A program made the position numbers and the translations under genes. Shown here one piece after another: positions 1 to 64,000 of a DNA stretch of 64,000 bases. The stretch is from NCBI GenBank assembly GCA_905612435.1, contig CAJQRZ010000010.1:1-64000 (forward strand). Reading direction: 5' to 3'. The notes below the pieces were generated by a model, which had not been told where the DNA came from, ran no database searches, and saw only the letters and a program-made list of their open reading frames with translations. Origin of the DNA: an uncultured Candidatus Pelagibacter sp. (GTDB taxonomy: Bacteria; Pseudomonadota; Alphaproteobacteria; Pelagibacterales; Pelagibacteraceae). Position 1 is the stretch's first letter; every line of letters starts with the position of its first letter.

Positions 1-409
1 GTTGTTTTAATATAAATTTATATTTTAAATTTTTAAACTCTGGATTAATTCTTTTGTAATTAACTAACTTTAAATTAAAGTTTAACTTAGGCTTTGATCT
101 CATCCTTAAAGATATAGAAATAATTTTATTATTTACCGCCACTCTTAATAAATGATTATAAGTTTTGTCTTTTTTAATATTTGCTCGTAACAATTTAAGA
201 ATATTTTTTTCTAAGTTTGGTTTGTTTAAATGGTAAACTTTTAAAGATCTTATTAAATTTTTAATATGTTTCTTAAAAAATAAAATTTTAGGATTATCTC
301 CAAAGATCCACATTGTGGTGAAGACACCATTGTCACCCCAAAGATCTTGAAAGGTTATTTCTTTAAGATCTTTACGCTGATAAGATTTTTTTGATAAGTA
401 AGTTACCAT
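1..409 (-). CDS. pabC: Class IV aminotransferase, probable aminodeoxychorismate lyase (3' part cut by window edge)
   Basis: Translating the minus strand from ATG at 409 gives an open frame that runs off the left edge. The N-terminal part (136 residues visible) has the layout of PLP fold-type IV enzymes: a GVF-T-MW motif near residues 30-37, then a basic helix (KKHIKNL) and a KRINPEFKNLKYKF stretch near 119-132 that matches the conserved K-N-L-Y region of this family. The catalytic lysine region and C-terminus are outside the window. The start lies inside the end of pabA (38-base overlap), and pabB-pabA precede it, so conversion of aminodeoxychorismate to p-aminobenzoate plus pyruvate is the likely reaction. 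A branched-chain or D-amino-acid transaminase is the alternative; context favours folate synthesis. Confidence 0.7.
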   Translation of the reverse strand, partial: MVTYLSKKSYQRKDLKEITFQDLWGDNGVFTTMWIFGDNPKILFFKKHIKNLIRSLKVYHLNKPNLEKNILKLLRANIKKDKTYNHLLRVAVNNKIISISLRMRSKPKLNFNLKLVNYKRINPEFKNLKYKFILKQ

Positions 410-929
410 TTTCAGTTAAAAAAGACTCTGGGTGAAATTGAAATCCATAAACTTTATCTTTATTGTTTTCTATTGCCATTGCAACTTTTGAAATAGCACA
501 TCTCATAGTTATTTCAAAATTTTTTGCATAAAAAGGTTCTTTTAATTTAAGAGAATGATATCTACCGACTTTAAATTTTTGTCCTTTTTTAAATAAAGAA
601 TTATCACTAATTACTCTCACTTCAGATTGAAATCCGTGAAAAATTTTATTTTGTTCAATAATTTTTGCTTTTTCACTAAAAAGTATCTGTTGAAACCCAA
701 GACAAATTCCAATGATTTTCTTTTGTCCTTTAAATTTATTATAAATTTTAGAACTAATGGGATAATCTTTAGGTCCTCCTGGGCCAGGAGAAAAAACTAT
801 TACTTTTGCTTTATCTAAATTTTTTTTATTAATTTCATTAAAATTATCACATTCAACTTTGTCAAAATTTTCAAATTGATGAATAACGTTATGGGTGAAT
901 GAATCTTTATGATCTATAATATAAATCAT
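372..929 (-). CDS. pabA: Glutamine amidotransferase subunit of aminodeoxychorismate/anthranilate synthase
   Basis: This 185-residue class I glutamine amidotransferase supplies ammonia from glutamine to the chorismate-binding partner encoded just upstream. The nucleophile is Cys76 in GICLGFQ, the His166-Glu168 pair sits in FQFHPES, and the oxyanion-strand motif SPGPGGP is at 47-53. Its ATG at 929 overlaps the pabB stop by four bases, so the two are probably co-translated. Sequence alone does not separate PabA from TrpG; assignment to p-aminobenzoate rests on the class IV aminotransferase gene that follows and on the absence of other trp genes here. A PabA shared with tryptophan synthesis is possible. 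Confidence 0.8.
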   Translation of the reverse strand: MIYIIDHKDSFTHNVIHQFENFDKVECDNFNEINKKNLDKAKVIVFSPGPGGPKDYPISSKIYNKFKGQKKIIGICLGFQQILFSEKAKIIEQNKIFHGFQSEVRVISDNSLFKKGQKFKVGRYHSLKLKEPFYAKNFEITMRCAISKVAMAIENNKDKVYGFQFHPESFLTENGNLLIKKILSA

Positions 930-2089
930 TTGTAAAGATCCATTAAAGATTTAGCTTTTATATAATTTTCATTAAATTCATGTCTTGAATTGCTATCTAT
1001 TACAACGCCAGAAGCAACTGAGATTTCTGATCGATTTTGATAATCCAAAATAGATCTAATAATAATATTAAACCTCATATCTCCATTAAATTTAATATAA
1101 CCAAAACTTCCAGTATAAATATTTCTACTCTCTTTTTCTTGTATGTTAAGTAAATTAAGGGTGCTAATTTTTGGACACCCTATAACAGAGCCACCTGGCA
1201 TCATTGCCTTTATAATATCTAATGATGATACCTTATTTTTAAGTTTACCTCCTATTAAGCTTACATAGTGATAAAGATCTTTATATTCTTCCACTGTTTT
1301 CTTTTTAATTATTTTTACAGATCCAGGTTTGCATATTTTAGATAAATCACTTCTTTCCATATCTACAATCATGTTGTGTTCTTTAGTTTCTTTTATATTT
1401 TTTTGAAAAAAAGATAATGCTTTAACTTTATTTAATTTTTTAGATTTCTTTAATGTACCTGCTATTGGTTTTGTTGAAATAAAATTTTTTTTTTTTGTTA
1501 CTAAGTTTTCAGGAGAACAGCTTATTATTGAATAATCTTTATCTTTAATCATAAAAGACTCTGGTGCCATATTGCTTTTCATAAGTCTGCAGTAAAAATC
1601 TAGAGGATCAATTTTTGATCTATTTTTATATTTGGTAGATATTTTAATTTGATACGTTTGACCTGCTTTAATTTTCTTTTTAAATTTATCAAATATTTTT
1701 TTATATGATTTTTTATTAATATTAATCTTAAAATCACTATTAAATCTATTAGATTCTTCTTTTTTATAATTTAATTTTTTTTCTAAAATTATTTTAGTCT
1801 CTGGTTTATAAAAAATACCTTTAGGAAATTTTAAACCTTTTTGTTTTGGTAACTTTATACCAATTAAGTTGTTTAGAATTTCATATCCAAAAAAGCCTAT
1901 ATACAAATCAGTACTTTTACTTTTAGATTTATTTTTACTTATTTTATTAATAAAACTATAAATATTTTTGTTTGTTAAAATAATTTTTTTTGAAAAATTT
2001 GTATAAAGATCAAAACCTTTATTTGATTTATATATTACAAAAGGTTTTTTAGACTTACTAATAATCTTTAAATAATCTTGTGTGGTCAA
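926..2089 (-). CDS. pabB: Chorismate-binding subunit, aminodeoxychorismate synthase component I
   Basis: The protein carries the chorismate-binding fold in its C-terminal two thirds, with PESFMI, the signature KPIAGT, and the MPGGSVIGCPKIST and YTGSFGYI motifs. With PabA it would convert chorismate and glutamine to 4-amino-4-deoxychorismate. The frame opens at a TTG at 2170, which would overlap the MFS gene by 77 bases; a TTG at 2089, five bases after that gene's stop, gives a 387-residue protein and is preferred, though the N-terminus is uncertain. The third residue of PIAGT is Ala, as in TrpE, where many PabB proteins have a catalytic Lys. Gene order with pabA and pabC supports PabB, but anthranilate synthase remains an alternative. 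Confidence 0.7.
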   Translation of the reverse strand: MTTQDYLKIISKSKKPFVIYKSNKGFDLYTNFSKKIILTNKNIYSFINKISKNKSKSKSTDLYIGFFGYEILNNLIGIKLPKQKGLKFPKGIFYKPETKIILEKKLNYKKEESNRFNSDFKININKKSYKKIFDKFKKKIKAGQTYQIKISTKYKNRSKIDPLDFYCRLMKSNMAPESFMIKDKDYSIISCSPENLVTKKKNFISTKPIAGTLKKSKKLNKVKALSFFQKNIKETKEHNMIVDMERSDLSKICKPGSVKIIKKKTVEEYKDLYHYVSLIGGKLKNKVSSLDIIKAMMPGGSVIGCPKISTLNLLNIQEKESRNIYTGSFGYIKFNGDMRFNIIIRSILDYQNRSEISVASGVVIDSNSRHEFNENYIKAKSLMDLYK

Positions 2090-2093
2090 TTTG

Positions 2094-3314
2094 CTATTCT
2101 GTTTGTAATCTAAAAACTGGTTTCTCTTTAATTGGTAAATGTATAATTCCAGCAAATATAGATAAAGCAATAGCTAAATACCACGCATAATCATAAGAGC
2201 CATAAAGATCATGAAATAATCCTCCTAAATAGGCCCCAAAAAAAGATCCTATTTGGTGGCTCAAAAAAACAATTCCATACAATAAGCCTAAATACTTTGT
2301 TCCAAACATGTGGGCAACTATTCCGCTCGTTGCCGGTACAGTTGATAGCCATAAAAAACCAAAACTAGCTCCAAAAATAAATGCACTAATATTGCTAGGT
2401 GGTAAAAAAATAAAAAAACATATTGAAACTCCTCTTAAGAGATAAATTGCACTTAAGATAATTTTTTTACTCATTTTGGTAGATAGATAGCCACTCAAAA
2501 GAGAACCAAATATATTAAATAATCCAATTAAAGATAAGATTGTAGCTGCCGTCCATCCCTCTAAACCCCTATCAACAACATATGTAGGAACGTGAGTGCC
2601 TACTAAGGTTATGTGGAATCCACATACAAAAAAACCTGCAGTTAAAAGCAGATAACTTTTAGTTTTAAATGCCTCTGTAAGTGCATTTAGTGAGCTTTGA
2701 TCATTAGGTTTTTCAATTGATTGAGTTAATGAAGGTGATCTAACAAAAAAAGATATTACAAAACCAACAACTAAAATAATACTAAAAACAAACAAAGTGT
2801 TTGCCCATCCATTATTTATTAATGAATAAGAAGTATATAAAGGTGAAATAAAATAACCAAATGAACCAACAGCAGTCACTATACCCATGGCTATAGTTCT
2901 GTTTGATAATGGAAAATGTTTACCCACAACAGCCATTGGAATACTTATTGCCGTACCTCCTAAACCAATTCCAACAAGAATTCCTAAATCCATTTGAAAA
3001 AAAAGACCCGTATTAGGTCCTGAGTATAATAAATAAATACCCAGAATATAAAAAACAAAAGCTAAACTTATTGCTTTATGACCACCATATTTATCTGCAA
3101 TCATACCAAATATAGGTCCTGTTAGTCCCCACACCAACATTTGAAGACCAATAGCTAAACCAGATTGAGTAATTGATATATTAAGACTATTCTTAAAATC
3201 CATAAAGAATAAACCAAATGTTTGCCTTACACCTAGAGAAATTAAGACTACACCACATGCAGCTATCAAAGTTACTAAAGCAGTATTATTTTTAATGAAT
3301 TTTTCTGAACTCAT
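2094..3314 (-). CDS. Major facilitator superfamily transporter
   Basis: A 406-residue protein with about twelve hydrophobic segments, typical of the MFS. The family loop-2 motif is visible as GMIADKYGGHKA around residues 75-86, and the second half has a similar loop near LSTKMSKK. It sits in the inner membrane; the substrate cannot be read from the sequence. The start overlaps the metC-like gene by four bases and the stop is five bases before the preferred pabB start, so it is part of one operon. The family resembles general anion or monocarboxylate MFS members, but that is a weak inference. Confidence 0.8.
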   Translation of the reverse strand: MSSEKFIKNNTALVTLIAACGVVLISLGVRQTFGLFFMDFKNSLNISITQSGLAIGLQMLVWGLTGPIFGMIADKYGGHKAISLAFVFYILGIYLLYSGPNTGLFFQMDLGILVGIGLGGTAISIPMAVVGKHFPLSNRTIAMGIVTAVGSFGYFISPLYTSYSLINNGWANTLFVFSIILVVGFVISFFVRSPSLTQSIEKPNDQSSLNALTEAFKTKSYLLLTAGFFVCGFHITLVGTHVPTYVVDRGLEGWTAATILSLIGLFNIFGSLLSGYLSTKMSKKIILSAIYLLRGVSICFFIFLPPSNISAFIFGASFGFLWLSTVPATSGIVAHMFGTKYLGLLYGIVFLSHQIGSFFGAYLGGLFHDLYGSYDYAWYLAIALSIFAGIIHLPIKEKPVFRLQTE

Positions 3315-4486
3315 TTAATGTGTTTCAGAGAATTTTTTAAATCTTCAATTAAATCTTTTGGATCTTCCAAACCAATGTGCAGTCTAACTAAATGTTCATC
3401 TTTAGCTAACTTCAAATATTTTCTATTTCCTTGTTCTCTTAATTCTTGGTGTAAAGCAAGACTTTCAAAACCACCCCAACTATAACCATAACCAAATAAT
3501 GCTAATGAATTTACAAATTTAATAATAGAGTTTTTGTTTTTTGATTTAATTCTTAGCCCCATTAAACCTGAGGCACCACTGTAATATTTTTTCCACATTC
3601 TAAAATTAACAGAATTTTTTTTATAAGGATATAAAAGTTTAATATTTTTGTACTTAGTTAAAAATTTTGCAACTTCTTTAGCGTTACTCTCATGTTTGTC
3701 TAAACGTATATCTAAAGTTCTTAAACCTCTTGTAATCAAGTAAGCGTCATCAGGACCCAACCTCAAACCAGTAATTTTATCAGTTTTTTGCACATGTTTA
3801 AAAACTTTTTTGTTAACTGCTAGACTTCCACCCATTACATCTGAATGACCAGAATAATATTTTGTTGCTGACACTATAGAAAAATCAAAACCTAATTTAA
3901 TTGGCTTAAAAAAGTATGGAGTTCCCCAAGTATTGTCAATAGCTGTAAATATTTTGTATTTTTTTGCTATTGCAATTATTTTACCTAAATCTTGAAATTC
4001 AAATGAATTACTTCCTGGGTTTTCAACAAAAATTAATTTTGTTTTTTTTGTTATATTTTGTTCTAAAGTTTTTAAATCATGCGGATTATAAAAAATTGTC
4101 TTAATATTAAATTCTTTTAAAAAATCTTGTGTTAATAGACGTGTAGGACTGTAAACTGGATCTGCTACAAGAATTTCATCTCCTGGTCGTACAACACTAA
4201 AAATTGCTAAAAAAACTGAGCCAAATCCTGTTGGCGTCAAAAAAACATGATAGCATTCTTCCATTTTTTTTAATATTTGTTGTAGCACGTAGGTTGTTGA
4301 GGTTCCCTGCCTACCATAATCAAAATGACCTCCTGTAGGATCTTTTTTTGCTTTATTTTGTGTTTTTCTTATATCTTGCATTGATTTAAAAATAATAGTT
4401 GAAGCTCGAACTACAGGAGGGTTAACAGATTGATTATGGTAGTCTTTAGCAGTATGTTTTAGAAAGGTTTTGAATGATTTAACCAT
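3311..4486 (-). CDS. metC: Cystathionine beta-lyase (Cys/Met metabolism PLP enzyme)
   Basis: This 391-residue PLP enzyme belongs to the Cys/Met metabolism family (fold type I). Lys209 in SATKYYSGHSD is the predicted Schiff-base lysine and Asp184 in DNTWGTP the ring-nitrogen partner; TPTGFGSV near residue 84 is the phosphate-binding turn. The sequence style (early DYGRQGTSTT, PYFFKPI) matches proteobacterial cystathionine beta-lyases, which release homocysteine, pyruvate and ammonia from cystathionine. It is the first gene of a minus-strand operon running into an MFS transporter and the pab genes. A cysteine desulfhydrase-like or other C-S lyase activity is possible, since substrate range is broad in this family. 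Confidence 0.8.
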   Translation of the reverse strand: MVKSFKTFLKHTAKDYHNQSVNPPVVRASTIIFKSMQDIRKTQNKAKKDPTGGHFDYGRQGTSTTYVLQQILKKMEECYHVFLTPTGFGSVFLAIFSVVRPGDEILVADPVYSPTRLLTQDFLKEFNIKTIFYNPHDLKTLEQNITKKTKLIFVENPGSNSFEFQDLGKIIAIAKKYKIFTAIDNTWGTPYFFKPIKLGFDFSIVSATKYYSGHSDVMGGSLAVNKKVFKHVQKTDKITGLRLGPDDAYLITRGLRTLDIRLDKHESNAKEVAKFLTKYKNIKLLYPYKKNSVNFRMWKKYYSGASGLMGLRIKSKNKNSIIKFVNSLALFGYGYSWGGFESLALHQELREQGNRKYLKLAKDEHLVRLHIGLEDPKDLIEDLKNSLKHIK

Positions 4487-4560
4487 AAAAAAATTTGATA
4501 AGTTAAGATGAGAATGCTATATCCCTCAAATAAGTCAATAATATTTTATATAAGGAGATT

Positions 4561-4644
4561 ATGGGATACCCAAAAAAACATAGAGGTCGAAGAAAAATGG
4601 GCTCTAAAAAAAGAAGAGCAAGAAAAAAAAATAAGAAAAAATAA
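4561..4644 (+). CDS. 27-residue, extremely basic small protein
   Basis: ATG at 4561 follows a strong ribosome-binding site (AAGGAG, six bases upstream) and opens a 27-codon frame ending in TAA at 4642-4644. About two thirds of the residues are Lys or Arg; the product begins MGYPKKHRGRRKMGSKK. Length and composition recall very small ribosome-associated proteins such as bS22-like or Thx peptides, and the RRKMGSKKRRARKK core looks loosely like the AURKAIP1/COX24 (mS38/bS22) motif. That link is inference. It lies in the divergent gap after metC and 13 bases before a membrane-protein gene. Too short for most gene finders. Confidence 0.65.
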   Translation: MGYPKKHRGRRKMGSKKRRARKKNKKK

Positions 4645-4657
4645 GCTTAATTAGTTT

Positions 4658-5344
4658 ATGAATAAAAATATTGTAAAAGCACGAGCTCTTAGTATATGGA
4701 TATTTTTAGTACCTTTTGTTGCGGTTAATATTTGCCTGTATATTACAACAAATCTTCATTTTTTGATTGATCAACCTTATAGACTTTTTAATACATTTCC
4801 ATATTTTGACGGTGGAACATCAATTAGCAGAACAGCAAGATACTTCCCTAATTATTTGATATTTAAACCAGCAATGTTTCTAACATCTTATTTATTAATT
4901 AAATATTGGTTATTTAATAAAAATATTATTAATTCATTTGAACAAAATCATAAGTATATCAAAAAATTTGTATTTTTTGGAATTGCATCAGCGATTAGCT
5001 TAATTCTTCACTCAATTTTTTTAGGGATTAGTTTTGATATTGATATATATAAACTTTTTAGAAGAGTTATAATGTTGTCATTTATAATTTTTGAAGTTGT
5101 GGCTCAAACATATTTGGTTTTATCTTTATATTCTATTAAAGGTAAAATTAATAACTTTATTAAACCAACAATCCTAAAATTTAAAATCATACTTGTGAGT
5201 TTACTAATAATTGTCGCAGTTATAAGTATCCCAATAATAGCTTTACCTGGCAATAAATTTTTAAAACATGCTTTAGAATGGGATTATTTTCTTGGTGTTA
5301 TAACATTTTATTTATTAACTTTTTTTATGTGGAAAAAAAAATAA
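4658..5344 (+). CDS. Integral membrane protein of unknown function
   Basis: A 228-residue protein with about six predicted transmembrane helices (roughly residues 10-30, 68-86, 95-118, 128-153, 170-192, 207-225). A loop between helices 1 and 2 carries FPYFDGGTSISRTARYFPN. The helix count and the position of this loop are reminiscent of Frag1/DRAM/Sfk1 membrane proteins, but no diagnostic motif can be confirmed by eye. It follows the 27-residue basic protein by 13 bases and converges with mnmA. Confidence 0.6.
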   Translation: MNKNIVKARALSIWIFLVPFVAVNICLYITTNLHFLIDQPYRLFNTFPYFDGGTSISRTARYFPNYLIFKPAMFLTSYLLIKYWLFNKNIINSFEQNHKYIKKFVFFGIASAISLILHSIFLGISFDIDIYKLFRRVIMLSFIIFEVVAQTYLVLSLYSIKGKINNFIKPTILKFKIILVSLLIIVAVISIPIIALPGNKFLKHALEWDYFLGVITFYLLTFFMWKKK

Positions 5345-5357
5345 ATATATACTTAAG

Positions 5358-6470
5358 CTATTTATATATCCATCCACCACCTAAAACTTTATAACCTTCT
5401 TGATTTTTAGCATAAAAAACACAAGCTTGTCCTGGCGAAATTCCATATTCATCTTCTAATAAATTTACCTTTGCTTTGTCTTTTTTAATTTTTATATTTG
5501 CATTTATTAATTTTCCTGTAGATCTAACTTTTACAAAAATATCATTATTAAATTCATTTTTATTAACTAATAAGTTTAAATTTTTTAATTTAATTTCTCT
5601 TTGAATTAAAAATTTTTTAGATCCAACGAATATTTCATTTTTCTCTGAATTAATCTTAATAACATATAACGGCTCTTCATGTGCAATTCCAATTCCTTTT
5701 CGTTGGCCTATTGTGTAATGAATAATTCCATTATGAACTCCTATTACTTTGCCATTTAAATTCTTAATATTTCCTTTTTTTAATGAATTAGGTTTTATTT
5801 TTTCAATAACTGACGCATAATCACCATTTGGTACAAAACAAATATCTTGGCTGTCAGGTTTGTCAGCAACATTCAAATTAAGTCGCTCAGCAATTTTTCT
5901 AGTCTCACTTTTTTTTAATTTTCCAAGTGGAAATCTTAAAAAATTTAATTGTTCACGTGTAGTATTAAATAAAAAATAACTTTGGTCTCTATTTTCATCA
6001 ATAGCTTTATACATATTTGTTTCATAATTTTCTGATACACTTCTAACATAATGACCAGTTACTAGTGCGTCAGCATTTAATTTTTTTGCTTCATTAAATA
6101 AATCTGTAAATTTTACAGTTTTATTACATTGAATGCATGGGACAGGAGTTTCTCCATTTAAGTAAGAATCTACAAAATTATCTATAACGCCTTCTTTGAA
6201 TTTATTTTGATAGTAAAGAATTCTATGTTCTATTTTAAGTTTGTCAGCGACTCTTTTGGCATCCATGATATCTTGACCTGCACAACATTGTTTAGATTTA
6301 GCTGTCTCTTTCGAGTCGTTATAAAGTTTAAGAGTAATACCAATTACTTTATAACCTTCATTTTTCATCAAAGCGGCTACAGTAGAAGAATCTACACCCC
6401 CTGACATTGCCACAACAATCAATGTATTTTCTGGCGCTTTAGCTATTCCAATTGAATTAAATTTTTTCAT
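5358..6470 (-). CDS. mnmA: tRNA-specific 2-thiouridylase MnmA
   Basis: MnmA activates U34 of tRNA(Lys/Glu/Gln) with ATP and inserts sulfur to make s2U34. The PP-loop SGGVDSS is at 23-29, the catalytic Cys112 is in VPCIQCN, and the second catalytic cysteine is Cys211 in [19 protein letters not shown] segment follows in the central domain, and the C-terminal beta-barrel includes [13 protein letters not shown]. At 370 residues it has the usual length. It starts at ATG 6470 and converges with the membrane-protein gene to its left. Single-gene transcription is likely. Confidence 0.93.
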
Positions 6471-6512
6471 ATTTAATGATATTTATTCCTATATTTTATA
6501 TAAGTAAATTAA

Positions 6513-6683
6513 ATGATTTTAAATTATGAACCAGGTGACAGAGTCATTAACCCAAATAATAAGAAATGGGGTATCGGCCAGGTCCAATCAATAATTAATG
6601 GCAAAGTTACTGTTAATTTTGAAAATGTAGGGAAAAAAGTAATTAATGCAAGAATTGTTAAAATAGAAAAAATAAATAAATGA
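6513..6683 (+). CDS. DUF3553-family small protein
   Basis: A 56-residue frame from ATG 6513 to TGA 6681-6683. The sequence EPGDRVINP, WGIGQVQS and VTVNFENVGKKVIN matches the short beta-rich DUF3553 family common in alphaproteobacteria (a CarD/Tudor-like barrel of unknown role). Its stop overlaps the cysQ start by four bases (ATGA), so the two are co-translated. It is divergent from mnmA with a gap of 42 bases, which must hold both promoters. A nucleic-acid or RNA-polymerase-binding role is only suggested by the fold. Confidence 0.8.
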   Translation: MILNYEPGDRVINPNNKKWGIGQVQSIINGKVTVNFENVGKKVINARIVKIEKINK

Positions 6684-7450
6684 ATACAGAAGAAACAAAA
6701 AAGATTACACATTTATTAATTGAGACATTTAGTGATGCTGGACGTGTTGCTTTAAGCTTGAGAGAGGCTGGATTGAAGAAAAAAATTAAATCTGACAACA
6801 CACCTGTTACTAATGGTGACCTTGAAGTTAATAAAATATTAACAAAAAAAATAGCTGAAATAACTCCAAATATACCAATAGTTTCAGAAGAAAATTTAGC
6901 CAATAAGGATGATAAAAATTTAAGCGACTTTTGGTTAATAGATCCAATTGATGGAACAAAAGATTATATTAATAATAGAGATGAATTTACATTAAATGCT
7001 GCACTAATATTAAACAAAAAACCTGCAATAGGAATAATTAATGCTCCTGCTAAAAAAAGAATTTTTTATTCATACGGATTATCAAATAGCTATGAGTTAA
7101 ATAATCATCAGGAAATAGAGCTAATTAATAAAAAAAAAGATTACCAGGGAGTTAAAGCAGTTAGCTATTCTAATGAACTAAAGCCTCAGATTTTAGAAAT
7201 ATATAAGAGATATCAAGTTACTTCACATCAAGAGATGAAAAGTTCATTAAAATTTTGTGTTGTAGCTGCTGGTGAATTTGACTTATACGCAGCAGAACCA
7301 AGAGCTTGTGAGTGGGATATTGCAGCAGGACATGCAATATTAATACATGCAGGTGGTCAATTAACTGATTTTATGGGTAACGAAATTCATTATGGGAAAC
7401 CGGAATTCAAAAATCCTAGCATAATTTTAAAAAGTAAAAATATTATTTAA
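6680..7450 (+). CDS. cysQ: 3'(2'),5'-bisphosphate nucleotidase
   Basis: A 256-residue member of the inositol monophosphatase superfamily. Metal ligands are visible as Glu70 in VSEEN and Asp88/Asp91 in IDPIDGTKDYI, plus the C-terminal WDIAAGHAIL motif near residue 213. CysQ removes the 3'-phosphate from PAP made during sulfate assimilation and sulfotransfer; SAR11-type cells usually lack sulfate reduction, so PAP from acyl-carrier-protein synthesis or sulfotransferases is the likely substrate. It overlaps the DUF3553 gene upstream by four bases and a short membrane peptide gene downstream by one. Confidence 0.85.
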   Translation: MNTEETKKITHLLIETFSDAGRVALSLREAGLKKKIKSDNTPVTNGDLEVNKILTKKIAEITPNIPIVSEENLANKDDKNLSDFWLIDPIDGTKDYINNRDEFTLNAALILNKKPAIGIINAPAKKRIFYSYGLSNSYELNNHQEIELINKKKDYQGVKAVSYSNELKPQILEIYKRYQVTSHQEMKSSLKFCVVAAGEFDLYAAEPRACEWDIAAGHAILIHAGGQLTDFMGNEIHYGKPEFKNPSIILKSKNII

Positions 7451-7590
7451 TGGATGAACAATTAAGAACAATACTAATTATAATAATTTCAGTTTTAATA
7501 TTTGGGTTACTAGTATTTGTTTTTGTAAAAAACTATATAAGGAATAAAATCAATTACTTAGGAAAAGAAAAGAAGAAAAAATTAAAGTAA
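7450..7590 (+). CDS. 46-residue single-helix membrane peptide
   Basis: The ATG at 7450 shares its A with the cysQ stop (TAATG) and the frame runs 46 codons to TAA at 7588-7590. The product has one hydrophobic helix (about residues 6-26, rich in Ile, Leu, Val and Phe) and a very basic tail ending KEKKKKLK, so it should sit in the inner membrane with the tail in the cytoplasm. The last nine bases overlap the end of recX on the other strand. No family was recognised; the strict coupling to cysQ argues that it is real. Confidence 0.55.
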   Translation: MDEQLRTILIIIISVLIFGLLVFVFVKNYIRNKINYLGKEKKKKLK

Positions 7591-8145
7591 TTTAATAATT
7601 TTTGTGTAATCATCTTTGTCGATATCCATTATTCTTTTTGAAGTTTCAAAATTAAAACCATTTCTTGCAAGTAAAGAAATATCTTTTTTATAAAATAATG
7701 TTCTATTATCTTCAGCTCTTGCAGGGCCTATTCTTTTTTTTTTACAAATCTTAATTCCAGAAAAAAAATCTTGATCAGAATTTTCCTCCTTAATTTTATC
7801 AATTGTTTCTTTAATGTAACCATCATCAATACCTTTGCTAAAAAGGTAACTTCTAATCTTATTAATAGAGCTACCTCTTTGTATTAAACTTCTAGATTTA
7901 CTTTCTGAATAAAATTTATCACTAATGAACCTACTCTTTTCAAGATCAACTAAGACAATATCAATTAAATCAGTAATATCTTGCTTTTTAATATTGGCGA
8001 CATTTGCTTTAAGATATTTTTTTAAAAGATAGGTTCTTAATTGTTGCTTTGAAGGTGCGTATTTTTGAATATACGCAAACGAAAAATTTCTCATTTCTTC
8101 AATTGTAACTTCCAGTGTTTTTTTTCTATTTCTTATAGGAATCAT
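7582..8145 (-). CDS. recX: Regulatory protein RecX
   Basis: A 187-residue, mostly helical, basic protein with three repeated three-helix units, the architecture of RecX, which binds and restrains RecA filaments. Recognisable spots are QQLRTYLLKK, the SRFISDKFYSESKSRSLIQRG stretch split around residues 75-95, and the following SKGIDDGYI. The last repeat contains RTLFYKKDISLLARNGF. recA is not in the window. It converges with the cysQ-linked peptide gene and is divergent from the ABA4-like gene. Confidence 0.8.
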   Translation of the reverse strand: MIPIRNRKKTLEVTIEEMRNFSFAYIQKYAPSKQQLRTYLLKKYLKANVANIKKQDITDLIDIVLVDLEKSRFISDKFYSESKSRSLIQRGSSINKIRSYLFSKGIDDGYIKETIDKIKEENSDQDFFSGIKICKKKRIGPARAEDNRTLFYKKDISLLARNGFNFETSKRIMDIDKDDYTKIIKLL

Positions 8146-8173
8146 GTTATCTTGTAATATAATATACTAAAAA

Positions 8174-8647
8174 ATGATCGAGCAAATTTATACATTCTTT
8201 ACTGTGGAAATGGTTTACCTGTGGTTAAATGTAGGTGTTTTACCCTTTTGGTTTGTATTAATAGTTTTTCCTCAATCTCAAATATCTAGAATTTTTATTA
8301 CTTCCATTCTTCCCATATTCTTTTTAAGTTTAGCGTATACCTATTTACTCTACCTTGCCTACCAGGGTGGCTATAATTTTTTACAAAATTTTAAACTTTA
8401 TTTGGGATTTACTGAGATTTCAAATTTATTTGAAAATCAATCTTTTTTAATTTTATTTTGGGTTCACTTTTTGGCCATGAATTTATTTTGTGGTGGCTGG
8501 ATTGTTAAAGACTCTCAAATGTTTGGTATTAATAAATTTCTTATGTCCTTGCCACTTATAATTACATATTTAATTGGTCCAATTGGGTTAACTATATATT
8601 GGATAATAAGAATATTTTATGCAAAAAGAATAAGTCTTTATGACTAA
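8174..8647 (+). CDS. ABA4-like (DUF4281) membrane protein
   Basis: A 157-residue protein with four hydrophobic segments (about 14-33, 40-62, 90-108, 122-150). The third and fourth carry the family pattern WVHFLAMNLFCGGWIVKD and the L-GPIGLTIYWIIR ending, which match the ABA DEFICIENT 4-like family. The plant relative is needed for neoxanthin formation; the bacterial members have no settled function, although some carry carotenoid links. It overlaps the next gene by eight bases. Role in pigment or membrane chemistry here is not shown by neighbours. Confidence 0.75.
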   Translation: MIEQIYTFFTVEMVYLWLNVGVLPFWFVLIVFPQSQISRIFITSILPIFFLSLAYTYLLYLAYQGGYNFLQNFKLYLGFTEISNLFENQSFLILFWVHFLAMNLFCGGWIVKDSQMFGINKFLMSLPLIITYLIGPIGLTIYWIIRIFYAKRISLYD

Positions 8648-9224
8648 ATCAATAGATTTTTATTTTGATTTTATTAGTCCCTATGCTTACATAGCTCACA
8701 AAAAAATAAAAATTATAAATAGCAAAAACCGTCCTATTTTTAATTATAAACCAGTTCTTGTGGGTGGTCTTCATAATTTACAAGGAATAACTGCACCAGC
8801 TTTTATCAAGTCTAAACTAAAACATATGATAAGTGATTGTGATTTAATTGCTAAAAAAAATAATTTTGATTTTACGTGGAATTCTAAATTTCCCTTAAAT
8901 TCTCTAAGTATCATGCGTGGTTATCTTTTTATTAACTCTGATATTAAAAGTTTATACTTGGATATAATGTTTCAAGCGTACTGGAAAGATAATCTGGATA
9001 TTTCTAATGAAAAAATTTTAATAACTCTTCTTGAAAAATGTAAAATTGATACAAATAATTTTTTTCAAGGTATTAAGGATCCTAAAATAAAAAATGAATT
9101 GAGAGACGTTACAAAAGTATCTAATGATAAAGAAATTTTTGGTACCCCAACATTTGTCATTAATAATAAAATATTTTGGGGACAGGATAGATTAGAATTT
9201 GCTTTAGATGAATATAATAAATAG
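8640..9224 (+). CDS. DsbA-like 2-hydroxychromene-2-carboxylate isomerase family protein
   Basis: A 194-residue thioredoxin-fold protein of the kappa-GST/HCCA isomerase type. The opening IDFYFDFISPYAYI, where Ser replaces the redox cysteines, and the closing GTPTFVINNKIFWGQDRLE are the family signatures. Known members isomerise 2-hydroxychromene-2-carboxylate with glutathione, but most genomic homologues are unassigned glutathione-dependent isomerases. It starts inside the end of the ABA4-like gene and ends two bases before the convergent rhodanese gene. Confidence 0.8.
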   Translation: MTKSIDFYFDFISPYAYIAHKKIKIINSKNRPIFNYKPVLVGGLHNLQGITAPAFIKSKLKHMISDCDLIAKKNNFDFTWNSKFPLNSLSIMRGYLFINSDIKSLYLDIMFQAYWKDNLDISNEKILITLLEKCKIDTNNFFQGIKDPKIKNELRDVTKVSNDKEIFGTPTFVINNKIFWGQDRLEFALDEYNK

Positions 9225-9225
9225 T

Positions 9226-9609
9226 TTAAACTATTTTAAAATCACTTTTACTTATTGCACCAAAGCCACCATCTATATGTGAAACTTTTTTAAAACCCAT
9301 ATCTATTAAAGATTTTGCCGCTAAAGCTGATCTTAGGCCACCCGCACAAAATAAAGTCATCTCTTTATTCATGTCAAGCTTTCCATCTTTAAAATAAACA
9401 CTTTGAGGGTCTAGCCAAAATTCAAGCATCCCTCTAGGTATGTGTAGAGAGTTCTCAACTCTTCCTGTTTTTTCTAATTCTCTAATATCCCTAATATCAA
9501 TTAAATTACATTTATTTTCTTGGTATAATTTAAAAGCTTCGTCAGTGTTAATGGTTTTAATTTCTTTAAGTGCTTCAGATACGAGAGTTTGTGATGATTT
9601 AATGTTCAT
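9226..9609 (-). CDS. Rhodanese-like sulfurtransferase domain protein
   Basis: A 127-residue single rhodanese domain. The domain opens with NLIDIRDIRELEKTG near residue 35, and the active-site loop is LFCAGGLRSALAAKSL with the catalytic cysteine near residue 88, followed by GFKKVSHIDGGFGA. Such stand-alone domains shuttle sulfane sulfur or detoxify thiols. Here it converges with the DsbA-like isomerase gene and is divergent from the glycosyltransferase-like gene. No partner is evident. Confidence 0.85.
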   Translation of the reverse strand: MNIKSSQTLVSEALKEIKTINTDEAFKLYQENKCNLIDIRDIRELEKTGRVENSLHIPRGMLEFWLDPQSVYFKDGKLDMNKEMTLFCAGGLRSALAAKSLIDMGFKKVSHIDGGFGAISKSDFKIV

Positions 9610-9641
9610 AATACTGTAAAAATTAGATAATAAACTATTTT

Positions 9642-10631
9642 ATGAAAAAAAACATCATTAAAAAATTATTTATCAAACTTTCAAAAATTCTTGGTTATGA
9701 GATAATTGATCAAGCCAATTTTATTTCTCCTACACTTGATAAAAAACTAAATGATGATCTTTCAATCTTAAATAAAAAATCTATTGTTCTGCCGTTAGGT
9801 GATGTAAAAATTACAAAAAAGGTTAGCTCTATACTTGTTATATTTAGAGCTAATACAGATATAGAAATATGGAATCAAAATAAAAAAAGATTATTTGCAC
9901 AACCAAAAATTGAATATTCCTTAAGAGCCTTAAATTCACTTATCAAATCAATTAATTTTTCTAAAACTAAGTACCCAAATATAAAATTTAAGACAATAAT
10001 TGTTGATGACAAATCTAAAGAAGAAAATTTAAATAAGATTAAAAGCCTCATAGATGAAAATTCTTTGGATATAAGTATTACTTCTTTAAACCATGACAAA
10101 TATAAAAATATAATCAAACAGCAAAAAAATGATCAAACTTTTTCAAATTTGGCAAGCCTTCTACAGTCTTTTGAATTAGGAAAAAAGCATGGTGAGAATT
10201 TAGTTTTCTTTGTAGAGGATGATTATTTACATTTTGAACCTATGATGGAAGAAATGATTGCATCTTATGAAAGAATAGCATCCCTGGTTAATAAAGATAT
10301 TTTTATGTGTCCAGCAGATTATCCATATTTATATATGAGCAATGAAAAAACAAATATTTTAATTGGAAACAAAAGACATTGGAGAACAATTAATCAAACT
10401 TTATGTACATTCATGACTACAAAATCTTTATTAGATAAATATTGGAATAACTTTTATAATACTTGTTTAGATAGAAATGATCCTTTTGAAAAACACCTTA
10501 ATGAAATCTATACAAAGGAATTTTGTATCTCTCCTTTAAAAAGTCTTTCTTTACACCTAACAAATGTAAATTCTAGCTATGGGTTATCACCATTTATAAA
10601 CTACAAAAAACTTTGGGATGAAAACCAATAA
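9642..10631 (+). CDS. Glycosyltransferase-like protein
   Basis: A 329-residue protein resembling GT-A fold (family 2) glycosyltransferases. After a preceding SILVIFRANTD strand, there is IIVDDKSKEEN near residue 122, which corresponds to the nucleotide-sugar binding DD motif, then FFVEDDYLHFEPMMEE near 187, with the acidic EDDY as the likely metal site. The C-terminal part includes RHWRTINQTLCTFM. No transmembrane helix is visible. The sugar donor and acceptor are unknown. It stands alone, upstream of a decayed acetyltransferase gene. Confidence 0.6.
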   Translation: MKKNIIKKLFIKLSKILGYEIIDQANFISPTLDKKLNDDLSILNKKSIVLPLGDVKITKKVSSILVIFRANTDIEIWNQNKKRLFAQPKIEYSLRALNSLIKSINFSKTKYPNIKFKTIIVDDKSKEENLNKIKSLIDENSLDISITSLNHDKYKNIIKQQKNDQTFSNLASLLQSFELGKKHGENLVFFVEDDYLHFEPMMEEMIASYERIASLVNKDIFMCPADYPYLYMSNEKTNILIGNKRHWRTINQTLCTFMTTKSLLDKYWNNFYNTCLDRNDPFEKHLNEIYTKEFCISPLKSLSLHLTNVNSSYGLSPFINYKKLWDENQ

Positions 10632-10651
10632 AATAATAAAGTTATTATAAT

Positions 10652-11266
10652 ATGCTTGGATCTAAAGTAAATTTTAAAAAAACTAAAACACCTTCAAAAA
10701 AAAATTAAGAGGTAAATATGTGTTTCTTGAGCCATTAATCATTAATAAACATTATATGGAAATATTTACCATATAGCCCTTTCAAAAATTATTTGCTTTT
10801 TAAAAAATGGTTAAAATCTGAATGTTTAAAAAAAGATCTTTTTTTTTATTCAGTCTACTCAAAAAGACATAAACAATACTGTGGAATAGTAAGTTATTTA
10901 AGAATAACTCCCGCACATGATTCCATAGAAGTCGGTCATATAAATTATTCTCCTATATTACAGAATACAGTAGAAGGTACAGAAACAATGTATTTGATGA
11001 TGCACAATGCTTTTGAAAATTTAGGAAATCGTAGGTATGAATGGAAGTGTAATAATTTAAATAAAGACTCTAAAAAAGCAGCAAAAAGATTAGGATTTAA
11101 ATATGAAGGTTTATTTAGATAAATGTTTATTTTTAAGAGAAGAAATAGAGATTCTGCTTGGTTTTCTATTATTGATAAAGAGTGGAAAAAAATAAAAATA
11201 AAATTTAAAAAATACCTAAAACCACCACATTTTAATACTTCTTACAAGCAGTTAAGAAAATTATAA
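10652..11266 (+). pseudogene. GNAT-family N-acetyltransferase, broken by two frameshifts and a stop codon
   Basis: The ATG at 10652 starts a frame that hits TAA at 10706-10708 just after an A-rich run. Reading one frame over (10705 to about 10752) gives LRGKYVFLEPLIINKH, the expected N-terminal strand of a GNAT domain, and returning to the first frame near 10754 restores IWKYLPYSPFKNYLLFKKWLK. The open part continues through GFKYEGLFR to TAA at 11120-11122, then the same frame resumes with MFIFKRRNRDSAWFSIIDKEW to TAA at 11264-11266. So two compensating shifts plus one nonsense change interrupt an otherwise recognisable protein. Genuine decay is likely; sequencing error in the A-run could explain one lesion but hardly all three. 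Confidence 0.7.
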
Positions 11267-11289
11267 AAAAGGCCCCAATTAAGGGGCCT
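11265..11289 (-). terminator. Rho-independent terminator of hup
   Basis: GGCCCC and GGGGCC (11271-11276, 11283-11288) form a perfect six-pair GC stem with a six-base loop. On the minus strand it is followed directly by six T residues (11265-11270). It lies about 20 bases past the hup stop, so it ends that transcript. It also sits right after the broken GNAT gene, so it may act in both directions. Confidence 0.85.
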
Positions 11290-11307
11290 ATTTAAACTAT
11301 TAATGTA

Positions 11308-11583
11308 TTATTTATTAAATACTTCTTTAAGTGCTTTAGCGGGTAAAAACTTAACTTTTTGAGAAGCTCCAATTTGGATCTGCTCACCAGTTCTTGGATT
11401 TCTTCCAATTCTAGCTTTTCTTTTAGCTACTTTATATGTACCAAAACCTGCAATTTTTACTGAATCATCACCTTTTAAGGCATCTAGAATAGCGTTGGTA
11501 ATTGTATCAAAAGTACGCTCCGCATCAGCTTTGCTTTGGTTCAAAGAAACTGCTAATTTAGCTACTAATTGTTTTTTGTTCAT
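11308..11583 (-). CDS. hup: HU family DNA-binding protein
   Basis: A 91-residue histone-like protein of normal HU length. The arm motif GRNPRTGEQI is at about 59-68 and KIAGFGTYKV precedes it. It forms dimers that bend DNA and compact the nucleoid. It starts at ATG 11583 behind CCGGAG. Further upstream on the minus strand a TTGATT box followed about 17 bases later by an AT-rich hexamer could be the promoter. It is transcribed alone and ends at a strong terminator. Confidence 0.93.
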   Translation of the reverse strand: MNKKQLVAKLAVSLNQSKADAERTFDTITNAILDALKGDDSVKIAGFGTYKVAKRKARIGRNPRTGEQIQIGASQKVKFLPAKALKEVFNK

Positions 11584-11746
11584 TTTTTTAGCTCCGGTTT
11601 TAAAGGTTTTTTTACTATATTTTACATAAAAGCTTATAAATCAAGTATTTTTTTAGTGTTATTAAAATTAATTAATACCATATGTTGAAATTCACTAAAT
11701 AAACATTGATTCTAAAGGGTTTTTTAACTTACAAAAAATAAAAATA

Positions 11747-12856
11747 CTAGAATAAACCTAGGTCTTTTAAGTCATTAAATGTTGTAAAAAACATCAATGA
11801 TAGCAATAAAAACATTCCGATTCGAAAAAAACCTTCTTGAACTTTTTGGCTTAATGGGTGTCCTAATATTTTTTCAAAACCATAAAACATTAAATGACCT
11901 CCATCTAACATTGGTATTGGAAATAAATTTATTAAGCCTAGGCTAATGGAGATATAAGCCATCATACTTAGAAAGGGTAAAAATCCAAATTCTGCAACTT
12001 GCCCTGTGATTTTTGCTATACGAATTGGCCCTCCTAACTGAGAGCTGTCACCTGAGCCAGTAAGCATGCTACCCAAATACTTCAATGAAGATGCACTCAC
12101 ATAGTACACTTCATTAACAGCATAATAAATAGCTTTGACTGGTCCTAATCTAACATGATTAATTTTGTTATTATAAGCCCCAAGTTTAATACCAATCATT
12201 CTTTTATTTATTTTATTTCCGAGGTTGTCTTCAGTAGCGACAATATTTGGTTTAACTTTAAATGTAAGGTTTTGATCTGATCTTGTTACTGTAAAATCAA
12301 CAAACTCATCTGTAGACATCATTATAAACTTAGAAACTTCCATAATACTTTTTACTTTGTTTCCATCAATTGAAACTATTATATCATTATCTTTAAGGCC
12401 AGCTGTCATAGCAGGACTGTCATTTTGCACTTCATTAATTACAGCTGGTGTAAAATCTTTACCGACAAATGTATAAATAAAAAAAAATATCACTATAGCT
12501 AATAAAAAATTAGCTAATGGCCCTGCAACTACAATTAAGGCTCTTTGATACAATGGTTTAAGAACAAATAACTTTTCTTGGTCTTCTGTATTATATTGAC
12601 TTATTATTTTTTCTTGATCTGATTGACTAAAAACATTTCTATCACCAAAAAACTTTACATAACCTCCTAATGGTATCCAACAAATCTTCCAACGAGTGCC
12701 CGATTTATCATTCCAACCAAATATTTCTTTACCAAAGCCTATGGAAAAGTCTGTAACTCCAACTCCATATTTTTTAGCAAAATAATAGTGTCCGTATTCA
12801 TGAATGAATACAACAACTAAAATAAGAGCAATAAAAGGTAAAATAGTGCTTAACAT
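11747..12856 (-). CDS. rseP: Site-2 membrane metalloprotease, RseP-like
   Basis: A 369-residue M50 protease. The zinc motif HEYGH is at 19-23 in the first transmembrane helix, a PDZ domain spans about 120-205 (SPAMTAGLKDNDIIVSI), and the second catalytic motif NLFPIPMLDGGHL is near 310. RseP cuts anti-sigma factors and leftover signal peptides within the membrane. One PDZ domain rather than two makes it shorter than the E. coli enzyme, as is usual in alphaproteobacteria. The common dxr-rseP-bamA neighbourhood is absent, so it may be a relocated copy or a second paralogue. Confidence 0.82.
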   Translation of the reverse strand: MLSTILPFIALILVVVFIHEYGHYYFAKKYGVGVTDFSIGFGKEIFGWNDKSGTRWKICWIPLGGYVKFFGDRNVFSQSDQEKIISQYNTEDQEKLFVLKPLYQRALIVVAGPLANFLLAIVIFFFIYTFVGKDFTPAVINEVQNDSPAMTAGLKDNDIIVSIDGNKVKSIMEVSKFIMMSTDEFVDFTVTRSDQNLTFKVKPNIVATEDNLGNKINKRMIGIKLGAYNNKINHVRLGPVKAIYYAVNEVYYVSASSLKYLGSMLTGSGDSSQLGGPIRIAKITGQVAEFGFLPFLSMMAYISISLGLINLFPIPMLDGGHLMFYGFEKILGHPLSQKVQEGFFRIGMFLLLSLMFFTTFNDLKDLGLF

Positions 12857-12883
12857 AATTTTTTAACAATATTTTATAATATT

Positions 12884-14326
12884 TTAAAATTTTCTCAACT
12901 TCCAAATTCCCATAGGAACAAATGTAGCAGTTAAGAAAGATAAGAAAAGTAAGGATTCTGACACAAATGATGGAAAAGATTCAACTGGCAATAATATTCC
13001 AATAAGTAAACTCTTGGAAAAATCAGGAGTTGGGAATAAAAGAATCCCCCCCAATAAACCAATAACTATGGCTAAATATGCAGTTTTTTCATTAATCTTT
13101 TTATTATAAAAACTATAAAAAACAGTCAAAACAAAAGCACAGCAAAATAAATCTGCTAATAGAAATAAATATAAAATACTGAACCCTTTCGAAGCCACAA
13201 TAAAAGCTATAATAGAAAGTCCTATTATAAAATATTTAGAAAGTTTCAAATAATCTACGTTTCTACTTAAGTTAAATGTTGCCTTACCATCAACTATAAT
13301 TAAACTTGAAATAGCATTAACCAAAGTATCAACTGTACTAATAGTTAATGATAATCCCAAGATAACAATAATTATTGATAAAAATTTTACTTGATCTCTT
13401 AATAGCAGAAAGAAAAAACCTAAATCTGGAACAACCTTAGGATCAACAGACACAGCAACCAATCCACTAAAGCCCATAAATAAAACTATTGGAATTATGA
13501 CAATAAATGAAAATATTAAACTTTTCTTAAGTGTTTCATTATCTTTTGCCGCATAAACCCTTTGCCAGTTTCCTTGATGAAAGAGATTTGTTGCAGATAC
13601 CGCAATAAAAAAAGTTAATCCTGCTGTATAATTTGGAATATAGCTGCTGCTTAATAAATGAGGACTTTTTTCTTTTATAAAAGAAAATGAAAACTGATCA
13701 CCTGTAAATGATGTTAGGTAAAAAACTGATATTAAAAGTAAAATCAAAACTACGATCATTTGAATATTATCTGTAAAAATAGAAGCTCTTAATCCTCCAT
13801 AAAGAGTATAAATTAAAGTTGCAATTAAAACTGTTAAAGCAGTAATCCATAATTCGCTACCTGAAATGTAGTTAATTAATATTGCTACCGCAGTAACTTC
13901 AGCACATAAAAAAACAAACATGTAAAAAATTGTCATTAGTAAAACTAATTTAAATAATCTTTTACCAAATCTTTTTCTTAAAAATTCAATTAAAGTTGAG
14001 CCTTTAGGAAATTCATTTCTTATTTTTTTTCCTAAAGAAATTAAAAAAATCATTGGAAAAGCTGTGCCAAGTGCATAACCAATCACGGCACCTATTCCAC
14101 CCCATGTGGCTGCTGAAGCTGGACCAAATAAAATCCACGCTCCAAGTGCTGAGGCAATTAAACTTGTAGTAAGTGAAAAAAATCCAATATTTCTATTAGC
14201 TGTTAAATAATTATTTATACCTTGATATCTTTTGGAATAAGCTAACCCAACTAATGTAAAGATTAAACTTATAACAATAACAAGTATTAACGATGTTGAT
14301 TGACTTATATAGTTTGTGTTATCCAT
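12884..14326 (-). CDS. thiV: Sodium:solute symporter under TPP riboswitch control, thiV-type
   Basis: A 480-residue protein of the sodium:solute symporter family with about thirteen helices. Family motifs GPASAATWGGIGAVIGYALG near 68-87 and LYGGLRASIFTDNIQ near 174-188 are visible. A TPP riboswitch lies directly before its ATG, which ties it to thiamine metabolism. In SAR11, a symporter of this family behind a TPP riboswitch (thiV) is the proposed transporter for the thiamine pyrimidine precursor HMP; the same identity is inferred here. Thiamine itself as substrate cannot be excluded. No thi biosynthesis genes are present in the window. Confidence 0.8.
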   Translation of the reverse strand: MDNTNYISQSTSLILVIVISLIFTLVGLAYSKRYQGINNYLTANRNIGFFSLTTSLIASALGAWILFGPASAATWGGIGAVIGYALGTAFPMIFLISLGKKIRNEFPKGSTLIEFLRKRFGKRLFKLVLLMTIFYMFVFLCAEVTAVAILINYISGSELWITALTVLIATLIYTLYGGLRASIFTDNIQMIVVLILLLISVFYLTSFTGDQFSFSFIKEKSPHLLSSSYIPNYTAGLTFFIAVSATNLFHQGNWQRVYAAKDNETLKKSLIFSFIVIIPIVLFMGFSGLVAVSVDPKVVPDLGFFFLLLRDQVKFLSIIIVILGLSLTISTVDTLVNAISSLIIVDGKATFNLSRNVDYLKLSKYFIIGLSIIAFIVASKGFSILYLFLLADLFCCAFVLTVFYSFYNKKINEKTAYLAIVIGLLGGILLFPTPDFSKSLLIGILLPVESFPSFVSESLLFLSFLTATFVPMGIWKLRKF

Positions 14327-14329
14327 TTT

Positions 14330-14396
14330 TTTCCCTTTCTGAATTACCGGACAGGTTATTAGGGTTTAATCTCAGTCAATTACGACACCCCTTTAT
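14330..14396 (-). promoter_or_regulatory. TPP (THI-box) riboswitch
   Basis: On the minus strand the leader of the symporter contains, in order, GGGGTG (14386-14391), CTGAGA, ACCCT, AACCTG, CCGGTAAT and AAAGGGA, which are the conserved blocks of the thiamine pyrophosphate riboswitch. The last block ends about five bases before the ATG and doubles as the Shine-Dalgarno sequence, so ligand binding is expected to block translation rather than transcription. The sequestering helix was not folded explicitly. Confidence 0.9.
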
Positions 14397-14433
14397 TTTT
14401 TATAACCTATAATATTAAATATTATATGTAAAT

Positions 14434-14922
14434 CTAATTAGTCTTAGTCCAATATCCATAAACACATCTTGTGCCATTTCTGGAGCAATCATAAGTATCA
14501 TTAAGAACTCCGTCTTTAACGACTGTAATATGTTTTGAACAAGATACTATTAGAGTCCCACTTGGTAACTCATCTTTCTTTAAATGAACCTTGCAACCCT
14601 GCCCAACAAACATTGTTGGAGTCCAATTCCATCCTAAATTTTTTAGGTATTTTTTAAGAACTACACGATGTGTGCCAGTTCTTGGACTATCATTTTTTTG
14701 CTTTAAACTTCTTGCAAGCTTAGTTTTAGAGGTAGTTCTAAAATTTTCATTTGCTTTATATAAATCATTATAAATTTTTTGATAAGGAAGATTGGTTACG
14801 ATGGCAATAGATCTGACCACACAATCACCTGTTTTACCTAGATATCCTGCTGCCGATCTTCCACCATCATTAATTTTAAGCTCTAGGTTACTTCTTGAAA
14901 ACAGTTTAGTAAAAAATTTCAT
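14434..14922 (-). CDS. Predicted papain-like cysteine peptidase-type protein
   Basis: A 162-residue protein with a plausible Cys/His pair: Cys33 in KTGDCVVRSIAIVTNLPYQ is followed 100 residues later by SCSKHITVVKDGVLNDTYD, where His and the downstream Asp could complete a papain/C39-like triad. Proteins with this DCVVRSIA...H..V.DG..DT pattern occur as small stand-alone proteins in bacteria and phages, with no established substrate. It lies 13 bases after azlD and is the last gene of the minus-strand block. The assignment is from motif layout only; a catalytically inactive relative is possible. Confidence 0.5.
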   Translation of the reverse strand: MKFFTKLFSRSNLELKINDGGRSAAGYLGKTGDCVVRSIAIVTNLPYQKIYNDLYKANENFRTTSKTKLARSLKQKNDSPRTGTHRVVLKKYLKNLGWNWTPTMFVGQGCKVHLKKDELPSGTLIVSCSKHITVVKDGVLNDTYDCSRNGTRCVYGYWTKTN

Positions 14923-14935
14923 AGTTATTTTATAT

Positions 14936-15250
14936 TTAAAAATAAAAAAAAATTAAAAGCCAATAAGAGATAAGACCTGCAAATATTGTGGCTATGATAT
15001 TTTTACTAAAATAACCAATAATTATTGCAAATATAGCAGCTAATATTTGAGGATTACCTTCTAAGTCTAAAGAGCCTGCACTATTTAAAAATATCGGTGG
15101 AAAGATTATTGCTGGAAAAATTGCGGCTGGAACAAAAGATAATATTTTTTTTGCTCTATCATTTAAAATATCTTTTTTAAGTAAGAAGATCATAGAAAAT
15201 CTTGTTACAAATGTAATAATTCCTGCATAAATTATAAGTGACCAATGCAT
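14936..15250 (-). CDS. azlD: Branched-chain amino acid transport protein AzlD
   Basis: A 104-residue protein with four hydrophobic segments, matching the small subunit of the AzlCD exporter. The VTRFSMIFLLKKDILNDRAKKI region and the following FVPAAIFPAIIFP are typical. It starts on the last base of azlC. AzlCD systems export branched-chain amino acids or related compounds across the inner membrane. Confidence 0.85.
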   Translation of the reverse strand: MHWSLIIYAGIITFVTRFSMIFLLKKDILNDRAKKILSFVPAAIFPAIIFPPIFLNSAGSLDLEGNPQILAAIFAIIIGYFSKNIIATIFAGLISYWLLIFFYF

Positions 15251-15948
15251 TATTTTTTCTTTAAATCTATTAAAGTTAATAATAGAGCAACAATTAAGGC
15301 TGATAGCGCAGCAACAATTATGTATGCCTTAAACGGTATTGTGTTGTAGCCAATGGTTGCCACTATTCCAGATACTAACATTACAATAATATTTTTAAAT
15401 TTTCTAAAATCACCAATCAATAAAGCAAGAAATGTTAAAGAAATTGTAAAACTTAAACCTAACTCTTCAGGTACAACTGATCCTAAAACTATACCTAAAA
15501 TTGTAGAAATTTGCCAAATAGTCCAACATGTAAAACCCGAACCAAGTAAATGATAATGATAATTTTTATCTTTATTATTTTTTTTAAAGTAATTGTTTGA
15601 AACTGCAAAGGCTTGATCCGTCATTACATAAGACAAAATTATTTTCCATGAAAGTTTTAGGTTAGATAAATGTTCTGATAAAACAGCTCCATACAATACA
15701 TGTCTAGAATTTACAGCACCTACAGAGCTCAAAATAACCAAAGATGATGCACCACCTGAAAATAGTTGCAGTAAAACTATCTGAGAAGCTCCACCAAAAA
15801 TTATAATCGATAATCCTAATGTCATGTAAGGACCAATGCCTAAATCCATTCCAATAACACCATATATAATTCCAAAAGGAACCACTGGTATCATTAAAGG
15901 GCTTACATCAATTATTCCCTTAGCTAATGTTTTTAGTTTATTATTCAT
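15250..15948 (-). CDS. azlC: Branched-chain amino acid exporter large subunit AzlC
   Basis: A 232-residue membrane protein with about six helices; the VPFGIIYGVIGMDLGIGPYM region and GGASQIVLLQLFSGGA near 53-68 are family hallmarks, followed by NSRHVLYGAVLSEHL. It pairs with AzlD, whose start overlaps its stop by one base. The start is 19 bases after fbpC ends, so read-through from the iron-uptake genes is possible, though a functional link between the two is not evident. Confidence 0.88.
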   Translation of the reverse strand: MNNKLKTLAKGIIDVSPLMIPVVPFGIIYGVIGMDLGIGPYMTLGLSIIIFGGASQIVLLQLFSGGASSLVILSSVGAVNSRHVLYGAVLSEHLSNLKLSWKIILSYVMTDQAFAVSNNYFKKNNKDKNYHYHLLGSGFTCWTIWQISTILGIVLGSVVPEELGLSFTISLTFLALLIGDFRKFKNIIVMLVSGIVATIGYNTIPFKAYIIVAALSALIVALLLTLIDLKKK

Positions 15949-15967
15949 TTCTAAATAAAGTTTTGTA

Positions 15968-17026
15968 TTAGAAACAAACTATATGATCAATATTAATAGG
16001 ACGCTTGATACCAAATTTTTCATCTACCTCATGTTGATGGATGTGATGGGAGTGTACAAATACAGGAATTAATTTATTGCTTGGAGTTTTAAGTGTGTAG
16101 ATAAAGTTGGTTCCTCTAAATTTTCTATCAACCACTTCTAGTTTTAGGTTGCTTTGATCATCATGTTCTAGATCCTCTGGTTGCAATAGGAGCTGAACAT
16201 CTGAACCTTTTGGGTAATGCTTAATAAAATCACCTGTAATTGTGCCCAAATCAACACTCTCTAAACTATTTTCACCTGTAACTTTTGCTGGAATTAAAAT
16301 TCCTCTATTTAAAAAGTTAACTACTTCTACTGAATTTGGAAAATGGTAAACATTATAAGGATCATCAAATTGTTTTAGTTGTTCGTCTAGAATTATTCCA
16401 CATTTTGTACCTAAATAAAAAGCTTCATACGAGTCATGGGTTACAATTATAGTTGTTATTTTTTGTTCGGTTAATATTTGTTTTAATTTAACTTGGATTT
16501 CTTCTTTGAAACTTTGATCTACATTTGATAATGGTTCATCTAATAACAGTAGATCAGGGTTTGATAATAAGGATCTAGCTAAAGAAGCTCTTTGTGCTTC
16601 ACCAGAACTTATTTGATGAGGAAATTTTTCTATCACATGATCAATATGAAGAAATTTAATTATCTCATTAATATTTAAACCTTTTTTTTTCTTTTTATTT
16701 CTCTCAGCTCCAAATTTTATATTTTCTAAAACATTATAATGTGGGAATAATGAGTTATCTTGAAAGGCCATCGATATGTTTCTGTGCTCTGGTTCTACAT
16801 GAACGTCTTGTGAAGAGATTATTTTATTTTTTAATAAAATTTTTCCTGTATGTATTTTTTCTAGACCAGCAATTGTTCTAAGAATTGTAGTCTTTCCTAT
16901 TCCTGATGGACCCAACAAACAAACAATGTCTCCTTGGTTTTCAATGGTTAACGAAACATTGCTCACTTTATTTTGTGCACTAGCAGTAAATGTTACGTTG
17001 TCTATTTCTAAAAAATTTTTATTCAT
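15968..17026 (-). CDS. fbpC: Iron(III) ABC transporter ATP-binding protein
   Basis: A 352-residue ABC ATPase. Walker A GPSGIGKTT is at 39-47, signature SSGEAQRASLAR at 140-151, Walker B LLLLDEP at 159-165, and the switch His in IIVTHDSYEA follows. The C-terminal 130 residues form the regulatory OB-like domain of the FbpC/AfuC group. It powers ferric iron import with FbpB, which ends five bases upstream, and FbpA. The signature is SSGEAQ rather than LSGGQQ, a modest deviation. Confidence 0.88.
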   Translation of the reverse strand: MNKNFLEIDNVTFTASAQNKVSNVSLTIENQGDIVCLLGPSGIGKTTILRTIAGLEKIHTGKILLKNKIISSQDVHVEPEHRNISMAFQDNSLFPHYNVLENIKFGAERNKKKKKGLNINEIIKFLHIDHVIEKFPHQISSGEAQRASLARSLLSNPDLLLLDEPLSNVDQSFKEEIQVKLKQILTEQKITTIIVTHDSYEAFYLGTKCGIILDEQLKQFDDPYNVYHFPNSVEVVNFLNRGILIPAKVTGENSLESVDLGTITGDFIKHYPKGSDVQLLLQPEDLEHDDQSNLKLEVVDRKFRGTNFIYTLKTPSNKLIPVFVHSHHIHQHEVDEKFGIKRPINIDHIVCF

Positions 17027-17031
17027 ATTTA

Positions 17032-18651
17032 TTAATCCTTAAGAATATATTTAGATGTAATTAAAATAAAGAAACTTGCAATAATAATAAGAAATAAAGA
17101 TGGTGCAGCAGCAGCTTCTAATAAATCTTGGGAAGCATAAATATATGCCTTTGTAGCAAATGTTTCAAAATTAAATGGCCTCATAATTAACGTAATTGGG
17201 AGTTCTTTTATGATTTCAATGGCAAGTAATATTCCAATTAATAAAATTGAATTTTTTAGGTATGGAATATGAATATTTTTGAATGTCTTGAATTTGGAAT
17301 AACCTAATAAATAAGCACCCTCGTCAATTGAGTAATTCATCTTTAAATAACCAGATTTAATTCCATTACTTGCTAAAGAATAAAACCTTATAAAATAAAC
17401 TAAGACTAAGCCTAAAATAGATCCAATAAATATTGGCTTTATACTATTTAATTCAAATTGACCTAGGATATTATTATCAAACCATGAAATAAAAGTGATG
17501 AATGCTACAGCCAAAATAATACCAGGTATTGCATATCCAGATATTGAAAAAGTTGTTAACGCTTCCAGGAATTTACTTTTTGAAACTCTATTTCCATAAT
17601 TTGAAATGAAAGCTAAAGAAATCAATAAAAAGCTGGATAAAATTACTAAAATTATAGTATTTGAAAATAATTCAATCAGATTTAAGTCTGCTAAATGTTT
17701 TGGAAAAATAATTGTCCAATAAAGCATTTGTAGAACTGGAAATAAAAAACTTACAGTAAAAACAAACAAACAAAAAGAAAATGCTAAAAATGATTTATAT
17801 CCACTTAAAGTAATGACTGATTTTGATTTAAAACCACCTTTAGAAGATGTGTGGTACTGTGCTTTTTTTCTTGAAAAATTTTCTAAAATAAAAAGTCCAA
17901 GAATAAAAAATAATAAATAAAATGATAATCTATTAGCTAAAGCAAGGTCATCAAAAGAAATCCATGCATTATATATACCTGTAGTAAAAGTGGATATCCC
18001 AAAAAAAGATACTGAACCAAAATCTGATAAAGTCTCCATTGCAACTAATGAAAGACCAGCTACTATTGCAGGTCTAGCAGAAGGAAGTATTATTTTAAAA
18101 AATGATTTTTCTTTTGAAAAGCCAAGGTTTTTTCCTAGTTCAATTAAATTTTGAGATTGATAATGAAATGATGTTCTTGTTAAAACATAAACATATCCAA
18201 ATAATGAAAAAGATATTGAGATTATAGCTCCCGTCATTCCATCAAATTTTGGAATATGAGAATTGTAATTACCCTCTCCAAACAAGTTTTTTAAAATTGA
18301 AAAAGCTGTTCCATAATTTTCAAAAAAAGCAGTTAAAGAATATGCGTAGATATAAGCTGGAACTGCAAAAGATAGAATTAGAGACCATTTAAAAAAATTT
18401 ACACCTGGAAAGTTATAAAATGAAACCAGATAGGCACACCCAACACCAATTACAAATGTTAAGAATAAGACACCTATTAAAAGTGTTAAAGAATTATAAA
18501 TATAGTCATAAAGAAAAGTATTTTTTAAAATTGAACTATAATCCCCAGTAGTTTCAAAAAAACTACTGAATACAGTTATAATAGGAACGGCTACTATTAA
18601 AGAAATAGAAAGTGATGCCACATACCAAATATTTATTTTTCTAAATCCCAT
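17032..18651 (-). CDS. fbpB: Iron(III) ABC transporter permease
   Basis: A 539-residue permease with about twelve helices in two tandem binding-protein-dependent permease halves. Each half has the EAA loop: ELGKNLGFSKEKSFFKIILP near 170-190 and EGAYLLGYSKFKTFKNIHIP near 440-460. This is the FbpB/SfuB fused layout. It lies five bases before fbpC. fbpA is separated from it by a small Cys protein and a peroxiredoxin gene, so the uptake operon has inserted genes. Confidence 0.88.
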   Translation of the reverse strand: MGFRKINIWYVASLSISLIVAVPIITVFSSFFETTGDYSSILKNTFLYDYIYNSLTLLIGVLFLTFVIGVGCAYLVSFYNFPGVNFFKWSLILSFAVPAYIYAYSLTAFFENYGTAFSILKNLFGEGNYNSHIPKFDGMTGAIISISFSLFGYVYVLTRTSFHYQSQNLIELGKNLGFSKEKSFFKIILPSARPAIVAGLSLVAMETLSDFGSVSFFGISTFTTGIYNAWISFDDLALANRLSFYLLFFILGLFILENFSRKKAQYHTSSKGGFKSKSVITLSGYKSFLAFSFCLFVFTVSFLFPVLQMLYWTIIFPKHLADLNLIELFSNTIILVILSSFLLISLAFISNYGNRVSKSKFLEALTTFSISGYAIPGIILAVAFITFISWFDNNILGQFELNSIKPIFIGSILGLVLVYFIRFYSLASNGIKSGYLKMNYSIDEGAYLLGYSKFKTFKNIHIPYLKNSILLIGILLAIEIIKELPITLIMRPFNFETFATKAYIYASQDLLEAAAAPSLFLIIIASFFILITSKYILKD

Positions 18652-18683
18652 ATTTCATATTACCCCAATTATTATTTTTAAGA

Positions 18684-18709
18684 AACTTCCCTTATTGTAA
18701 AGGGAAGTT
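18684..18709 (-). terminator. Hairpin after the peroxiredoxin gene, possible terminator
   Basis: AACTTCCCTT (18684-18693) and AAGGGAAGTT (18700-18709) make a perfect ten-pair stem with a six-base loop in the 144-base gap between the peroxiredoxin gene and fbpB. On the minus strand it is followed by a short TCTT rather than a long T-run, so termination is probably partial. That would lower fbpBC expression relative to fbpA. Nothing else is seen in this gap. Confidence 0.55.
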
Positions 18710-18795
18710 AATATTAACTCTGAAACCAATTTGGAGAGAGATTACGAGAGCTAATTCTTAAAACTTTTTTATAAATTATGGCTTACTTATAATTT

Positions 18796-19302
18796 TTATT
18801 TTTTAGACAGATACTCTATGCAATTTTCAGGTGTTGTTTCTACATATGGATCATGATCACTTCCATCATTATTCATACCTTGTTCTTGCCACCATTTTTC
18901 AACAATACCGCCATTTATTATTGCACAATACCTCCAACTTCTTAGACCAAAACCCAAATGTTTTTTATCAATTAACATCCCCATTGAGCGCGTGAAGTCG
19001 GCATTTCCATCGGGCAATACCTTAACTTTTGTTAAATTTTGTTGATCTGCCCAAGCATTCATTACAAAGCCATCATTGACACTAATGCAATAAACCTCAT
19101 TAATACCAAGAGACAAAAATTTATCATAATTTTTTTCAAAATCTGGTAACTGCTTTTCAGAACATGTGGGTGTAAATGCACCTGGTAATGAAAATAAAAT
19201 TACTTTTTTACCTTTAAAGATTTCATCAGTGCTTACATCAACCCATTTACCAATTTTTCTTGTTTTTAAAACTACGCTCGAACATTTCTTTCCTTCGATC
19301 AT
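18796..19302 (-). CDS. Peroxiredoxin, Prx5/AhpE-like thioredoxin-fold
   Basis: A thiol peroxidase with the peroxidatic cysteine in FSLPGAFTPTCSEKQLP, Cys47 counted from the chosen start, the hallmark of the Prx5 group. The ATG at 19302 is chosen because an AGGA site lies seven bases upstream and the Prx5 fold begins there; the frame is open to 19350, which would add a non-family extension of 16 residues. It reduces hydrogen peroxide and organic peroxides using glutaredoxin or thioredoxin. Placement inside an iron-uptake block makes sense, because free iron promotes peroxide damage. Confidence 0.88.
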   Translation of the reverse strand: MIEGKKCSSVVLKTRKIGKWVDVSTDEIFKGKKVILFSLPGAFTPTCSEKQLPDFEKNYDKFLSLGINEVYCISVNDGFVMNAWADQQNLTKVKVLPDGNADFTRSMGMLIDKKHLGFGLRSWRYCAIINGGIVEKWWQEQGMNNDGSDHDPYVETTPENCIEYLSKK

Positions 19303-19362
19303 TTTATTCCTATTATTTTTTAGATGTTTATTTAATTGTATAACTTGCATTTGAATTTTTTA

Positions 19363-19415
19363 GTGCTCATAAACAAATTGGGTAGGGTAAATACCTTCTG
19401 AGAGATTATGAGCAC
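19363..19415 (-). other. Long inverted repeat with nested hairpin in the iron operon
   Basis: GTGCTCATAA (19363-19372) is matched perfectly by TTATGAGCAC (19406-19415), leaving a 33-base interior that contains a smaller GGTA/TACC hairpin near 19381-19395. It lies between the small Cys protein gene and the peroxiredoxin gene. No T-run follows on either strand, so it does not look like an ordinary terminator. It could be an RNA processing or stability element, a cis-regulatory leader of the peroxiredoxin gene, or a small RNA. Confidence 0.55.
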
Positions 19416-19432
19416 AATCATTAAAAAGAAAA

Positions 19433-19618
19433 TTATGTATTAAAAGGAGAAAAGATATGTGCAACCTCTTCATCTTTAATATCTGATAACTTTCTGTTAT
19501 TTATTCTTTTATTAATCTTTTTACACTCCGTTGCACATGGATCACAAGCTTTCAGAGATTGTGATCCATATTCGTCAGAAGAATTATCTAAATCAATATT
19601 GAATAAATTTTTTTTCAC
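19433..19618 (-). CDS. Small cysteine-motif protein downstream of fbpA
   Basis: A 61-residue protein whose ATG lies seven bases after the fbpA stop. It has an acidic N-terminal part and then Cys25, Cys28 and Cys32 in KACDPCATECKKI, followed by a basic stretch and an acidic end with one His. No signal peptide or membrane segment is seen, so it is cytoplasmic. The cysteine spacing could hold a metal ion or iron-sulfur cluster. No family was recognised. Its position implies co-transcription with fbpA under Fur control, so a role in iron handling is a reasonable guess. Confidence 0.6.
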   Translation of the reverse strand: MKKNLFNIDLDNSSDEYGSQSLKACDPCATECKKINKRINNRKLSDIKDEEVAHIFSPFNT

Positions 19619-19625
19619 TAATTAC

Positions 19626-20645
19626 TTACTTCCACTTAGCAGCTAGCATTACTTCTAATGCAGCAGCTTGGTTTTTTCCGTAATTTGCTACTTTTGTATT
19701 TAAATCTTGTTTAAATCCAAGACCCATTTGTTTAACTAATGCGTGAGGCTCAACGCCTGCAATCATTGGGTATTCAAATGTATTATTAACTATGTGTGTT
19801 TGCGCTTCTTTAGTTAATAAAAACTCAAGTAGTTTAATCGCATTAGCTTTGTTTGGAGCATTTTTTAATACACCGCCACCACTAATGTTCATGTGAGTTC
19901 CTCTATCTCCTTGGTTAGGAAAGAATGGTAGAACTTTTTTAGCAGCCGCTTGTTGCTCTGGACCTTTTTTCCCAGATAACATTAAAGCTAAGTAGTATGT
20001 ATTAGCTACTGCTATGTCAGCTTCACCTGCTGCTACAGCTAAAATTTGAGCTCTATCGTTTCCTTTAGAATCTCTAGCCATGTTAGCAACTATTCCTTTA
20101 GCCCATTCTGCAGTTGCTTTTTTTCCATTATTTTTAACTAATGAAGCAACAAGAGATTGGTTGTAGATATTGTTAGATTGTCTAATAACAACTCTACCTT
20201 TCCATTTTGAATCAGCAAGGCCTTCATAAGTCATACCATTAAGTTCATTTGCACTAACTCTTTCAGGCGAGTAATACATAATTCTTGCTCTCTTAGCTAT
20301 TCCAGTCCATTTAGAAGTTCTAAAGTTTGATGGAACAGCAGCTTTAATTGCTGGAGACATAGAGTTTTGGAACATTCCTTTTGCGGCAAATGCACCTAAT
20401 CTTCCTGCGTCAGCAGTAATGTAAAGGTCAGCTTTTGAATCGGAACCTTCTTCAGTTATTCTTTTTTGAAGTGCTTTATCTTTTCCAGATACAACATTTA
20501 CTTTAATTCCAGTTTTAGCTGTAAATTTTTCGTAAAGTTGAATATCAGAATCGTAATGTCTTGCACTGAACACATTAACTTCAGCTGCAAACGTTATGTT
20601 TGCAAAAAAAACCATGAAAAATGCAATAATTGTAAGTTTTTTCAT
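19626..20645 (-). CDS. fbpA: Iron(III) ABC transporter substrate-binding protein
   Basis: A 339-residue periplasmic protein with a clear signal peptide (basic MKK, hydrophobic core, cleavage after about residue 20). The mature start VNVFSARHYDSD and the paired tyrosines Tyr217-Tyr218 in NTYYLALML are typical of ferric-binding FbpA/FutA proteins, which hold Fe(III) through tyrosines. It is the first gene of the iron block, preceded by a Fur box and promoter. Such proteins are often among the most abundant in iron-limited marine bacteria. Confidence 0.92.
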   Translation of the reverse strand: MKKLTIIAFFMVFFANITFAAEVNVFSARHYDSDIQLYEKFTAKTGIKVNVVSGKDKALQKRITEEGSDSKADLYITADAGRLGAFAAKGMFQNSMSPAIKAAVPSNFRTSKWTGIAKRARIMYYSPERVSANELNGMTYEGLADSKWKGRVVIRQSNNIYNQSLVASLVKNNGKKATAEWAKGIVANMARDSKGNDRAQILAVAAGEADIAVANTYYLALMLSGKKGPEQQAAAKKVLPFFPNQGDRGTHMNISGGGVLKNAPNKANAIKLLEFLLTKEAQTHIVNNTFEYPMIAGVEPHALVKQMGLGFKQDLNTKVANYGKNQAAALEVMLAAKWK

Positions 20646-20698
20646 TATTATCTTTCGTTATGTTAATTTAATTAGATTAGAATGTTTATTATTAGCAT

Positions 20699-20719
20699 TG
20701 CGAATGATTATCAATCGCA
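20699..20719 (-). promoter_or_regulatory. Fur-type operator overlapping the fbpA promoter
   Basis: TGCGAATGATTATCAATCGC (20699-20718, completed by A at 20719) is nearly a perfect 21-base palindrome resembling the Fur box (GATAATGATAATCATTATC type). On the minus strand it contains TTGATA, a good -35 box, spaced 17 bases from TAATAA. Repressor binding would cover the -35 region of fbpA. The fbpA ATG is about 50 bases downstream. The regulator could be Fur or a related family member. Confidence 0.8.
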
Positions 20720-20762
20720 TATAATGTCGCACAAGATTTTGGTCTTTAGAAATTTTTTATAT

Positions 20763-21650
20763 TTATTTCCAATCTCCAATTTTACTAAAAAGAAAGTTTC
20801 TAAAAGCTGTGATACGAGCTGTATTTTTGAGTGACTGAGGATATACGAAATGAGCTTCTGTTATTGGACCTTCTGAATTAGGGAGAACTTTAATAACATT
20901 ATTTGAATTTGAAACTAGATATTCTGGTAATGCTGCTAGACCTACACCACTTTCTACAGCAAGGAGCAAACCCATTACACTATTTACTTTCATAATTGTT
21001 TTTCTTTTTTTTCCATCTTTAATACCTAGTTTTAGTGCCCACTCAGGATTGTAAACAGGAGAAGGTGCTCCTTTTCCAAAAGATATAAACCTATGCTTAT
21101 TTAGATCAGAAATAGTTTTTGGCATACCATGTTTTTCTAAATACTTGTTAGATCCATAAATATAATACTTAATATCCACTAATTTCTTTTGAATGTAGTT
21201 AAGTTGTTTTGGCCTTCTCATAAAAATACCAATATCTGCCTGCCTAGTACTTAAGTCTAATTCTTTGTCATCAAAAATTAATTCAACTTCAATTTCAGGA
21301 TTTAAAGTCATAAATTCTTGAATTCTTGGAGTTAACCAATGAGTTCCAAAACTTCTAACTGTGGTAATTGTTAATTTACCAGTAGGTTTGTTCTTTTGAT
21401 CACCTAAAGATGTTTCAACTTCTTTTAGTTTACTAATTACATCACGGGCTGTTTTAAAAAGATATTCACCATTTTCAGTTAAAGTTAAACCTCTAGCATG
21501 TCTTTCAAAAAGTTGAACTTTTAACTCCTGTTCAAGAGATTGAATTTGCCTGCTGATCGCAGATTGGCTTAAGTTTAGATTAATTGTTGCATTAGTAAAA
21601 CTACCAGCTTCTGCAACTGCATGAAATATTTTTAATTTATCCCAATCCAT
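20763..21650 (-). CDS. LysR-family transcriptional regulator
   Basis: A 295-residue regulator with an N-terminal winged helix (DWDKLKIFHAVAEAGSFT, then LNLSQSAISRQIQSLEQEL at about 24-42) and a C-terminal periplasmic-binding-like effector domain beginning near 88. Its start overlaps the end of the acuI-type gene by one base, so it is co-transcribed with it and may sense its substrate. LysR genes usually diverge from their targets; this one follows, which is unusual but seen in compact genomes. The effector is unknown. Confidence 0.88.
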   Translation of the reverse strand: MDWDKLKIFHAVAEAGSFTNATINLNLSQSAISRQIQSLEQELKVQLFERHARGLTLTENGEYLFKTARDVISKLKEVETSLGDQKNKPTGKLTITTVRSFGTHWLTPRIQEFMTLNPEIEVELIFDDKELDLSTRQADIGIFMRRPKQLNYIQKKLVDIKYYIYGSNKYLEKHGMPKTISDLNKHRFISFGKGAPSPVYNPEWALKLGIKDGKKRKTIMKVNSVMGLLLAVESGVGLAALPEYLVSNSNNVIKVLPNSEGPITEAHFVYPQSLKNTARITAFRNFLFSKIGDWK

Positions 21651-22651
21651 TATTTATTTAAATCAATTATATATCTTCCTGACGTTTCACCTTTAAGCAT
21701 TTTTGGATATATATCCATTAGGTTATCCAAACTAATTATTTTAATTGATTTTTCTAATTTTTCAAAATCAATAAGATCTTTAGCTTCATTCCAAAAAAAT
21801 TCTCTTCTTTTAATTGAAGTTGTAACTGAATTAATTCCCCAAAGTTTAACACCCCTAATAATAAAAGGCATTACCGTTGTATTTAATTTATAATCAGAAG
21901 CGTTACCACAAGCGGCAACTATTCCGTTGTCTCTAGTTTGTGCAAGTACATTTGCAAGTATTTTTCCACCTACTGTATCAACAGCCCCATCCCATAATCC
22001 TTTATCTAGTGGTCTTGGATCTTTATCTAATTCAGCTTTATTTATGATATTTTTAGCTCCTAATAATTTTAAATACTCTTCGTTTTCAGTTTTGCTTGTA
22101 ACGGCTGTTACATTGTATCCAAGTTTAGACAAAACCATTACAGCTATACTTCCAACACCTCCTGATGCTCCAGTAACCAAAACATCTTTTACTTTTTCAC
22201 CTAATAAAATATCCTCTCTAGCTTTAATTGCAAATGAACAAGCTAAAGCTGTTAACCCAGCTGTTCCTAAAATCATTGTTTGCTTGGGTGTAATATTTTT
22301 TGGTTTTTTAACTAAAAAATCTCCGTTTACTTTTGCTATCTGTGAAAAACCACCAAAATAAATCTCACCTACTCTCCATCCTGTAAGTATTACCTCATCA
22401 TCTTTTTTAAATTTAGAATTATCACTTTCTAAAACTTTTCCTGAAAAATCTATTCCTGGGATGTGAGGAAATTCTTTAACTAACTTGGCACCATTATTAA
22501 GAATTAATGCATCTTTATAATTTAAATCTGAATAATCAACCTTAACAAGAACATCGCCATGTGTTAAAAAAGATTTATCAATAGATTTTATTTCCCTAGT
22601 AAATTCTTTCTCTGTTTGATTTAATATTATGGCTTTAAAATTTTCTGACAC
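21650..22651 (-). CDS. acuI: AcuI/YhdH-type zinc-free alcohol dehydrogenase family oxidoreductase (acryloyl-CoA reductase)
   Basis: A 333-residue medium-chain dehydrogenase/reductase of the quinone-oxidoreductase branch. An N-terminal GroES-like part (YSDLNYKDALILNNGAK, PHIPGIDFSGKV) precedes the Rossmann motif VTGASGGVGSIAV near 158-170. AcuI proteins reduce acryloyl-CoA to propionyl-CoA with NADPH, detoxifying acrylate made from DMSP cleavage, which fits a marine methylotroph-like cell. A DMSP lyase is not in the window. It follows folE by four bases and overlaps the LysR gene. Confidence 0.82.
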   Translation of the reverse strand: MSENFKAIILNQTEKEFTREIKSIDKSFLTHGDVLVKVDYSDLNYKDALILNNGAKLVKEFPHIPGIDFSGKVLESDNSKFKKDDEVILTGWRVGEIYFGGFSQIAKVNGDFLVKKPKNITPKQTMILGTAGLTALACSFAIKAREDILLGEKVKDVLVTGASGGVGSIAVMVLSKLGYNVTAVTSKTENEEYLKLLGAKNIINKAELDKDPRPLDKGLWDGAVDTVGGKILANVLAQTRDNGIVAACGNASDYKLNTTVMPFIIRGVKLWGINSVTTSIKRREFFWNEAKDLIDFEKLEKSIKIISLDNLMDIYPKMLKGETSGRYIIDLNK

Positions 22652-22655
22652 AATG

Positions 22656-23264
22656 TTATTTACTTATGAACTTCAAATATCTATCTTGAATACTTAAATC
22701 TTCTTTAAACTGTCCTAAAAAATAATTTGTGATTGTCCTTGCATTTTCTTTTTTAATTCCTCTCATTGTCATACATTGATGGGCTGCATCTATTGTAACA
22801 GCAACTCCTTTTGCATTTAATGAATTCATTAATGCTTTGGCGACTTGCATTGTAAGTCTTTCTTGGGTTTGTAGTCTTTTTGAAAAAACCTCAACAACTC
22901 TTGCTAGTTTGCTTAAGCCAACAACTCTTTTATTTGGAATGTATGCTACATGGGCAGTTCCAACAATTGGAGCCATATGATGTTCGCAGTGACTAGTAAC
23001 CGAAATATTTTTTTCAATAACCATATCATCATATCCTTCAACATCTCCAAAAGTCTTATTTAAAATCTGCTCAGCATCTTGGGTATATCCCCCAAAATAT
23101 TCTTTAAATGCTTTAACAACTCTTTTAGGTGTTTCTAACAAACCTTCTCTGGTTGGATCTTCCCCCATCCAAGTTAAAATAGTTTTTAATGCTTCTTCAG
23201 CCTCTTTATCTGAAACCTTGTTAGTTCCTATAATTTTACTTTCTGTGTCTTTAACTAATTTCAT
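22656..23264 (-). CDS. folE: GTP cyclohydrolase I
   Basis: A 202-residue enzyme that opens GTP to 7,8-dihydroneopterin triphosphate, the first step of folate synthesis (and queuosine). Predicted zinc ligands are Cys93 and His96 in SHCEHHMAP and Cys164 in AAHQCMTMRG; the substrate loop VVGLSKLARVVEVFSKRLQ is intact. It is the first gene of the folE-acuI-lysR run. Supply of folate matches the heavy tetrahydrofolate use of the C1 genes elsewhere in the window. Confidence 0.95.
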   Translation of the reverse strand: MKLVKDTESKIIGTNKVSDKEAEEALKTILTWMGEDPTREGLLETPKRVVKAFKEYFGGYTQDAEQILNKTFGDVEGYDDMVIEKNISVTSHCEHHMAPIVGTAHVAYIPNKRVVGLSKLARVVEVFSKRLQTQERLTMQVAKALMNSLNAKGVAVTIDAAHQCMTMRGIKKENARTITNYFLGQFKEDLSIQDRYLKFISK

Positions 23265-23340
23265 GAGGCAGTTTATACAGTAATTTCTTGTTTTTAAAAT
23301 ATTTATTATATTTGTTAATATGCTACATAATTACCTATAT

Positions 23341-23808
23341 ATGTTTAAAAAGAGAGAAAACGTCACCGAAATAGAAGAGGGATATTTACTATCGCCAAAA
23401 TTTGATAATGATGGTTTAATACCTGTTATTACGATGTGCTCAAAAACTAAAGAAATTTTAATGCATGGATATATGAATGTTGAGGCATTAAAAAAAACTA
23501 TTGAAACTAAAGAAGTTCATTATTTTAGCAGATCTAGAAAACAAATCTGGCACAAAGGCATAATAAGTGGTTTTACTCAAAAAGTTCAAGAAATAAGAAT
23601 TGATGACGATCAAGATTCAATTTGGATAACAGCTGACATTGGAGATGGTGCTAGCTGTCACGTTGGTTATAGATCCTGTTTTTATAGATCAATTCCACTA
23701 GGTCCAATAGGTAATGGTAGAAAAATTGAGATGAAATTTGAAGAAAAAAAAAAAAATTTTGATCCTGCAGAAGTTTATAAAGACCAACCTAATCCAACAA
23801 AAATTTAA
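23341..23808 (+). CDS. hisI: Phosphoribosyl-AMP cyclohydrolase
   Basis: HisI opens the adenine ring of phosphoribosyl-AMP in histidine synthesis. Visible signatures are ILMHGYMN near 40, HYFSRSRKQIWHKG, and zinc-binding cysteines in GDGASCHVGYRSCFYR. ATG 23341 is preferred because the frame's earlier ATG at 23320 only adds seven atypical residues. It is a single-domain HisI without HisE and lies apart from other his genes. The next gene begins on its stop codon, so the two are co-translated. Confidence 0.9.
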   Translation: MFKKRENVTEIEEGYLLSPKFDNDGLIPVITMCSKTKEILMHGYMNVEALKKTIETKEVHYFSRSRKQIWHKGIISGFTQKVQEIRIDDDQDSIWITADIGDGASCHVGYRSCFYRSIPLGPIGNGRKIEMKFEEKKKNFDPAEVYKDQPNPTKI

Positions 23809-24182
23809 TGGAAAAAAAACAAAAAAATGTTTTAGGTGAAGATCTAGAAGATTGTTCTAAGGATCCTGTTACTGGATGGTTTAGAGATGGATGTTGTAAT
23901 ACAGATGAAAATGACCATGGCGTACACACTGTTTGTGCAAAAGTTACAAATGAATTTTTACAATGGTGTAAAAATGACGGTAATGATTTAATTACCCCAC
24001 ATCCTGAATTTGGTTTTTTAGGATTAAAAGATGGAGATAACTGGTGCGTTTGTGCAAGTTCTTATGCAAGATCTTTAGAGGCTGGTAAAGCTTGCTTTGT
24101 GTATGTAAAAAAAACTCATGAAAATACTTTAAAGTTTGTCTCTATTGAACAATTAAAAAAATACGCAATCGATTTGAGTTAA
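23808..24182 (+). CDS. DUF2237 family protein
   Basis: A 124-residue cysteine-containing protein. The run KNVLGEDLEDCSKDPVTGWF, then RDGCCNTDENDHGVHTVCA, FLQWCKNDGNDLITPHPEFG and LKDGDNWCVCASSY match DUF2237, a conserved family without a known function. The clustered Cys and His residues suggest metal binding. It shares a base with the hisI stop and ends just before the convergent ETF-quinone oxidoreductase gene. Confidence 0.85.
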   Translation: MEKKQKNVLGEDLEDCSKDPVTGWFRDGCCNTDENDHGVHTVCAKVTNEFLQWCKNDGNDLITPHPEFGFLGLKDGDNWCVCASSYARSLEAGKACFVYVKKTHENTLKFVSIEQLKKYAIDLS

Positions 24183-25802
24183 TTACATATTTCCATATTT
24201 TGGACCACCACTACCCTCAGGTGTTACCCAAGTGATATTTTGAGATGGTTCTTTTATATCACAAGTTTTGCAATGAATACAATTTTGAGAATTTATTACA
24301 AATTTATTTATATTATTTTCTCTTTGAATTTCATAAACCCCTGCTGGACAATATCTTTGTGCAGGTTCATCAAATTTCTCTAAAGTATAACTAATTGGTA
24401 AATTTGAATCCTTAAGTTGTAAATGAACAGGTTGATTATCTTCATGATTAGTGCCTGTTAAATATACCGAGCTAGTTTTATCAAAAGTTATTACTCCGTC
24501 AGGTTTAGGATAGTCAATTTTAGGCATTTCATTTGCAGATTTTAATGTTTCATGGTCTGCATGCTTGTGTTTAAGTGTTAAAGGTAACTTTCCCCTAAAT
24601 AAAATTTGATCTATACCAGTAAATATAATTCCAAGAATTAAACCCCAACTAAAACTTGGCTTTACATTTCTTGCTCTATAAAGCTCTTTGTAAACCCAGC
24701 TTTCTTTAAATAGTTTTTCATATACTGATAAATTATCTCTATGTTTAAAATGATAATTAATTGTGTCTGCAGCAATCATGCCAGTTTTCATTGCTGTGTG
24801 TGAACCTTTAATTTTAGGCATATTAAGAGTTCCAGCATCGCACCCAATAAGAAGAGCTCCTGGCATAAACATTTTAGGTAAACTTTGTAAACCACCTTCA
24901 ATTAAAGCTCTTGCTCCGTAAGAAATTCTTTTACCTCCTTCAATTATATTTTTTATTGATGGATGAGTTTTAAACCTTTGAAATTCATCAAATGGAGATA
25001 AATGCGGGTTTTTATAATCTAATCCAATAACATAACCTAAAAAAATTTGCTTATTTTCAGCATGATACATAAAGCTTCCACCATATGTATTATTATCTAG
25101 TGGCCACCCTACGGTATGCATAACCATTCCCTCTTCATGCTTTTTTTCATCAATTTCCCAAATTTCTTTAAAACCAATTCCATATTGTTGTGGATCTTTG
25201 CCTTCATCTAAATTAAATTTTTCAATAAGTTTCTTACCTAAATGTCCTCTGCAACCTTCTGCAAACACTGTAACTTTTCCCAATAAATCTATTCCTGGTT
25301 CAAAATTATCTTTTTGTTTTCCTTCTTTATCAATTCCCATATCTTGTGTCGCAACACCTTTCACTGACCCATCTTCGTTATATAAAATTTCAGAAGCAGG
25401 AAATCCTGGAAATATTTCTACTCCTAAGGCTTCCGCTTGTTTTGCTAGCCATCTACATAAATTAGCAAGACTTATAATATAATTTTTATGATTTTTTTGA
25501 ACTGAAGGTAATAACCACGTTGGCCAACTTAGTGATTTTGTTTTACCTAAAAATAAAAATTTTTCTTTTGTAACTTTAGTTTTGACTGGTGCATTTAATT
25601 CTTTCCAATTAGGAAACAGCTCGTCTAAAGCTTTAGTTTCAAAAATATTTCCACTTAATATATGTGCACCAATTTCTGAGGCTTTTTCTAATAAACAAAC
25701 ATTTAATTCTGGATCTAATTGTTTAAGTTTAATAGCCGTCGATAATCCAGAAGGACCGCCGCCGACGATTACCACATCATAATCCATTGCTTCTCTAGGC
25801 AT
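24183..25802 (-). CDS. etfD: Electron transfer flavoprotein-ubiquinone oxidoreductase
   Basis: A 539-residue flavo-iron-sulfur protein that passes electrons from reduced ETF to ubiquinone at the inner membrane. The FAD motif VGGGPSGLSTAIKLKQLDP starts at about residue 13, and the C-terminal ferredoxin-like cluster binds 4Fe-4S through CPAGVYE and the NCIHCKTCDIK cysteines. It ends the operon dimethylglycine dehydrogenase - etfB - etfA - etfD, giving a complete electron path in one transcript. An internal Met at residue 6 is an alternative start. Confidence 0.95.
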   Translation of the reverse strand: MPREAMDYDVVIVGGGPSGLSTAIKLKQLDPELNVCLLEKASEIGAHILSGNIFETKALDELFPNWKELNAPVKTKVTKEKFLFLGKTKSLSWPTWLLPSVQKNHKNYIISLANLCRWLAKQAEALGVEIFPGFPASEILYNEDGSVKGVATQDMGIDKEGKQKDNFEPGIDLLGKVTVFAEGCRGHLGKKLIEKFNLDEGKDPQQYGIGFKEIWEIDEKKHEEGMVMHTVGWPLDNNTYGGSFMYHAENKQIFLGYVIGLDYKNPHLSPFDEFQRFKTHPSIKNIIEGGKRISYGARALIEGGLQSLPKMFMPGALLIGCDAGTLNMPKIKGSHTAMKTGMIAADTINYHFKHRDNLSVYEKLFKESWVYKELYRARNVKPSFSWGLILGIIFTGIDQILFRGKLPLTLKHKHADHETLKSANEMPKIDYPKPDGVITFDKTSSVYLTGTNHEDNQPVHLQLKDSNLPISYTLEKFDEPAQRYCPAGVYEIQRENNINKFVINSQNCIHCKTCDIKEPSQNITWVTPEGSGGPKYGNM

Positions 25803-25825
25803 ATGTTAAATTTTTACAGTATTGA

Positions 25826-26779
25826 TTATCTTTGTATAGTATTTAATTTGTTCAATTCTTCTAATAATTGAGGAAGGGCTTCAAATAAATCAGCTTCTAA
25901 ACCATAATCTGCAATACTAAAAATTGGCGCCTCACCGTCTTTATTTATTGCAACAATTATTTTGCTCTCTTTCATTCCCGCCAAATGCTGAATCGCTCCA
26001 GAAATTCCAACTGCGATATATAAATCTGGCACAACAACTTTACCTGTTTGACCAACCTGATGTTCATTACTAATGTAACCAGCATCTACTGCAGCTCTTG
26101 AGGCACCAATAGCAGCATTTAATTTATCAGCAACTGCATTTATTAATTTAAAATTTTCTCCATTTTGCATTCCTCTACCCCCAGCTATTACAACTCTAGC
26201 AGTTCCAAGTTCCGGTCTATCTGATTTAACTTCTTCTCTTTTAATAAATTTTGATAATGAAAACTCTGCAGCAGCTTCAATTTTTTCTATTAGTGCTGAT
26301 CCTCCCGATGTTTCACAAGGCTCAAAAGATGTAGGTCTAATTGTTATACATTTTTTAGTATCAGTACTTTTAACAGTTGCTAATGCGTTTCCTGCATAAA
26401 TAGGTCTTAAAAATGTATCGGGAGAAATCACTTTAATAATATCACTTATTTGTGATGTATCTAAAAGAGCTGCAACCCTTGGCATTAAATTTTTCCCAAA
26501 TGTGTTTGCTGAGCTAACTATATGTGAATAATTTTCAGAAACCTTAACAACTAATGGAGCAAAGTTTTCAGCCAAATAATTTTCATAATGTGCAGCTTCA
26601 GCATGCAGTACTTTTTTAACAGCTGACATCTCAGATAAAGATTTAGCTATATCTCCACAGTTATTACCAATTAATAATACATGAAGATCTGTTTCTATTT
26701 GTGAGGCTGCTGTAATAGCATTGAATGTAAAAGGTTTTATCTCTTTATTATTGTGTTCTGCTATTAATAAAACTGACAT
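25826..26779 (-). CDS. etfA: Electron transfer flavoprotein alpha subunit
   Basis: A 317-residue FAD-binding subunit. The C-terminal FAD domain shows VVIAGGRGMQNGENF near 208, EHQVGQTGKVVVPDLYIAVG and SGAIQHLAGMKESKII near 265-280. With EtfB it accepts electrons from the dehydrogenase encoded two genes upstream and passes them to the quinone oxidoreductase. It begins on the last base of etfB. Confidence 0.95.
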   Translation of the reverse strand: MSVLLIAEHNNKEIKPFTFNAITAASQIETDLHVLLIGNNCGDIAKSLSEMSAVKKVLHAEAAHYENYLAENFAPLVVKVSENYSHIVSSANTFGKNLMPRVAALLDTSQISDIIKVISPDTFLRPIYAGNALATVKSTDTKKCITIRPTSFEPCETSGGSALIEKIEAAAEFSLSKFIKREEVKSDRPELGTARVVIAGGRGMQNGENFKLINAVADKLNAAIGASRAAVDAGYISNEHQVGQTGKVVVPDLYIAVGISGAIQHLAGMKESKIIVAINKDGEAPIFSIADYGLEADLFEALPQLLEELNKLNTIQR

Positions 26780-27528
26780 TATATTACTTTTGCCTCATTT
26801 TTAAGTTTATTAACCAATTCAGCAACACTAGTCACTTTAATTCCTGCTTTTCTTTTTGGTGGCTCTTCAACTTTAATTTGTTGTAACCTTGGTGTTATGT
26901 CAACACCTAAATCTGAAGCACTTAATACCTCCAAAGGTTTCTTTTTAGCTTTCATAATATTTGGAAGCGAAGCATATCTTGGCTCATTTAATCTTAAATC
27001 ACATGTAACAATTGCTGGAACATTAACTTCTATTGTTTCTAATCCTTCATCAATTTCTCTTGTTACTCTTAAAATTTTATCTTTAATTTCTATTTTTGAT
27101 GCAAATGTTGCTTGTGGCCAATTCAATAAAGCACTTAACATTTGACCTGTTTGATTACAGTCATCATCTATTGCTTGTTTGCCCATGAAAACTAAGTCAG
27201 GTTTTTCTTTATCAACAATTTTTTGTAAAACTTTTGCTACAGCTAATGGCTCAACAATTCCATCTACTTTCACTAAAATACCTCTGTCAGCACCAACTGC
27301 TAAGGCTTTTCTAACAGTTTCTTGTGATTTTTCTTCGCCAACTGTAATTGCGATAATCTCTGTTGCTTTACCTGCTTCTTTAATTTTTACAGCTTCTTCA
27401 ATAGCATTATCATCAGGGGGGTTACTTGACATTTTAATATTTTCTGTAACAACTCCACTTCCATCCTCTTTAACTCTTACTCGCACATTGTAATCAATTA
27501 CTCTTTTAACAGCGACTAATATTTTCAT
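26779..27528 (-). CDS. etfB: Electron transfer flavoprotein beta subunit
   Basis: A 249-residue AMP-binding ETF subunit. Typical segments are [20 protein letters not shown] at the start and the [20 protein letters not shown] recognition-loop signature near residue 180 that docks with partner dehydrogenases. It overlaps the dimethylglycine dehydrogenase stop by one base (TAATG) and etfA by one base, so three proteins are translationally coupled. Confidence 0.95.
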
Positions 27529-29960
27529 TATGCTTTCAATAAATTATTTTCAGGATCGTAAGGACTTTCATCCAATACTGTAGCATCGTACATTTTTCCT
27601 AAAATATCAATTTTCAATTTTTGACCAGTTGTCGCAATATTTGGGTTCACCATTCCTAATGCTATTGATTTGCCCAACCTAAATCCAAAATCTCCACCTG
27701 TGGCTCTTCCAACAACTTTTCCGTTATCATAAATTGGATTATTTCCCAGAACATCGGCATCATCTACATTGTGAATTTCCATAGTAACTAATTTATTATC
27801 AAAACCTTTTTCTCTCCATTTATTAAGTGCCTCAAGACCAATAAATTTACCTTTGTTAGGGTGGATAAATCTATCTAACCCTGACTCGTATGGTGAATAT
27901 TCAATTGATAACTCTGTTCCTATAAGTTTATAAGATTTTTCAAGCCTTAAGCTATTCATAGCTCTAATTCCATATGGCTTAAGACCCAAATCTTTACCTG
28001 CTTCCATTAATTTATCAAATATATGATTTTGATATTCAATTGGGTGATGAAGCTCCCAACCTAGCTCACCAACAAAGTTTACTCTCATTGCATTTACCGG
28101 TGCGTTTCCAATATTTACATTTTTTGCACTTAACCATTTAAAGTTTTCATTAGAAAAATCATCTTTTGAAACTTTTATCATTAACTCCCGAGCTTTTGGT
28201 CCCGATAGCACCAATACACCCATACTATTTGTTAAGTTTTCAAATTGAACACTCCCATCTTTTGGCATCCATTTGTGAATCCAGTCATGATCTAGTCTTT
28301 GATTGCCTCCTGCAGAAACTAAATAAAAACTACTTTCAGTTTCTCTCATTATCGTAAATTCAGAGTGAACACCTCCTTTTGTATTAAGAGCATGACACAA
28401 ACCAATTCTTCCTATTTTTTTTGGAAGTTTATTAGCTACTAAATAGTCTAAAAATTCTTCCGCTCCTGGGCCTTTAATTCTACATTTGGCAAATGCAGTC
28501 ATATCCAAAAGACCTACATTTTCTTTAACATTTTTGCATTCTTTTTCTATTGCCTTAAACCATTTAGATCTTCTAAAAGACCAATCATCTTTTTGTTCCA
28601 TTCCATCTATTGCAAAAAAGTTTGGTCTCTCCCAACCAAATTTTTGACCAAAAACTGCACCAAGATCTTTCATTCTATCATAACAAGGTGATGTTCTTAA
28701 TTCTCTAGCAGCACCTCTTTCTTCATCTGGATAATGAACTTTAAATACATGATTGTATGCTTCTTCATTTTTTTCTATTAAATATGATTTTGTTGCATAG
28801 TCACCAAATCTTCTTGGTTCAACACCAAGCATATCAATTGTTGGTTCACCATCTACTATCCATTCAGCAAGTTGCCATCCAGCTCCACCTGCGGCTGTAA
28901 TTCCAAAACTATGTCCTTCATTTATCCAAAAATTTTTTAGCCCCCATGCTGGACCCACTATTGGATTTCCATCGGGTGTATAACAAATTGCACCATTATA
29001 AACTTTCTTCACTCCAACTTCTCCAAAAGCAGGAACTCTATGAATTGCTCCTTCAATATGTGGAGCAAGCCTATCTAGATCTTCTTGGAACAATTCATAT
29101 TCAGAATCTTTAGTTGGCCCATCAACATAACATGCTGGAGCTCCCTCTTCATAAGGTCCTAAAATTAATCCACCGGCCTCTTCTCTCATATACCATCTGT
29201 TATCACTATCTCTTAAAACTCCCATTTCTGGTAAACCTTCTTTTTTCCTTTTTAAAATATCTGGATGTGGTTCAGTAACTATGTATTGATGTTCAACTGG
29301 TATTACTGGAATGTCTAAACCAACCATTTTTCCAGTTTGTCTTGCAAAATTTCCTGAACATGAAATTACATGTTCACACTCAATTACTCCTTTGTCAGTT
29401 TCAACAATCCATCCATCTTTAGTTTGTTTAATTCCAACTACAACTGTATTTCTATAAATCTCTGCACCCATATTTCTTGCACCCGTAGCCATTGCTTGTG
29501 TTAAGTCAGCAGGCTGAATATATCCGTCTTCTGGGTGTTGGATCGCTCCAACTAAATCTTCTGTATAACATAAGGGCCAAATTTCTTTTACTTGATCTGG
29601 AGTTAAAAACTTTACATCAACTCCTATTGTTTGAGCAACACCTGCATACTGATGATACTCATCCATTCTATCTTTGGTGCTTGCTAAACGAATATTTGAT
29701 ACGATACTAAAACCAACATTTTGTCCCGTCTCTTCCTCTAATTTTTTATAAAAATCGACCGCATATTTATGAAGTTGTCCAACTGAATAACTCATATTAA
29801 ATAAAGGCAGTAAACCAGCTGCATGCCAAGTTGATCCAGAAGTTAATTCTTTTCTTTCGACAAGAACAACATCAGTCAAACCCTTTTTTGCTAAGTGATA
29901 AAGAGCACTTACACCCACCACACCCCCACCTACAACAACTACTTTTGCTTTAGATTTCAT
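27528..29960 (-). CDS. Dimethylglycine dehydrogenase (FAD + GcvT-type)
   Basis: An 810-residue two-domain enzyme. The N-terminal FAD-binding DAO domain begins with [19 protein letters not shown] at about 10-28, followed by the covalent-FAD-type segment [15 protein letters not shown]. The second half (from about residue 430) is the GcvT-like tetrahydrofolate domain with [15 protein letters not shown] and [17 protein letters not shown]. Family members demethylate dimethylglycine or sarcosine and pass the methyl group to THF as 5,10-methylene-THF. The co-transcribed etf genes fit an ETF-linked dehydrogenase. Sarcosine as the main substrate remains possible. Confidence 0.85.
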
Positions 29961-30018
29961 TAAGCGATTACTACTAAATTTTTATTAATTACGAAACAAA
30001 ATTCGTTTAGTTGTTAAC

Positions 30019-30513
30019 TTAAATAGATGATCCGAAAGGCACGGGAGTGGAAACAATTGTAGTCAACCAGCAGTCATAAAGAGACCCTACTTTAGTATAT
30101 TTCTCAACTTGCCAGTTGAATTTATAATAAGTTTTGCTCTGGTCAAGAACTGTAACCTCAAATAGAGTCACTAATTCGCTTGATTTTATCTCAACAACCT
30201 TATGATCTAAATGATTAAGGAGCATCATATATGATCTTCCTTTAATCATAAGCTTAAATTGATCTAATGGACCTGTATTTATTTGATTGTTTGGATGAGC
30301 AAATTCCCATGTCTGTTCAATTCCATTATCTTTTGTGGGGTTGTCATTTTGTTTCAAACTTCTCAACTGGATTTTAATTACTTGATAAGGATCAATACTA
30401 TTATTTGGCTTAATTAAATCTGCATCCGCAGTAACAATAAACATAACAGCAAAAAATAAAATAATAGCTATATAAATCAACCCGTATAAAGAGAGTTTAA
30501 AAAAAAATTTCAT
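30019..30513 (-). CDS. DUF4864-like exported or membrane-anchored protein
   Basis: A 164-residue protein with an N-terminal hydrophobic helix (about 9-28) that may be a signal anchor. The rest resembles the DUF4864 pattern: YQVIKIQLRSLKQND, WEFAHPNNQINTGPLDQFK, then VVEIKSSELVTLFEVTVLDQ. The function is unknown. It overlaps the mtnP stop by four bases and lies just after the dimethylglycine dehydrogenase gene on the same strand. Confidence 0.65.
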   Translation of the reverse strand: MKFFFKLSLYGLIYIAIILFFAVMFIVTADADLIKPNNSIDPYQVIKIQLRSLKQNDNPTKDNGIEQTWEFAHPNNQINTGPLDQFKLMIKGRSYMMLLNHLDHKVVEIKSSELVTLFEVTVLDQSKTYYKFNWQVEKYTKVGSLYDCWLTTIVSTPVPFGSSI

Positions 30514-31382
30514 TTATTTAAAACTCTTCCAGCTACAGTTTTTAATTTATCAATTGTTTTTTGAGTTCTTTTTTCTGGAGCAGTTATAATCGCAACATCT
30601 AAACAATTATTTGCTGGATCTTTTATATCAATATGATTTTCAAAATTGTTAATAATATTTTTAATCATTTTTTTTGCTTTTTCTGCATTATCCAATAAAA
30701 TTTTAATAACTTGTTGAACGTCAACATTTTCATGTTCTGGGTGCCAACAATCAAAATCAGTTACCATAGATACAGATGCATATCTAATCTCTGCTTCTCT
30801 TGCTAACTTTGCTTCTGGCATATTTGTCATACCAATAACATCAGCATTCCATGACCTATATAAATTCGATTCTGCTAGTGTTGAAAATTGAGGACCTTCC
30901 ATAACAACGTAAGTTCCTCCCCTTTGGTATTCTATTTTTTCTTTTTTAATTGCTTCTTCACATGAATTCATTAATCCTTTTGATGTAGGATGTGCCATTG
31001 AAACATGGGCAACTATATCTTCATCAAAAAAAGTTTTATCACGAGCAAAAGTTCTGTCAATAAATTGATCAACTATAACAAATTTTCCTGGAGCTAAATC
31101 TTCTTTTAAAGAGCCAACGGCAGAAACAGATAAAATATCTGTTACACCTAATTGTTTAAAAGTATCTATATTTGCTCTAAAATTTATCTTAGAAGGAGAA
31201 ATAAAATGCCCACGGCCATGTCTGGGTAAAAAATAAACTTCTTTATTATTATATTTTGTTTTTAATATTGTATCAGAAGGTTTGCCCCATGGAGTATCTA
31301 CTTTAATTAATTCTCTGTCTTTAAATTCTTCCACGTCATAAAGACCACTGCCACCAATAATAGCTAATTTATTATTTGCCAT
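30510..31382 (-). CDS. mtnP: S-methyl-5'-thioadenosine phosphorylase
   Basis: A 290-residue purine nucleoside phosphorylase family enzyme. Motifs are GGSGLYDVEEF near 9-19, the phosphate-binding PRHGRGHFISPSKINFRAN, GGTYVVMEGPQFST near 175-188 and VIGMTNMPEAKLAREAE. It splits methylthioadenosine to adenine and methylthioribose-1-phosphate. The divergent neighbour apt, 43 bases away, salvages the adenine, making this a two-step salvage pair. Confidence 0.92.
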   Translation of the reverse strand: MANNKLAIIGGSGLYDVEEFKDRELIKVDTPWGKPSDTILKTKYNNKEVYFLPRHGRGHFISPSKINFRANIDTFKQLGVTDILSVSAVGSLKEDLAPGKFVIVDQFIDRTFARDKTFFDEDIVAHVSMAHPTSKGLMNSCEEAIKKEKIEYQRGGTYVVMEGPQFSTLAESNLYRSWNADVIGMTNMPEAKLAREAEIRYASVSMVTDFDCWHPEHENVDVQQVIKILLDNAEKAKKMIKNIINNFENHIDIKDPANNCLDVAIITAPEKRTQKTIDKLKTVAGRVLNK

Positions 31383-31425
31383 ATTTAAAAAACCCTTTAA
31401 TATTTATATATTAATATCAAAAAAA

Positions 31426-31953
31426 ATGAATTTAAAAGACTATATAAGATCTATTCCAGATTATCCTAAAAAGGGAATATTATTTAGAGATATTACTACT
31501 TTAATTAAAAATGAAGATGCTTTCACTAAATCTATAGATGAAATTGTAGAAAGATCTAAAATATTCAAGTTTGATAAAATTGCCGCTATTGAATCTAGAG
31601 GTTTTGTGTTTGCTTCAGCTGTATCCTATATATTAAAAAAACCTTTCATACTTTTTAGGAAAAAAAATAAACTACCTGCTGAGACTCATTCGGTGGACTT
31701 TCAATTAGAATATGGAACTGCCACAATGCAAGTTCATAAAGATTCTATAGAAAAAAATGATTCAGTATTATTGATTGATGATTTAATTGCAACTGGTGGA
31801 ACTGCTGATGCAGCGGCAAAATTAGTAAAAATATCTAAAGGAAATGTTGCTGGTTTTATTTTTGTAATAAATCTTTTTGACTTAGGTGGGTCAGATAATC
31901 TTACTAAACAAGGATACAAAGTAGAAAATATTATAGAATTTCCTGGTCATTAA
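31426..31953 (+). CDS. apt: Adenine phosphoribosyltransferase
   Basis: A 175-residue type I phosphoribosyltransferase of normal length. The PRPP-binding motif VLLIDDLIATGGTA is at 114-127, and AAIESRGFVFASAVSY near 53-68 is the Apt signature. It converts adenine and PRPP to AMP, following the mtnP reaction. The 140 bases after it, up to the MORN gene, contain no gene or clear structure. Confidence 0.95.
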   Translation: MNLKDYIRSIPDYPKKGILFRDITTLIKNEDAFTKSIDEIVERSKIFKFDKIAAIESRGFVFASAVSYILKKPFILFRKKNKLPAETHSVDFQLEYGTATMQVHKDSIEKNDSVLLIDDLIATGGTADAAAKLVKISKGNVAGFIFVINLFDLGGSDNLTKQGYKVENIIEFPGH

Positions 31954-32093
31954 ATTAAAAACTAATCAATCTAGTTTAGCTTTAATTTCTTTGATAAATT
32001 TACTTTAATTTATCTTCTCCTTTCATCTCAACTCTTAATTTAGTAGTTAAAATTTTTTATTAAGATGTTCCAGAGCTTATCATTTATAATTTC

Positions 32094-33185
32094 CTACCTT
32101 AAAATATTATCTTCAAAGATACCTTTTAGAACTCTTCCATTCGGTAACGTTAAAGTTCCTGGTCCGTTGTATTTTCCATCTTTAAATTTACCAACATATG
32201 TTCCAAATGACATTGTTGAAATACCTTTTCCATAATATTCGTTATCTATTAGTTCAATATTATATGTTGCACTTTCTGGAAAAATAAAAGTTCCTTGACC
32301 ATCGAATTCATTGTTTTTCCAATTGCCAATATATTTTTTTCCATCTGGCCATAGGAAAGTTCCTTGACCATTTTTTTTGTTGTTTTTCCAATTGCCAATA
32401 TATTTTTTTCCATCTGGCCATGTGTAAGTGCCTTTTCCAAGATACAAGTTATTTACAAAATCTCCTTCATATTTATCCCCAAATGAATTGATCTGAATTC
32501 CTTTCCCATTTTTCATATCATTTATCCATCTTCCTACATAAGTTGTTCCATCTTCATAGGTATGTGATGCTTGTCCATTTTTTATTATTAGCAGACCATT
32601 TTCCCATATCCCTTCTTCACGAGATTTATTTTCTCGAATCAAAGATCCTTGACCATTTCTTTTTCCATTCTCATACAATCCAATGTATTTACTCCCATCT
32701 TTTAAAAAAATTTTTACCTTTCCATTAAGTATGCCCTTTAACCACCCACCATGATTCTGCCTCCCATCAAGAAATGTATATGTTCCCTGTCCATTATATA
32801 ATCCATTTACAAATTGACCGTCATACTTTTCTCCATCTGGTTTTGTAAAAATTCCCTGTCCATTATATAATCCATTTACAAATTGACCGTCATACTTTTC
32901 TCCATCTGGTTTTGTAAAAATTCCCTGTCCATTAAATTTTCCTTTAATAAAATTTCCAATATATTTAGAGCCATTTTTATAAATTAAAGTTCCTTGTCCG
33001 TGTTCTTCATTGTCTATAAAATAACCAATATATTTTTGATTTTTTGATACAAAAGTTCCATATCCATCTTTACAATCGCCCTTAATACAGGATTTAGATT
33101 TAAGAGAATTTGATGTCTCAGGTACAGTTAATGTTTCACAACCTGCTAATAAGCTTACGATTAAGATTAATAAAATTTTTTTCAT
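32094..33185 (-). CDS. MORN-repeat lipoprotein
   Basis: A 363-residue protein with a lipoprotein signal peptide (LLAGC lipobox, lipidated Cys16) and then about a dozen MORN repeats of roughly 23 residues (GxGxxxxxDGxxYxGxFxNG pattern). MORN repeats form elongated beta-hairpin ladders; they occur in surface or lipid-contact roles, and no enzymatic part is seen. Lipidation should place it at the inner face of the outer membrane or in the periplasm. Two repeat units are identical at the DNA level. It is monocistronic and flanked by short gaps. Confidence 0.88.
   Translation of the reverse strand: MKKILLILIVSLLAGCETLTVPETSNSLKSKSCIKGDCKDGYGTFVSKNQKYIGYFIDNEEHGQGTLIYKNGSKYIGNFIKGKFNGQGIFTKPDGEKYDGQFVNGLYNGQGIFTKPDGEKYDGQFVNGLYNGQGTYTFLDGRQNHGGWLKGILNGKVKIFLKDGSKYIGLYENGKRNGQGSLIRENKSREEGIWENGLLIIKNGQASHTYEDGTTYVGRWINDMKNGKGIQINSFGDKYEGDFVNNLYLGKGTYTWPDGKKYIGNWKNNKKNGQGTFLWPDGKKYIGNWKNNEFDGQGTFIFPESATYNIELIDNEYYGKGISTMSFGTYVGKFKDGKYNGPGTLTLPNGRVLKGIFEDNILR
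32783..32920 (-). repeat. Exact tandem duplication of a 69-base MORN unit
   Basis: Positions 32783-32851 and 32852-32920 are identical, including synonymous sites, and encode the same 23-residue MORN unit. The third unit diverges after 14 bases. A second pair of copies 69 bases apart shares 42 identical bases at 32311-32352 and 32380-32421. Identity across synonymous sites means recent duplication, so the repeat number is likely to vary among strains. Confidence 0.9.
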
Positions 33186-33242
33186 ACTATTTTTTTTTAA
33201 ATTTAGATCTTTTTTTCATGATAAATTGTCAACTTTAACTGA

Positions 33243-33617
33243 TTACTCGAGCTTTCCATCTTCTCTCATTTTAGCTCTTATTTTAGTAGCTGATATTTTT
33301 TGTATTTCTTCAGATAAAACTATTTCTTCAATTTTGTAACCAACACCTCTTCCATAGCTAATATTTGTTATATTGGGTACCAACATAATTCTAAATCTAC
33401 CTTCAAATTCTGGATTTAATTTCTCTTCTATATTTTTTTTCACAGTTTCAAAATCAAAAGGATTATCATCAACTCCTTGCACATCTCTTATTTGAATACA
33501 AACTTGTCCTGTAATTTTTACAATTTCTTGAAATAAAGCATAATGTCCGTCATGAAATGGCTGCCATCTTCCTAACATTTGTGCTGTTGATTTTCTATTA
33601 TCCCATTCGTACGACAT
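33243..33617 (-). CDS. Cytidylyltransferase-like nucleotidyltransferase
   Basis: A 124-residue HIGH-type nucleotidyltransferase: LGRWQPFHDGHYALFQE at about 15-31 has the H-x-x-H (HDGH) ATP-binding motif, and ISATKIRAKMREDGK near residue 107 is the matching ISSTxIR signature. It would join an NMP moiety from ATP or CTP to a phosphorylated small molecule. It begins on the last base of a small kinase gene, which resembles an APS kinase. The small size excludes ATP sulfurylase; the substrate is unknown. Confidence 0.7.
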   Translation of the reverse strand: MSYEWDNRKSTAQMLGRWQPFHDGHYALFQEIVKITGQVCIQIRDVQGVDDNPFDFETVKKNIEEKLNPEFEGRFRIMLVPNITNISYGRGVGYKIEEIVLSEEIQKISATKIRAKMREDGKLE

Positions 33618-34024
33618 TATTTTATCTCCTTTAAAATTATTGGTGCCCAGTGTTTAGCATTCTGTGTTGTTACCTCACAATCAAATGTTTCAGGTTTTAC
33701 AAACATCTTGTTTGTGTCTTCAAAACGTCCTTCTTTTATTGTGTTAATCCAAATAATATGATCAGCTGGAAATAAATTTCTTGCTTCTAGTGTTGGACAA
33801 ATAAAGTCAGCGACCACATAATTTCCTTCATCTTTTAATTTTTTTGCTAAATCTGCCATTCTTTTTGCCTGCCTTAACCTTCCTGTTTCAGAAAAATCCC
33901 AATCATTTGCTGCTTTTCTCACTTCATCTGCATTAAGTCTTTTTGCGTTTAGCATTGGGGCGAGCTCATTCGCTAAAGTTGTTTTGCCAGAACCAGGTAA
34001 GCCCATTATTAATATTATTTTCAC
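33617..34024 (-). CDS. APS-kinase-like P-loop kinase
   Basis: A 135-residue P-loop protein with Walker A GLPGSGKTT at 8-16, then LNADEVRKAANDWDFS around 30-45, RLRQAKRMADLAKKLKDEG and VVADFICPTLEAR, a layout like adenylylsulfate kinase. It is shorter than true APS kinases (about 180-200 residues) and the usual DGDN motif is NADE, so the substrate may not be APS. It overlaps the nucleotidyltransferase gene by one base, and follows the methyltransferase gene by one base. Combined with its neighbour it could build an activated, nucleotide-linked compound. Confidence 0.65.
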   Translation of the reverse strand: MKIILIMGLPGSGKTTLANELAPMLNAKRLNADEVRKAANDWDFSETGRLRQAKRMADLAKKLKDEGNYVVADFICPTLEARNLFPADHIIWINTIKEGRFEDTNKMFVKPETFDCEVTTQNAKHWAPIILKEIK

Positions 34025-34025
34025 C

Positions 34026-34655
34026 TTATTTTATAACCTCAAAAAGTCCTAGCCAAGCATTGACATCTTTACTAGCAATATACTCTGATTTAAAAAATTC
34101 AATTTTTTTCCATTTATTTTTTTTCTCTAATTCGTCTATTTTTTTATCAAATCCATATTCTTGATGAATTCCTTCATTGATAGTAAAGCAAATTAAACCT
34201 TTATTTTTTGTAATTCTGACAAATTCATCTAAGGCATTTGGTTTTACATGAGCATATGTAAAGGTTCCAACACACGTAACTGCATCATAAAAACTATCAT
34301 CGACTTTGATAGATTGATTTAAATCTATTCTATTTAATTTTTTATATAAATTTTTAGGAACTGAATCTAATAATGTTTGAGATAAATCTGCTCCGTGAAA
34401 ATTATTATAGCCAAATTTTTTTAATTCTTTTCCAACAAGACCAGTTCCACATCCAGCATCAAATATTAATATATCTTTATTTTCAGTATATTTTTTAAAA
34501 GTATTAACCGTTTCTTTTGGCCCTGTATAATCCCAATCAATCATATCTTTATTATATTTATCTTTGTCTCCCCAATCGTCATAAAATTCCATTACTTCGT
34601 CTGTTGTTTTCAGTTTATAAATTGGAATTTTATTTCCTATATCTTTTTGGGCCAT
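34026..34655 (-). CDS. SAM-dependent methyltransferase
   Basis: A 209-residue class I methyltransferase. Motif I is DILIFDAGCGTGLVGKELKKFG near 60-80 (FDAGCGTGLVG), and YDAVTCVGTFTYAHVKPNAL is motif IV. It starts five bases after the Rieske-type oxygenase gene ends and stops one base before the small kinase gene. The substrate is unknown; the operon suggests it works on the same small molecule as the flanking enzymes. Confidence 0.78.
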   Translation of the reverse strand: MAQKDIGNKIPIYKLKTTDEVMEFYDDWGDKDKYNKDMIDWDYTGPKETVNTFKKYTENKDILIFDAGCGTGLVGKELKKFGYNNFHGADLSQTLLDSVPKNLYKKLNRIDLNQSIKVDDSFYDAVTCVGTFTYAHVKPNALDEFVRITKNKGLICFTINEGIHQEYGFDKKIDELEKKNKWKKIEFFKSEYIASKDVNAWLGLFEVIK

Positions 34656-34660
34656 TTATT

Positions 34661-35860
34661 TCATCCTTTGGTTAAATTATTAGCTATCCATTTATGAAAT
34701 TGGTGTGTTGAATTATCCATTACTGGTGAAAAATTACCACCATTATATATTGGAGAATCTCTTCCTTCTTGCATACCTTCAATTGCTTTAATATCCTCAG
34801 TCATTACTTCTTTCCAAAATTTTGCATTTTTTTTTCTCATACTTTTTAGTTCTTTAGAATTAGCACTTTCTTCTCCAATATAATAGATTTCTAAGTGTTC
34901 TTTAGTTTCATTAATTGAAATAGGTTCTAGCCAGAATGTATAAAAATGATCTATATGTAAACCAATCATTACATTTGGAAATAAAGCAATATATTCTGCT
35001 TTTTTCTTTAAATCTTTTGGCCAATTTGGAAAATTATTAAATATTTTATTTTCTTTAACGGGTCGGCTATATTTATCACTTCCCTGTCCTGCAAACCTAT
35101 TTGGCAATCCCTGAATATGATAATGGTCACTGATATTTGATATTTTATTTAATTCAGGATGAATTGTTGGCAAGTGATAACTCTCACAATAATTTTCAAT
35201 TGCAAACTTCCAATTACTTTTTACATCTAAATTAAAGTATCCATAATCATTTGAATGTACCAGTAAATTTTGATCTTCTTTAGATATAAATTTTGACCAC
35301 CTATCTTCTAATGGCTTTATATATTCATCAAATTCTATTTCATTATTGTTAATATTAATAAAAACCATATCCATCCAAACTTTGGATCTAGCTTCTTTTA
35401 AGTTACTTTTTGATTTATCAAATTTTCTAGTTTCATGAATGTTAAGCCCTCCAATATGAGGTGTGGCTACTAATTTTCCCTCAAGATCATATGCCCAAGA
35501 ATGATACGGGCATCTTAAAACGTTTTTCAGAGAGCAAGGCTCGTCTAAAAGCTTAAATCCTCTATGGCTACAAACATTATGAAATACTCTTATTTTTTTT
35601 TCCTTATCTCTAATTATGATCAAGGGAATACCTAGTAGATTGTATGGCTTAGCGTCTCCAGGGTGAGGCACTGAATTTCCCACACCAATTACAACCCATT
35701 TATTTTTAAAAACCCACTCTCTCTCAAACTTTAAATATTCTGAGCTTATATAACACTCATTTGGTAGTCCATGCGCTTTATCTATTGGGTTATTGACTGT
35801 CTTTATCTTTTCTATATCTAGAATTTTTGACAGAGCAAGATTCTTGGAATTTTTAAGCAT
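34661..35860 (-). CDS. Rieske non-heme iron oxygenase, alpha subunit
   Basis: A 399-residue oxygenase with an N-terminal Rieske 2Fe-2S domain (VCSHRGFKLLDEPCS then LRCPYHSWAYDLEG: the C-x-H and C-x2-H ligands) and a catalytic domain with the mononuclear iron motif ENYCESYHLPTIHPEL. The frame is open from a TTG at 35896, but ATG 35860 removes a hydrophobic stretch that is unlike the family, so it is preferred. Related enzymes demethylate glycine betaine, carnitine and stachydrine. Glycine betaine demethylase activity would feed the dimethylglycine and sarcosine enzymes in this window, but this is inference; the reductase partner is not adjacent. Confidence 0.78.
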   Translation of the reverse strand: MLKNSKNLALSKILDIEKIKTVNNPIDKAHGLPNECYISSEYLKFEREWVFKNKWVVIGVGNSVPHPGDAKPYNLLGIPLIIIRDKEKKIRVFHNVCSHRGFKLLDEPCSLKNVLRCPYHSWAYDLEGKLVATPHIGGLNIHETRKFDKSKSNLKEARSKVWMDMVFININNNEIEFDEYIKPLEDRWSKFISKEDQNLLVHSNDYGYFNLDVKSNWKFAIENYCESYHLPTIHPELNKISNISDHYHIQGLPNRFAGQGSDKYSRPVKENKIFNNFPNWPKDLKKKAEYIALFPNVMIGLHIDHFYTFWLEPISINETKEHLEIYYIGEESANSKELKSMRKKNAKFWKEVMTEDIKAIEGMQEGRDSPIYNGGNFSPVMDNSTHQFHKWIANNLTKG

Positions 35861-35959
35861 TAAAAAAATTATCACGAGCAAAATTTTTGGCAACAAATTT
35901 CGTTATCCACAGGATGAATTTCTTTGACAGGCTTTTTAAAATAGATAAATATCTGCAAA

Positions 35960-36688
35960 ATGAACTTTTCACTTGAGGTGGGTCCTCACACAGATCTTGA
36001 TACTTTACCATCAGTAAAAGATGTTTATGTTACTATGCTTCCAGGTGGAGATTATAAAGAGACAGCTAAAAAATCAGCTGATTTAGTAAAAAAAGGATTT
36101 AATCCAGTACCACATTTTCCAGCAAGATCAATTGCTAATGAAGCTCAACTTAAAGATTATGTTTCAAGGTGCAAAGATGTTGGCGCTAAACAAGCTTTGG
36201 TAATTGGAGGAAGTAGAGACCCAATTGGAAAATTTGATAGTTCTAAACAAATACTTGAAACAGGATTTTTTGATGGAATTAGAATAGGAATAGCGGGACA
36301 CCCTGAAGGCAGTCCAGATATGTCCGATACAGAATTAGAAAAAGCTATGATAGATAAAAAACCTTACGCTGACTATATTGTAACTCAGTGGTTACTTGAC
36401 AGTCAACCTATTGTAGATTTCATTTCTAAGCAGTCAGTACCAGTGCATGTAGGAATTACTGGGCCAATGAAAATATCTAGCTTAATAAAATTTGCTAATA
36501 TCGTAGGGGCAAAAAATTCTATAAACTTTCTTAAGTCTAATTTTAGTAAGGCGTTAGATTTATTGAAACCTAAAGACCCTAATGAATTAATTGGGAAAGT
36601 GAATGAGTTTACAGATAACTTCCACATTTATACATTCGGCGGCTTGAAGGAAACTAACAAGTGGTTGAAGGAGAACGGTTATGTCTAA
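35960..36688 (+). CDS. Methylenetetrahydrofolate reductase-like protein
   Basis: A 242-residue member of the MetF/MTHFR barrel family, shorter than the 290-300 residues of typical MetF. FSLEVGPHTDLDTLP is the start; FNPVPHFPARSIANE near 47-61 and ALVIGGSRDPIGKFDS near 81-96 match conserved MetF positions, and the HVGITGPMKISSLIKFA segment follows. It overlaps the DmdA/GcvT-like gene downstream by eight bases. A probable role is to oxidise 5-methyl-THF made by the demethylase to 5,10-methylene-THF. Confidence 0.78.
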   Translation: MNFSLEVGPHTDLDTLPSVKDVYVTMLPGGDYKETAKKSADLVKKGFNPVPHFPARSIANEAQLKDYVSRCKDVGAKQALVIGGSRDPIGKFDSSKQILETGFFDGIRIGIAGHPEGSPDMSDTELEKAMIDKKPYADYIVTQWLLDSQPIVDFISKQSVPVHVGITGPMKISSLIKFANIVGAKNSINFLKSNFSKALDLLKPKDPNELIGKVNEFTDNFHIYTFGGLKETNKWLKENGYV

Positions 36689-38039
36689 TGAATTTGACTA
36701 TACTAAACTAAAACACATTACTTCAGTTGATCAGTCAGATCGTGAAGTACCATATAACTTAAGACAGAGTGGACCTACAAAAGTTGAAATGTTAATTTCA
36801 ACAAGAGTAAGAAAATCTCCATACTGGCATTTATCAATGGAAGCTGGCTGTTGGAGAGCAACTGTTTACAATCGTATTTATCATCCAAGAGGATATGTAA
36901 AACCAGAAGATGGTGGAGCAATGGTAGAATATAATGCAATTGTTAATCACGTTACAATGTGGAATGTTGCTGTTGAAAGACAAATTAGAGTTAAAGGTCC
37001 AGATGCAGAAAAGTTTACAGACTACGTTATAACTAGAGATGCAACCAAGATCTCACCAATGAGAGCAAGATATGTAATTTTATGTAATGCTTATGGTGGG
37101 GTTTTAAATGATCCAATTCTTCTTAGAATTTCTAAAGATGAGTTTTGGTTCTCACTATCAGACTCAGAAATAGGTATGTACCTTCAAGGTGTTAATGCTG
37201 ATGGAAGATTTGATTGTACAATCGAAGAAATTGATGTGTGTCCTGTACAAATCCAAGGACCTAAATCTAAAGCACTAATGAAAGACTTACTTGGTGATCA
37301 AGTTGATTTGGATAGCATGCCTTTCTACGGTTTAGCTGAAGTTAAAGTCGGTGGAAGAAGTTGTGTTATTTCACAATCTGGTTTTTCAGGAGAAGCTGGA
37401 TACGAAATATACTTAAGAGAGGCAACTAAATACGCTGATGATATGTGGAATGCGGTTCTTGCTGCAGGGAAAAAACATAACTTAATGGTTATTGCTCCTG
37501 CTCACCATAGAAGGATTCAAGCTGGAATTCTCTCATGGGGACAAGATATGGATGATCAGCATAACCCTTACCAATGTAACCTTGGATACCAAATTTCATT
37601 ATCTGGCAAAGGAGAATGGAATAAAAAAGCTGACTACGTAGGTAAAACTGCATTAGAAAAAATGGGAGCTGATATCAAAGGTGGAAAAAAACCATACAAA
37701 CTTCAGTTAGTCGGATTTGTATTGGGTGGAAAACCTATTGAAGAGTATGCTCCTGATTTTTGGTTGGTTTCTCCTGAGAATGGTGGGGATCCAGTTGGAT
37801 TTATAACATCTCCTTGGTATCATCCCGAGAAGAAGCAAAATATTGCTATGGGATATGTACCATTTGATGGAACTTTAAATGCTAACGGATTTCCAAAAGG
37901 TAAAGCTGGAACTAAATACAAAGTTCATTTACCAGCAGAATACTCAGACACTCCAGGAACGCCTGTGGATGCAGTAATAGTGGATATTCCATTTAAAGAA
38001 TCTTTTAACGCAAATACTAGAGAAGTTGTAAAAGGCTAA
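36681..38039 (+). CDS. GcvT/DmdA-family tetrahydrofolate-dependent demethylase
   Basis: A 452-residue GcvT-fold protein. The run MWNVAVERQIRVKGPDAEKF near 92-111, GGVLNDPILLRISKDEFWFS near 135-154 and SQSGFSGEAGYEIYL near 232-246 resembles DMSP demethylase DmdA and related tetrahydrofolate methyltransferases more than classical glycine-cleavage T protein. A Shine-Dalgarno (AAGGAG) lies within the MetF-like gene, whose end overlaps this start. It would remove a methyl group from a donor and give methyl-THF. DmdA proteins are usually about 370 residues, and this one has a longer C-terminus, so a different donor is likely. Confidence 0.75.
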   Translation: MSNEFDYTKLKHITSVDQSDREVPYNLRQSGPTKVEMLISTRVRKSPYWHLSMEAGCWRATVYNRIYHPRGYVKPEDGGAMVEYNAIVNHVTMWNVAVERQIRVKGPDAEKFTDYVITRDATKISPMRARYVILCNAYGGVLNDPILLRISKDEFWFSLSDSEIGMYLQGVNADGRFDCTIEEIDVCPVQIQGPKSKALMKDLLGDQVDLDSMPFYGLAEVKVGGRSCVISQSGFSGEAGYEIYLREATKYADDMWNAVLAAGKKHNLMVIAPAHHRRIQAGILSWGQDMDDQHNPYQCNLGYQISLSGKGEWNKKADYVGKTALEKMGADIKGGKKPYKLQLVGFVLGGKPIEEYAPDFWLVSPENGGDPVGFITSPWYHPEKKQNIAMGYVPFDGTLNANGFPKGKAGTKYKVHLPAEYSDTPGTPVDAVIVDIPFKESFNANTREVVKG

Positions 38040-38048
38040 ATATTTTTG

Positions 38049-38077
38049 TGGGGGGATGGAAAAATTCCCCTCCCCCA
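38049..38077 (+). terminator. GC-rich hairpin after the demethylase gene
   Basis: A G-run (TGGGGGG) and a C-run (CCCCTCCCCCA) about 20 bases apart form a strong stem right after the TAA of the demethylase gene. In so AT-rich a genome it stands out. A long T-run does not follow on the plus strand, so it may be a stabilising 3' end structure as well as, or instead of, a terminator. Confidence 0.55.
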
Positions 38078-38177
38078 TAAATAATCAAAAAAATTTACCT
38101 ATTGCTGTTTGCATAATCATTGCTGTTGCTTTATTACTTTTCCATTAATTGTGTCATATAAAGAAAAAAAAGAAATA

Positions 38178-38723
38178 ATGTTTGGTGAATTTTTAAGTAT
38201 TATTGTTAGAGCTCTAAAACTAGATAAAACACTTTATAAAGAAAATAAAAGTTTTGGTGAAACAGCTATCTATTTTGCAGGGATAATAATGATATTAGAT
38301 GGTATTGCAGGAGCAGTTGCAGCAAATACTATAATAAAAACTGCTATAGCAATGTCGGGCTTAACTGCAATACTTACTTGGTTAGTTTGGGCTATTTTCA
38401 TATACGTTGTTGGAGTAAAACTTTTTCCAGATAAAGAAACTAAAGTTCCTTTTAAGAAAGTTTTAATTGGTGTTGGCTATGCTCACGTACCAGGAATTTT
38501 AAGGTTTTTTGCGGTAACTCCAGATTTAATGATACCAATAATATTTCTAACTCAATTTTGGATATTTGCAGGACTAATAATATCAACAAAACAAATATTA
38601 AATTTAAAATCAAATTTTAAATCATTTGGAATTGTTTTTCTATCATTTTTAATAATCGCTTTTTTATCTATATCTTTTGTAATGAGTAAAATGAATGCAC
38701 TACCAATTAATGCTATTATCTAA
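38178..38723 (+). CDS. Yip1-like membrane protein
   Basis: A 181-residue membrane protein from the ATG at 38178 with about five helices (after an N-terminal amphipathic segment, IYFAGIIMILDGIAGAVAAN, AILTWLVWAIFIYVVGVKLF, PIIFLTQFWIFAGLIIS, FGIVFLSFLIIAFLSISF). The frame is open from TTG 38109 but that extension is poor coding sequence. The pattern of helices, with KKVLIGVGYAHVPGIL between two of them, resembles the Yip1 domain. Function unknown; its stop overlaps a minus-strand zinc-ribbon peptide. Confidence 0.6.
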   Translation: MFGEFLSIIVRALKLDKTLYKENKSFGETAIYFAGIIMILDGIAGAVAANTIIKTAIAMSGLTAILTWLVWAIFIYVVGVKLFPDKETKVPFKKVLIGVGYAHVPGILRFFAVTPDLMIPIIFLTQFWIFAGLIISTKQILNLKSNFKSFGIVFLSFLIIAFLSISFVMSKMNALPINAII

Positions 38724-38881
38724 ATTGGAAATACTGTTTTAGAAGTTCTACATGATTTACATAGCTTAAAACCAGTCAAAATTAAGTTTTGAGAAACACT
38801 CTCATCGTCTTTTTGACATTCTTCACATATATTATCTAAATCTTCTTCTTTTAAATCTTTATCTTCATGAGAATTAATCAT
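38720..38881 (-). CDS. 53-residue zinc-ribbon-like small protein
   Basis: ATG at 38881 opens a 53-codon frame to TAG at 38720-38722. Cysteines occur in two CxxC pairs, ICEECQK near residue 19-22 and LCKSCR near 41-44, as in small zinc ribbons. An acidic N-terminal stretch precedes them. The start overlaps the end of the DUF3726 gene by eight bases, and the stop overlaps the Yip1-like stop codon on the other strand. It is too short for common gene calls. The zinc-binding role is inferred from cysteine spacing. Confidence 0.6.
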   Translation of the reverse strand: MINSHEDKDLKEEDLDNICEECQKDDESVSQNLILTGFKLCKSCRTSKTVFPI

Positions 38882-39485
38882 TATCTGTTAAACCAGCTCC
38901 GGCTCCTTTTTTTTTTAAACTATCACTCTCTTCAACAAAAGTATTTTCTGATAACTTATGAAGTTCTTCCCACTCTACATCTGAAAAAAGATCTAAATTA
39001 TCTATAAATTTTACTGAAATATTATTAGCAACTTTGATAATTTCGTTCTTTAAAAAATTTGAATAAATATTATTATTAAAATTAAGTAAAAATTCTTTAT
39101 CATCAAATTTTAAAAATATTCTTTTGCCAATTATTTCTGAAGCTCTACTTATAAATGGCAAGAAAAGTAGTGGATATGCAATATTTTCAAACTTAATTTC
39201 ATTAAGTTTCTCCAAAGTTTTGATTTGATCTAAAAAGCTTATGCCAGTAATAATTGGACAAAATTGATTATTACTTGCTTTATTCTCTAAATTAATAAGA
39301 TTTAAATTTTCAAATTCACTTTTTTTTTTTTTTTTTAAAAAACCATTTAAATTTCTGATTCCAGGCAAACCAAATATTTCAAGAATTCTTATATTTTTTC
39401 CAACTTCCTCGGCAATACCCCAAGAAAATCCTGCTGCCCTACTTGCTCTCTTTGAAACTGTATCTATTTCACTTAATGATTTCAT
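38874..39485 (-). CDS. DUF3726 family protein
   Basis: A 203-residue protein with the N-terminal LSEIDTVSKRASRAAGFSWG typical of DUF3726. The role is unknown. The coding strand has an uninterrupted run of 17 A residues (39320-39336 region) coding for five lysines near residue 55, which is a slip-prone site: losing or gaining one base would lead to a stop within a few codons. The protein starts on the base after the large gene ends and is co-transcribed with it and the M19 dipeptidase. Confidence 0.7.
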   Translation of the reverse strand: MKSLSEIDTVSKRASRAAGFSWGIAEEVGKNIRILEIFGLPGIRNLNGFLKKKKKSEFENLNLINLENKASNNQFCPIITGISFLDQIKTLEKLNEIKFENIAYPLLFLPFISRASEIIGKRIFLKFDDKEFLLNFNNNIYSNFLKNEIIKVANNISVKFIDNLDLFSDVEWEELHKLSENTFVEESDSLKKKGAGAGLTDND

Positions 39486-41147
39486 TTAATTTAATGAATT
39501 ATATACCCAATGATCATCATAATTTTTTAGTTGCTCAGGTAATGGTGCACCTTGGAACATGCATATTCTTAACCACTTATCAGATCTTGGGTCAAATTTT
39601 AATGCGCCAAAAAAAGATAATTTCAGTCTTAACATATCTATGGGAATTATAGATTTTCCAATTGTATTGTCTTGAATTTCTGAGTAAGGAAATTTTTCAA
39701 TTATGAATGCTCTTCTAACTACATGTCTTAAATCATTATTTTTAAACAAGAATTTATCAATAGTTGAACTATTTTTTGATACTGATAATCTTTCATAAAG
39801 TTTTTTTACATCTCTAGCTATAGCAAGTGGTTGTTCTAATTCAGATCCATTTTCATCAAATCTATCTGCTAACCTAGGTTCTTCTTTATTTTTAGAAATA
39901 AACCAAAAGTTTTGATTATTTTCTTTTTTTGTAAAATCTATTTCTAATATTTGTGGGTATTTTTTCTCTAATATATCTTTTAAATTAGCAATAGTTCTTT
40001 CAGTGGGAATATTAAAATACTTTTCTTCTTCAGAGCTCATAAGTTTTACTAAAGGAGTAACTATATAATCGTAAGGCTCCATCATCATAGAAACTACATA
40101 TTCTATACACTCTTCATCTGTATTTTCTTCTAGCCATATGTAAATTTTATTAAACGTAAATTTTTTAGAAAAATCAAATTTTTTTTCAACAAAATTAATA
40201 AATTTATTTAAATCTTCAAATAAAGATTTAATTTTTTTTTGCTGATATTTACTATCTGTATTCCAAGATGTAATATTTTTTAAAGATCTTTTTAAACATT
40301 TTAAAAATAAATCAATATCTTTTTTTTTAACATCTTCAATTTCTCTAATTGTTTTTAAAGCAGTTTCTCTAGCTAATATCCAATTATTTAACAAGGTTGG
40401 GTGGTTAACAATAAATGGAGCCATACCCAGTCCTGTAGAATTACCTATACCAAGATTTCTACAAATTTCAGGATCTAAATTAATTGCTTTTTTGGGATTC
40501 TTATTTTTGGCAACATGATTTACTTGATCAAACGTAAACTGTCTAACTAAATAAACCAACATCATCTCAAGTCTAAATGGCCCACAAATCTCTTCCCTAT
40601 TTTTTATTCTAAACCTGTCTGCTAAACCAAATTTACCAGATCCATAAACAGCTGTTGTTCTATACAGATAGCCAACCTTAGATAATAGATTTACATCTGG
40701 TTGTATTCCATTACTTAAGCTTTCAACGACATGGTCAAATACACGTACCGATTTATTAGCTCTAGATAAAGTTAACTCTTTATAGGAAAGTCTTCCTACT
40801 TCTTGTTTGGGAACTTCATTTTTTAATCTTTCAATATCTGCTTTTGTTGGAACTCCATCATGAAGTGTAAATGCGGCATCCCATTTTTTTGCAATGACCC
40901 TATCCGATCTTTCATTTTCATTAAGTTTATTAGCAAAACAAATTAAAGAATAAACTCTATCTTTTTTTTTAAATGAATAAATAGCAACACCGTAACCAAA
41001 TTCATCTAAATCAAATAAATCTCTTTTGTAATCCCAACCTTTAAATTCTTTCAAAAAACTTCTTAAAAAAGATAATTTTGATTGATGAAAAGATCCTAAT
41101 CTTGATAATTTCATTACAACATTTGGATTTCTTAAAGATATCTTCAT
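39486..41147 (-). CDS. Large conserved protein of unknown function
   Basis: A 553-residue soluble protein without signal peptide or membrane helices. Notable segments are NERSDRVIAKKWDAAFTLHD, KVGYLYRTTAVYGSGKFGLA and NSTGLGMAPFIVNHPTLLNN. No family was recognised. It overlaps the dipeptidase gene upstream by one base and directly precedes the DUF3726 gene, so the three act as a unit. The conserved aromatic and glycine patterns suggest an enzyme, but no catalytic motif can be assigned. Confidence 0.6.
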   Translation of the reverse strand: MKISLRNPNVVMKLSRLGSFHQSKLSFLRSFLKEFKGWDYKRDLFDLDEFGYGVAIYSFKKKDRVYSLICFANKLNENERSDRVIAKKWDAAFTLHDGVPTKADIERLKNEVPKQEVGRLSYKELTLSRANKSVRVFDHVVESLSNGIQPDVNLLSKVGYLYRTTAVYGSGKFGLADRFRIKNREEICGPFRLEMMLVYLVRQFTFDQVNHVAKNKNPKKAINLDPEICRNLGIGNSTGLGMAPFIVNHPTLLNNWILARETALKTIREIEDVKKKDIDLFLKCLKRSLKNITSWNTDSKYQQKKIKSLFEDLNKFINFVEKKFDFSKKFTFNKIYIWLEENTDEECIEYVVSMMMEPYDYIVTPLVKLMSSEEEKYFNIPTERTIANLKDILEKKYPQILEIDFTKKENNQNFWFISKNKEEPRLADRFDENGSELEQPLAIARDVKKLYERLSVSKNSSTIDKFLFKNNDLRHVVRRAFIIEKFPYSEIQDNTIGKSIIPIDMLRLKLSFFGALKFDPRSDKWLRICMFQGAPLPEQLKNYDDHWVYNSLN

Positions 41148-42115
41148 TAGTTAATGCCTTTATAAAAATTAAACCAATTATTACCTAAAATGCCATTTAC
41201 TTCTTCACTATTAAAACCAACTTTTTTTAAACCAGTTTCTATATTATTAAATCCTCTTGAATCTAAAAACCAATCTGGTTGATTTGGAAAACCAGATTTA
41301 TTTTTTGTTCCTTCTCCATAATTTTTTGTTTTAGTCCAAGTTCCATTTCTCATCCACTCAACAATACTATCTGGCTGGTTGAGACATAAATCAGATCCAA
41401 TACCAATGTTTTTTGCTCCCATAATTTCGGCTGTTTTTGCAGTCATTTCACAAAAACTTTCAAGTGTACAATTAGAACTATCTTTTAGATGATGTGAATA
41501 TAAAGAAAGACCAAGCATCCCTCCACTGTCTGCTAAGGTTTTTAATAGATCATTTGATTTATTTCTCTTAGCTACGTGCCAAAAAATTGGGTTTGCATGA
41601 GTAATTGCAATTGGTTTTTCACTTATATCAATTGCATCAAGAGTACTTTTTTCTGCTGAATGGGACATGTCAATAACAATACCGACTCTATTCATTTCTT
41701 TAATTACCTCTCTTCCAAAATTGGTGACTCCACTATCATTTTTTTCATAGCAACCTGTCGCAAGTAAAGATTGGTTGTTGTATGTAAGTTGCATGAATCT
41801 ACAACCTTTTTCATGAACTTTTTCTATTAGTTCTATATCATCTTCTATGGGTGAGCAGTTTTGAAACCCAAAAAAAATTGCTGTTTTGCTCTCAGCTTTT
41901 GCTTTTTCAATATCTTTAAAATCTTTCCCCAAAAAAATTAGGTCTGGGTTTTCTTTAAAATGTTTATTCCATAATCTTATAACATTTTGAAATTCATCAA
42001 AATCTTCATGATAAACAATGGTCACATGAACGGCATCTAATCCTGCTTGTCTATTAATTTCAAAGATTTTTCTTGACCAATTGCAATACTGTAAATTATC
42101 AATCTTAAAATTCAT
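41147..42115 (-). CDS. Membrane dipeptidase family (peptidase M19) protein
   Basis: A 322-residue M19/renal dipeptidase-like amidohydrolase. A DAVHVTIVYHEDFDE start region has lost the typical H-x-D metal pair seen in many M19 enzymes; VIDMSHSAEKSTLDAIDISE near 147-166 and PIAITHANPIFWH and GIGSDLCLNQPD are preserved. In Pseudomonas a member of this family lies in the dimethylglycine catabolic locus, which fits the methylated amine theme here; this is from memory of that locus. Substrate unknown; it is the first gene of the three-gene operon. Confidence 0.75.
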   Translation of the reverse strand: MNFKIDNLQYCNWSRKIFEINRQAGLDAVHVTIVYHEDFDEFQNVIRLWNKHFKENPDLIFLGKDFKDIEKAKAESKTAIFFGFQNCSPIEDDIELIEKVHEKGCRFMQLTYNNQSLLATGCYEKNDSGVTNFGREVIKEMNRVGIVIDMSHSAEKSTLDAIDISEKPIAITHANPIFWHVAKRNKSNDLLKTLADSGGMLGLSLYSHHLKDSSNCTLESFCEMTAKTAEIMGAKNIGIGSDLCLNQPDSIVEWMRNGTWTKTKNYGEGTKNKSGFPNQPDWFLDSRGFNNIETGLKKVGFNSEEVNGILGNNWFNFYKGIN

Positions 42116-42202
42116 TATTTTTATTAAATTTAAAGAATATCAATAAGAAATATAAATTCTATTAATTTTATTGAAATATAAGCTTTAATTTGAAATAATC
42201 GT

Positions 42203-42229
42203 TTAGGTGATAAAAAAATTAACACCTAA
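42203..42229 (+). promoter_or_regulatory. Hairpin ending at the purE start codon
   Basis: TTAGGTG (42203-42209) pairs with CACCTAA (42223-42229), whose last base is the A of the purE ATG. The 13-base loop is A/T-only. No Shine-Dalgarno lies between them, so the stem sits where the ribosome would bind. Confidence 0.5.
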
Positions 42230-42720
42230 TGCCTAAAATTAAATCTAATAAAGTTTCTATTGTAATGGGGAGTCAATCTGACTTTAAAACAATGAAACTA
42301 TGTCAAAAAGTTCTTAAATTACTTAATATTAAATTTGAAACTAAAATTATTTCAGCACACCGAACTCCAAATAGATTGTATGAGTATGCTAAAAATGCAG
42401 AAAAAAATGATATTGCAGTAATTATTGCTGGAGCTGGTGGTTCTGCTCATTTACCAGGAATGATTTCAGCATTAACATACCTGCCAGTTTTAGGTGTGCC
42501 TATTGAAAGTAAAAAACTTAAAGGATTAGACAGCCTTTTGTCCATTGCACAAATGCCAAAAGGTATACCTGTTGGTACATTAGCTATTGGAGAAGATGGT
42601 GCAATTAATTCTGCATTATTAGCAGCATCAATAATTGCAATCAGTGATAACAAAATCAAAAATAATTTAAGAAGATGGCGAATAAATCAAAGTAGATCTG
42701 TTAAGAAGAAGCCAAAATAA
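42229..42720 (+). CDS. purE: N5-carboxyaminoimidazole ribonucleotide mutase
   Basis: A 163-residue PurE class I enzyme that moves the carboxyl group of N5-CAIR to C4 in purine synthesis. The SIVMGSQSDFKTMK motif near 9-22 and IISAHRTPNRLYEYAK hold the catalytic Ser/Asp and His; GAGGSAHLPGMISALT near 68-83 is the phosphate-binding region. It precedes purK by eight bases. Confidence 0.95.
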   Translation: MPKIKSNKVSIVMGSQSDFKTMKLCQKVLKLLNIKFETKIISAHRTPNRLYEYAKNAEKNDIAVIIAGAGGSAHLPGMISALTYLPVLGVPIESKKLKGLDSLLSIAQMPKGIPVGTLAIGEDGAINSALLAASIIAISDNKIKNNLRRWRINQSRSVKKKPK

Positions 42721-42728
42721 TTTTAAAT

Positions 42729-43775
42729 ATGTCTAAACTAACTTTGGGTATCATAGGTGGAGGTCAACTAGGTAGCATGTTGGCTGCAGCAGCTAATAAA
42801 TTAGAAATTAAAACTATTATTTTTTGTGATGATTTTGATGCACCCGCACAAAAATTTTCAGATGAGTTTATTTATGGTAATTATGACGATCAAAATAAAA
42901 TTAATGAATTTGCAAATAAAACTGATGTAATAACTTTTGAGTTTGAAAATATTCCTTACAAAACCTTAAATGAAATTAATAAATTTAAGCCTGTTCTACC
43001 AAAACCTTCTGTAAATAGAATAATTCAACATAGATTAACTGAAAAAGATTTTATTAATAAATTAAATATTAGAACGACACAATACGTTTCAATAAAAAAT
43101 AAATCTCAAATAAATGCTTTACAAGATTTATTACCTGGAATACTAAAAACAACTACACTTGGTTATGATGGCAAAGGTCAATATACAATAAATTCTATGG
43201 ATGACCTAAATATATTAAATATTGATTTTTCTAAAGGGTATGTTTTAGAAAAACTGATTAAATTAAAAAAAGAAATCTCCATAATCATTACTAGGTTTAG
43301 TAATAAAAAATATGAAGTTTATGAGCCCATTGAAAATGTTCATGAAGATAAAATTTTAAAACACTCAACCATACCAGCTGATATTAATGATAAAATTTTA
43401 AATCAATCTAAATCATGGGCAATACAGATAGCCGAAGAATTAAAATATGTTGGAACATTGTGTGTTGAATTTTTTATAGATAGAAATGAAAATTTATATG
43501 TTAATGAAATTGCGCCAAGAGTTCATAATTCAGGTCACTTAACAATCAATGCTTATAATGTAAGTCAATTTGAAAATCATGTCCGAGCAGTATGTAAATT
43601 ACGACAAATTCCACTTAAAAAAATTTCAAACGCAAAAATGATAAATCTTATTGGTGACCAAATTACTGTATATAGAAATAAAAAATTTAATCCTAATGAG
43701 TTTTTCTTTGATTACTTAAAAAAAGAGATTAAAAATAAAAGAAAAATGGGCCATCTAACAACTCTAGCTAAATAG
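42729..43775 (+). CDS. purK: N5-carboxyaminoimidazole ribonucleotide synthase
   Basis: A 348-residue ATP-grasp enzyme that makes N5-CAIR from AIR, bicarbonate and ATP. The start LGIIGGGQLGSMLAAAANKL, the ATP-binding TTLGYDGKGQYTI near 140-152 and the metal-site VNEIAPRVHNSGHLT near 257-271 are intact. It follows purE and precedes a metallo-hydrolase gene by 17 bases. Confidence 0.94.
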   Translation: MSKLTLGIIGGGQLGSMLAAAANKLEIKTIIFCDDFDAPAQKFSDEFIYGNYDDQNKINEFANKTDVITFEFENIPYKTLNEINKFKPVLPKPSVNRIIQHRLTEKDFINKLNIRTTQYVSIKNKSQINALQDLLPGILKTTTLGYDGKGQYTINSMDDLNILNIDFSKGYVLEKLIKLKKEISIIITRFSNKKYEVYEPIENVHEDKILKHSTIPADINDKILNQSKSWAIQIAEELKYVGTLCVEFFIDRNENLYVNEIAPRVHNSGHLTINAYNVSQFENHVRAVCKLRQIPLKKISNAKMINLIGDQITVYRNKKFNPNEFFFDYLKKEIKNKRKMGHLTTLAK

Positions 43776-43792
43776 ATTAATACATCAAACAT

Positions 43793-44842
43793 ATGTTAAA
43801 ATTTTTAAGTTTTTTAATTATAATAATTGCATATAACTCTTCTTCATTGACTATAGAAAAAAAACCTTATCATCATTTAGAGGATGGAACTTTTAGAAAT
43901 CCTGAGGGGTCACCAAAAAGAGAATCTGGTTCTAATTGGTCTTATAAAGAATTTAATAAACAAAAGAAAAAGTTAGATATGACCGTTCCAAAAGAACATG
44001 TCGTAGACAAGAAGTTGGTTTTATCAAATTTAAAAAAATATAAAAATGATGATTACATTGCTTGGATTGGTCATGCCACTTATCTAATTAAATTAGGTGA
44101 GATAACTATTATAACAGATCCTGTTTTTTCTAAAAATGCTGGACCATTAATTTTTGGACCTAAAAGATATACTGAGCCAGCTTTAAGATTAAATGAAATT
44201 CCTAAAACGGATTTATTTTTACTAACTCATAATCATTATGATCATCAAGATATGAGAACAATTAGAAGTTATCCACATAAAGATTCAAAAGTTTTGGTTC
44301 CATTAAATCTTGGAAAATATTTTACAAGACATAGATTTAAAGATGTTAATGAAATGGATTGGTATGATGAAATTAAAATTAATGATGATTTAAAAGTTAC
44401 TTTACTACCTGCTGTTCATTGGTCTAAAAGAAGTTTAACTGACACTAATAAAACACTATGGGGAAATTTTTTAATTGAATATAAAAATAAAAAAATATTT
44501 TTTGCTTGTGATACAGGATATGGGAATATTTACAAAAAATTAGGTGATAAATATGGTCCAATAGATCTCACTATGATCAACATAGGTGCATATAATTTTA
44601 AGCCAATGTTTAATAAATCAATTTATCATACTACTCCTGAGCAAGCTTTAAATGTTGCTCAAGATTTAAAAAGCAAAAAGGTTATTGGAATGCATTGGGG
44701 TACTTTTGTTTTGTCGTTGGAACCAATCATGGAACCACCAATAAGATTTAAAGACAATGCTGAAAAATTTGGTTTTAAAAAAAAAGATGCTATTATTTTT
44801 AAAATTGGAGAGTTTAAAAGTCTTCAAACAATTATAAAATAA
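43793..44842 (+). CDS. Exported metallo-beta-lactamase-fold hydrolase (NAPE-PLD-like)
   Basis: A 349-residue protein with an N-terminal hydrophobic segment (about 2-15) that may be a signal peptide or anchor. The metal motif HxHxDH is His146, His148, Asp150 and His151 in LLTHNHYDHQD, with further sites in WIGHATYLIKLG and PAVHWSKRS and HWGTF. The domain order matches N-acylphosphatidylethanolamine phospholipase D-like and UlaG-type hydrolases. Substrate unknown. It abuts the following GNAT gene. Confidence 0.75.
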   Translation: MLKFLSFLIIIIAYNSSSLTIEKKPYHHLEDGTFRNPEGSPKRESGSNWSYKEFNKQKKKLDMTVPKEHVVDKKLVLSNLKKYKNDDYIAWIGHATYLIKLGEITIITDPVFSKNAGPLIFGPKRYTEPALRLNEIPKTDLFLLTHNHYDHQDMRTIRSYPHKDSKVLVPLNLGKYFTRHRFKDVNEMDWYDEIKINDDLKVTLLPAVHWSKRSLTDTNKTLWGNFLIEYKNKKIFFACDTGYGNIYKKLGDKYGPIDLTMINIGAYNFKPMFNKSIYHTTPEQALNVAQDLKSKKVIGMHWGTFVLSLEPIMEPPIRFKDNAEKFGFKKKDAIIFKIGEFKSLQTIIK

Positions 44843-45307
44843 ATGTTAAAATCTATTGTCGGAAATTTTGAAAATCATGAAGTTAAAAAACTTCTTATTA
44901 AACATTTCATTGAATTAAAATCAGTATCTCAAGAAGGTAGTACTCACGTTTTAGATATAGATGGCTTAAAAGATTCTAGTATTAAATTTTTTAGTTTATG
45001 GGCTGATAATAAATTAATGGGTTGTGGTGCTTTAAAGTTTTTAGATAAGGAACATGGTGAATTTAAATCTATAAGAATTGTAGATAAACATAGAAATAAA
45101 GGAAATGGTGCTAAAATAGTTAATCATTTAATAAATGAGGCAAAAAAATTAAATATTAAGAGATTAAGCTTAGAAACAGGAGCTGGAAAATTTTTCATAC
45201 CTGCAAGAAAATTATTTCTTAACTGTCGATTTGAAACTTGTGAACCATTCTCACATTATAAGAAAGATACTAATTCAGTCTATATGAGCTTGTTAATAAG
45301 CAACTAG
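44843..45307 (+). CDS. GNAT family N-acetyltransferase
   Basis: A 154-residue GNAT domain. The acetyl-CoA loop is RIVDKHRNKGNGAKIVNHLI near 85-104 (R-x-x-x-G-x-G/A), preceded by LMGCGALKFLD and followed by LETGAGKFFIPARKLF. The substrate is unknown; family members acetylate small amines or proteins. It begins on the base after the metallo-hydrolase stop. Confidence 0.82.
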   Translation: MLKSIVGNFENHEVKKLLIKHFIELKSVSQEGSTHVLDIDGLKDSSIKFFSLWADNKLMGCGALKFLDKEHGEFKSIRIVDKHRNKGNGAKIVNHLINEAKKLNIKRLSLETGAGKFFIPARKLFLNCRFETCEPFSHYKKDTNSVYMSLLISN

Positions 45308-45341
45308 AGAAATTTTTATTACGTGAATTAGCTTAATTTAG

Positions 45342-45396
45342 TTGACAAAAGCTTAATAAATCTAAACAAAGTCGAAATTACTTAATTATAAGTAAT
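45342..45396 (+). promoter_or_regulatory. Cold-shock gene promoter box and leader hairpin
   Basis: A consensus -35 box TTGACA lies at 45342-45347, but the -10 match downstream (TAAACA, 15 bases away) is poor. At 45377-45396 ATTACTTA and TAAGTAAT form a perfect eight-pair hairpin with a four-base loop. Long structured leaders are typical of cold-shock mRNAs, where they regulate translation with temperature. Confidence 0.4.
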
Positions 45397-45429
45397 AAAT
45401 AGTAACATAACAAAAAGTAAGAGATAAAT

Positions 45430-45636
45430 ATGAGTCTACAAGGAAAAGTAAAATGGTTCAATCCAACTAAAGGTTTTGGTTTTATTGAAAGAGAAGATAA
45501 AGAAAAAGATGTATTCGTTCACGTTTCAGCAGTAAGAGATGCTGGTATGAATGGTTTAGATGAGGGTCAAGCTTTGACTTTCGATGTTGAAGATGGTCCA
45601 AAAGGTCCTTCTGCGGTAAATTTAAAGACTGCATAA
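45430..45636 (+). CDS. cspA: Cold-shock domain protein
   Basis: A 68-residue single cold-shock domain. RNA-binding motifs are RNP1 KGFGFIE near 14-20 and RNP2 VFVHVSA near 27-33. Such proteins bind single-stranded nucleic acids and melt RNA structure. A 122-base leader without a gene precedes it and a long inverted repeat follows. Confidence 0.95.
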
Positions 45637-45650
45637 TTTTCACACTTTCT

Positions 45651-45711
45651 ATTGGCTGAATATAATTATTTAAATTAATTTTTAGTTATTTATTTAAGAA
45701 TTTCAGCCAAT
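45651..45711. terminator. Inverted repeat between cspA and the LysE-type gene
   Basis: ATTGGCTGAA (45651-45660) and TTCAGCCAAT (45702-45711) pair perfectly over ten bases around a 41-base AT-only interior. The repeat follows cspA and reaches into the last codons of the convergent LysE-type gene, so it could end transcripts from both sides. Confidence 0.5.
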
Positions 45712-46298
45712 ACCAATAATGCCAAAAAAGACATAAAAGAAATAACTATTAAATTAATAATTTTCCAAGCTTTTACATTTTTTAGATATTTAGAAAAATA
45801 TTTAGAAAGATATCCAATCAAAAAAAAAAATAATAAAGATGCTAAAGAAGCACCGATTCCAAAATAATACTTATCAATTAATAAAAAATTTTTAGAAAAA
45901 TTCCCAAGAAAAAATACTGTATCTGAATAAACATGAGGGTTTAGGTAAGTAAAGCCAAATGTTTTTATTATAATATTTTGTAATAAAATCTTTTTCTTTT
46001 TTTTACTAAAAGTAATTTTATTTTTTTTAATAAAAATTTTAGAATAAATAAAATGAATTAAAAATATAAACAAAAAAATATTTAAAACTAATTCAATTGA
46101 TGCATTAAAAAAGTTTCCAAAATACTGAAATAAAAATATTCCTAAAAAAATTAATATTAAATCAGATATTGAGCAAATTAAACAAACTAAAAATACATAT
46201 TGTTTTTTTAAACCCTGTTCTATTACGAATATATTTTGTGCACCTATCGCTAAGATAAAACTTAATCCAGTAAAAAAACCTAAAATTAAAAAGCTCAT
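45690..46298 (-). CDS. LysE/ArgO family amino acid exporter
   Basis: A 202-residue membrane protein with about six helices; the start GFFTGLSFILAIGAQNIFVI and FGFTYLNPHVYSDTVFFLG are the LysE/ArgO family hallmarks. It would export lysine, arginine or similar amino acids. The ATG is on the last base of the alpha/beta hydrolase gene upstream. The gene has no adjacent regulator. Confidence 0.8.
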   Translation of the reverse strand: MSFLILGFFTGLSFILAIGAQNIFVIEQGLKKQYVFLVCLICSISDLILIFLGIFLFQYFGNFFNASIELVLNIFLFIFLIHFIYSKIFIKKNKITFSKKKKKILLQNIIIKTFGFTYLNPHVYSDTVFFLGNFSKNFLLIDKYYFGIGASLASLLFFFLIGYLSKYFSKYLKNVKAWKIINLIVISFMSFLALLVLAEILK

Positions 46299-47059
46299 TA
46301 AGTATGACTAAAAAAAAAATTATCGATACATTTATTGAATTCATCAGGCTTTTCTAAATGAATATTGTGAGAACAGCCTTTAAAAATTGCTATTTCATTA
46401 TTTGGTATATTTTTATTCAAAACATCAATTTGATTAAAATTATATGCTTTATCTTTATCTCCCCAAATAATTAATGTTGAATTTTTAATATTTTTTAAAT
46501 TTTCTGTACCATCCCAATTTTTCATTGCAATCAATGCATTATCTACTGCTTCTAAAGTTGTGGTCTTACCAGCCTGAACACATAAGTAAAAATATTTTGA
46601 TTTTTCTTCTTCTACAAACCACGTTTTAGCTATTCTGTATGCTGTATTTTCTAAACCATCTTTTTTTAATCTATTTCTAGATTCATTTATAGTTTCAAAT
46701 CTACCCGGAATATTTCCTACTGGTCCTGTTCCATAAAAAACTAATTTATCAATTTTTTCTCCAACTAATTTAGCCATTTCTTGAGCTATCATGCCTCCCA
46801 TTGAATGACCTAATAAAAAAAAATTACCTATTTTTTTTTCTTTTAAACAGTCTAAAATTATTTGAGCCATCTCATTTATACTGTTTTTTGATTCTACTTT
46901 GCAACTACTACCAAAACCTGGAAGATCCGGAGTAATAACCCTATATTTTTTTTTTAAATAGTTAATTTGAGGCCCCCACATGATAGATGAACCTAGAAAG
47001 CCATGGACTAAAACTAAAGGGAATCCCTTTCCAGCATCGCCCACATATATATCTTGCAT
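46298..47059 (-). CDS. Alpha/beta hydrolase
   Basis: A 253-residue alpha/beta hydrolase with the nucleophile elbow GHSMGGMIAQ near 89-98, an acid in WGDKDKAYN and the catalytic histidine in CSHNIHLEKP. HGFLGSSIMWGPQ near the start is the oxyanion region. Family members are esterases, C-C hydrolases or thioesterases; substrate unknown. It is divergent from the cupin gene by 39 bases. Confidence 0.85.
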   Translation of the reverse strand: MQDIYVGDAGKGFPLVLVHGFLGSSIMWGPQINYLKKKYRVITPDLPGFGSSCKVESKNSINEMAQIILDCLKEKKIGNFFLLGHSMGGMIAQEMAKLVGEKIDKLVFYGTGPVGNIPGRFETINESRNRLKKDGLENTAYRIAKTWFVEEEKSKYFYLCVQAGKTTTLEAVDNALIAMKNWDGTENLKNIKNSTLIIWGDKDKAYNFNQIDVLNKNIPNNEIAIFKGCSHNIHLEKPDEFNKCIDNFFFSHT

Positions 47060-47098
47060 AATTATAATATAATAATATTTAAATAGTATAATACTTAT

Positions 47099-47446
47099 AT
47101 GTCCAAAAGAAAAATTACTGATTTATATAATGTCAAGTTTAAACCATTTGATAATTATGGTGTGACAGTGCCGGGGATGAACTGGTATAAAATTACCTAC
47201 AATAAAGAAAATGGTGGACAAGGATCTTACGTTCTTAAAATGGATCCAGGTGCTAAAAGTTTGCCTCATGAACACACTGGTTATGAAGAATTTTTAATGC
47301 TAGATGGTGAATTAATAGATCCAGATGGCAAAATTTTTAGAAAGGGAGATTTCATTTCTTTTGAACCGGGATCTGCTCACTCATCATATACTAAAGATGG
47401 TTGCTTAATTTTAGTTTTTATGAGAGGTATCAACAAACCTACTTAA
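47099..47446 (+). CDS. Cupin domain protein
   Basis: A 115-residue single cupin, with the first metal motif SLPHEHTGYEEFLMLDGEL near 57-75 and the second FEPGSAHSSYTKDG. Many of these are metal-binding dioxygenases or ligand-binding proteins. It starts at ATG 47099, divergent from the alpha/beta hydrolase. No specific substrate is evident. Confidence 0.82.
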   Translation: MSKRKITDLYNVKFKPFDNYGVTVPGMNWYKITYNKENGGQGSYVLKMDPGAKSLPHEHTGYEEFLMLDGELIDPDGKIFRKGDFISFEPGSAHSSYTKDGCLILVFMRGINKPT

Positions 47447-47487
47447 AAAATAAACATGCTACATATTTTTAAACTAAAAAAATTTTT

Positions 47488-48237
47488 ATGATTGGAATTT
47501 TAGGTGGAATGGGCACTCAAGCTGGACTCGATTTTTGTAATAAGTTAGCAATGCTTAACAGAGGTAAAATTGATCAAGAATATCCTCTTTTCATTTTGTA
47601 TAATAAATCAAATATACCAGGAAGACCTGAATCAATTAGTACTCATGCAAAAACTTCTTCTGACATATCAGGAAAACCTAAAAATTTACTTAAATATAAT
47701 AAAGTTTTAAAAAGTTTAATAGCAGGATGTTTGTCTCTTCAAAAAAGTAATTGTAAATTTATTGTTATTCCATGTAATACAGCTCATTACTGGTACGATG
47801 ATTTACAAAAGAAAATTAAAATCCCAATAATAAACATGCCTAAAGAAGTTTATCTTGATACTAAAAATAAATGTAAAAAAAATTCAAAAATAGGCCTCTT
47901 AGCTACAGAAGGTACATTAAAAACTGGAATTTATAATAAATTTTTTGATAAAAATTTTAAAATAATTATTCCTAATCAATCTTCACAATTAAAACATGTG
48001 AATATGGCAATAAGATTTGTGAAAATGGGAAAAATTAAAGATGCAGAAAAAGCTATAAAACCAGCTATTAAATATTTAATCAAGATGAAATGCAAAAAAA
48101 TAATACTTGGATGCACTGAATTACCAATTGCAATTTTTGCTTTTAAATCATTTAAAAAAATTAAACTATCTAAAATTTTTTTAGATCCCAATTTAATATT
48201 AGCTAATGTTTCTATGAAAAAATATAGAAGTATATAG
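47488..48237 (+). CDS. Aspartate/glutamate racemase family protein
   Basis: A 249-residue protein with the two catalytic cysteines of the Asp/Glu racemase family: FIVIPCNTAHYW near 89-100 and IILGCTELPIA near 205-215. The start ILGGMGTQAGLDF matches aspartate racemases. It would interconvert L- and D-aspartate or a related acid. It ends at a TAGTG overlap with the next gene, which uses a GTG start. Confidence 0.85.
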   Translation: MIGILGGMGTQAGLDFCNKLAMLNRGKIDQEYPLFILYNKSNIPGRPESISTHAKTSSDISGKPKNLLKYNKVLKSLIAGCLSLQKSNCKFIVIPCNTAHYWYDDLQKKIKIPIINMPKEVYLDTKNKCKKNSKIGLLATEGTLKTGIYNKFFDKNFKIIIPNQSSQLKHVNMAIRFVKMGKIKDAEKAIKPAIKYLIKMKCKKIILGCTELPIAIFAFKSFKKIKLSKIFLDPNLILANVSMKKYRSI

Positions 48238-48677
48238 TGTCTATATCTAAAGATAAGCCTTATGTACTTTATGTAGCTGAAGTAATTTATACAAAAATAT
48301 CTAAGATAAAAAAAAATAACCAAAATATTTCTAATATTGATGCTATTAATAGATTTATTGGGTCTGAAACCTATGAGGAAATAAGAACTGGTAGATTTCA
48401 TGATATTTGGTTTAAAGAATTAAAAAAAAATAGTTTTATAGATAAAAAAACAGGAAAAAAAATTCCTGATGAGACTGTTAAGCTTCTACAAATTCAAAAA
48501 GATATAACAATGAAGCAATTAATAAAATTTCCAGATTTATATTATACAAAAAGTTCCTACCCACTTGAGATTTCTCAACATGCCTTTGACCATTTATGGA
48601 GAATGTGTGAGAGTTATGAATTATGGTGCAAAGAAACTAAACAGACAGACGATCTAAATTTAAAAATAATTGACTAA
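48237..48677 (+). CDS. Unknown protein coupled to the racemase gene
   Basis: A 146-residue protein with a GTG start overlapping the racemase TAG by one base (TAGTG), so translation coupling is likely. It is mainly helical, contains GSETYEEIRTGRFHDIWFKE and ISQHAFDHLWRMCESYELW, and has no membrane segment. No family was recognised. Its stop overlaps the convergent lipoprotein gene by four bases. Confidence 0.6.
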   Translation: MSISKDKPYVLYVAEVIYTKISKIKKNNQNISNIDAINRFIGSETYEEIRTGRFHDIWFKELKKNSFIDKKTGKKIPDETVKLLQIQKDITMKQLIKFPDLYYTKSSYPLEISQHAFDHLWRMCESYELWCKETKQTDDLNLKIID

Positions 48678-48976
48678 TTCTTTTTTAGAAAAATAATTTT
48701 TCTTGTTTCTTTAATTCTGTTCTCAATTAAAATTACAAAATCTTCACTTAAAGTTTTCTCTTTAGGTTCATTTAATAAAGAAGAAATATATTCAATTGTA
48801 CTTTTCCCTGTTTCTTTTTTTACGGCTTTTTCTGTGCCGTATTGAAGGCCTGCTTGATAAATATTACCAGTTGATGCTACAGTTATTGCTGGCCCTAAAA
48901 AAGCTGTGGACTGAACACAACCACTTAAAAGTGATAAACTTAATAATATATATATAATTTTCTTTTTATTTTTCAT
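48674..48976 (-). CDS. Small lipoprotein
   Basis: A 100-residue protein with a lipoprotein signal peptide ending in LLSGC (Cys20). After it comes AFLGPAITVASTGNIYQAGL, a hydrophobic glycine-rich segment that may insert in a membrane, then a charged helical tail. It is predicted to be lipid-anchored in the envelope. No family is certain. The 169 bases before it hold no gene. Confidence 0.65.
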   Translation of the reverse strand: MKNKKKIIYILLSLSLLSGCVQSTAFLGPAITVASTGNIYQAGLQYGTEKAVKKETGKSTIEYISSLLNEPKEKTLSEDFVILIENRIKETRKIIFLKKN

Positions 48977-49145
48977 TTAGACTTTAAAGTTTAATTTTAT
49001 GTGATTTATGACTTCAACTCAAGATAGAAAATAAATTTACTATCCATTTTGGTTTTCTAAAATTCTTTAATAATTTGATGGTTTATTTAAACAATTATTT
49101 GGTCATGTGTGTTGACGTATAAAAAAATTTAAAATTAGATGCTCT

Positions 49146-49733
49146 TTAAATGTTTTTATATCCAAATTCCAAGCATGCATCAGTTAAAGAGTGATGAAGT
49201 GACTCACCAAAACTTCTAAGAGTAAATATTCTTATTTTATTAGGACTATCATTAATCATGTCTATGGACACTGTTATTCCATTAAAAACAGAATTTACAG
49301 AATTACCCTTTAACAACTTGTTAAAGTTAAAAGGACATCCTTTTTTTAATACTTCTATTGAATTTTTTCCCTCGATTTCAATTATAGCTCTAGAATGAGA
49401 AAGATCCGTAACTGCAAAATCACTTTCGCGTAATATTTGATTAATAGTTTTTAATAAATCTTTTTTTATTGATATTAGAAGCCAATTATTGGGCCCAAAC
49501 CATAAAATTCTAGTTTCATTATTACAATTTACTTTAAGAACTTCGTTATTAAGATGAAGTCCATCTATATTAATATCTCTTAAAGATATGTTAGAACTTT
49601 TATACTGAACTATTTGTAAAATTAATAGATTTTTTATTTCTGAAATTTTTATTAAGTTTTGTTTATTTTTATTTTCGTAATCTCCAAAAAAACCTTTTTG
49701 ATGAATATTCTCTAATGCTGATTTAAATGTCAT
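49146..49733 (-). CDS. soxG: Sarcosine oxidase gamma subunit
   Basis: A 195-residue GcvT-related subunit that shapes the tetrahydrofolate/methylene pocket of heterotetrameric sarcosine oxidase. WFGPNNWLLIS near 79-89 and DLSHSRAIIEIEGKNSIEVLKKG near 110-130 are SoxG-like. It overlaps soxA by four bases and is the last gene of soxBDAG. An N-methylglutamate dehydrogenase subunit is the alternative. Confidence 0.88.
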   Translation of the reverse strand: MTFKSALENIHQKGFFGDYENKNKQNLIKISEIKNLLILQIVQYKSSNISLRDINIDGLHLNNEVLKVNCNNETRILWFGPNNWLLISIKKDLLKTINQILRESDFAVTDLSHSRAIIEIEGKNSIEVLKKGCPFNFNKLLKGNSVNSVFNGITVSIDMINDSPNKIRIFTLRSFGESLHHSLTDACLEFGYKNI

Positions 49734-52726
49734 GATCTAACTCTTTCTCCTTTAGGGTCAACATAGTGGGATGAAACAATTTCGACAGCAATTGATTTAT
49801 TTTTTAATGGTGAAAGTGCAAATAATTTTTGACCTATCATATTTTTTCCATCACGAAGGATAGCTAATGAAAAAGGATTGTCATGTTCGACGCTCCAGCA
49901 TGATGCTGATATATAACCTAACTTAGGATTCGGAAGTTTTGCATTTGCATCTTTAACTAAATGTGATCCTTCAGGAATACTTGTTTTTTTATCAATTGGG
50001 ACTACACCTACAACTTTCTGTCGATCTTCTACTGTAAAAGCTTTTCTGTTTAAAGATCTTTTTCCAATAAAATCTTTCTTTTTACTAACTAATCCTTCTA
50101 AAGAATTATCATAAGGTATAGTTCTTCCATCCAATTCCGAACCAGCCACATGTCCCATTTCAATTCTTAAAGTAGATAAAGCTTCAGTTCCATAAGGTTG
50201 TATCTCAAATTCTTTTCCTATTTCAATTATTTTTTTCCACATAAAATTTCCATTATCAGATCCAACATTAACTTCATAAGCAAGTTCACCTGAAAAAGAG
50301 ATTCTAAAAATTCTAGCAAAAATTCCAAATAGATTTCCCTCTGTATACCCCATAAATGGAAGACCTTCATTTGAAACATCTAGGTTTGGAAACAATTTTT
50401 GTAATAGCTTTCTAGAGTTAGGTCCGGCAATTGCTGCTCCTGCCCACTGTTCTGTTGTTGAAACAACATTTACATTTAATTCTGGCCACACAACTTGAAT
50501 GTAGTATTCAAGATGAGATAGAACATTAGCTGCTTGTGCGGTTGTTGTTGTCATATGATAGTGATTTTCTGAAATTCTAGTGGTTGTTCCATCATCCATT
50601 ACAATTCCATCTTCTCTTAACATCACACCATATCGAGCTTTTCCAACTGGTAATTTTAACCAAGCATTTGTATAAACTCTATTTAACAATTCTGCTGCAT
50701 CTGGTCCTTTAATGTCTATTTTACCTAAAGTTGTAACATCACAAACTCCAACATTTTTTCTAACGTTAGTTGCCTCTCTCTTAGATCCTTCAAATAGAGT
50801 TTCATTTCCTTGTTTATAATATCTTGGTCTTACCCAAACACCTGCGTCAACAAAAACTGCATTGCTTTCATTATGCCATTTATGTATTGGTGATTTTCTA
50901 GTAGGCTTTGAATGTTTTCCCACTTCTCTACCAACTATAGCACCAATTGTTACAGGAGTATATGGAGGTCTAAATGTTGTGTGGCCGATCTCTGGTACTA
51001 TTTTGTTTTCTATATTTGAAACAAGTTGCAAGCCATTAAGGTTGCTAGTTTTTCCTTGATCAGTTGCCATACCTAAAGTTGTGTATCTTTTAACATGTTC
51101 TATTGATCGGTAACCTTCTTTTAAGGCTATTTCTACATCAGAAACAGCTACATCATTCTGAAAGTCTAAAAATCTTTTATAATTTTTTCCTTTTGGAAGT
51201 GGAACGCACCAAAATTTATCATGTTCGGTTGATTTCTTTTCAACAACAGAAGGAACTGAAATTTTATTATCATTTTTAGTGATTTTTTTTGATAGCTCAT
51301 ATCCCATATCAAATGAATTTTTTAAAGTTTCCTCTAGAGTAAATATTCCATTTGCAGAACCAACGGTTGTCTCTTCTTGCTTTGATTGTCCTGGCACAAA
51401 AGCATCTATATCTTTATTAAACTTGGTTTTATTTCCTGATTGAGAGGCTAGATGTATTGTTGGAGTCCAAAAACCTGAAACACATATACAGTCACAATTA
51501 ATATTTTCTATTATACTAAGTTCTTTTTTATCTTCTGAAATTTTCGCAATTTCTGCTGATCTTACTTTTTTGTAACCTTTTGCTGCAACTACCACGTAAG
51601 AAAATTTAATATCAATATCTAAATTTTTTGCTTCATTTATTATTTCTGATTTAGGATTTTTACGTGTATCTAATATAACTGGATCAACACCATTTTTTTT
51701 AAATTCTACTGCTGTTTCGTAACCGCTATCATTATTTGTAAATATTAAAGGTTTTTTTCCTACTAAAACCCCATAAACTTTTAAATATTCTTTAGCAGCA
51801 GATGACAATATCACGCCAGGCGTATCATTATTTCCAAATATCAAAGGTCTTTCTATTGAGCCTGAAGAAATAATAACCTCTTTTGCTCTAATATACCAAA
51901 GTCTTTCTTTTGGACTGTATTTTTTTGTTTTAGGTAAATGGTCACTTATTCTTTCTGACATCACTAGCATGTTGTGGTCATAATAACCAAAAACTTGTGA
52001 TCTGTTTTTTATTATCACGTTAGGCATCTCTTTTAGTTCGGCTATAATACTTTCTGCCCATTCTTTTCCAGTTTGATTTCCAATATTTACTTCGCTAGTT
52101 AATAAAGTTCCGCCAAATCTTGGTTTATCTTCGGCTAATATTACTCTAGCTCCATTTTTTGCTGCCGCGTATGTGCTTGCTAAACCTGAGGGGCCTGATC
52201 CTGCAACTAATAAATCACAATATTCGTACTTATGTTCATATCTTTCTTTATCATGTTTTGTTGACGCAACTCCAAATCCAGCTGCTTTTCTAATAAAAGG
52301 TTCATAAACTTTATGCCAAAAACTTTTTGGCCACATAAATGTTTTATAATAAAATCCTGCTGGAAGAAATATTTTTAAAAAATTATTTATAGCTCCAATA
52401 TCAAAGTTTACATTTGGCCAACAATTGACACTCGTTGCTTCTAATCCTTCAAAAAGTTCCTGCTCAGTGGTTTTTATATTAGCTACACTCTCACCATTTC
52501 TATATAATTGAACTATAGCGTATGGCTCGTCAACGCCTGATCCGAAAAAGCCTCTTGGTCTATGGTATTTAAAGCTTCTTCCAATAAGATGAACTCCATT
52601 AGCAAGCAAAGCAGATGCTATTGTATCTCCTTCATAACCAAAATAACTTTTTCCATTAAATTTAAATGAGATTTTTTTATCTCTATTAATTAATCCAATA
52701 TTTTTTAGTCTAAAATTTTGTGACAT
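49730..52726 (-). CDS. soxA: Sarcosine oxidase alpha subunit
   Basis: A 998-residue subunit. It has an N-terminal 2Fe-2S-like fold domain (FNGKSYFGYEGDTIASALLANG), a central FAD/NAD domain with AGSGPSGLASTYAAAKNGAR near 165-184, and a C-terminal GcvT domain with SGELAYEVNVGSDNG. The enzyme oxidises sarcosine to glycine and passes the C1 unit to THF. It lies between soxD and soxG, with three-base spacing to soxD. Confidence 0.93.
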   Translation of the reverse strand: MSQNFRLKNIGLINRDKKISFKFNGKSYFGYEGDTIASALLANGVHLIGRSFKYHRPRGFFGSGVDEPYAIVQLYRNGESVANIKTTEQELFEGLEATSVNCWPNVNFDIGAINNFLKIFLPAGFYYKTFMWPKSFWHKVYEPFIRKAAGFGVASTKHDKERYEHKYEYCDLLVAGSGPSGLASTYAAAKNGARVILAEDKPRFGGTLLTSEVNIGNQTGKEWAESIIAELKEMPNVIIKNRSQVFGYYDHNMLVMSERISDHLPKTKKYSPKERLWYIRAKEVIISSGSIERPLIFGNNDTPGVILSSAAKEYLKVYGVLVGKKPLIFTNNDSGYETAVEFKKNGVDPVILDTRKNPKSEIINEAKNLDIDIKFSYVVVAAKGYKKVRSAEIAKISEDKKELSIIENINCDCICVSGFWTPTIHLASQSGNKTKFNKDIDAFVPGQSKQEETTVGSANGIFTLEETLKNSFDMGYELSKKITKNDNKISVPSVVEKKSTEHDKFWCVPLPKGKNYKRFLDFQNDVAVSDVEIALKEGYRSIEHVKRYTTLGMATDQGKTSNLNGLQLVSNIENKIVPEIGHTTFRPPYTPVTIGAIVGREVGKHSKPTRKSPIHKWHNESNAVFVDAGVWVRPRYYKQGNETLFEGSKREATNVRKNVGVCDVTTLGKIDIKGPDAAELLNRVYTNAWLKLPVGKARYGVMLREDGIVMDDGTTTRISENHYHMTTTTAQAANVLSHLEYYIQVVWPELNVNVVSTTEQWAGAAIAGPNSRKLLQKLFPNLDVSNEGLPFMGYTEGNLFGIFARIFRISFSGELAYEVNVGSDNGNFMWKKIIEIGKEFEIQPYGTEALSTLRIEMGHVAGSELDGRTIPYDNSLEGLVSKKKDFIGKRSLNRKAFTVEDRQKVVGVVPIDKKTSIPEGSHLVKDANAKLPNPKLGYISASCWSVEHDNPFSLAILRDGKNMIGQKLFALSPLKNKSIAVEIVSSHYVDPKGERVRS

Positions 52727-52728
52727 AA

Positions 52729-52995
52729 TTAGATATCTTCATTAGCTTTTAGTGTTTTAAATATTTCGTGGGTTGCTGTATCTCTTTGAACTTTAAACCA
52801 CTGTCTACACCCTGAGATATGTTGCCATAACTCCAAATGTTTTCCTCTTAAACTTTTTCTAAGATATACAAAATTATCCCACTCTAAATCTGAAATTTCT
52901 TTATTTAACTCTGGTCTTTTGACGCTCGCATCACCACCATATGCAAATTCGTTTTGCGATCTCATACCACAATGTGGACATTTAATATGTAGCAT
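52729..52995 (-). CDS. soxD: Sarcosine oxidase delta subunit
   Basis: An 88-residue zinc-binding subunit: CPHCGMRSQNEFAYGGDAS at the start and HISGCRQWFKVQRDTATHEI near 60-79 provide the Cys/His ligands. The pattern YGGDA-KRPEL matches SoxD rather than the N-methylglutamate dehydrogenase homologue. It is placed between soxB and soxA, and starts on the base before soxB ends. Confidence 0.92.
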   Translation of the reverse strand: MLHIKCPHCGMRSQNEFAYGGDASVKRPELNKEISDLEWDNFVYLRKSLRGKHLELWQHISGCRQWFKVQRDTATHEIFKTLKANEDI

Positions 52996-54252
52996 TTAAG
53001 AAATCCAAGTTTTTGTTCCAAGTCCTTTTTCATCAAGCAAGTGACCTGTATTAAATCTATTTAAACTATATCCTGCATTTAATTTGTGAACTCTATCTTG
53101 TGCTATTGTGTGTGCAAAAGTCCACCCTGATGCTGGAGTTGCTTTAAAACCACCATAACACCATCCACAATTTAAATATAATCCTCCAATATGTGTTTTA
53201 TCTATGATTGGTGATCCGTCCATAGACATATCCATTATACCTCCCCAAGTTCTAAGCATTTTTAGTTTACTAAGAAAAGGCATCATTGCAATTCCTTCTG
53301 TTAAAACATGTTGAAGTGTTGGCAAGTTTCCTCTTTGAGCATAACTATTATATCCGTCCAAATCTCCACCCATCACCATTTCACCTTTGTCTGATTGACT
53401 AATATAAAAATGACCTGCTCCAAAAGTCACTACTCTATCTAAAACTGGTTTTACTGGCTCTGAAACGCATGCTTGTAAAAGATGAGTTTCTACTGGTATT
53501 GTCATATTTAGTTTTTCAGCTAAAATATTAGTACTACCAGCAACACATAAACCAATTTTTTTAACTTTAATATCTCCTCTTGAAGTTCTAACTCCATTAA
53601 TTTTTCCACTGGATATATCAAATCCTGTTACTTCGCAGTTTTGAATAATATCTACTCCCATTGAATCTGCTTGGCGTGCATAACCCCATGCCACGGCATC
53701 ATGTCTTGCGGTACCTGCACTTGGTTGCATCAATGCACCAAAAATAGGAAATCTTACATTGTCTGAAAAATCTGCCATTGGAATAATTTCTTTTACCTGC
53801 TCTCTATTTAAGAGAACTGCGTCAATACCATTTAAAAGCATAGAGTTGCCTCTTCTTGTATAAACATTCATTTGGGCATCTGAGTGCGCGAGGTTAATAA
53901 TGCCTCTTGGAGAAAACATCACATTATAATTTAAATCCTGACTCATTTTTCTCCATAAATTCATTCCAAATTCACTAAACAATGCATTGTCATCGTACAT
54001 ATAGTTAGACCTAATAATAGTCGTATTTCTCCCTACATTTCCACCGCCGATCCATCCTTTTTCAATAATCGCTACATTTTTAATATTATGTTCTTTAGCA
54101 AGATAATATGCTGTTGCTAACCCGTGTCCACCTCCTCCAATAATAACAACATCATACTCCTTTTTTGGAGTTGGGTCTTTCCAAGCAAGGTCCCAATCTT
54201 GATGCTTTGAGAAAGCATTTTTTATTAAGTTAAATACTGAATACTTTTGCAT
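52996..54252 (-). CDS. soxB: Sarcosine oxidase beta subunit
   Basis: A 418-residue FAD subunit. The Rossmann motif VVIIGGGGHGLATAYYLAKE is near 34-53, and the covalent-flavin His region is near the VGRNTTIIRSNYMYD stretch; the C-terminal segment LYLNCGWCYGGFKATPASGW is typical. It is the first gene of the sox operon and diverges from fhs with a 130-base gap. Together with SoxA, D and G it yields glycine, hydrogen peroxide and 5,10-methylene-THF or formaldehyde. Confidence 0.94.
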   Translation of the reverse strand: MQKYSVFNLIKNAFSKHQDWDLAWKDPTPKKEYDVVIIGGGGHGLATAYYLAKEHNIKNVAIIEKGWIGGGNVGRNTTIIRSNYMYDDNALFSEFGMNLWRKMSQDLNYNVMFSPRGIINLAHSDAQMNVYTRRGNSMLLNGIDAVLLNREQVKEIIPMADFSDNVRFPIFGALMQPSAGTARHDAVAWGYARQADSMGVDIIQNCEVTGFDISSGKINGVRTSRGDIKVKKIGLCVAGSTNILAEKLNMTIPVETHLLQACVSEPVKPVLDRVVTFGAGHFYISQSDKGEMVMGGDLDGYNSYAQRGNLPTLQHVLTEGIAMMPFLSKLKMLRTWGGIMDMSMDGSPIIDKTHIGGLYLNCGWCYGGFKATPASGWTFAHTIAQDRVHKLNAGYSLNRFNTGHLLDEKGLGTKTWIS

Positions 54253-54382
54253 TTTTTAATTTTATATAAAGTAGCATAAATAGATCTTATTTTTTATATA
54301 TATATTTTTTAGAAGTTTTAAAAATTATGAAAAGAAGATATCAATCCCTCACAAAATAAATTTAAATTTATAGGAGTTTTAA

Positions 54383-56068
54383 ATGAACGAAATTAAATCA
54401 GATATTCAAATAGCCAGAGAAGCTAAAATGCAACCTATAAATGATATTTTAGCAAAGATAAATGTACCAGATGAAAGTACAGCTTTTAGCCCAATGGGCA
54501 GACATATAGCAAAAATTAGCTTAGAATATCTAGACACTTTAAAAGATAAGCCAGATGGAAAACTTGTTTTAGTAACAGCCATCACACCCACACCAGCTGG
54601 TGAAGGTAAAACCACAACTTCAGTTGGTTTAAATGATGGATTAAATAAAATTGGAAAAAAATCGATTGTCTGTTTAAGAGAGCCAAGCCTTGGACCTTCT
54701 TTTGGAATGAAGGGTGGCGCTGCAGGTGGTGGGTACGCTCAGGTAGTTCCGATGGAACAAATTAATTTACACTTTACTGGAGATTTTCATGCAATAACTT
54801 CTGCTCATAATTTACTGTCAGCTTTAATTGATAACCATATTTATTGGGGAAATAAATTAGCTATAGATGTCAGAAGAATTGTTTGGAAAAGAGTAATGGA
54901 TATGAATGATCGTTCTTTAAGATCAATAAATATAAACCTAGGTGGTGTAGCAAATGGTTTTCCAAGAGAAGATGGTTTTGACATAACTGTTGCATCTGAA
55001 ATTATGGCAATTTTTTGCTTATCAAATGATTTAGGAGATTTAGAAAAAAGAATAGGAAATATTACAATTGCATATACTAGAGATAAAAAACCTGTTTACG
55101 CTAAAGATCTAAAGGCTCACGGTCCAATGACTGTATTATTAAAAGATGCAATCAGGCCTAATGTAACCCAAACATTAGAGAACAATCCTGCAATTATTCA
55201 TGGTGGTCCATTTGCAAATATCGCACATGGATGTAACTCGGTAATTGCAACTAAAACTGGATTAAAACTTGCTGACTACGTTGTTACAGAAGCAGGCTTC
55301 GGTGCTGACTTGGGTGCTGAAAAATTTCTTGATATAAAATGTAGAAAGTCAAATTTAAAACCAAGCTGCGTTATTATTGTTGCAACTATAAGAGCATTAA
55401 AAATGCACGGTGGAGTAGCTAAAGATGAACTCAAAACAGAAAATGTGGAAGCTTTAAAAAAAGGTTTGGTTAATCTTCAAAGACATATTGAAAATGTTAA
55501 AAAATTTAGCTTACCAGTTGCAGTGGCTATTAATCATTTTATTAAAGATACAGATAATGAGGTGAAAGCTTTAATAGAATTTTGTGATGGGATTGGAGTT
55601 AAAGCAAGTCTTTGTACTCACTGGGCAAATGGTGGTGAAGGAACAAAGGAACTAGCAAGTCATGTAGTTGAGTTATGTGAAAAAAATGATAATAAATTCA
55701 AATTCTTATATGAAAGCAAAACTCCTCTATTTAAAAAAATAGAAACAATTGCAAAAGAGATTTATAGAGCAGATGAAGTTATTGCTGATACAAAAATCAG
55801 AGATCAGCTAAAAAGCTTTGAGGATGCGGGTTATGGAGATTTTCCAATTTGTATCGCAAAAACCCAGTACAGTTTTTCAACGGATCCTAGTTTAAAGGGT
55901 GCTCCTACAGGACATGTTTTACCCATAAGAGAAATTAGACTTTCTTCAGGTGCAGAATTTATTGTTGTGGTCTGTGGAGCGGTAATGACTATGCCAGGGT
56001 TACCAAGAGTTCCTGCGGCAGACTCTATTAAGTTAAATAAAGATGGTGAAATAGAAGGTTTATTTTAA
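54383..56068 (+). CDS. fhs: Formate-tetrahydrofolate ligase
   Basis: A 561-residue enzyme that interconverts formate, THF and ATP with 10-formyl-THF. The P-loop [10 protein letters not shown] is near 70-79, and [20 protein letters not shown] near 99-118 is the family signature, with [20 protein letters not shown] later. A good Shine-Dalgarno (AGGAG) precedes ATG 54383. Divergent from soxB; it would recover or release formyl units from sarcosine and TMA oxidation. Confidence 0.96.
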
Positions 56069-56071
56069 AAG

Positions 56072-56863
56072 TTAGTTAATTAAATTTAACCAATTTCTTA
56101 ATTCTAGCATTCTAGCATCTTTTTTAGAGATTTTAATCTCTTCTTCAATGAAGTTGATGTGATTATTAATTTCTTCTTCATTTTTAAATCTACTTCTTTT
56201 TTTAATTAAAGCATCTGTTCTAAATTTAATAATATTAACCATTTTTTCATAAGTAATCTCTGGGTGATATTGCAAGCCCCAAACTTCACTAACACCAGTT
56301 TTAAAATTAAGACTTTGTATTTTGTTAATTCTATTTGATGCTAAATGAATTGCGCCAGCAGGCATTGTAACAACTTCATCAAAATTAAATGCCGGGGTAT
56401 TAAACTTATTTTTTTTATCTTTGTAGAATAAATTATTTAATCCATCATTGGTTAACTCAATATCATTTGCAATTCCTATATGAGAGCCCTTAATTCCTTT
56501 CTTAACCTCTCCTCCTGCTGCTGTTACAGCGACTTGCATGCCCCAACAGATTGCTAATATTTTTTTTACATTTTTAAAACATTCTTTCATGAAAGAAATT
56601 TGTCTTCTTATTTCAGGTGTATCATTATAAATATTTAAACTACTTCCACCCCAAATTAATCCATCATATTTTTTCAATTTAGGAACAATTTCATTTAGGT
56701 CTAATTTTAAACAAGGATTTAATACATCTACTTTCAGGTTTTGATTATAATAAGCAAGGCTCTCTTTTAAACTTTCTGTGTGTGTGGGTATGCCAATATC
56801 TTGAAAAATCTTTCCTTCTTCAGGGGTGTTTCCTTCACAAATTAAAATATTTAAGTCTCTCAT
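56072..56863 (-). CDS. Class I glutamine amidotransferase (GMP synthase-like)
   Basis: A 263-residue stand-alone glutamine amidotransferase. The nucleophile is Cys106 in LAICWGMQVAVTAAGGEV and the His-Glu pair is in WGLQYHPEITYEK near 190. It has a GLIWGGSSLNIYND segment and a helical C-terminal extension. There is no synthetase domain, so the partner is not visible. It is co-transcribed with the iron-dependent alcohol dehydrogenase and glycerol-phosphate dehydrogenase-type genes. Convergent with fhs. Confidence 0.82.
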   Translation of the reverse strand: MRDLNILICEGNTPEEGKIFQDIGIPTHTESLKESLAYYNQNLKVDVLNPCLKLDLNEIVPKLKKYDGLIWGGSSLNIYNDTPEIRRQISFMKECFKNVKKILAICWGMQVAVTAAGGEVKKGIKGSHIGIANDIELTNDGLNNLFYKDKKNKFNTPAFNFDEVVTMPAGAIHLASNRINKIQSLNFKTGVSEVWGLQYHPEITYEKMVNIIKFRTDALIKKRSRFKNEEEINNHINFIEEEIKISKKDARMLELRNWLNLIN

Positions 56864-58021
56864 TTAAAATAATTCTCCAGAAATACTATGTTGATACATA
56901 GTTTTCATGTCTTCTTTGGTTAGTTTTTTTGGGTTTCCATCTGTAGACGGGTCTTCAAAAGCCATTTTTGAAATTTTATCTAAATCTATTTTCTCTTCAT
57001 CAACAACATCTGAGAGTTTATGAGGTATGTTAAATTCTTTTCTAAGATCCATTATCCACTGAATGAAGCTGTCAAAAGATTTTTCTAAGCCCAAATAATC
57101 ACATATAGAAACAATTCTTTCCGATATTTCTTTTTTGTTAAATGTTAAAACATAAGGCATAAAAATAGCATTCGACAAACCATGATGAACATTAAATTGA
57201 GCATTCACTGGATGGCTTAAAGAGTGAATTGCACCCAATCCTTTTTGAAAAGCGGTAGATCCCATACTTGCTGCAGCTAACATTTCAGATCTTGCTTTAA
57301 TATTTTTTCCATCTTTAACTGCCACAGGTAGAGAATTTTTTATTAATCTCATACCTTCTAAAGCAATTCCGTCTGCCATTGGGTGAAACCCTAGAGCACA
57401 AAATGCTTCTAAGTTATGCGCTAGTGCATCCATTCCCGTTGCAGCAGTAATTCTTGCTGGTAAATCAACTGTTAATCGAGGATCCAAAATAACTATTGTA
57501 GGCATAAATTTTGGATGAAAAATTATCTTTTTTACACCTGTCTCTTCATTAACTATTGCAGAAGCTCTGCCTGTTTCTGATCCAGTGCCTGCAGTTGTTG
57601 GTATCGCAATAATTGGTGAAATTTTACTTTCATCTGCCTTTTTCCAATAATCTCCAATGTCCTCAAAATCCCACAAAGGTCTAGTTTGGCCACACATAAA
57701 AGCAATTCCTTTTCCTACGTCTAGTGCACTTCCTCCACCAAAAGCAATTACACCATCGCATTTACTTTTATTATAAAACTCAACACCTTCGTTAATATTT
57801 TTGCCGAATGGATTTCCTGAGAATTTAGAAAAAACATTCATTTCTTTAAAAACTTTTTTAAGATTATCGATTGTTTTAATTGTCATTGGTAACGTTACCA
57901 AATCTTTGTCTGTAACAAATAATGGGTTTTTAATTTTAGCTATTAAACACGCATCTGGAAGATCAGTTGATCTACCTTCTCCCATCCAAACAGTTGTTGG
58001 ATAATTCCAATTAGATTTCAT
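56864..58021 (-). CDS. Iron-containing alcohol dehydrogenase
   Basis: A 385-residue group III dehydrogenase. The NAD motif GGGSALDVGKGIAFMCG near 95-111 and metal ligands in DALAHNLEAF, HSLSHPVNAQFNVHHGLSN are intact. It would oxidise or reduce an aldehyde/alcohol in the cytoplasm. It starts six bases after the gpsA-like gene and ends one base before the amidotransferase gene. Substrate unknown. Confidence 0.88.
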   Translation of the reverse strand: MKSNWNYPTTVWMGEGRSTDLPDACLIAKIKNPLFVTDKDLVTLPMTIKTIDNLKKVFKEMNVFSKFSGNPFGKNINEGVEFYNKSKCDGVIAFGGGSALDVGKGIAFMCGQTRPLWDFEDIGDYWKKADESKISPIIAIPTTAGTGSETGRASAIVNEETGVKKIIFHPKFMPTIVILDPRLTVDLPARITAATGMDALAHNLEAFCALGFHPMADGIALEGMRLIKNSLPVAVKDGKNIKARSEMLAAASMGSTAFQKGLGAIHSLSHPVNAQFNVHHGLSNAIFMPYVLTFNKKEISERIVSICDYLGLEKSFDSFIQWIMDLRKEFNIPHKLSDVVDEEKIDLDKISKMAFEDPSTDGNPKKLTKEDMKTMYQHSISGELF

Positions 58022-58027
58022 CTCAAT

Positions 58028-59056
58028 TTACCAATCAATTTGTAACTTTTTATTTTCACATATAGTGCTTAACATACTAAACATTAGTGGAAAGTGTTTT
58101 GGATTAAGATCTTGTAAAATTTTTGGTCCAATTTCTAAAGCAAGTTGTGCGCCTTCAACTGTAATATTTTTCATAAATTTTTCTTTAGCGTCTTTATAGA
58201 GATACCCTTCTCCAAGGTATTTACCCATCATACTATTTCTGCCACCTATAGCACTCACATATAAATCTCCTAACCCCGCCAAACCATAAACTGTTTCTGC
58301 TTTGCCACCATAATAAGAAACGAATTCAACCATTTCAGAAATTGACCTATGAATTAATGAAGCCGATGTATTTAAGTAATATTTAGATTGAATTTCTTTA
58401 GATGTTTTAGAATTACTCAATCCTTCTGATGCTCCAATTAGCATCGAATAAATATTTTTAATTGCACCCGATAACTCTATACCGGTTAAGTCATCCGATA
58501 TTTCTGTAGAATAATAATCAGTTGATATTATTTTTTTTAATAATTCAGTTTCTTTGATATCTGGATTTGCAATAACTGTCCCGGTTCTCATTTTGTTTGC
58601 AAGTCCTGCCGCCAAACAAGGTCCTTTAATTGCTGAAATATTTATTTCTGTATGACCTTTTTCTTTTAGAAGTTTTTTGATTTTATCTGAAAGTGTTATT
58701 AATTCATTTTCTTCAATCGCTAAACCTTTGGTTAACAAAATAACCGGCATATTTTTTTTATAATCTTTTGCTATTTGCTTAACAAACCATTCAATTCCTA
58801 TAGAGCTTACTCCTGCAACAATTATATCAACCCCACTCTCAAGTATTGAGCTTAATTTCTCAAATTTTTCTACCTTCAGTTTTGATGGTAATTCCATCTT
58901 TAAAGCGGGATGAAAGTTGTTGTTTGATTTGATGCCTTTTATTAGCTCATCTTCAAGATGAGTACCAACAAGCGTTACATCATTTTTATTTTCAAGACAT
59001 GGTACTGCAAAAGCTGATCCCATAGCACCCGCTCCAATGATAATAATTTTTTTCAT
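58028..59056 (-). CDS. gpsA: NAD(P)-dependent glycerol-3-phosphate dehydrogenase family protein
   Basis: A 342-residue GpsA-like enzyme: IIIGAGAMGSAFAVPCLENK at the start, KGPCLAAGLANKMRTG near 149-164 and the SGAIKNIYSMLIGASEGL and AGLGDLYVSAIGGRNSMMG motifs. Classical GpsA makes sn-glycerol-3-phosphate from dihydroxyacetone phosphate for lipid synthesis. Here it heads an operon with an alcohol dehydrogenase and an amidotransferase, divergent from tmm, so a paralogue with another substrate is possible. Confidence 0.8.
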   Translation of the reverse strand: MKKIIIIGAGAMGSAFAVPCLENKNDVTLVGTHLEDELIKGIKSNNNFHPALKMELPSKLKVEKFEKLSSILESGVDIIVAGVSSIGIEWFVKQIAKDYKKNMPVILLTKGLAIEENELITLSDKIKKLLKEKGHTEINISAIKGPCLAAGLANKMRTGTVIANPDIKETELLKKIISTDYYSTEISDDLTGIELSGAIKNIYSMLIGASEGLSNSKTSKEIQSKYYLNTSASLIHRSISEMVEFVSYYGGKAETVYGLAGLGDLYVSAIGGRNSMMGKYLGEGYLYKDAKEKFMKNITVEGAQLALEIGPKILQDLNPKHFPLMFSMLSTICENKKLQIDW

Positions 59057-59138
59057 AATAAAGTATTATTTTATTTCAATTTTTAGCATTTTGTTAGTAA
59101 AGTAAACTTATAAATCTTTTATAGGGAGAGATATTTAG

Positions 59139-60479
59139 ATGACAAAAGTAGCAATTATTGGGGCTGGACCATGTGGATTATCCGCATTGAGATCATTTGA
59201 ACAGGCTGAGAAAAAAGGTGAAAAAATACCTGAAATAGTTTGTTTTGATAAACAAGAAGATTGGGGAGGATTATGGAACTACAGCTGGAGAACAGGATCT
59301 GATCAATACGGCGACCCTGTACCTAATAGTATGTATAGATATCTTTGGTCAAATGGTCCTAAAGAATGTCTAGAATTTGCTGACTATTCTTTTGATGAAC
59401 ATTTTGGCAAACCAATTCCATCATTTCCACCAAGAGAAGTTTTGTATGATTATATTTTAGGTAGAGTTAAAAAAGGAAATTCAAAAAATAAAGTAAAATT
59501 TAGCACTACAGTTACTAATGTTGTCTATAACGGTAGTAATTTTGAAGTTACTTATCGTGATAAAAAAAATGCTACTTCTTCAACAGATATTTTTGATTAT
59601 GTTGTTGTAGCTAATGGTCATTTTTCAGTTCCATTCATTCCGGAATATCCTGGTATGAAAGCTTTTCCTGGGAGAATAATGCACTCTCATGATTTTAGAG
59701 ATGCAGAGGAGTTTAGAGATAAAAATGTAGTTGTTTTAGGAAGTAGTTATTCTGCAGAGGATGTAGCCCTTCAGTGTCATAAGTATGGAGCGAAAAGTGT
59801 AACAATAGCTTATAGGCATAATCCAATGGGATTTAAATGGCCAAAAGGAATGAAAGAAGTTTTTCACCTAGATAGGCTTGAAGGCAATAAAGCAATTTTT
59901 AAAGATGGGCATGTGCAGGAAACAGATGCTGTAATTTTATGCACAGGTTACCTTCATCATTTCCCTTTTTTATCTGAAGACTTAAAACTAAAGACAGGAA
60001 ATAGATTATATCCACCAAAGTTGTATAAAGGTGTAGTTTGGCAAAATAATCACAAATTAATATATCTCGGCATGCAAGATCAATTTCATACTTTTAACAT
60101 GTTTGATTGTCAGGCTTGGTTTGCAAGAGATGTTATAATGGGGAAAATTAAAGTTCCAAATAATTCAGAATTAGAAAAAGATATAAATAAATGGATATCT
60201 ATGGAAGAAAAATTAGAAAATGCTGATCAAATGATTGATTTTCAAACTGAGTATACAAAAGAACTTCATACTTTATCTGATTATCCAAAAATTGATTTTG
60301 AATTAATTAGAAAAACTTTTAAAGAATGGGAACACCATAAGGTAGAAAATATTATGACGTATAGAAATAAGTCTTTTTCTTCACCTGTAACTGGATCGGT
60401 TGGTCCAAAACATCATACAGATTGGGAAACTGCAATGGATGATTCTTTGAAAACTTTTTTAGATCAACCCAAAAAATAA
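59139..60479 (+). CDS. tmm: Trimethylamine monooxygenase
   Basis: A 446-residue flavin monooxygenase. The FAD motif GAGPCG is at 8-13, the FMO signature FPGRIMHSHDFR at 177-188, and the NADPH motif LGSSYSAEDVA near 200-210. Surface sequence and length match bacterial Tmm, which turns TMA to TMAO with NADPH and oxygen. The strong GGGAGAG site lies ten bases upstream. It is followed by a cupin and, convergently, the betaine/TMAO-type ABC genes. Other FMOs (e.g. for sulfides) are the alternative. Confidence 0.9.
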   Translation: MTKVAIIGAGPCGLSALRSFEQAEKKGEKIPEIVCFDKQEDWGGLWNYSWRTGSDQYGDPVPNSMYRYLWSNGPKECLEFADYSFDEHFGKPIPSFPPREVLYDYILGRVKKGNSKNKVKFSTTVTNVVYNGSNFEVTYRDKKNATSSTDIFDYVVVANGHFSVPFIPEYPGMKAFPGRIMHSHDFRDAEEFRDKNVVVLGSSYSAEDVALQCHKYGAKSVTIAYRHNPMGFKWPKGMKEVFHLDRLEGNKAIFKDGHVQETDAVILCTGYLHHFPFLSEDLKLKTGNRLYPPKLYKGVVWQNNHKLIYLGMQDQFHTFNMFDCQAWFARDVIMGKIKVPNNSELEKDINKWISMEEKLENADQMIDFQTEYTKELHTLSDYPKIDFELIRKTFKEWEHHKVENIMTYRNKSFSSPVTGSVGPKHHTDWETAMDDSLKTFLDQPKK

Positions 60480-60499
60480 ACTGTAAGTTGTGATTTTGT

Positions 60500-60874
60500 A
60501 TGATATTCGTAAAAAATCTTAAATCTGTCTCTAATCAAGAGTGGTCTACAACTGATAAATATCCAGGCGTTAGATGGAAATTCTTAATTGATGCAGATTT
60601 TATGGGTAGCTCTGGTCTTTCGCTTGGTTTTGCTGAAATAGCTACAGGTGGTGACTTGACACTCCATTATCATTCGCCTGCAGAAATATATGTGGTTACT
60701 AATGGTATAGGAGTATTAGATAAATCTGGTGAACTTGAAGAAATTAAAAAAGGTGATGTAGTTTATATTGCAGGAAATGCAAAACATGCTTTAAAAAATA
60801 TTGGAAAAGAAACCTTGGAATTTTATTGGATTTTTCCGACAGATCGTTTTTCTGAGGTTGAATATATTAACTAA
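60500..60874 (+). CDS. Cupin protein of the tmm locus
   Basis: A 124-residue single cupin. LTLHYHSPAEIYVVTNGIGV near 55-74 is the first metal motif and IAGNAKHALKNIGKETLEF the second. It follows tmm by 20 bases, so it is probably co-transcribed and may act on a TMAO pathway compound or its iron. No substrate can be assigned. It converges with a two-helix peptide gene. Confidence 0.75.
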   Translation: MIFVKNLKSVSNQEWSTTDKYPGVRWKFLIDADFMGSSGLSLGFAEIATGGDLTLHYHSPAEIYVVTNGIGVLDKSGELEEIKKGDVVYIAGNAKHALKNIGKETLEFYWIFPTDRFSEVEYIN

Positions 60875-60881
60875 AGATAAG

Positions 60882-61046
60882 TTAATCTTCTTTTCTCAAA
60901 AAGGGTATCAAAAAAGCTAAACAGCCAACTAAAAAGAAAACGCTTCCAAACATAGCCCAAAAATTTCCAATACTAGACATAATAAAACCAATTGAAGAAA
61001 TCAAAAATAAAATCCAACCAATAATATTTATAATCTTAGTATTCAT
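60882..61046 (-). CDS. 54-residue two-helix membrane peptide
   Basis: ATG at 61046 starts three bases after the permease stop codon, and the frame runs to TAA at 60882-60884. The 54-residue product has two hydrophobic helices (about 8-24 and 29-49), with charges at the ends (MNTK, LRKED). Such spacing behind a permease suggests a small accessory subunit. No family was recognised; it is missed by length-limited gene callers. Confidence 0.55.
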   Translation of the reverse strand: MNTKIINIIGWILFLISSIGFIMSSIGNFWAMFGSVFFLVGCLAFLIPFLRKED

Positions 61047-61049
61047 TTA

Positions 61050-63203
61050 CTAATCTATACCAAGATGCTTTTTTCTTTTTTCTACCCAAGTTCGAATTAA
61101 ATTGTCAAATATCAGACCTATGAAAGCCACACAAATACCTAGTGTTAATCCTATACCTGCACCTTTTCTGTCTGATAAAGCTTTTAGAATATACTGTCCT
61201 AAATCCTCTGTTCCAATAAATGCCCCAATAATTACCATAAACAGTGCAAATACTATTGTTTGATTTAAACCAAGCATCATATGAGGAAATGCTATTGGAA
61301 ATTCGATATTTAATAATCTTTGTAATTTTGTTACACCTGACATTGATCCTGCATCATGCAAAGAAGCTGGAACACTTCTTAATCCTTCAATAGTGTACCT
61401 TGTAGCAGGAATAGTTGCGTAAACAATTACTGCAATTAAAACAGATGTGTCTGTCACACCAAAAAGCATCATTACTGGAATTAAATATACAAACGAAGGA
61501 AATGTTTGAAAGATATCACAAACTGCCAACATAAAATTTTTAGTATATTCATTTTGTGAACATAAAGTTCCAACAATTAATCCAATTGTACAAGAAACAA
61601 TAACTCCAAATGTTGCCATGTATGTTGTGACTAATGCCCTGTCCCACCATGGACTTAGTGCTATAAATAATGTTAATCCTCCCACTACAAAAGCTGAACG
61701 TATTCCACCAATTATATAACCAGCTCCCATAACTAAAACAAATGTTGCAACAATAGGCATACGTAAATAGGCAGCTCGCATGGGTTGTAATACATCTACT
61801 ATCAACCATGTATTAAAAATTTTTAAGGTATGAAAAAAGGTATCCCAAATCCAATCAACACCTTTATTCCAAAAATCTGCAGTTGATATTCCTTTGTTAT
61901 GGGGAATCTCATATAGATAATTAAAACCTTCTTTAAAATAAAAAGATCCAGCGTAGGCAAATATTACTGCAATCAATACTGCTCCAGCAAAAAACAATGT
62001 ATTTTTATGACGCTGAAAAAAGGTTAAGTTACCAAAATAATCTGTTTGTTTGTTTGCCCAAGCTAAAGACATTTTATCTAGCAATATTGCAATCAAACTA
62101 ATACATAAACCCGCTTCTAATGCTAATCCAATATTCAATTGATTTAAAGCTAACAGTAAATTAAATCCTAATCCTTTGGCGCCTATAAAAGCTGAAATAA
62201 CTGCCATAGAAAAACACACCATGATAACCTGATTCACTCCAATTAAAATGTCTCTTCTTGCAGTTGGAATTAATACTTTAAACATAAGCTGTAAATTATT
62301 ACATCCACTCATTCTACCAGCTTCTATAACTTCAGGAGATACTCCTCTAAGACCTAACAAAGTTAAAAGGATCATTGGTGGAACGGCAACAACCATTGTT
62401 ATAATAACCGCAGCATGATCACCAACACCAAAAAGAACAATTGCAGGAACTAATACTGCATATTGGGGCATAGTCTGCATAACCAGAAGTATCGGATGCA
62501 GGGCTTTCTCAACACGTTTACTTTTGAATGCCATGATACCTAAGCTTAAACCAAAAATGAAAGAAAGTGGTGCCGCAACCAATATAAAAGAGAGAGTTTG
62601 CATTGAAGGTTTCCATTGACCAAATATAGAAATATAAATCATGACTATACCAGCAAATATAGCAAGACCCTTACCACTCAGTTTGTAACTTAATATTGCT
62701 GCACCCGCTGCAACGATTGTCCAAGGTAAACCTGGTAGTTTTGCCCATGGATTTTCACTTATCCAATCCCAACTGGTAAATGCAACAATTGTCTTAACAC
62801 CACCTAATAAAATTTCTCTAATTAATTCAATCAAAAAAGTCATAGATGAAGTTAAAGTTCTTGTTATTTGTAAAACTAATGGTCGAGTTTTATATTCTTG
62901 AATGTCTTCATTCCAAATTTCAATTGGCATCCAGTCATTCAATAAGAAAAATAAGGAATCATTTATCCAAATAGGTAGCCATCCAAGCAGAGGAGGCAAT
63001 CTCCAAAGAGTATCAAATGCGTAATATCTTACTTCAATACCAAATAGCGTGTAAGTACTTTGATTTGGGTCTTTAATGAATTCAGCTTGACCTCTAATAA
63101 ATTTGTAGGTTTCTGGAACGTCAATCGCAAAACATAAAGTAAAAAATACAACTAACAAAAATAACCACTGAAATAATTTTGGATATCTTTTTAATAATTC
63201 CAT
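61050..63203 (-). CDS. tmoW: Betaine/TMAO-type ABC transporter permease, fused double domain
   Basis: A 717-residue membrane protein with two binding-protein-dependent permease domains. The ATPase-contact loops are EAGRMSGCNNLQLMFKVLIP near 292-311 and DAGSMSGVTKLQRLLNIEFP near 606-625, in two half-proteins with about six helices each. The layout matches ProW/TmoW permeases of glycine betaine and TMAO. Proximity to tmm favours TMAO. It follows the ATPase gene by three bases. Confidence 0.75.
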   Translation of the reverse strand: MELLKRYPKLFQWLFLLVVFFTLCFAIDVPETYKFIRGQAEFIKDPNQSTYTLFGIEVRYYAFDTLWRLPPLLGWLPIWINDSLFFLLNDWMPIEIWNEDIQEYKTRPLVLQITRTLTSSMTFLIELIREILLGGVKTIVAFTSWDWISENPWAKLPGLPWTIVAAGAAILSYKLSGKGLAIFAGIVMIYISIFGQWKPSMQTLSFILVAAPLSFIFGLSLGIMAFKSKRVEKALHPILLVMQTMPQYAVLVPAIVLFGVGDHAAVIITMVVAVPPMILLTLLGLRGVSPEVIEAGRMSGCNNLQLMFKVLIPTARRDILIGVNQVIMVCFSMAVISAFIGAKGLGFNLLLALNQLNIGLALEAGLCISLIAILLDKMSLAWANKQTDYFGNLTFFQRHKNTLFFAGAVLIAVIFAYAGSFYFKEGFNYLYEIPHNKGISTADFWNKGVDWIWDTFFHTLKIFNTWLIVDVLQPMRAAYLRMPIVATFVLVMGAGYIIGGIRSAFVVGGLTLFIALSPWWDRALVTTYMATFGVIVSCTIGLIVGTLCSQNEYTKNFMLAVCDIFQTFPSFVYLIPVMMLFGVTDTSVLIAVIVYATIPATRYTIEGLRSVPASLHDAGSMSGVTKLQRLLNIEFPIAFPHMMLGLNQTIVFALFMVIIGAFIGTEDLGQYILKALSDRKGAGIGLTLGICVAFIGLIFDNLIRTWVEKRKKHLGID

Positions 63204-63206
63204 AAT

Positions 63207-64000
63207 TTAACCTTTGTTTTTTCTTCCTCCAAAAACAGTATGAATTATTTTTGAAGGATGAAGAGTGCCAACAATTTTATTATTTTCATCAATTACAGTT
63301 ACTGATTTTTCTTGAGTTAAAATCTTTTCAGCTACATTTTCAATTATTTCATTTTTTGAAACTTTTAAATCACTTAAATTTTCATTATTTGGTTTTTCCA
63401 TTACATCTTCTATTTTTAAAACTTTTTCCCTAGGAACTTCTTCTGTAAATTTTTTTACATATTCTGTTGCTGGATTTAATACAATATTGGCTGGTGTATC
63501 TAACTGTTCAATTATTCCATCTTTCATAATAGCTATACGATCTGCAAGCTTTAATGCTTCATCAAAATCATGTGTAATAAACATAATTGTTTTTTGTAAT
63601 TTTTCTTGAAGTCTCAAAAATTCGTCTTGCATTTCTTTTCTAATTAGTGGATCTAGTGCAGAAAAAGGTTCATCTAAAAACCAAATATCAGGTTCAACAG
63701 CTAATGATCGAGCAATACCTACTCTTTGTTGTTGTCCACCAGAAAGCTCTCTGGGGAAATAATTTTCCCTTCCATCAAGGCCGACAAGTTTAACCATATC
63801 CATAGCCTTATTAATGCATTCTTGATCTTTAACTCCTTTAATTTGAAGTGGGAAAGCAATATTTTCCAAAACTGTTTTATGTGGAAGTAAAGCAAAACTT
63901 TGAAATACCATTCCCATTTTATTTCTTCTAAGTTCAATTAGTTCTTTATTTTTTAATGAGAGTAAATCTTGGCCTTCTATGTAAATTTTTCCAGCAGTTG
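63207..64000 (-). CDS. tmoV: Betaine/TMAO-type ABC transporter ATPase (5' end outside the window)
   Basis: This is the C-terminal 264 residues of an ABC ATPase; the open frame continues to the right edge, so its first internal Met at 63917 is not the true start. Signature LSGGQQQRVGIARSLA and Walker B IWFLDEPFSALDP are present; Walker A lies beyond the window. A C-terminal CBS-type regulatory domain (MEKPNNENLSDLKVS, VIDENNKIVGTLHPSKI) is typical of ProV/TmoV. Its partner permease starts three bases downstream. Confidence 0.78.
   Translation of the reverse strand, partial: TAGKIYIEGQDLLSLKNKELIELRRNKMGMVFQSFALLPHKTVLENIAFPLQIKGVKDQECINKAMDMVKLVGLDGRENYFPRELSGGQQQRVGIARSLAVEPDIWFLDEPFSALDPLIRKEMQDEFLRLQEKLQKTIMFITHDFDEALKLADRIAIMKDGIIEQLDTPANIVLNPATEYVKKFTEEVPREKVLKIEDVMEKPNNENLSDLKVSKNEIIENVAEKILTQEKSVTVIDENNKIVGTLHPSKIIHTVFGGRKNKG

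Follow-up and report, generated by a model that had tools for sequence, protein, structure and literature searches.

Glycine betaine is a common osmolyte, and SAR11 are abundant ocean bacteria. Of the enzymes known to remove its first methyl group, BHMT uses homocysteine as acceptor, GbcAB depends on oxygen and MtgB is corrinoid-linked, and, to our knowledge, none of them has the GcvT fold. Methyl transfer of the DmdA type requires an onium donor and gives 5-methyl-THF, and thioethers donate methyl groups poorly. In two articles, the first demethylation of glycine betaine in SAR11 is credited to BHMT (PMC3160333) and SAR11 are proposed to use BHMT as the single enzyme for this step (PMC12478193). 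In Sphingobium SYK-6, S6MTHFR oxidises 5-methyl-THF and works together with the THF-dependent demethylase LigM (PMC12585457); that article cites Yu et al. 2025 (Commun. Biol.) as a source of numerous comparable gene sets. In PMC3160333, SAR11_1264/SAR11_1265 of Ca. P. ubique HTCC1062 are described as a metF adjoining a DmdA-related aminomethyltransferase, for which Sun et al. 2011 guessed a role in removal of the second methyl group of DMSP.

The same pair by description is found in the window, as we call the whole stretch of 64,000 nucleotides of Candidatus Pelagibacter DNA that was analysed. On its forward strand, an MTHFR/MetF-like protein of 242 aa (35960..36688) is followed by a methyltransferase of the DmdA/GcvT superfamily of 452 aa (36681..38039), both with an ATG start, and these coordinates agree with the overlap of eight bases (36681..36688) claimed in a preliminary description of this DNA. 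We equate the two pairs on description, not on sequence comparison; the pair itself is thus already in print (PMC3160333), its role being unknown or guessed as second DMSP demethylation there, whereas glycine betaine is proposed here. Among 29 SAR11 loci (L007-L035), drawn from 82 Pelagibacteraceae genomes carrying the large gene, an MTHFR-like gene was located directly upstream of the 452-aa-type gene in all 29; the first usable start of the large gene overlapped the MTHFR-like stop by 8 bases in 27 of them, and the remaining two had an in-frame ATG 6 bases further upstream.

In a sequence search of the PDB, the 242-aa protein matched the MTHFR of Sphingobium SYK-6 (7xg9) with an E-value of 3e-31, and the same structure was the best fold match of its AlphaFold model (pLDDT 82.6; E 2.7e-16, TMq 0.81). 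Sequence and predicted fold together identify it as an MTHFR homologue, the nearest solved relative of which is S6MTHFR, the partner of LigM. Its shortness and its score of 20.9 against Pfam MTHFR, below the gathering score of 24, count against the explanation that we favour below.

The 452-aa protein is assigned to the GcvT/DmdA folate-dependent superfamily by its predicted GCV_T domain (PF01571; 140.1 bits, cut-off 25.6, E 9.9e-41). It scored 227.8 bits (E 1.9e-67) against the NCBIfam DmdA model NF009133 with a cut-off of 410, 145.5, 124.6 and 111.5 bits against the NCBIfam GcvT models (cut-offs 300, 235.85 and 459), and 33.9 and 40.7 bits against the LigM/DesA models NF047885 and NF047633 (cut-offs 580 and 800), thus reaching none of these thresholds. 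The best PDB sequence match was DmdA of P. ubique (3tfh; E 1.3e-41). With homology well beyond chance in the Pfam, NCBIfam and PDB matches, the earlier labels of a DmdA-like protein and a short MetF hold. For the large protein, AlphaFold gave a weak model (mean pLDDT 62.1, pTM 0.56), from which no pocket was therefore derived; in the fold search, P. ubique DmdA came out on top (Z 19.1, rmsd 7.2), tied with GcvT, which confirms only the superfamily, an rmsd near 7 meaning loose fits. The likeness to the LigM/MetF pairing that had been pointed out before applies to the MTHFR partner but does not extend to a special tie with LigM, given 227.8 bits for DmdA versus 33.9 bits for LigM, an aryl O-methyl remover and only a distant relative. 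Since the large protein is nearer to DmdA, we regard this likeness as one of the module, i.e. a THF-dependent demethylase with an MTHFR homologue (PMC12585457), and not of ancestry. LigM-type aromatic O-demethylation was rejected on the low score and the genome context, and homarine was dropped as a donor, no gene cluster of this kind having come up in a literature search.

In a phylogenetic tree (with a single protein represented by both L045 and L134), the 31 family rows formed one clade (support 99/99) that excluded the 2 DmdA rows and the 11 sister rows. Besides SAR11, this clade, which stands beside true DmdA, holds haloarchaea, SAR86, HIMB59-type alphaproteobacteria and roseobacters. A placement within canonical DmdA was not seen in this tree, and together with the DmdA model score below cut-off this agrees with the earlier proposal of a demethylase, probably THF-dependent, distinct from classical DmdA. 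The two proteins would have the GcvT fold and the onium-to-THF methyl transfer with 5-methyl-THF as product in common, but the window protein differs from DmdA by its separate clade, an extra N-terminal region and betaine instead of DMSP neighbours. The C-terminal extension previously ascribed to it stands as far as the conserved tail is concerned, but is mostly accounted for by residues 342-417, which resemble GCV_T_C (25.4 bits, narrowly missing the cut-off of 25.9), and an N-terminal extension (DQSDR..P.NLRQ.G) is no less typical of the family.

At the position matching the DMSP tryptophan of DmdA, Phe235 is present in 31/31 family rows. PMC7487153 names W171 as the key Trp for DMSP contact; we inferred its correspondence to W197 of 3tfh from a constant offset of 26, which fits E178 and Y180 but not S99. 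This mark is not absolute, as the annotated DmdA row of Marinovum has Tyr there. Trp286, Gln232 and Gln298 are invariant in all 31 family rows, and neither of the 2 DmdA rows has any of them. The NP[FY]E.G stretch has Q298 in 31/31 family rows where 19/20 other superfamily rows have Glu, and N300 is found in 30/31 where the superfamily glycine is mostly conserved; because of these family-wide changes, folate binding may differ. Glu242 of GYEIY was present in all 51 rows aligned.

The reverse strand of the window carries an 810-aa dimethylglycine dehydrogenase-like FAD-GcvT fusion (27528..29960; Pfam DAO, FAO_M, GCV_T and GCV_T_C), which is proposed to perform the next step, adjoined by a gene for a protein similar to electron transfer flavoprotein (ETF) subunit beta (26779..27528). 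Genes for proteins similar to ETF subunit alpha (25826..26779) and to ETF:ubiquinone oxidoreductase (24183..25802; Pfam Fer4_ETF_QO and ETFQO_UQ-bd) are on this strand too. Sarcosine oxidase subunits are encoded on the same strand, namely members of the alpha (SoxA, 49730..52726; TIGR01372, 1289.3 bits, cut-off 1164) and beta families (SoxB, 52996..54252; TIGR01373, 664.7 bits, cut-off 529.45) and a gamma-like subunit (SoxG, 49146..49733) with 80.1 bits below the TIGR01375 cut-off of 143.95. A formate-THF ligase gene for C1 oxidation (Fhs, 54383..56068; Pfam FTHFS, E 1.7e-269) follows on the forward strand.

Full-length homologues of the large gene elsewhere have similar neighbours. A marine alphaproteobacterial MAG (L116) has soxB, soxD, soxA, the dehydrogenase, MTHFR and the large gene in this order on one strand, and a SAR86-titled locus (L087) has a BCCT transporter, the dehydrogenase and the large gene. 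In the gammaproteobacterial genome G320 (L132), the large gene is followed by MTHFR and Fhs, with the dehydrogenase also present and GbdR and L-serine ammonia-lyase over cut-off as neighbours; at another locus (L101), the dehydrogenase and a choline dehydrogenase over its cut-off are near the large gene. Four haloarchaeal plasmid regions with a homologue each contain MTHFR and, taken jointly, FAD-dependent oxidoreductases of dimethylglycine oxidase type, BCCT, GlyA, Fhs, FolD, threonine ammonia-lyase and formate dehydrogenase. Haloarcula hispanica carries a copy of the large gene on a plasmid. When the DNA around each locus, many of which end at contig ends, was scored for the marker groups dehydrogenase, SoxA, BCCT, BetA and GbdR, none was present at 23/49 bacterial (11 of them SAR86-titled), 10/41 haloarchaeal and 5/8 SAR11 loci. 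Linkage and co-occurrence with dimethylglycine breakdown are observed, though not at every locus.

In Halobacteria, the dehydrogenase (E<=1e-60) was found in 30/30 carriers versus 12/115 non-carriers (Fisher 1e-21), the best match being merely 37-39% identical in 7 of the 30, and at an identity of at least 45% in 23/30 versus 12/115 (p 3e-12); it was located within 30 kb on the same contig in 24/30 carriers. In Pelagibacteraceae, it was present in 77/82 carriers versus 9/65 non-carriers (p 6e-25), whereas BHMT did not track the dehydrogenase (26/41 vs 60/106, p 0.58); all these p-values ignore shared descent. The 82 carriers are 85 matches (E<=1e-60) minus three genomes with only a 38-39% identical sister gene (G105, G116, G122), and the 86 dehydrogenase genomes are 90 minus four with only 37-43% identical paralogues (G016, G116, G121, G122). 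Pair and dehydrogenase occurred without a BHMT match (E<=1e-80) in 45 of the 77 Pelagibacteraceae genomes having both. Among the 29 SAR11 carriers with a completeness of 90% or more (from a set in which 47/53 genomes were covered by name, with every carrier included), all had the dehydrogenase, 9 had BHMT and in 20 no BHMT was found. The window's own genome has BHMT (G000:C3), and in three SAR11 genomes of 96-98% completeness in 20-30 contigs (G088, G105, G146) the dehydrogenase was present but the pair was not. We also screened 24 carrier genomes, hand-chosen across several lineages and including 9 haloarchaea, for other demethylation routes: GbcA was over cut-off in one, MttB/MtgB (PF06253) was found in five and SAR11-type BHMT, compared by tblastn for all matches except a weak one of G216 and another of G557, in four, and none of these three was detected in 14/24, including 8/9 haloarchaea.

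The methyl donor, left unknown in the preliminary description, is indicated by genome context and co-occurrence to be glycine betaine. We consider it quite likely that the pair encodes a THF-dependent, corrinoid-free glycine betaine demethylase (452 aa) and an MTHFR-like partner oxidising 5-methyl-THF. The 452-aa protein would convert glycine betaine and THF to dimethylglycine and 5-methyl-THF by a DmdA-type methyl transfer with no net redox change, and the expected product of such a transfer together with the adjacent MTHFR homologue counts in favour of this reaction. The MTHFR-like protein, acting in reverse like its SYK-6 relative, would oxidise 5-methyl-THF to 5,10-methylene-THF, which would enter THF-linked C1 oxidation (Fhs, FolD, formate dehydrogenase). 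The nearby dehydrogenase would convert dimethylglycine to sarcosine and hand the electrons on to ETF and ETF-QO, and a heterotetrameric sarcosine oxidase would form glycine from sarcosine. The net first step, glycine betaine to dimethylglycine, would be that of BHMT, GbcAB and the MtgB-corrinoid system. HTCC1062 oxidises the methyl groups of glycine betaine to CO2 but also has bhmT (PMC3160333), so this oxidation is not decisive. Against a glycine betaine demethylase speak the loci without marker genes, the altered folate motif, the low identity of the dehydrogenase match in 7 haloarchaeal carriers, the BHMT in the window's own genome and in 9 of the 29 most complete carriers, and the three SAR11 genomes with the dehydrogenase but no pair. 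Some SAR11 genomes also contain other betaine-like operons (BHMT plus a dehydrogenase paralogue; a sister DmdA-like gene) that could perform the same step.

The same kind of THF-dependent demethylase could act instead on another or several onium compounds, such as proline betaine, beta-alanine betaine or a broad range, whose products would reach the dehydrogenase too. The active-site substitutions are family-wide but point to no particular substrate, and second haloarchaeal copies (66-70% identity) in several genomes, a plasmid copy (H14) with no betaine genes in the surroundings examined and the many marker-less loci suggest that substrates may vary within the family. As GbdR, BCCT, choline dehydrogenase, dimethylglycine dehydrogenase and sarcosine oxidase make up a glycine betaine set, we regard this alternative as unlikely. 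Less probable still is the second DMSP demethylation, from methylmercaptopropionate, guessed by Sun et al. 2011: the kinship with DmdA and the adjoining metF (PMC3160333) would fit, as would the joint 5- to 10-fold fall of SAR11_1264 and SAR11_1265 seen in a study of sulfur limitation under some of its conditions (PMC5069961) and the DmdA relatives of 333-384 bits, below the cut-off of 410, in G320 and four SAR86 genomes (G556-G559). However, DmdA over cut-off was present in only 4/24 chosen carriers and 0/9 haloarchaea, the recognised neighbours are betaine genes, Phe235 replaces the DMSP Trp (PMC7487153) throughout the family, and the thioether donor is chemically poor.

The probability that the protein is a paralogue of canonical DmdA, with DMSP as its substrate, is close to negligible: it is 30% identical to its own genome's DmdA over residues 39-310 and has P. 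ubique DmdA as best sequence and fold match, but it belongs to the separate clade, stays below the DmdA cut-off and shares its genome with a DmdA already over that cut-off (601.7 bits). A role in accessory C1 transfer, serving the dehydrogenase or folate handling and not the first demethylation, would be in line with the odd substitutions in the folate motif and the tight co-occurrence with a dehydrogenase expected to give methylene-THF on its own; since this dehydrogenase has its own GCV_T domain already and a methylene-THF role leaves the adjacent MTHFR unexplained, such a function appears extremely improbable.

A glycine betaine demethylase of this type would probably represent a fourth route, namely direct transfer to THF, needing neither corrinoid nor oxygen, by a relative of DmdA together with an MTHFR running in reverse, common to SAR11, SAR86, other marine alphaproteobacteria, roseobacters and haloarchaea (perhaps also Bacteroidota), and would be the main catabolic entry in SAR11 instead of BHMT and the missing first step in haloarchaea. 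In searches of open-access PMC text, judged mostly by titles and the opening lines of abstracts, we found no description of such an enzyme. The credit given to BHMT contrasts with the 45/77 SAR11-family genomes in which pair and dehydrogenase were found and BHMT was not. If the proposal is true, glycine betaine methyl groups enter C1 oxidation as an energy source with no need for homocysteine, cobalamin or oxygen, and part of the process escapes surveys in which bhmt or mtgC is counted. Haloarchaeal dimethylglycine oxidase-like genes were noted earlier (PMC3102087), and the pair would supply the first step for their carriers; the name of Natronococcus sp. A-GB1 may, as a guess that we did not use as evidence, refer to growth on glycine betaine.

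A Rieske oxygenase gene next to the pair (34661..35896, reverse strand) is transcribed away from it. Its product was rejected as a true GbcA, with 120 bits against NF058607 and a cut-off of 670. The Rieske protein of H. marismortui, a species with an orthologue of the large protein (RR_RS03885), is only 23% identical to that of the window, so a common role in both domains is not supported. A relative of the window's Rieske oxygenase is encoded beside the pair in 4/8 SAR11 loci, and another, with 42% identity, near the L110 copy of the large gene.

The pair probably belongs to a known kind of system, the THF-dependent demethylases of the GcvT fold with a reversed MTHFR, and we consider it likely to be a glycine betaine demethylase module dependent on THF. 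An ORF check confirmed the MTHFR-like gene (35960-36688, +, 242 aa) and the DmdA/GcvT-like gene (36681-38039, +, 452 aa) with their 8-base overlap as given in the preliminary description, and the two proteins are probably translated together. The large protein contains a GCV_T domain (Pfam); it reaches 227.8 of the 410 bits required by the DmdA model and 33.9 of the 580 bits required by the LigM model. The genome of the window (1.1 Mb, 71.5% complete), which its gene content and matches place in SAR11 (Pelagibacteraceae), encodes its own DmdA elsewhere (601.7 bits to the DmdA model). The small protein is a divergent MTHFR (predicted model with a pLDDT of 82.6). Among solved structures, both sequence and fold comparison gave as its top match the SYK-6 enzyme 7xg9, which partners LigM and oxidises 5-methyl-THF (PMC12585457).

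In a tree of the family with DmdA, DmdA-like sister genes, TMAO demethylase, SoxA, GcvT and dimethylglycine dehydrogenase domains, all 31 family rows formed a single clade (support 99/99) and the two DmdA rows clustered with 11 sister rows (95/92); the deeper joins are unsure because several outgroup branches are long. The phylogeny against DmdA and GcvT proposed earlier sets the family apart and, with the DmdA score below cut-off, bears out a protein distinct from classical DmdA. The earlier interpretation was partly right: the distinction from classical DmdA stood; the likeness to LigM/MetF lies in the make-up of the module and not in the descent of the large protein. Trp58, Gln232, Phe235, His275, Arg277, Trp286, Gln298, Tyr303 and Trp379, among others, occur in 31/31 family rows and 0/2 DmdA rows; some family-invariant residues absent from the DmdA rows are also found in sister rows. 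An alignment of 44 members has 132 invariant columns and another 68 that are at least 90% identical; an N-terminal DQS.R..P.NLRQ.G block is part of this conservation. Family-wide changes in the folate motif could alter cofactor use.

The large protein was matched at E<=1e-60 in 85 of 147 Pelagibacteraceae genomes, three of which hold only a sister gene (38-39%), leaving 82 carriers. Phylum-wide, 11/398 genomes matched at this threshold: the window's own, five others with 65-68% identity, and five that hold sister genes at 36-43%. Haloarchaeal plasmid copies (H1-H16) are 49-56% identical across 91-100% of the query. Among the best 80 of 588 relatives from a scan of genome contigs, 37 were haloarchaeal and the remainder mainly from SAR86, other gammaproteobacteria, roseobacters and other alphaproteobacteria, with two contigs of Bacteroidota-titled MAGs (L103, L111); L103 may be misbinned, since the tree puts it within the SAR86 group. 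A second haloarchaeal subgroup (G634, G654, G689, G694, G685, G608) shares 66-70% identity with the copy of H. marismortui, and on another plasmid a lone copy (L179:10154-11335), 49.8% identical to the window protein, has an MFS transporter nearby; these copies may act on another substrate than the main family.

The family co-occurs with a dimethylglycine dehydrogenase-like FAD-GcvT fusion, a label taken from domain make-up; no NCBIfam model specific to this dehydrogenase was encountered. Among 145 Halobacteria genomes, all 30 family carriers fall within the 42 with the dehydrogenase at E<=1e-60 (Fisher 1e-21). The best match is just 37-39% identical in 7/30 carriers; with a 45% identity floor the dehydrogenase was present in 23/30 carriers vs 12/115 non-carriers (p 3e-12), a recount that left the odds of the glycine betaine reading as before. 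Both genes lie at most 30 kb apart on one contig in 24/30 of these carriers. In Pelagibacteraceae (147 genomes), 77/82 carriers vs 9/65 others hold a dehydrogenase orthologue, as do 29/29 SAR11 carriers at least 90% complete, of which nine have a BHMT-like gene and 20 lack one. Among genomes at least 90% complete, three (G088, G105, G146) carry the dehydrogenase but not the pair. All co-occurrence p-values treat genomes as independent although they are related.

Neighbours were counted in the DNA available around the gene at 41 haloarchaeal, 49 other bacterial (L086-L134, of which L134 is a sister-family locus) and eight SAR11 loci, as raw counts with no background rate from random loci. In this order, MTHFR was found at 36/41, 18/49 and 8/8, the dehydrogenase at 19/41, 24/49 and 3/8, a BCCT transporter at 15/41, 3/49 and 0/8, GbdR at 0/41, 5/49 and 0/8, SoxA at 0/41, 8/49 and 0/8, and choline dehydrogenase at 0/41, 2/49 and 0/8. 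The dehydrogenase, SoxA, BCCT, BetA and GbdR were all absent from this DNA at 10/41, 23/49 and 5/8 loci. Labels were verified with NCBIfam on representatives: those of choline dehydrogenase, L-serine ammonia-lyase, Fhs, SoxB and SoxD were above cut-off, the SoxA of L116 (a marine alphaproteobacterial MAG) slightly below; GbdR (cut-off 480) was above in gammaproteobacterial L132 (500.8) and below in L110 (384.8), and the BCCT of SAR86-titled L087 passed the general cut-off and fell below the betaine-specific one. The clearest run, at L116, reads soxB-soxD-soxA-(172-aa ORF)-dehydrogenase-MTHFR-demethylase. In the window, the candidate pathway genes are scattered across about 32 kb with many further genes between: ETF-QO, ETF alpha, ETF beta and the dehydrogenase at 24183-29960, the pair at 35960-38039, SoxG-A-B at 49146-54252 and Fhs at 54383-56068. 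Between these, a Rieske oxygenase, a SAM methyltransferase, a small APS-kinase/AAA-like kinase and a small nicotinamide-nucleotide adenylyltransferase-like gene (33243-35896, -; gaps of at most 5 bases) look like an operon; a 363-aa protein (32094-33185, -) has many glycine-rich repeats, MORN-like by eye.

We infer the mechanism from family chemistry and genomics. The onium methyl group would go straight to N5 of THF, in the fashion of DmdA, in a redox-neutral step needing no homocysteine, cobalamin or oxygen; the MTHFR-like partner would oxidise, and hence remove, the methylated THF, a reaction that would both drive the methyl transfer and supply reducing power. This route fits the reported oxidation of the methyl carbon of glycine betaine to CO2 by HTCC1062 (PMC3160333). 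By description, the pair agrees with SAR11_1264/SAR11_1265 of Sun et al. 2011, who noted the metF neighbour, placed SAR11_1265 close to DmdA and speculated that it takes off the second methyl group of DMSP (PMC3160333); both genes are reported to drop jointly, 5- to 10-fold, under some conditions (PMC5069961). Among 24 hand-picked carrier genomes, DmdA was above cut-off in four, which speaks against a DMSP-bound role of the family; a DmdA relative scoring 333-384 bits, below cut-off, is present in G320 and in four genomes of SAR86.

BHMT is one of several other enzymes considered for the first step. At E<=1e-80 it was found in 50/147 Pelagibacteraceae genomes and 13/53 of the more complete ones, a patchy distribution that is hard to square with the view of BHMT as the glycine betaine enzyme of SAR11. 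BHMT at 70% identity or more was not associated with the dehydrogenase in the 147 genomes (26/41 vs 60/106, p 0.58); any BHMT-like gene gave 35/50 vs 51/97 (p 0.05). The pair and the dehydrogenase occur without any BHMT match in 45 of the 147, and BHMT without either in G004, G010, G052, G070 and G079 (at least 90% complete). Of the 24 surveyed carriers, five have an MttB/MtgB domain and four, the window's own genome included, a SAR11-type BHMT; GbcA model matches (E<=1e-10) occur in 14, all below cut-off except in G528. GbcA above cut-off, MttB/MtgB and SAR11-type BHMT were all absent in 14/24; one of these 14, G216, has a weak S-methyl_trans match.

SAR11 genomes also hold operons of BHMT with a dehydrogenase, and of sister genes. 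Runs at G042:C8:38107-43962, G116:C13:4160-9436 and G092:C16:59-5175 comprise BHMT, a 42-43% dehydrogenase paralogue and a 39-40% DmdA-like sister, and at G002:C1:68525-71971 and G008:C1:121953-125414 a further BHMT-like gene, at 50-52% to the first one, adjoins a 37-38% dehydrogenase paralogue. On Roseobacter plasmids (L145:8971-13049, L177:7974-12121), an Lrp-type regulator precedes sister genes (35-37%), and genes for OsmC, enoyl-CoA hydratase and acyl-CoA synthetase come after them; these runs may encode a further DMSP-like route of demethylation.
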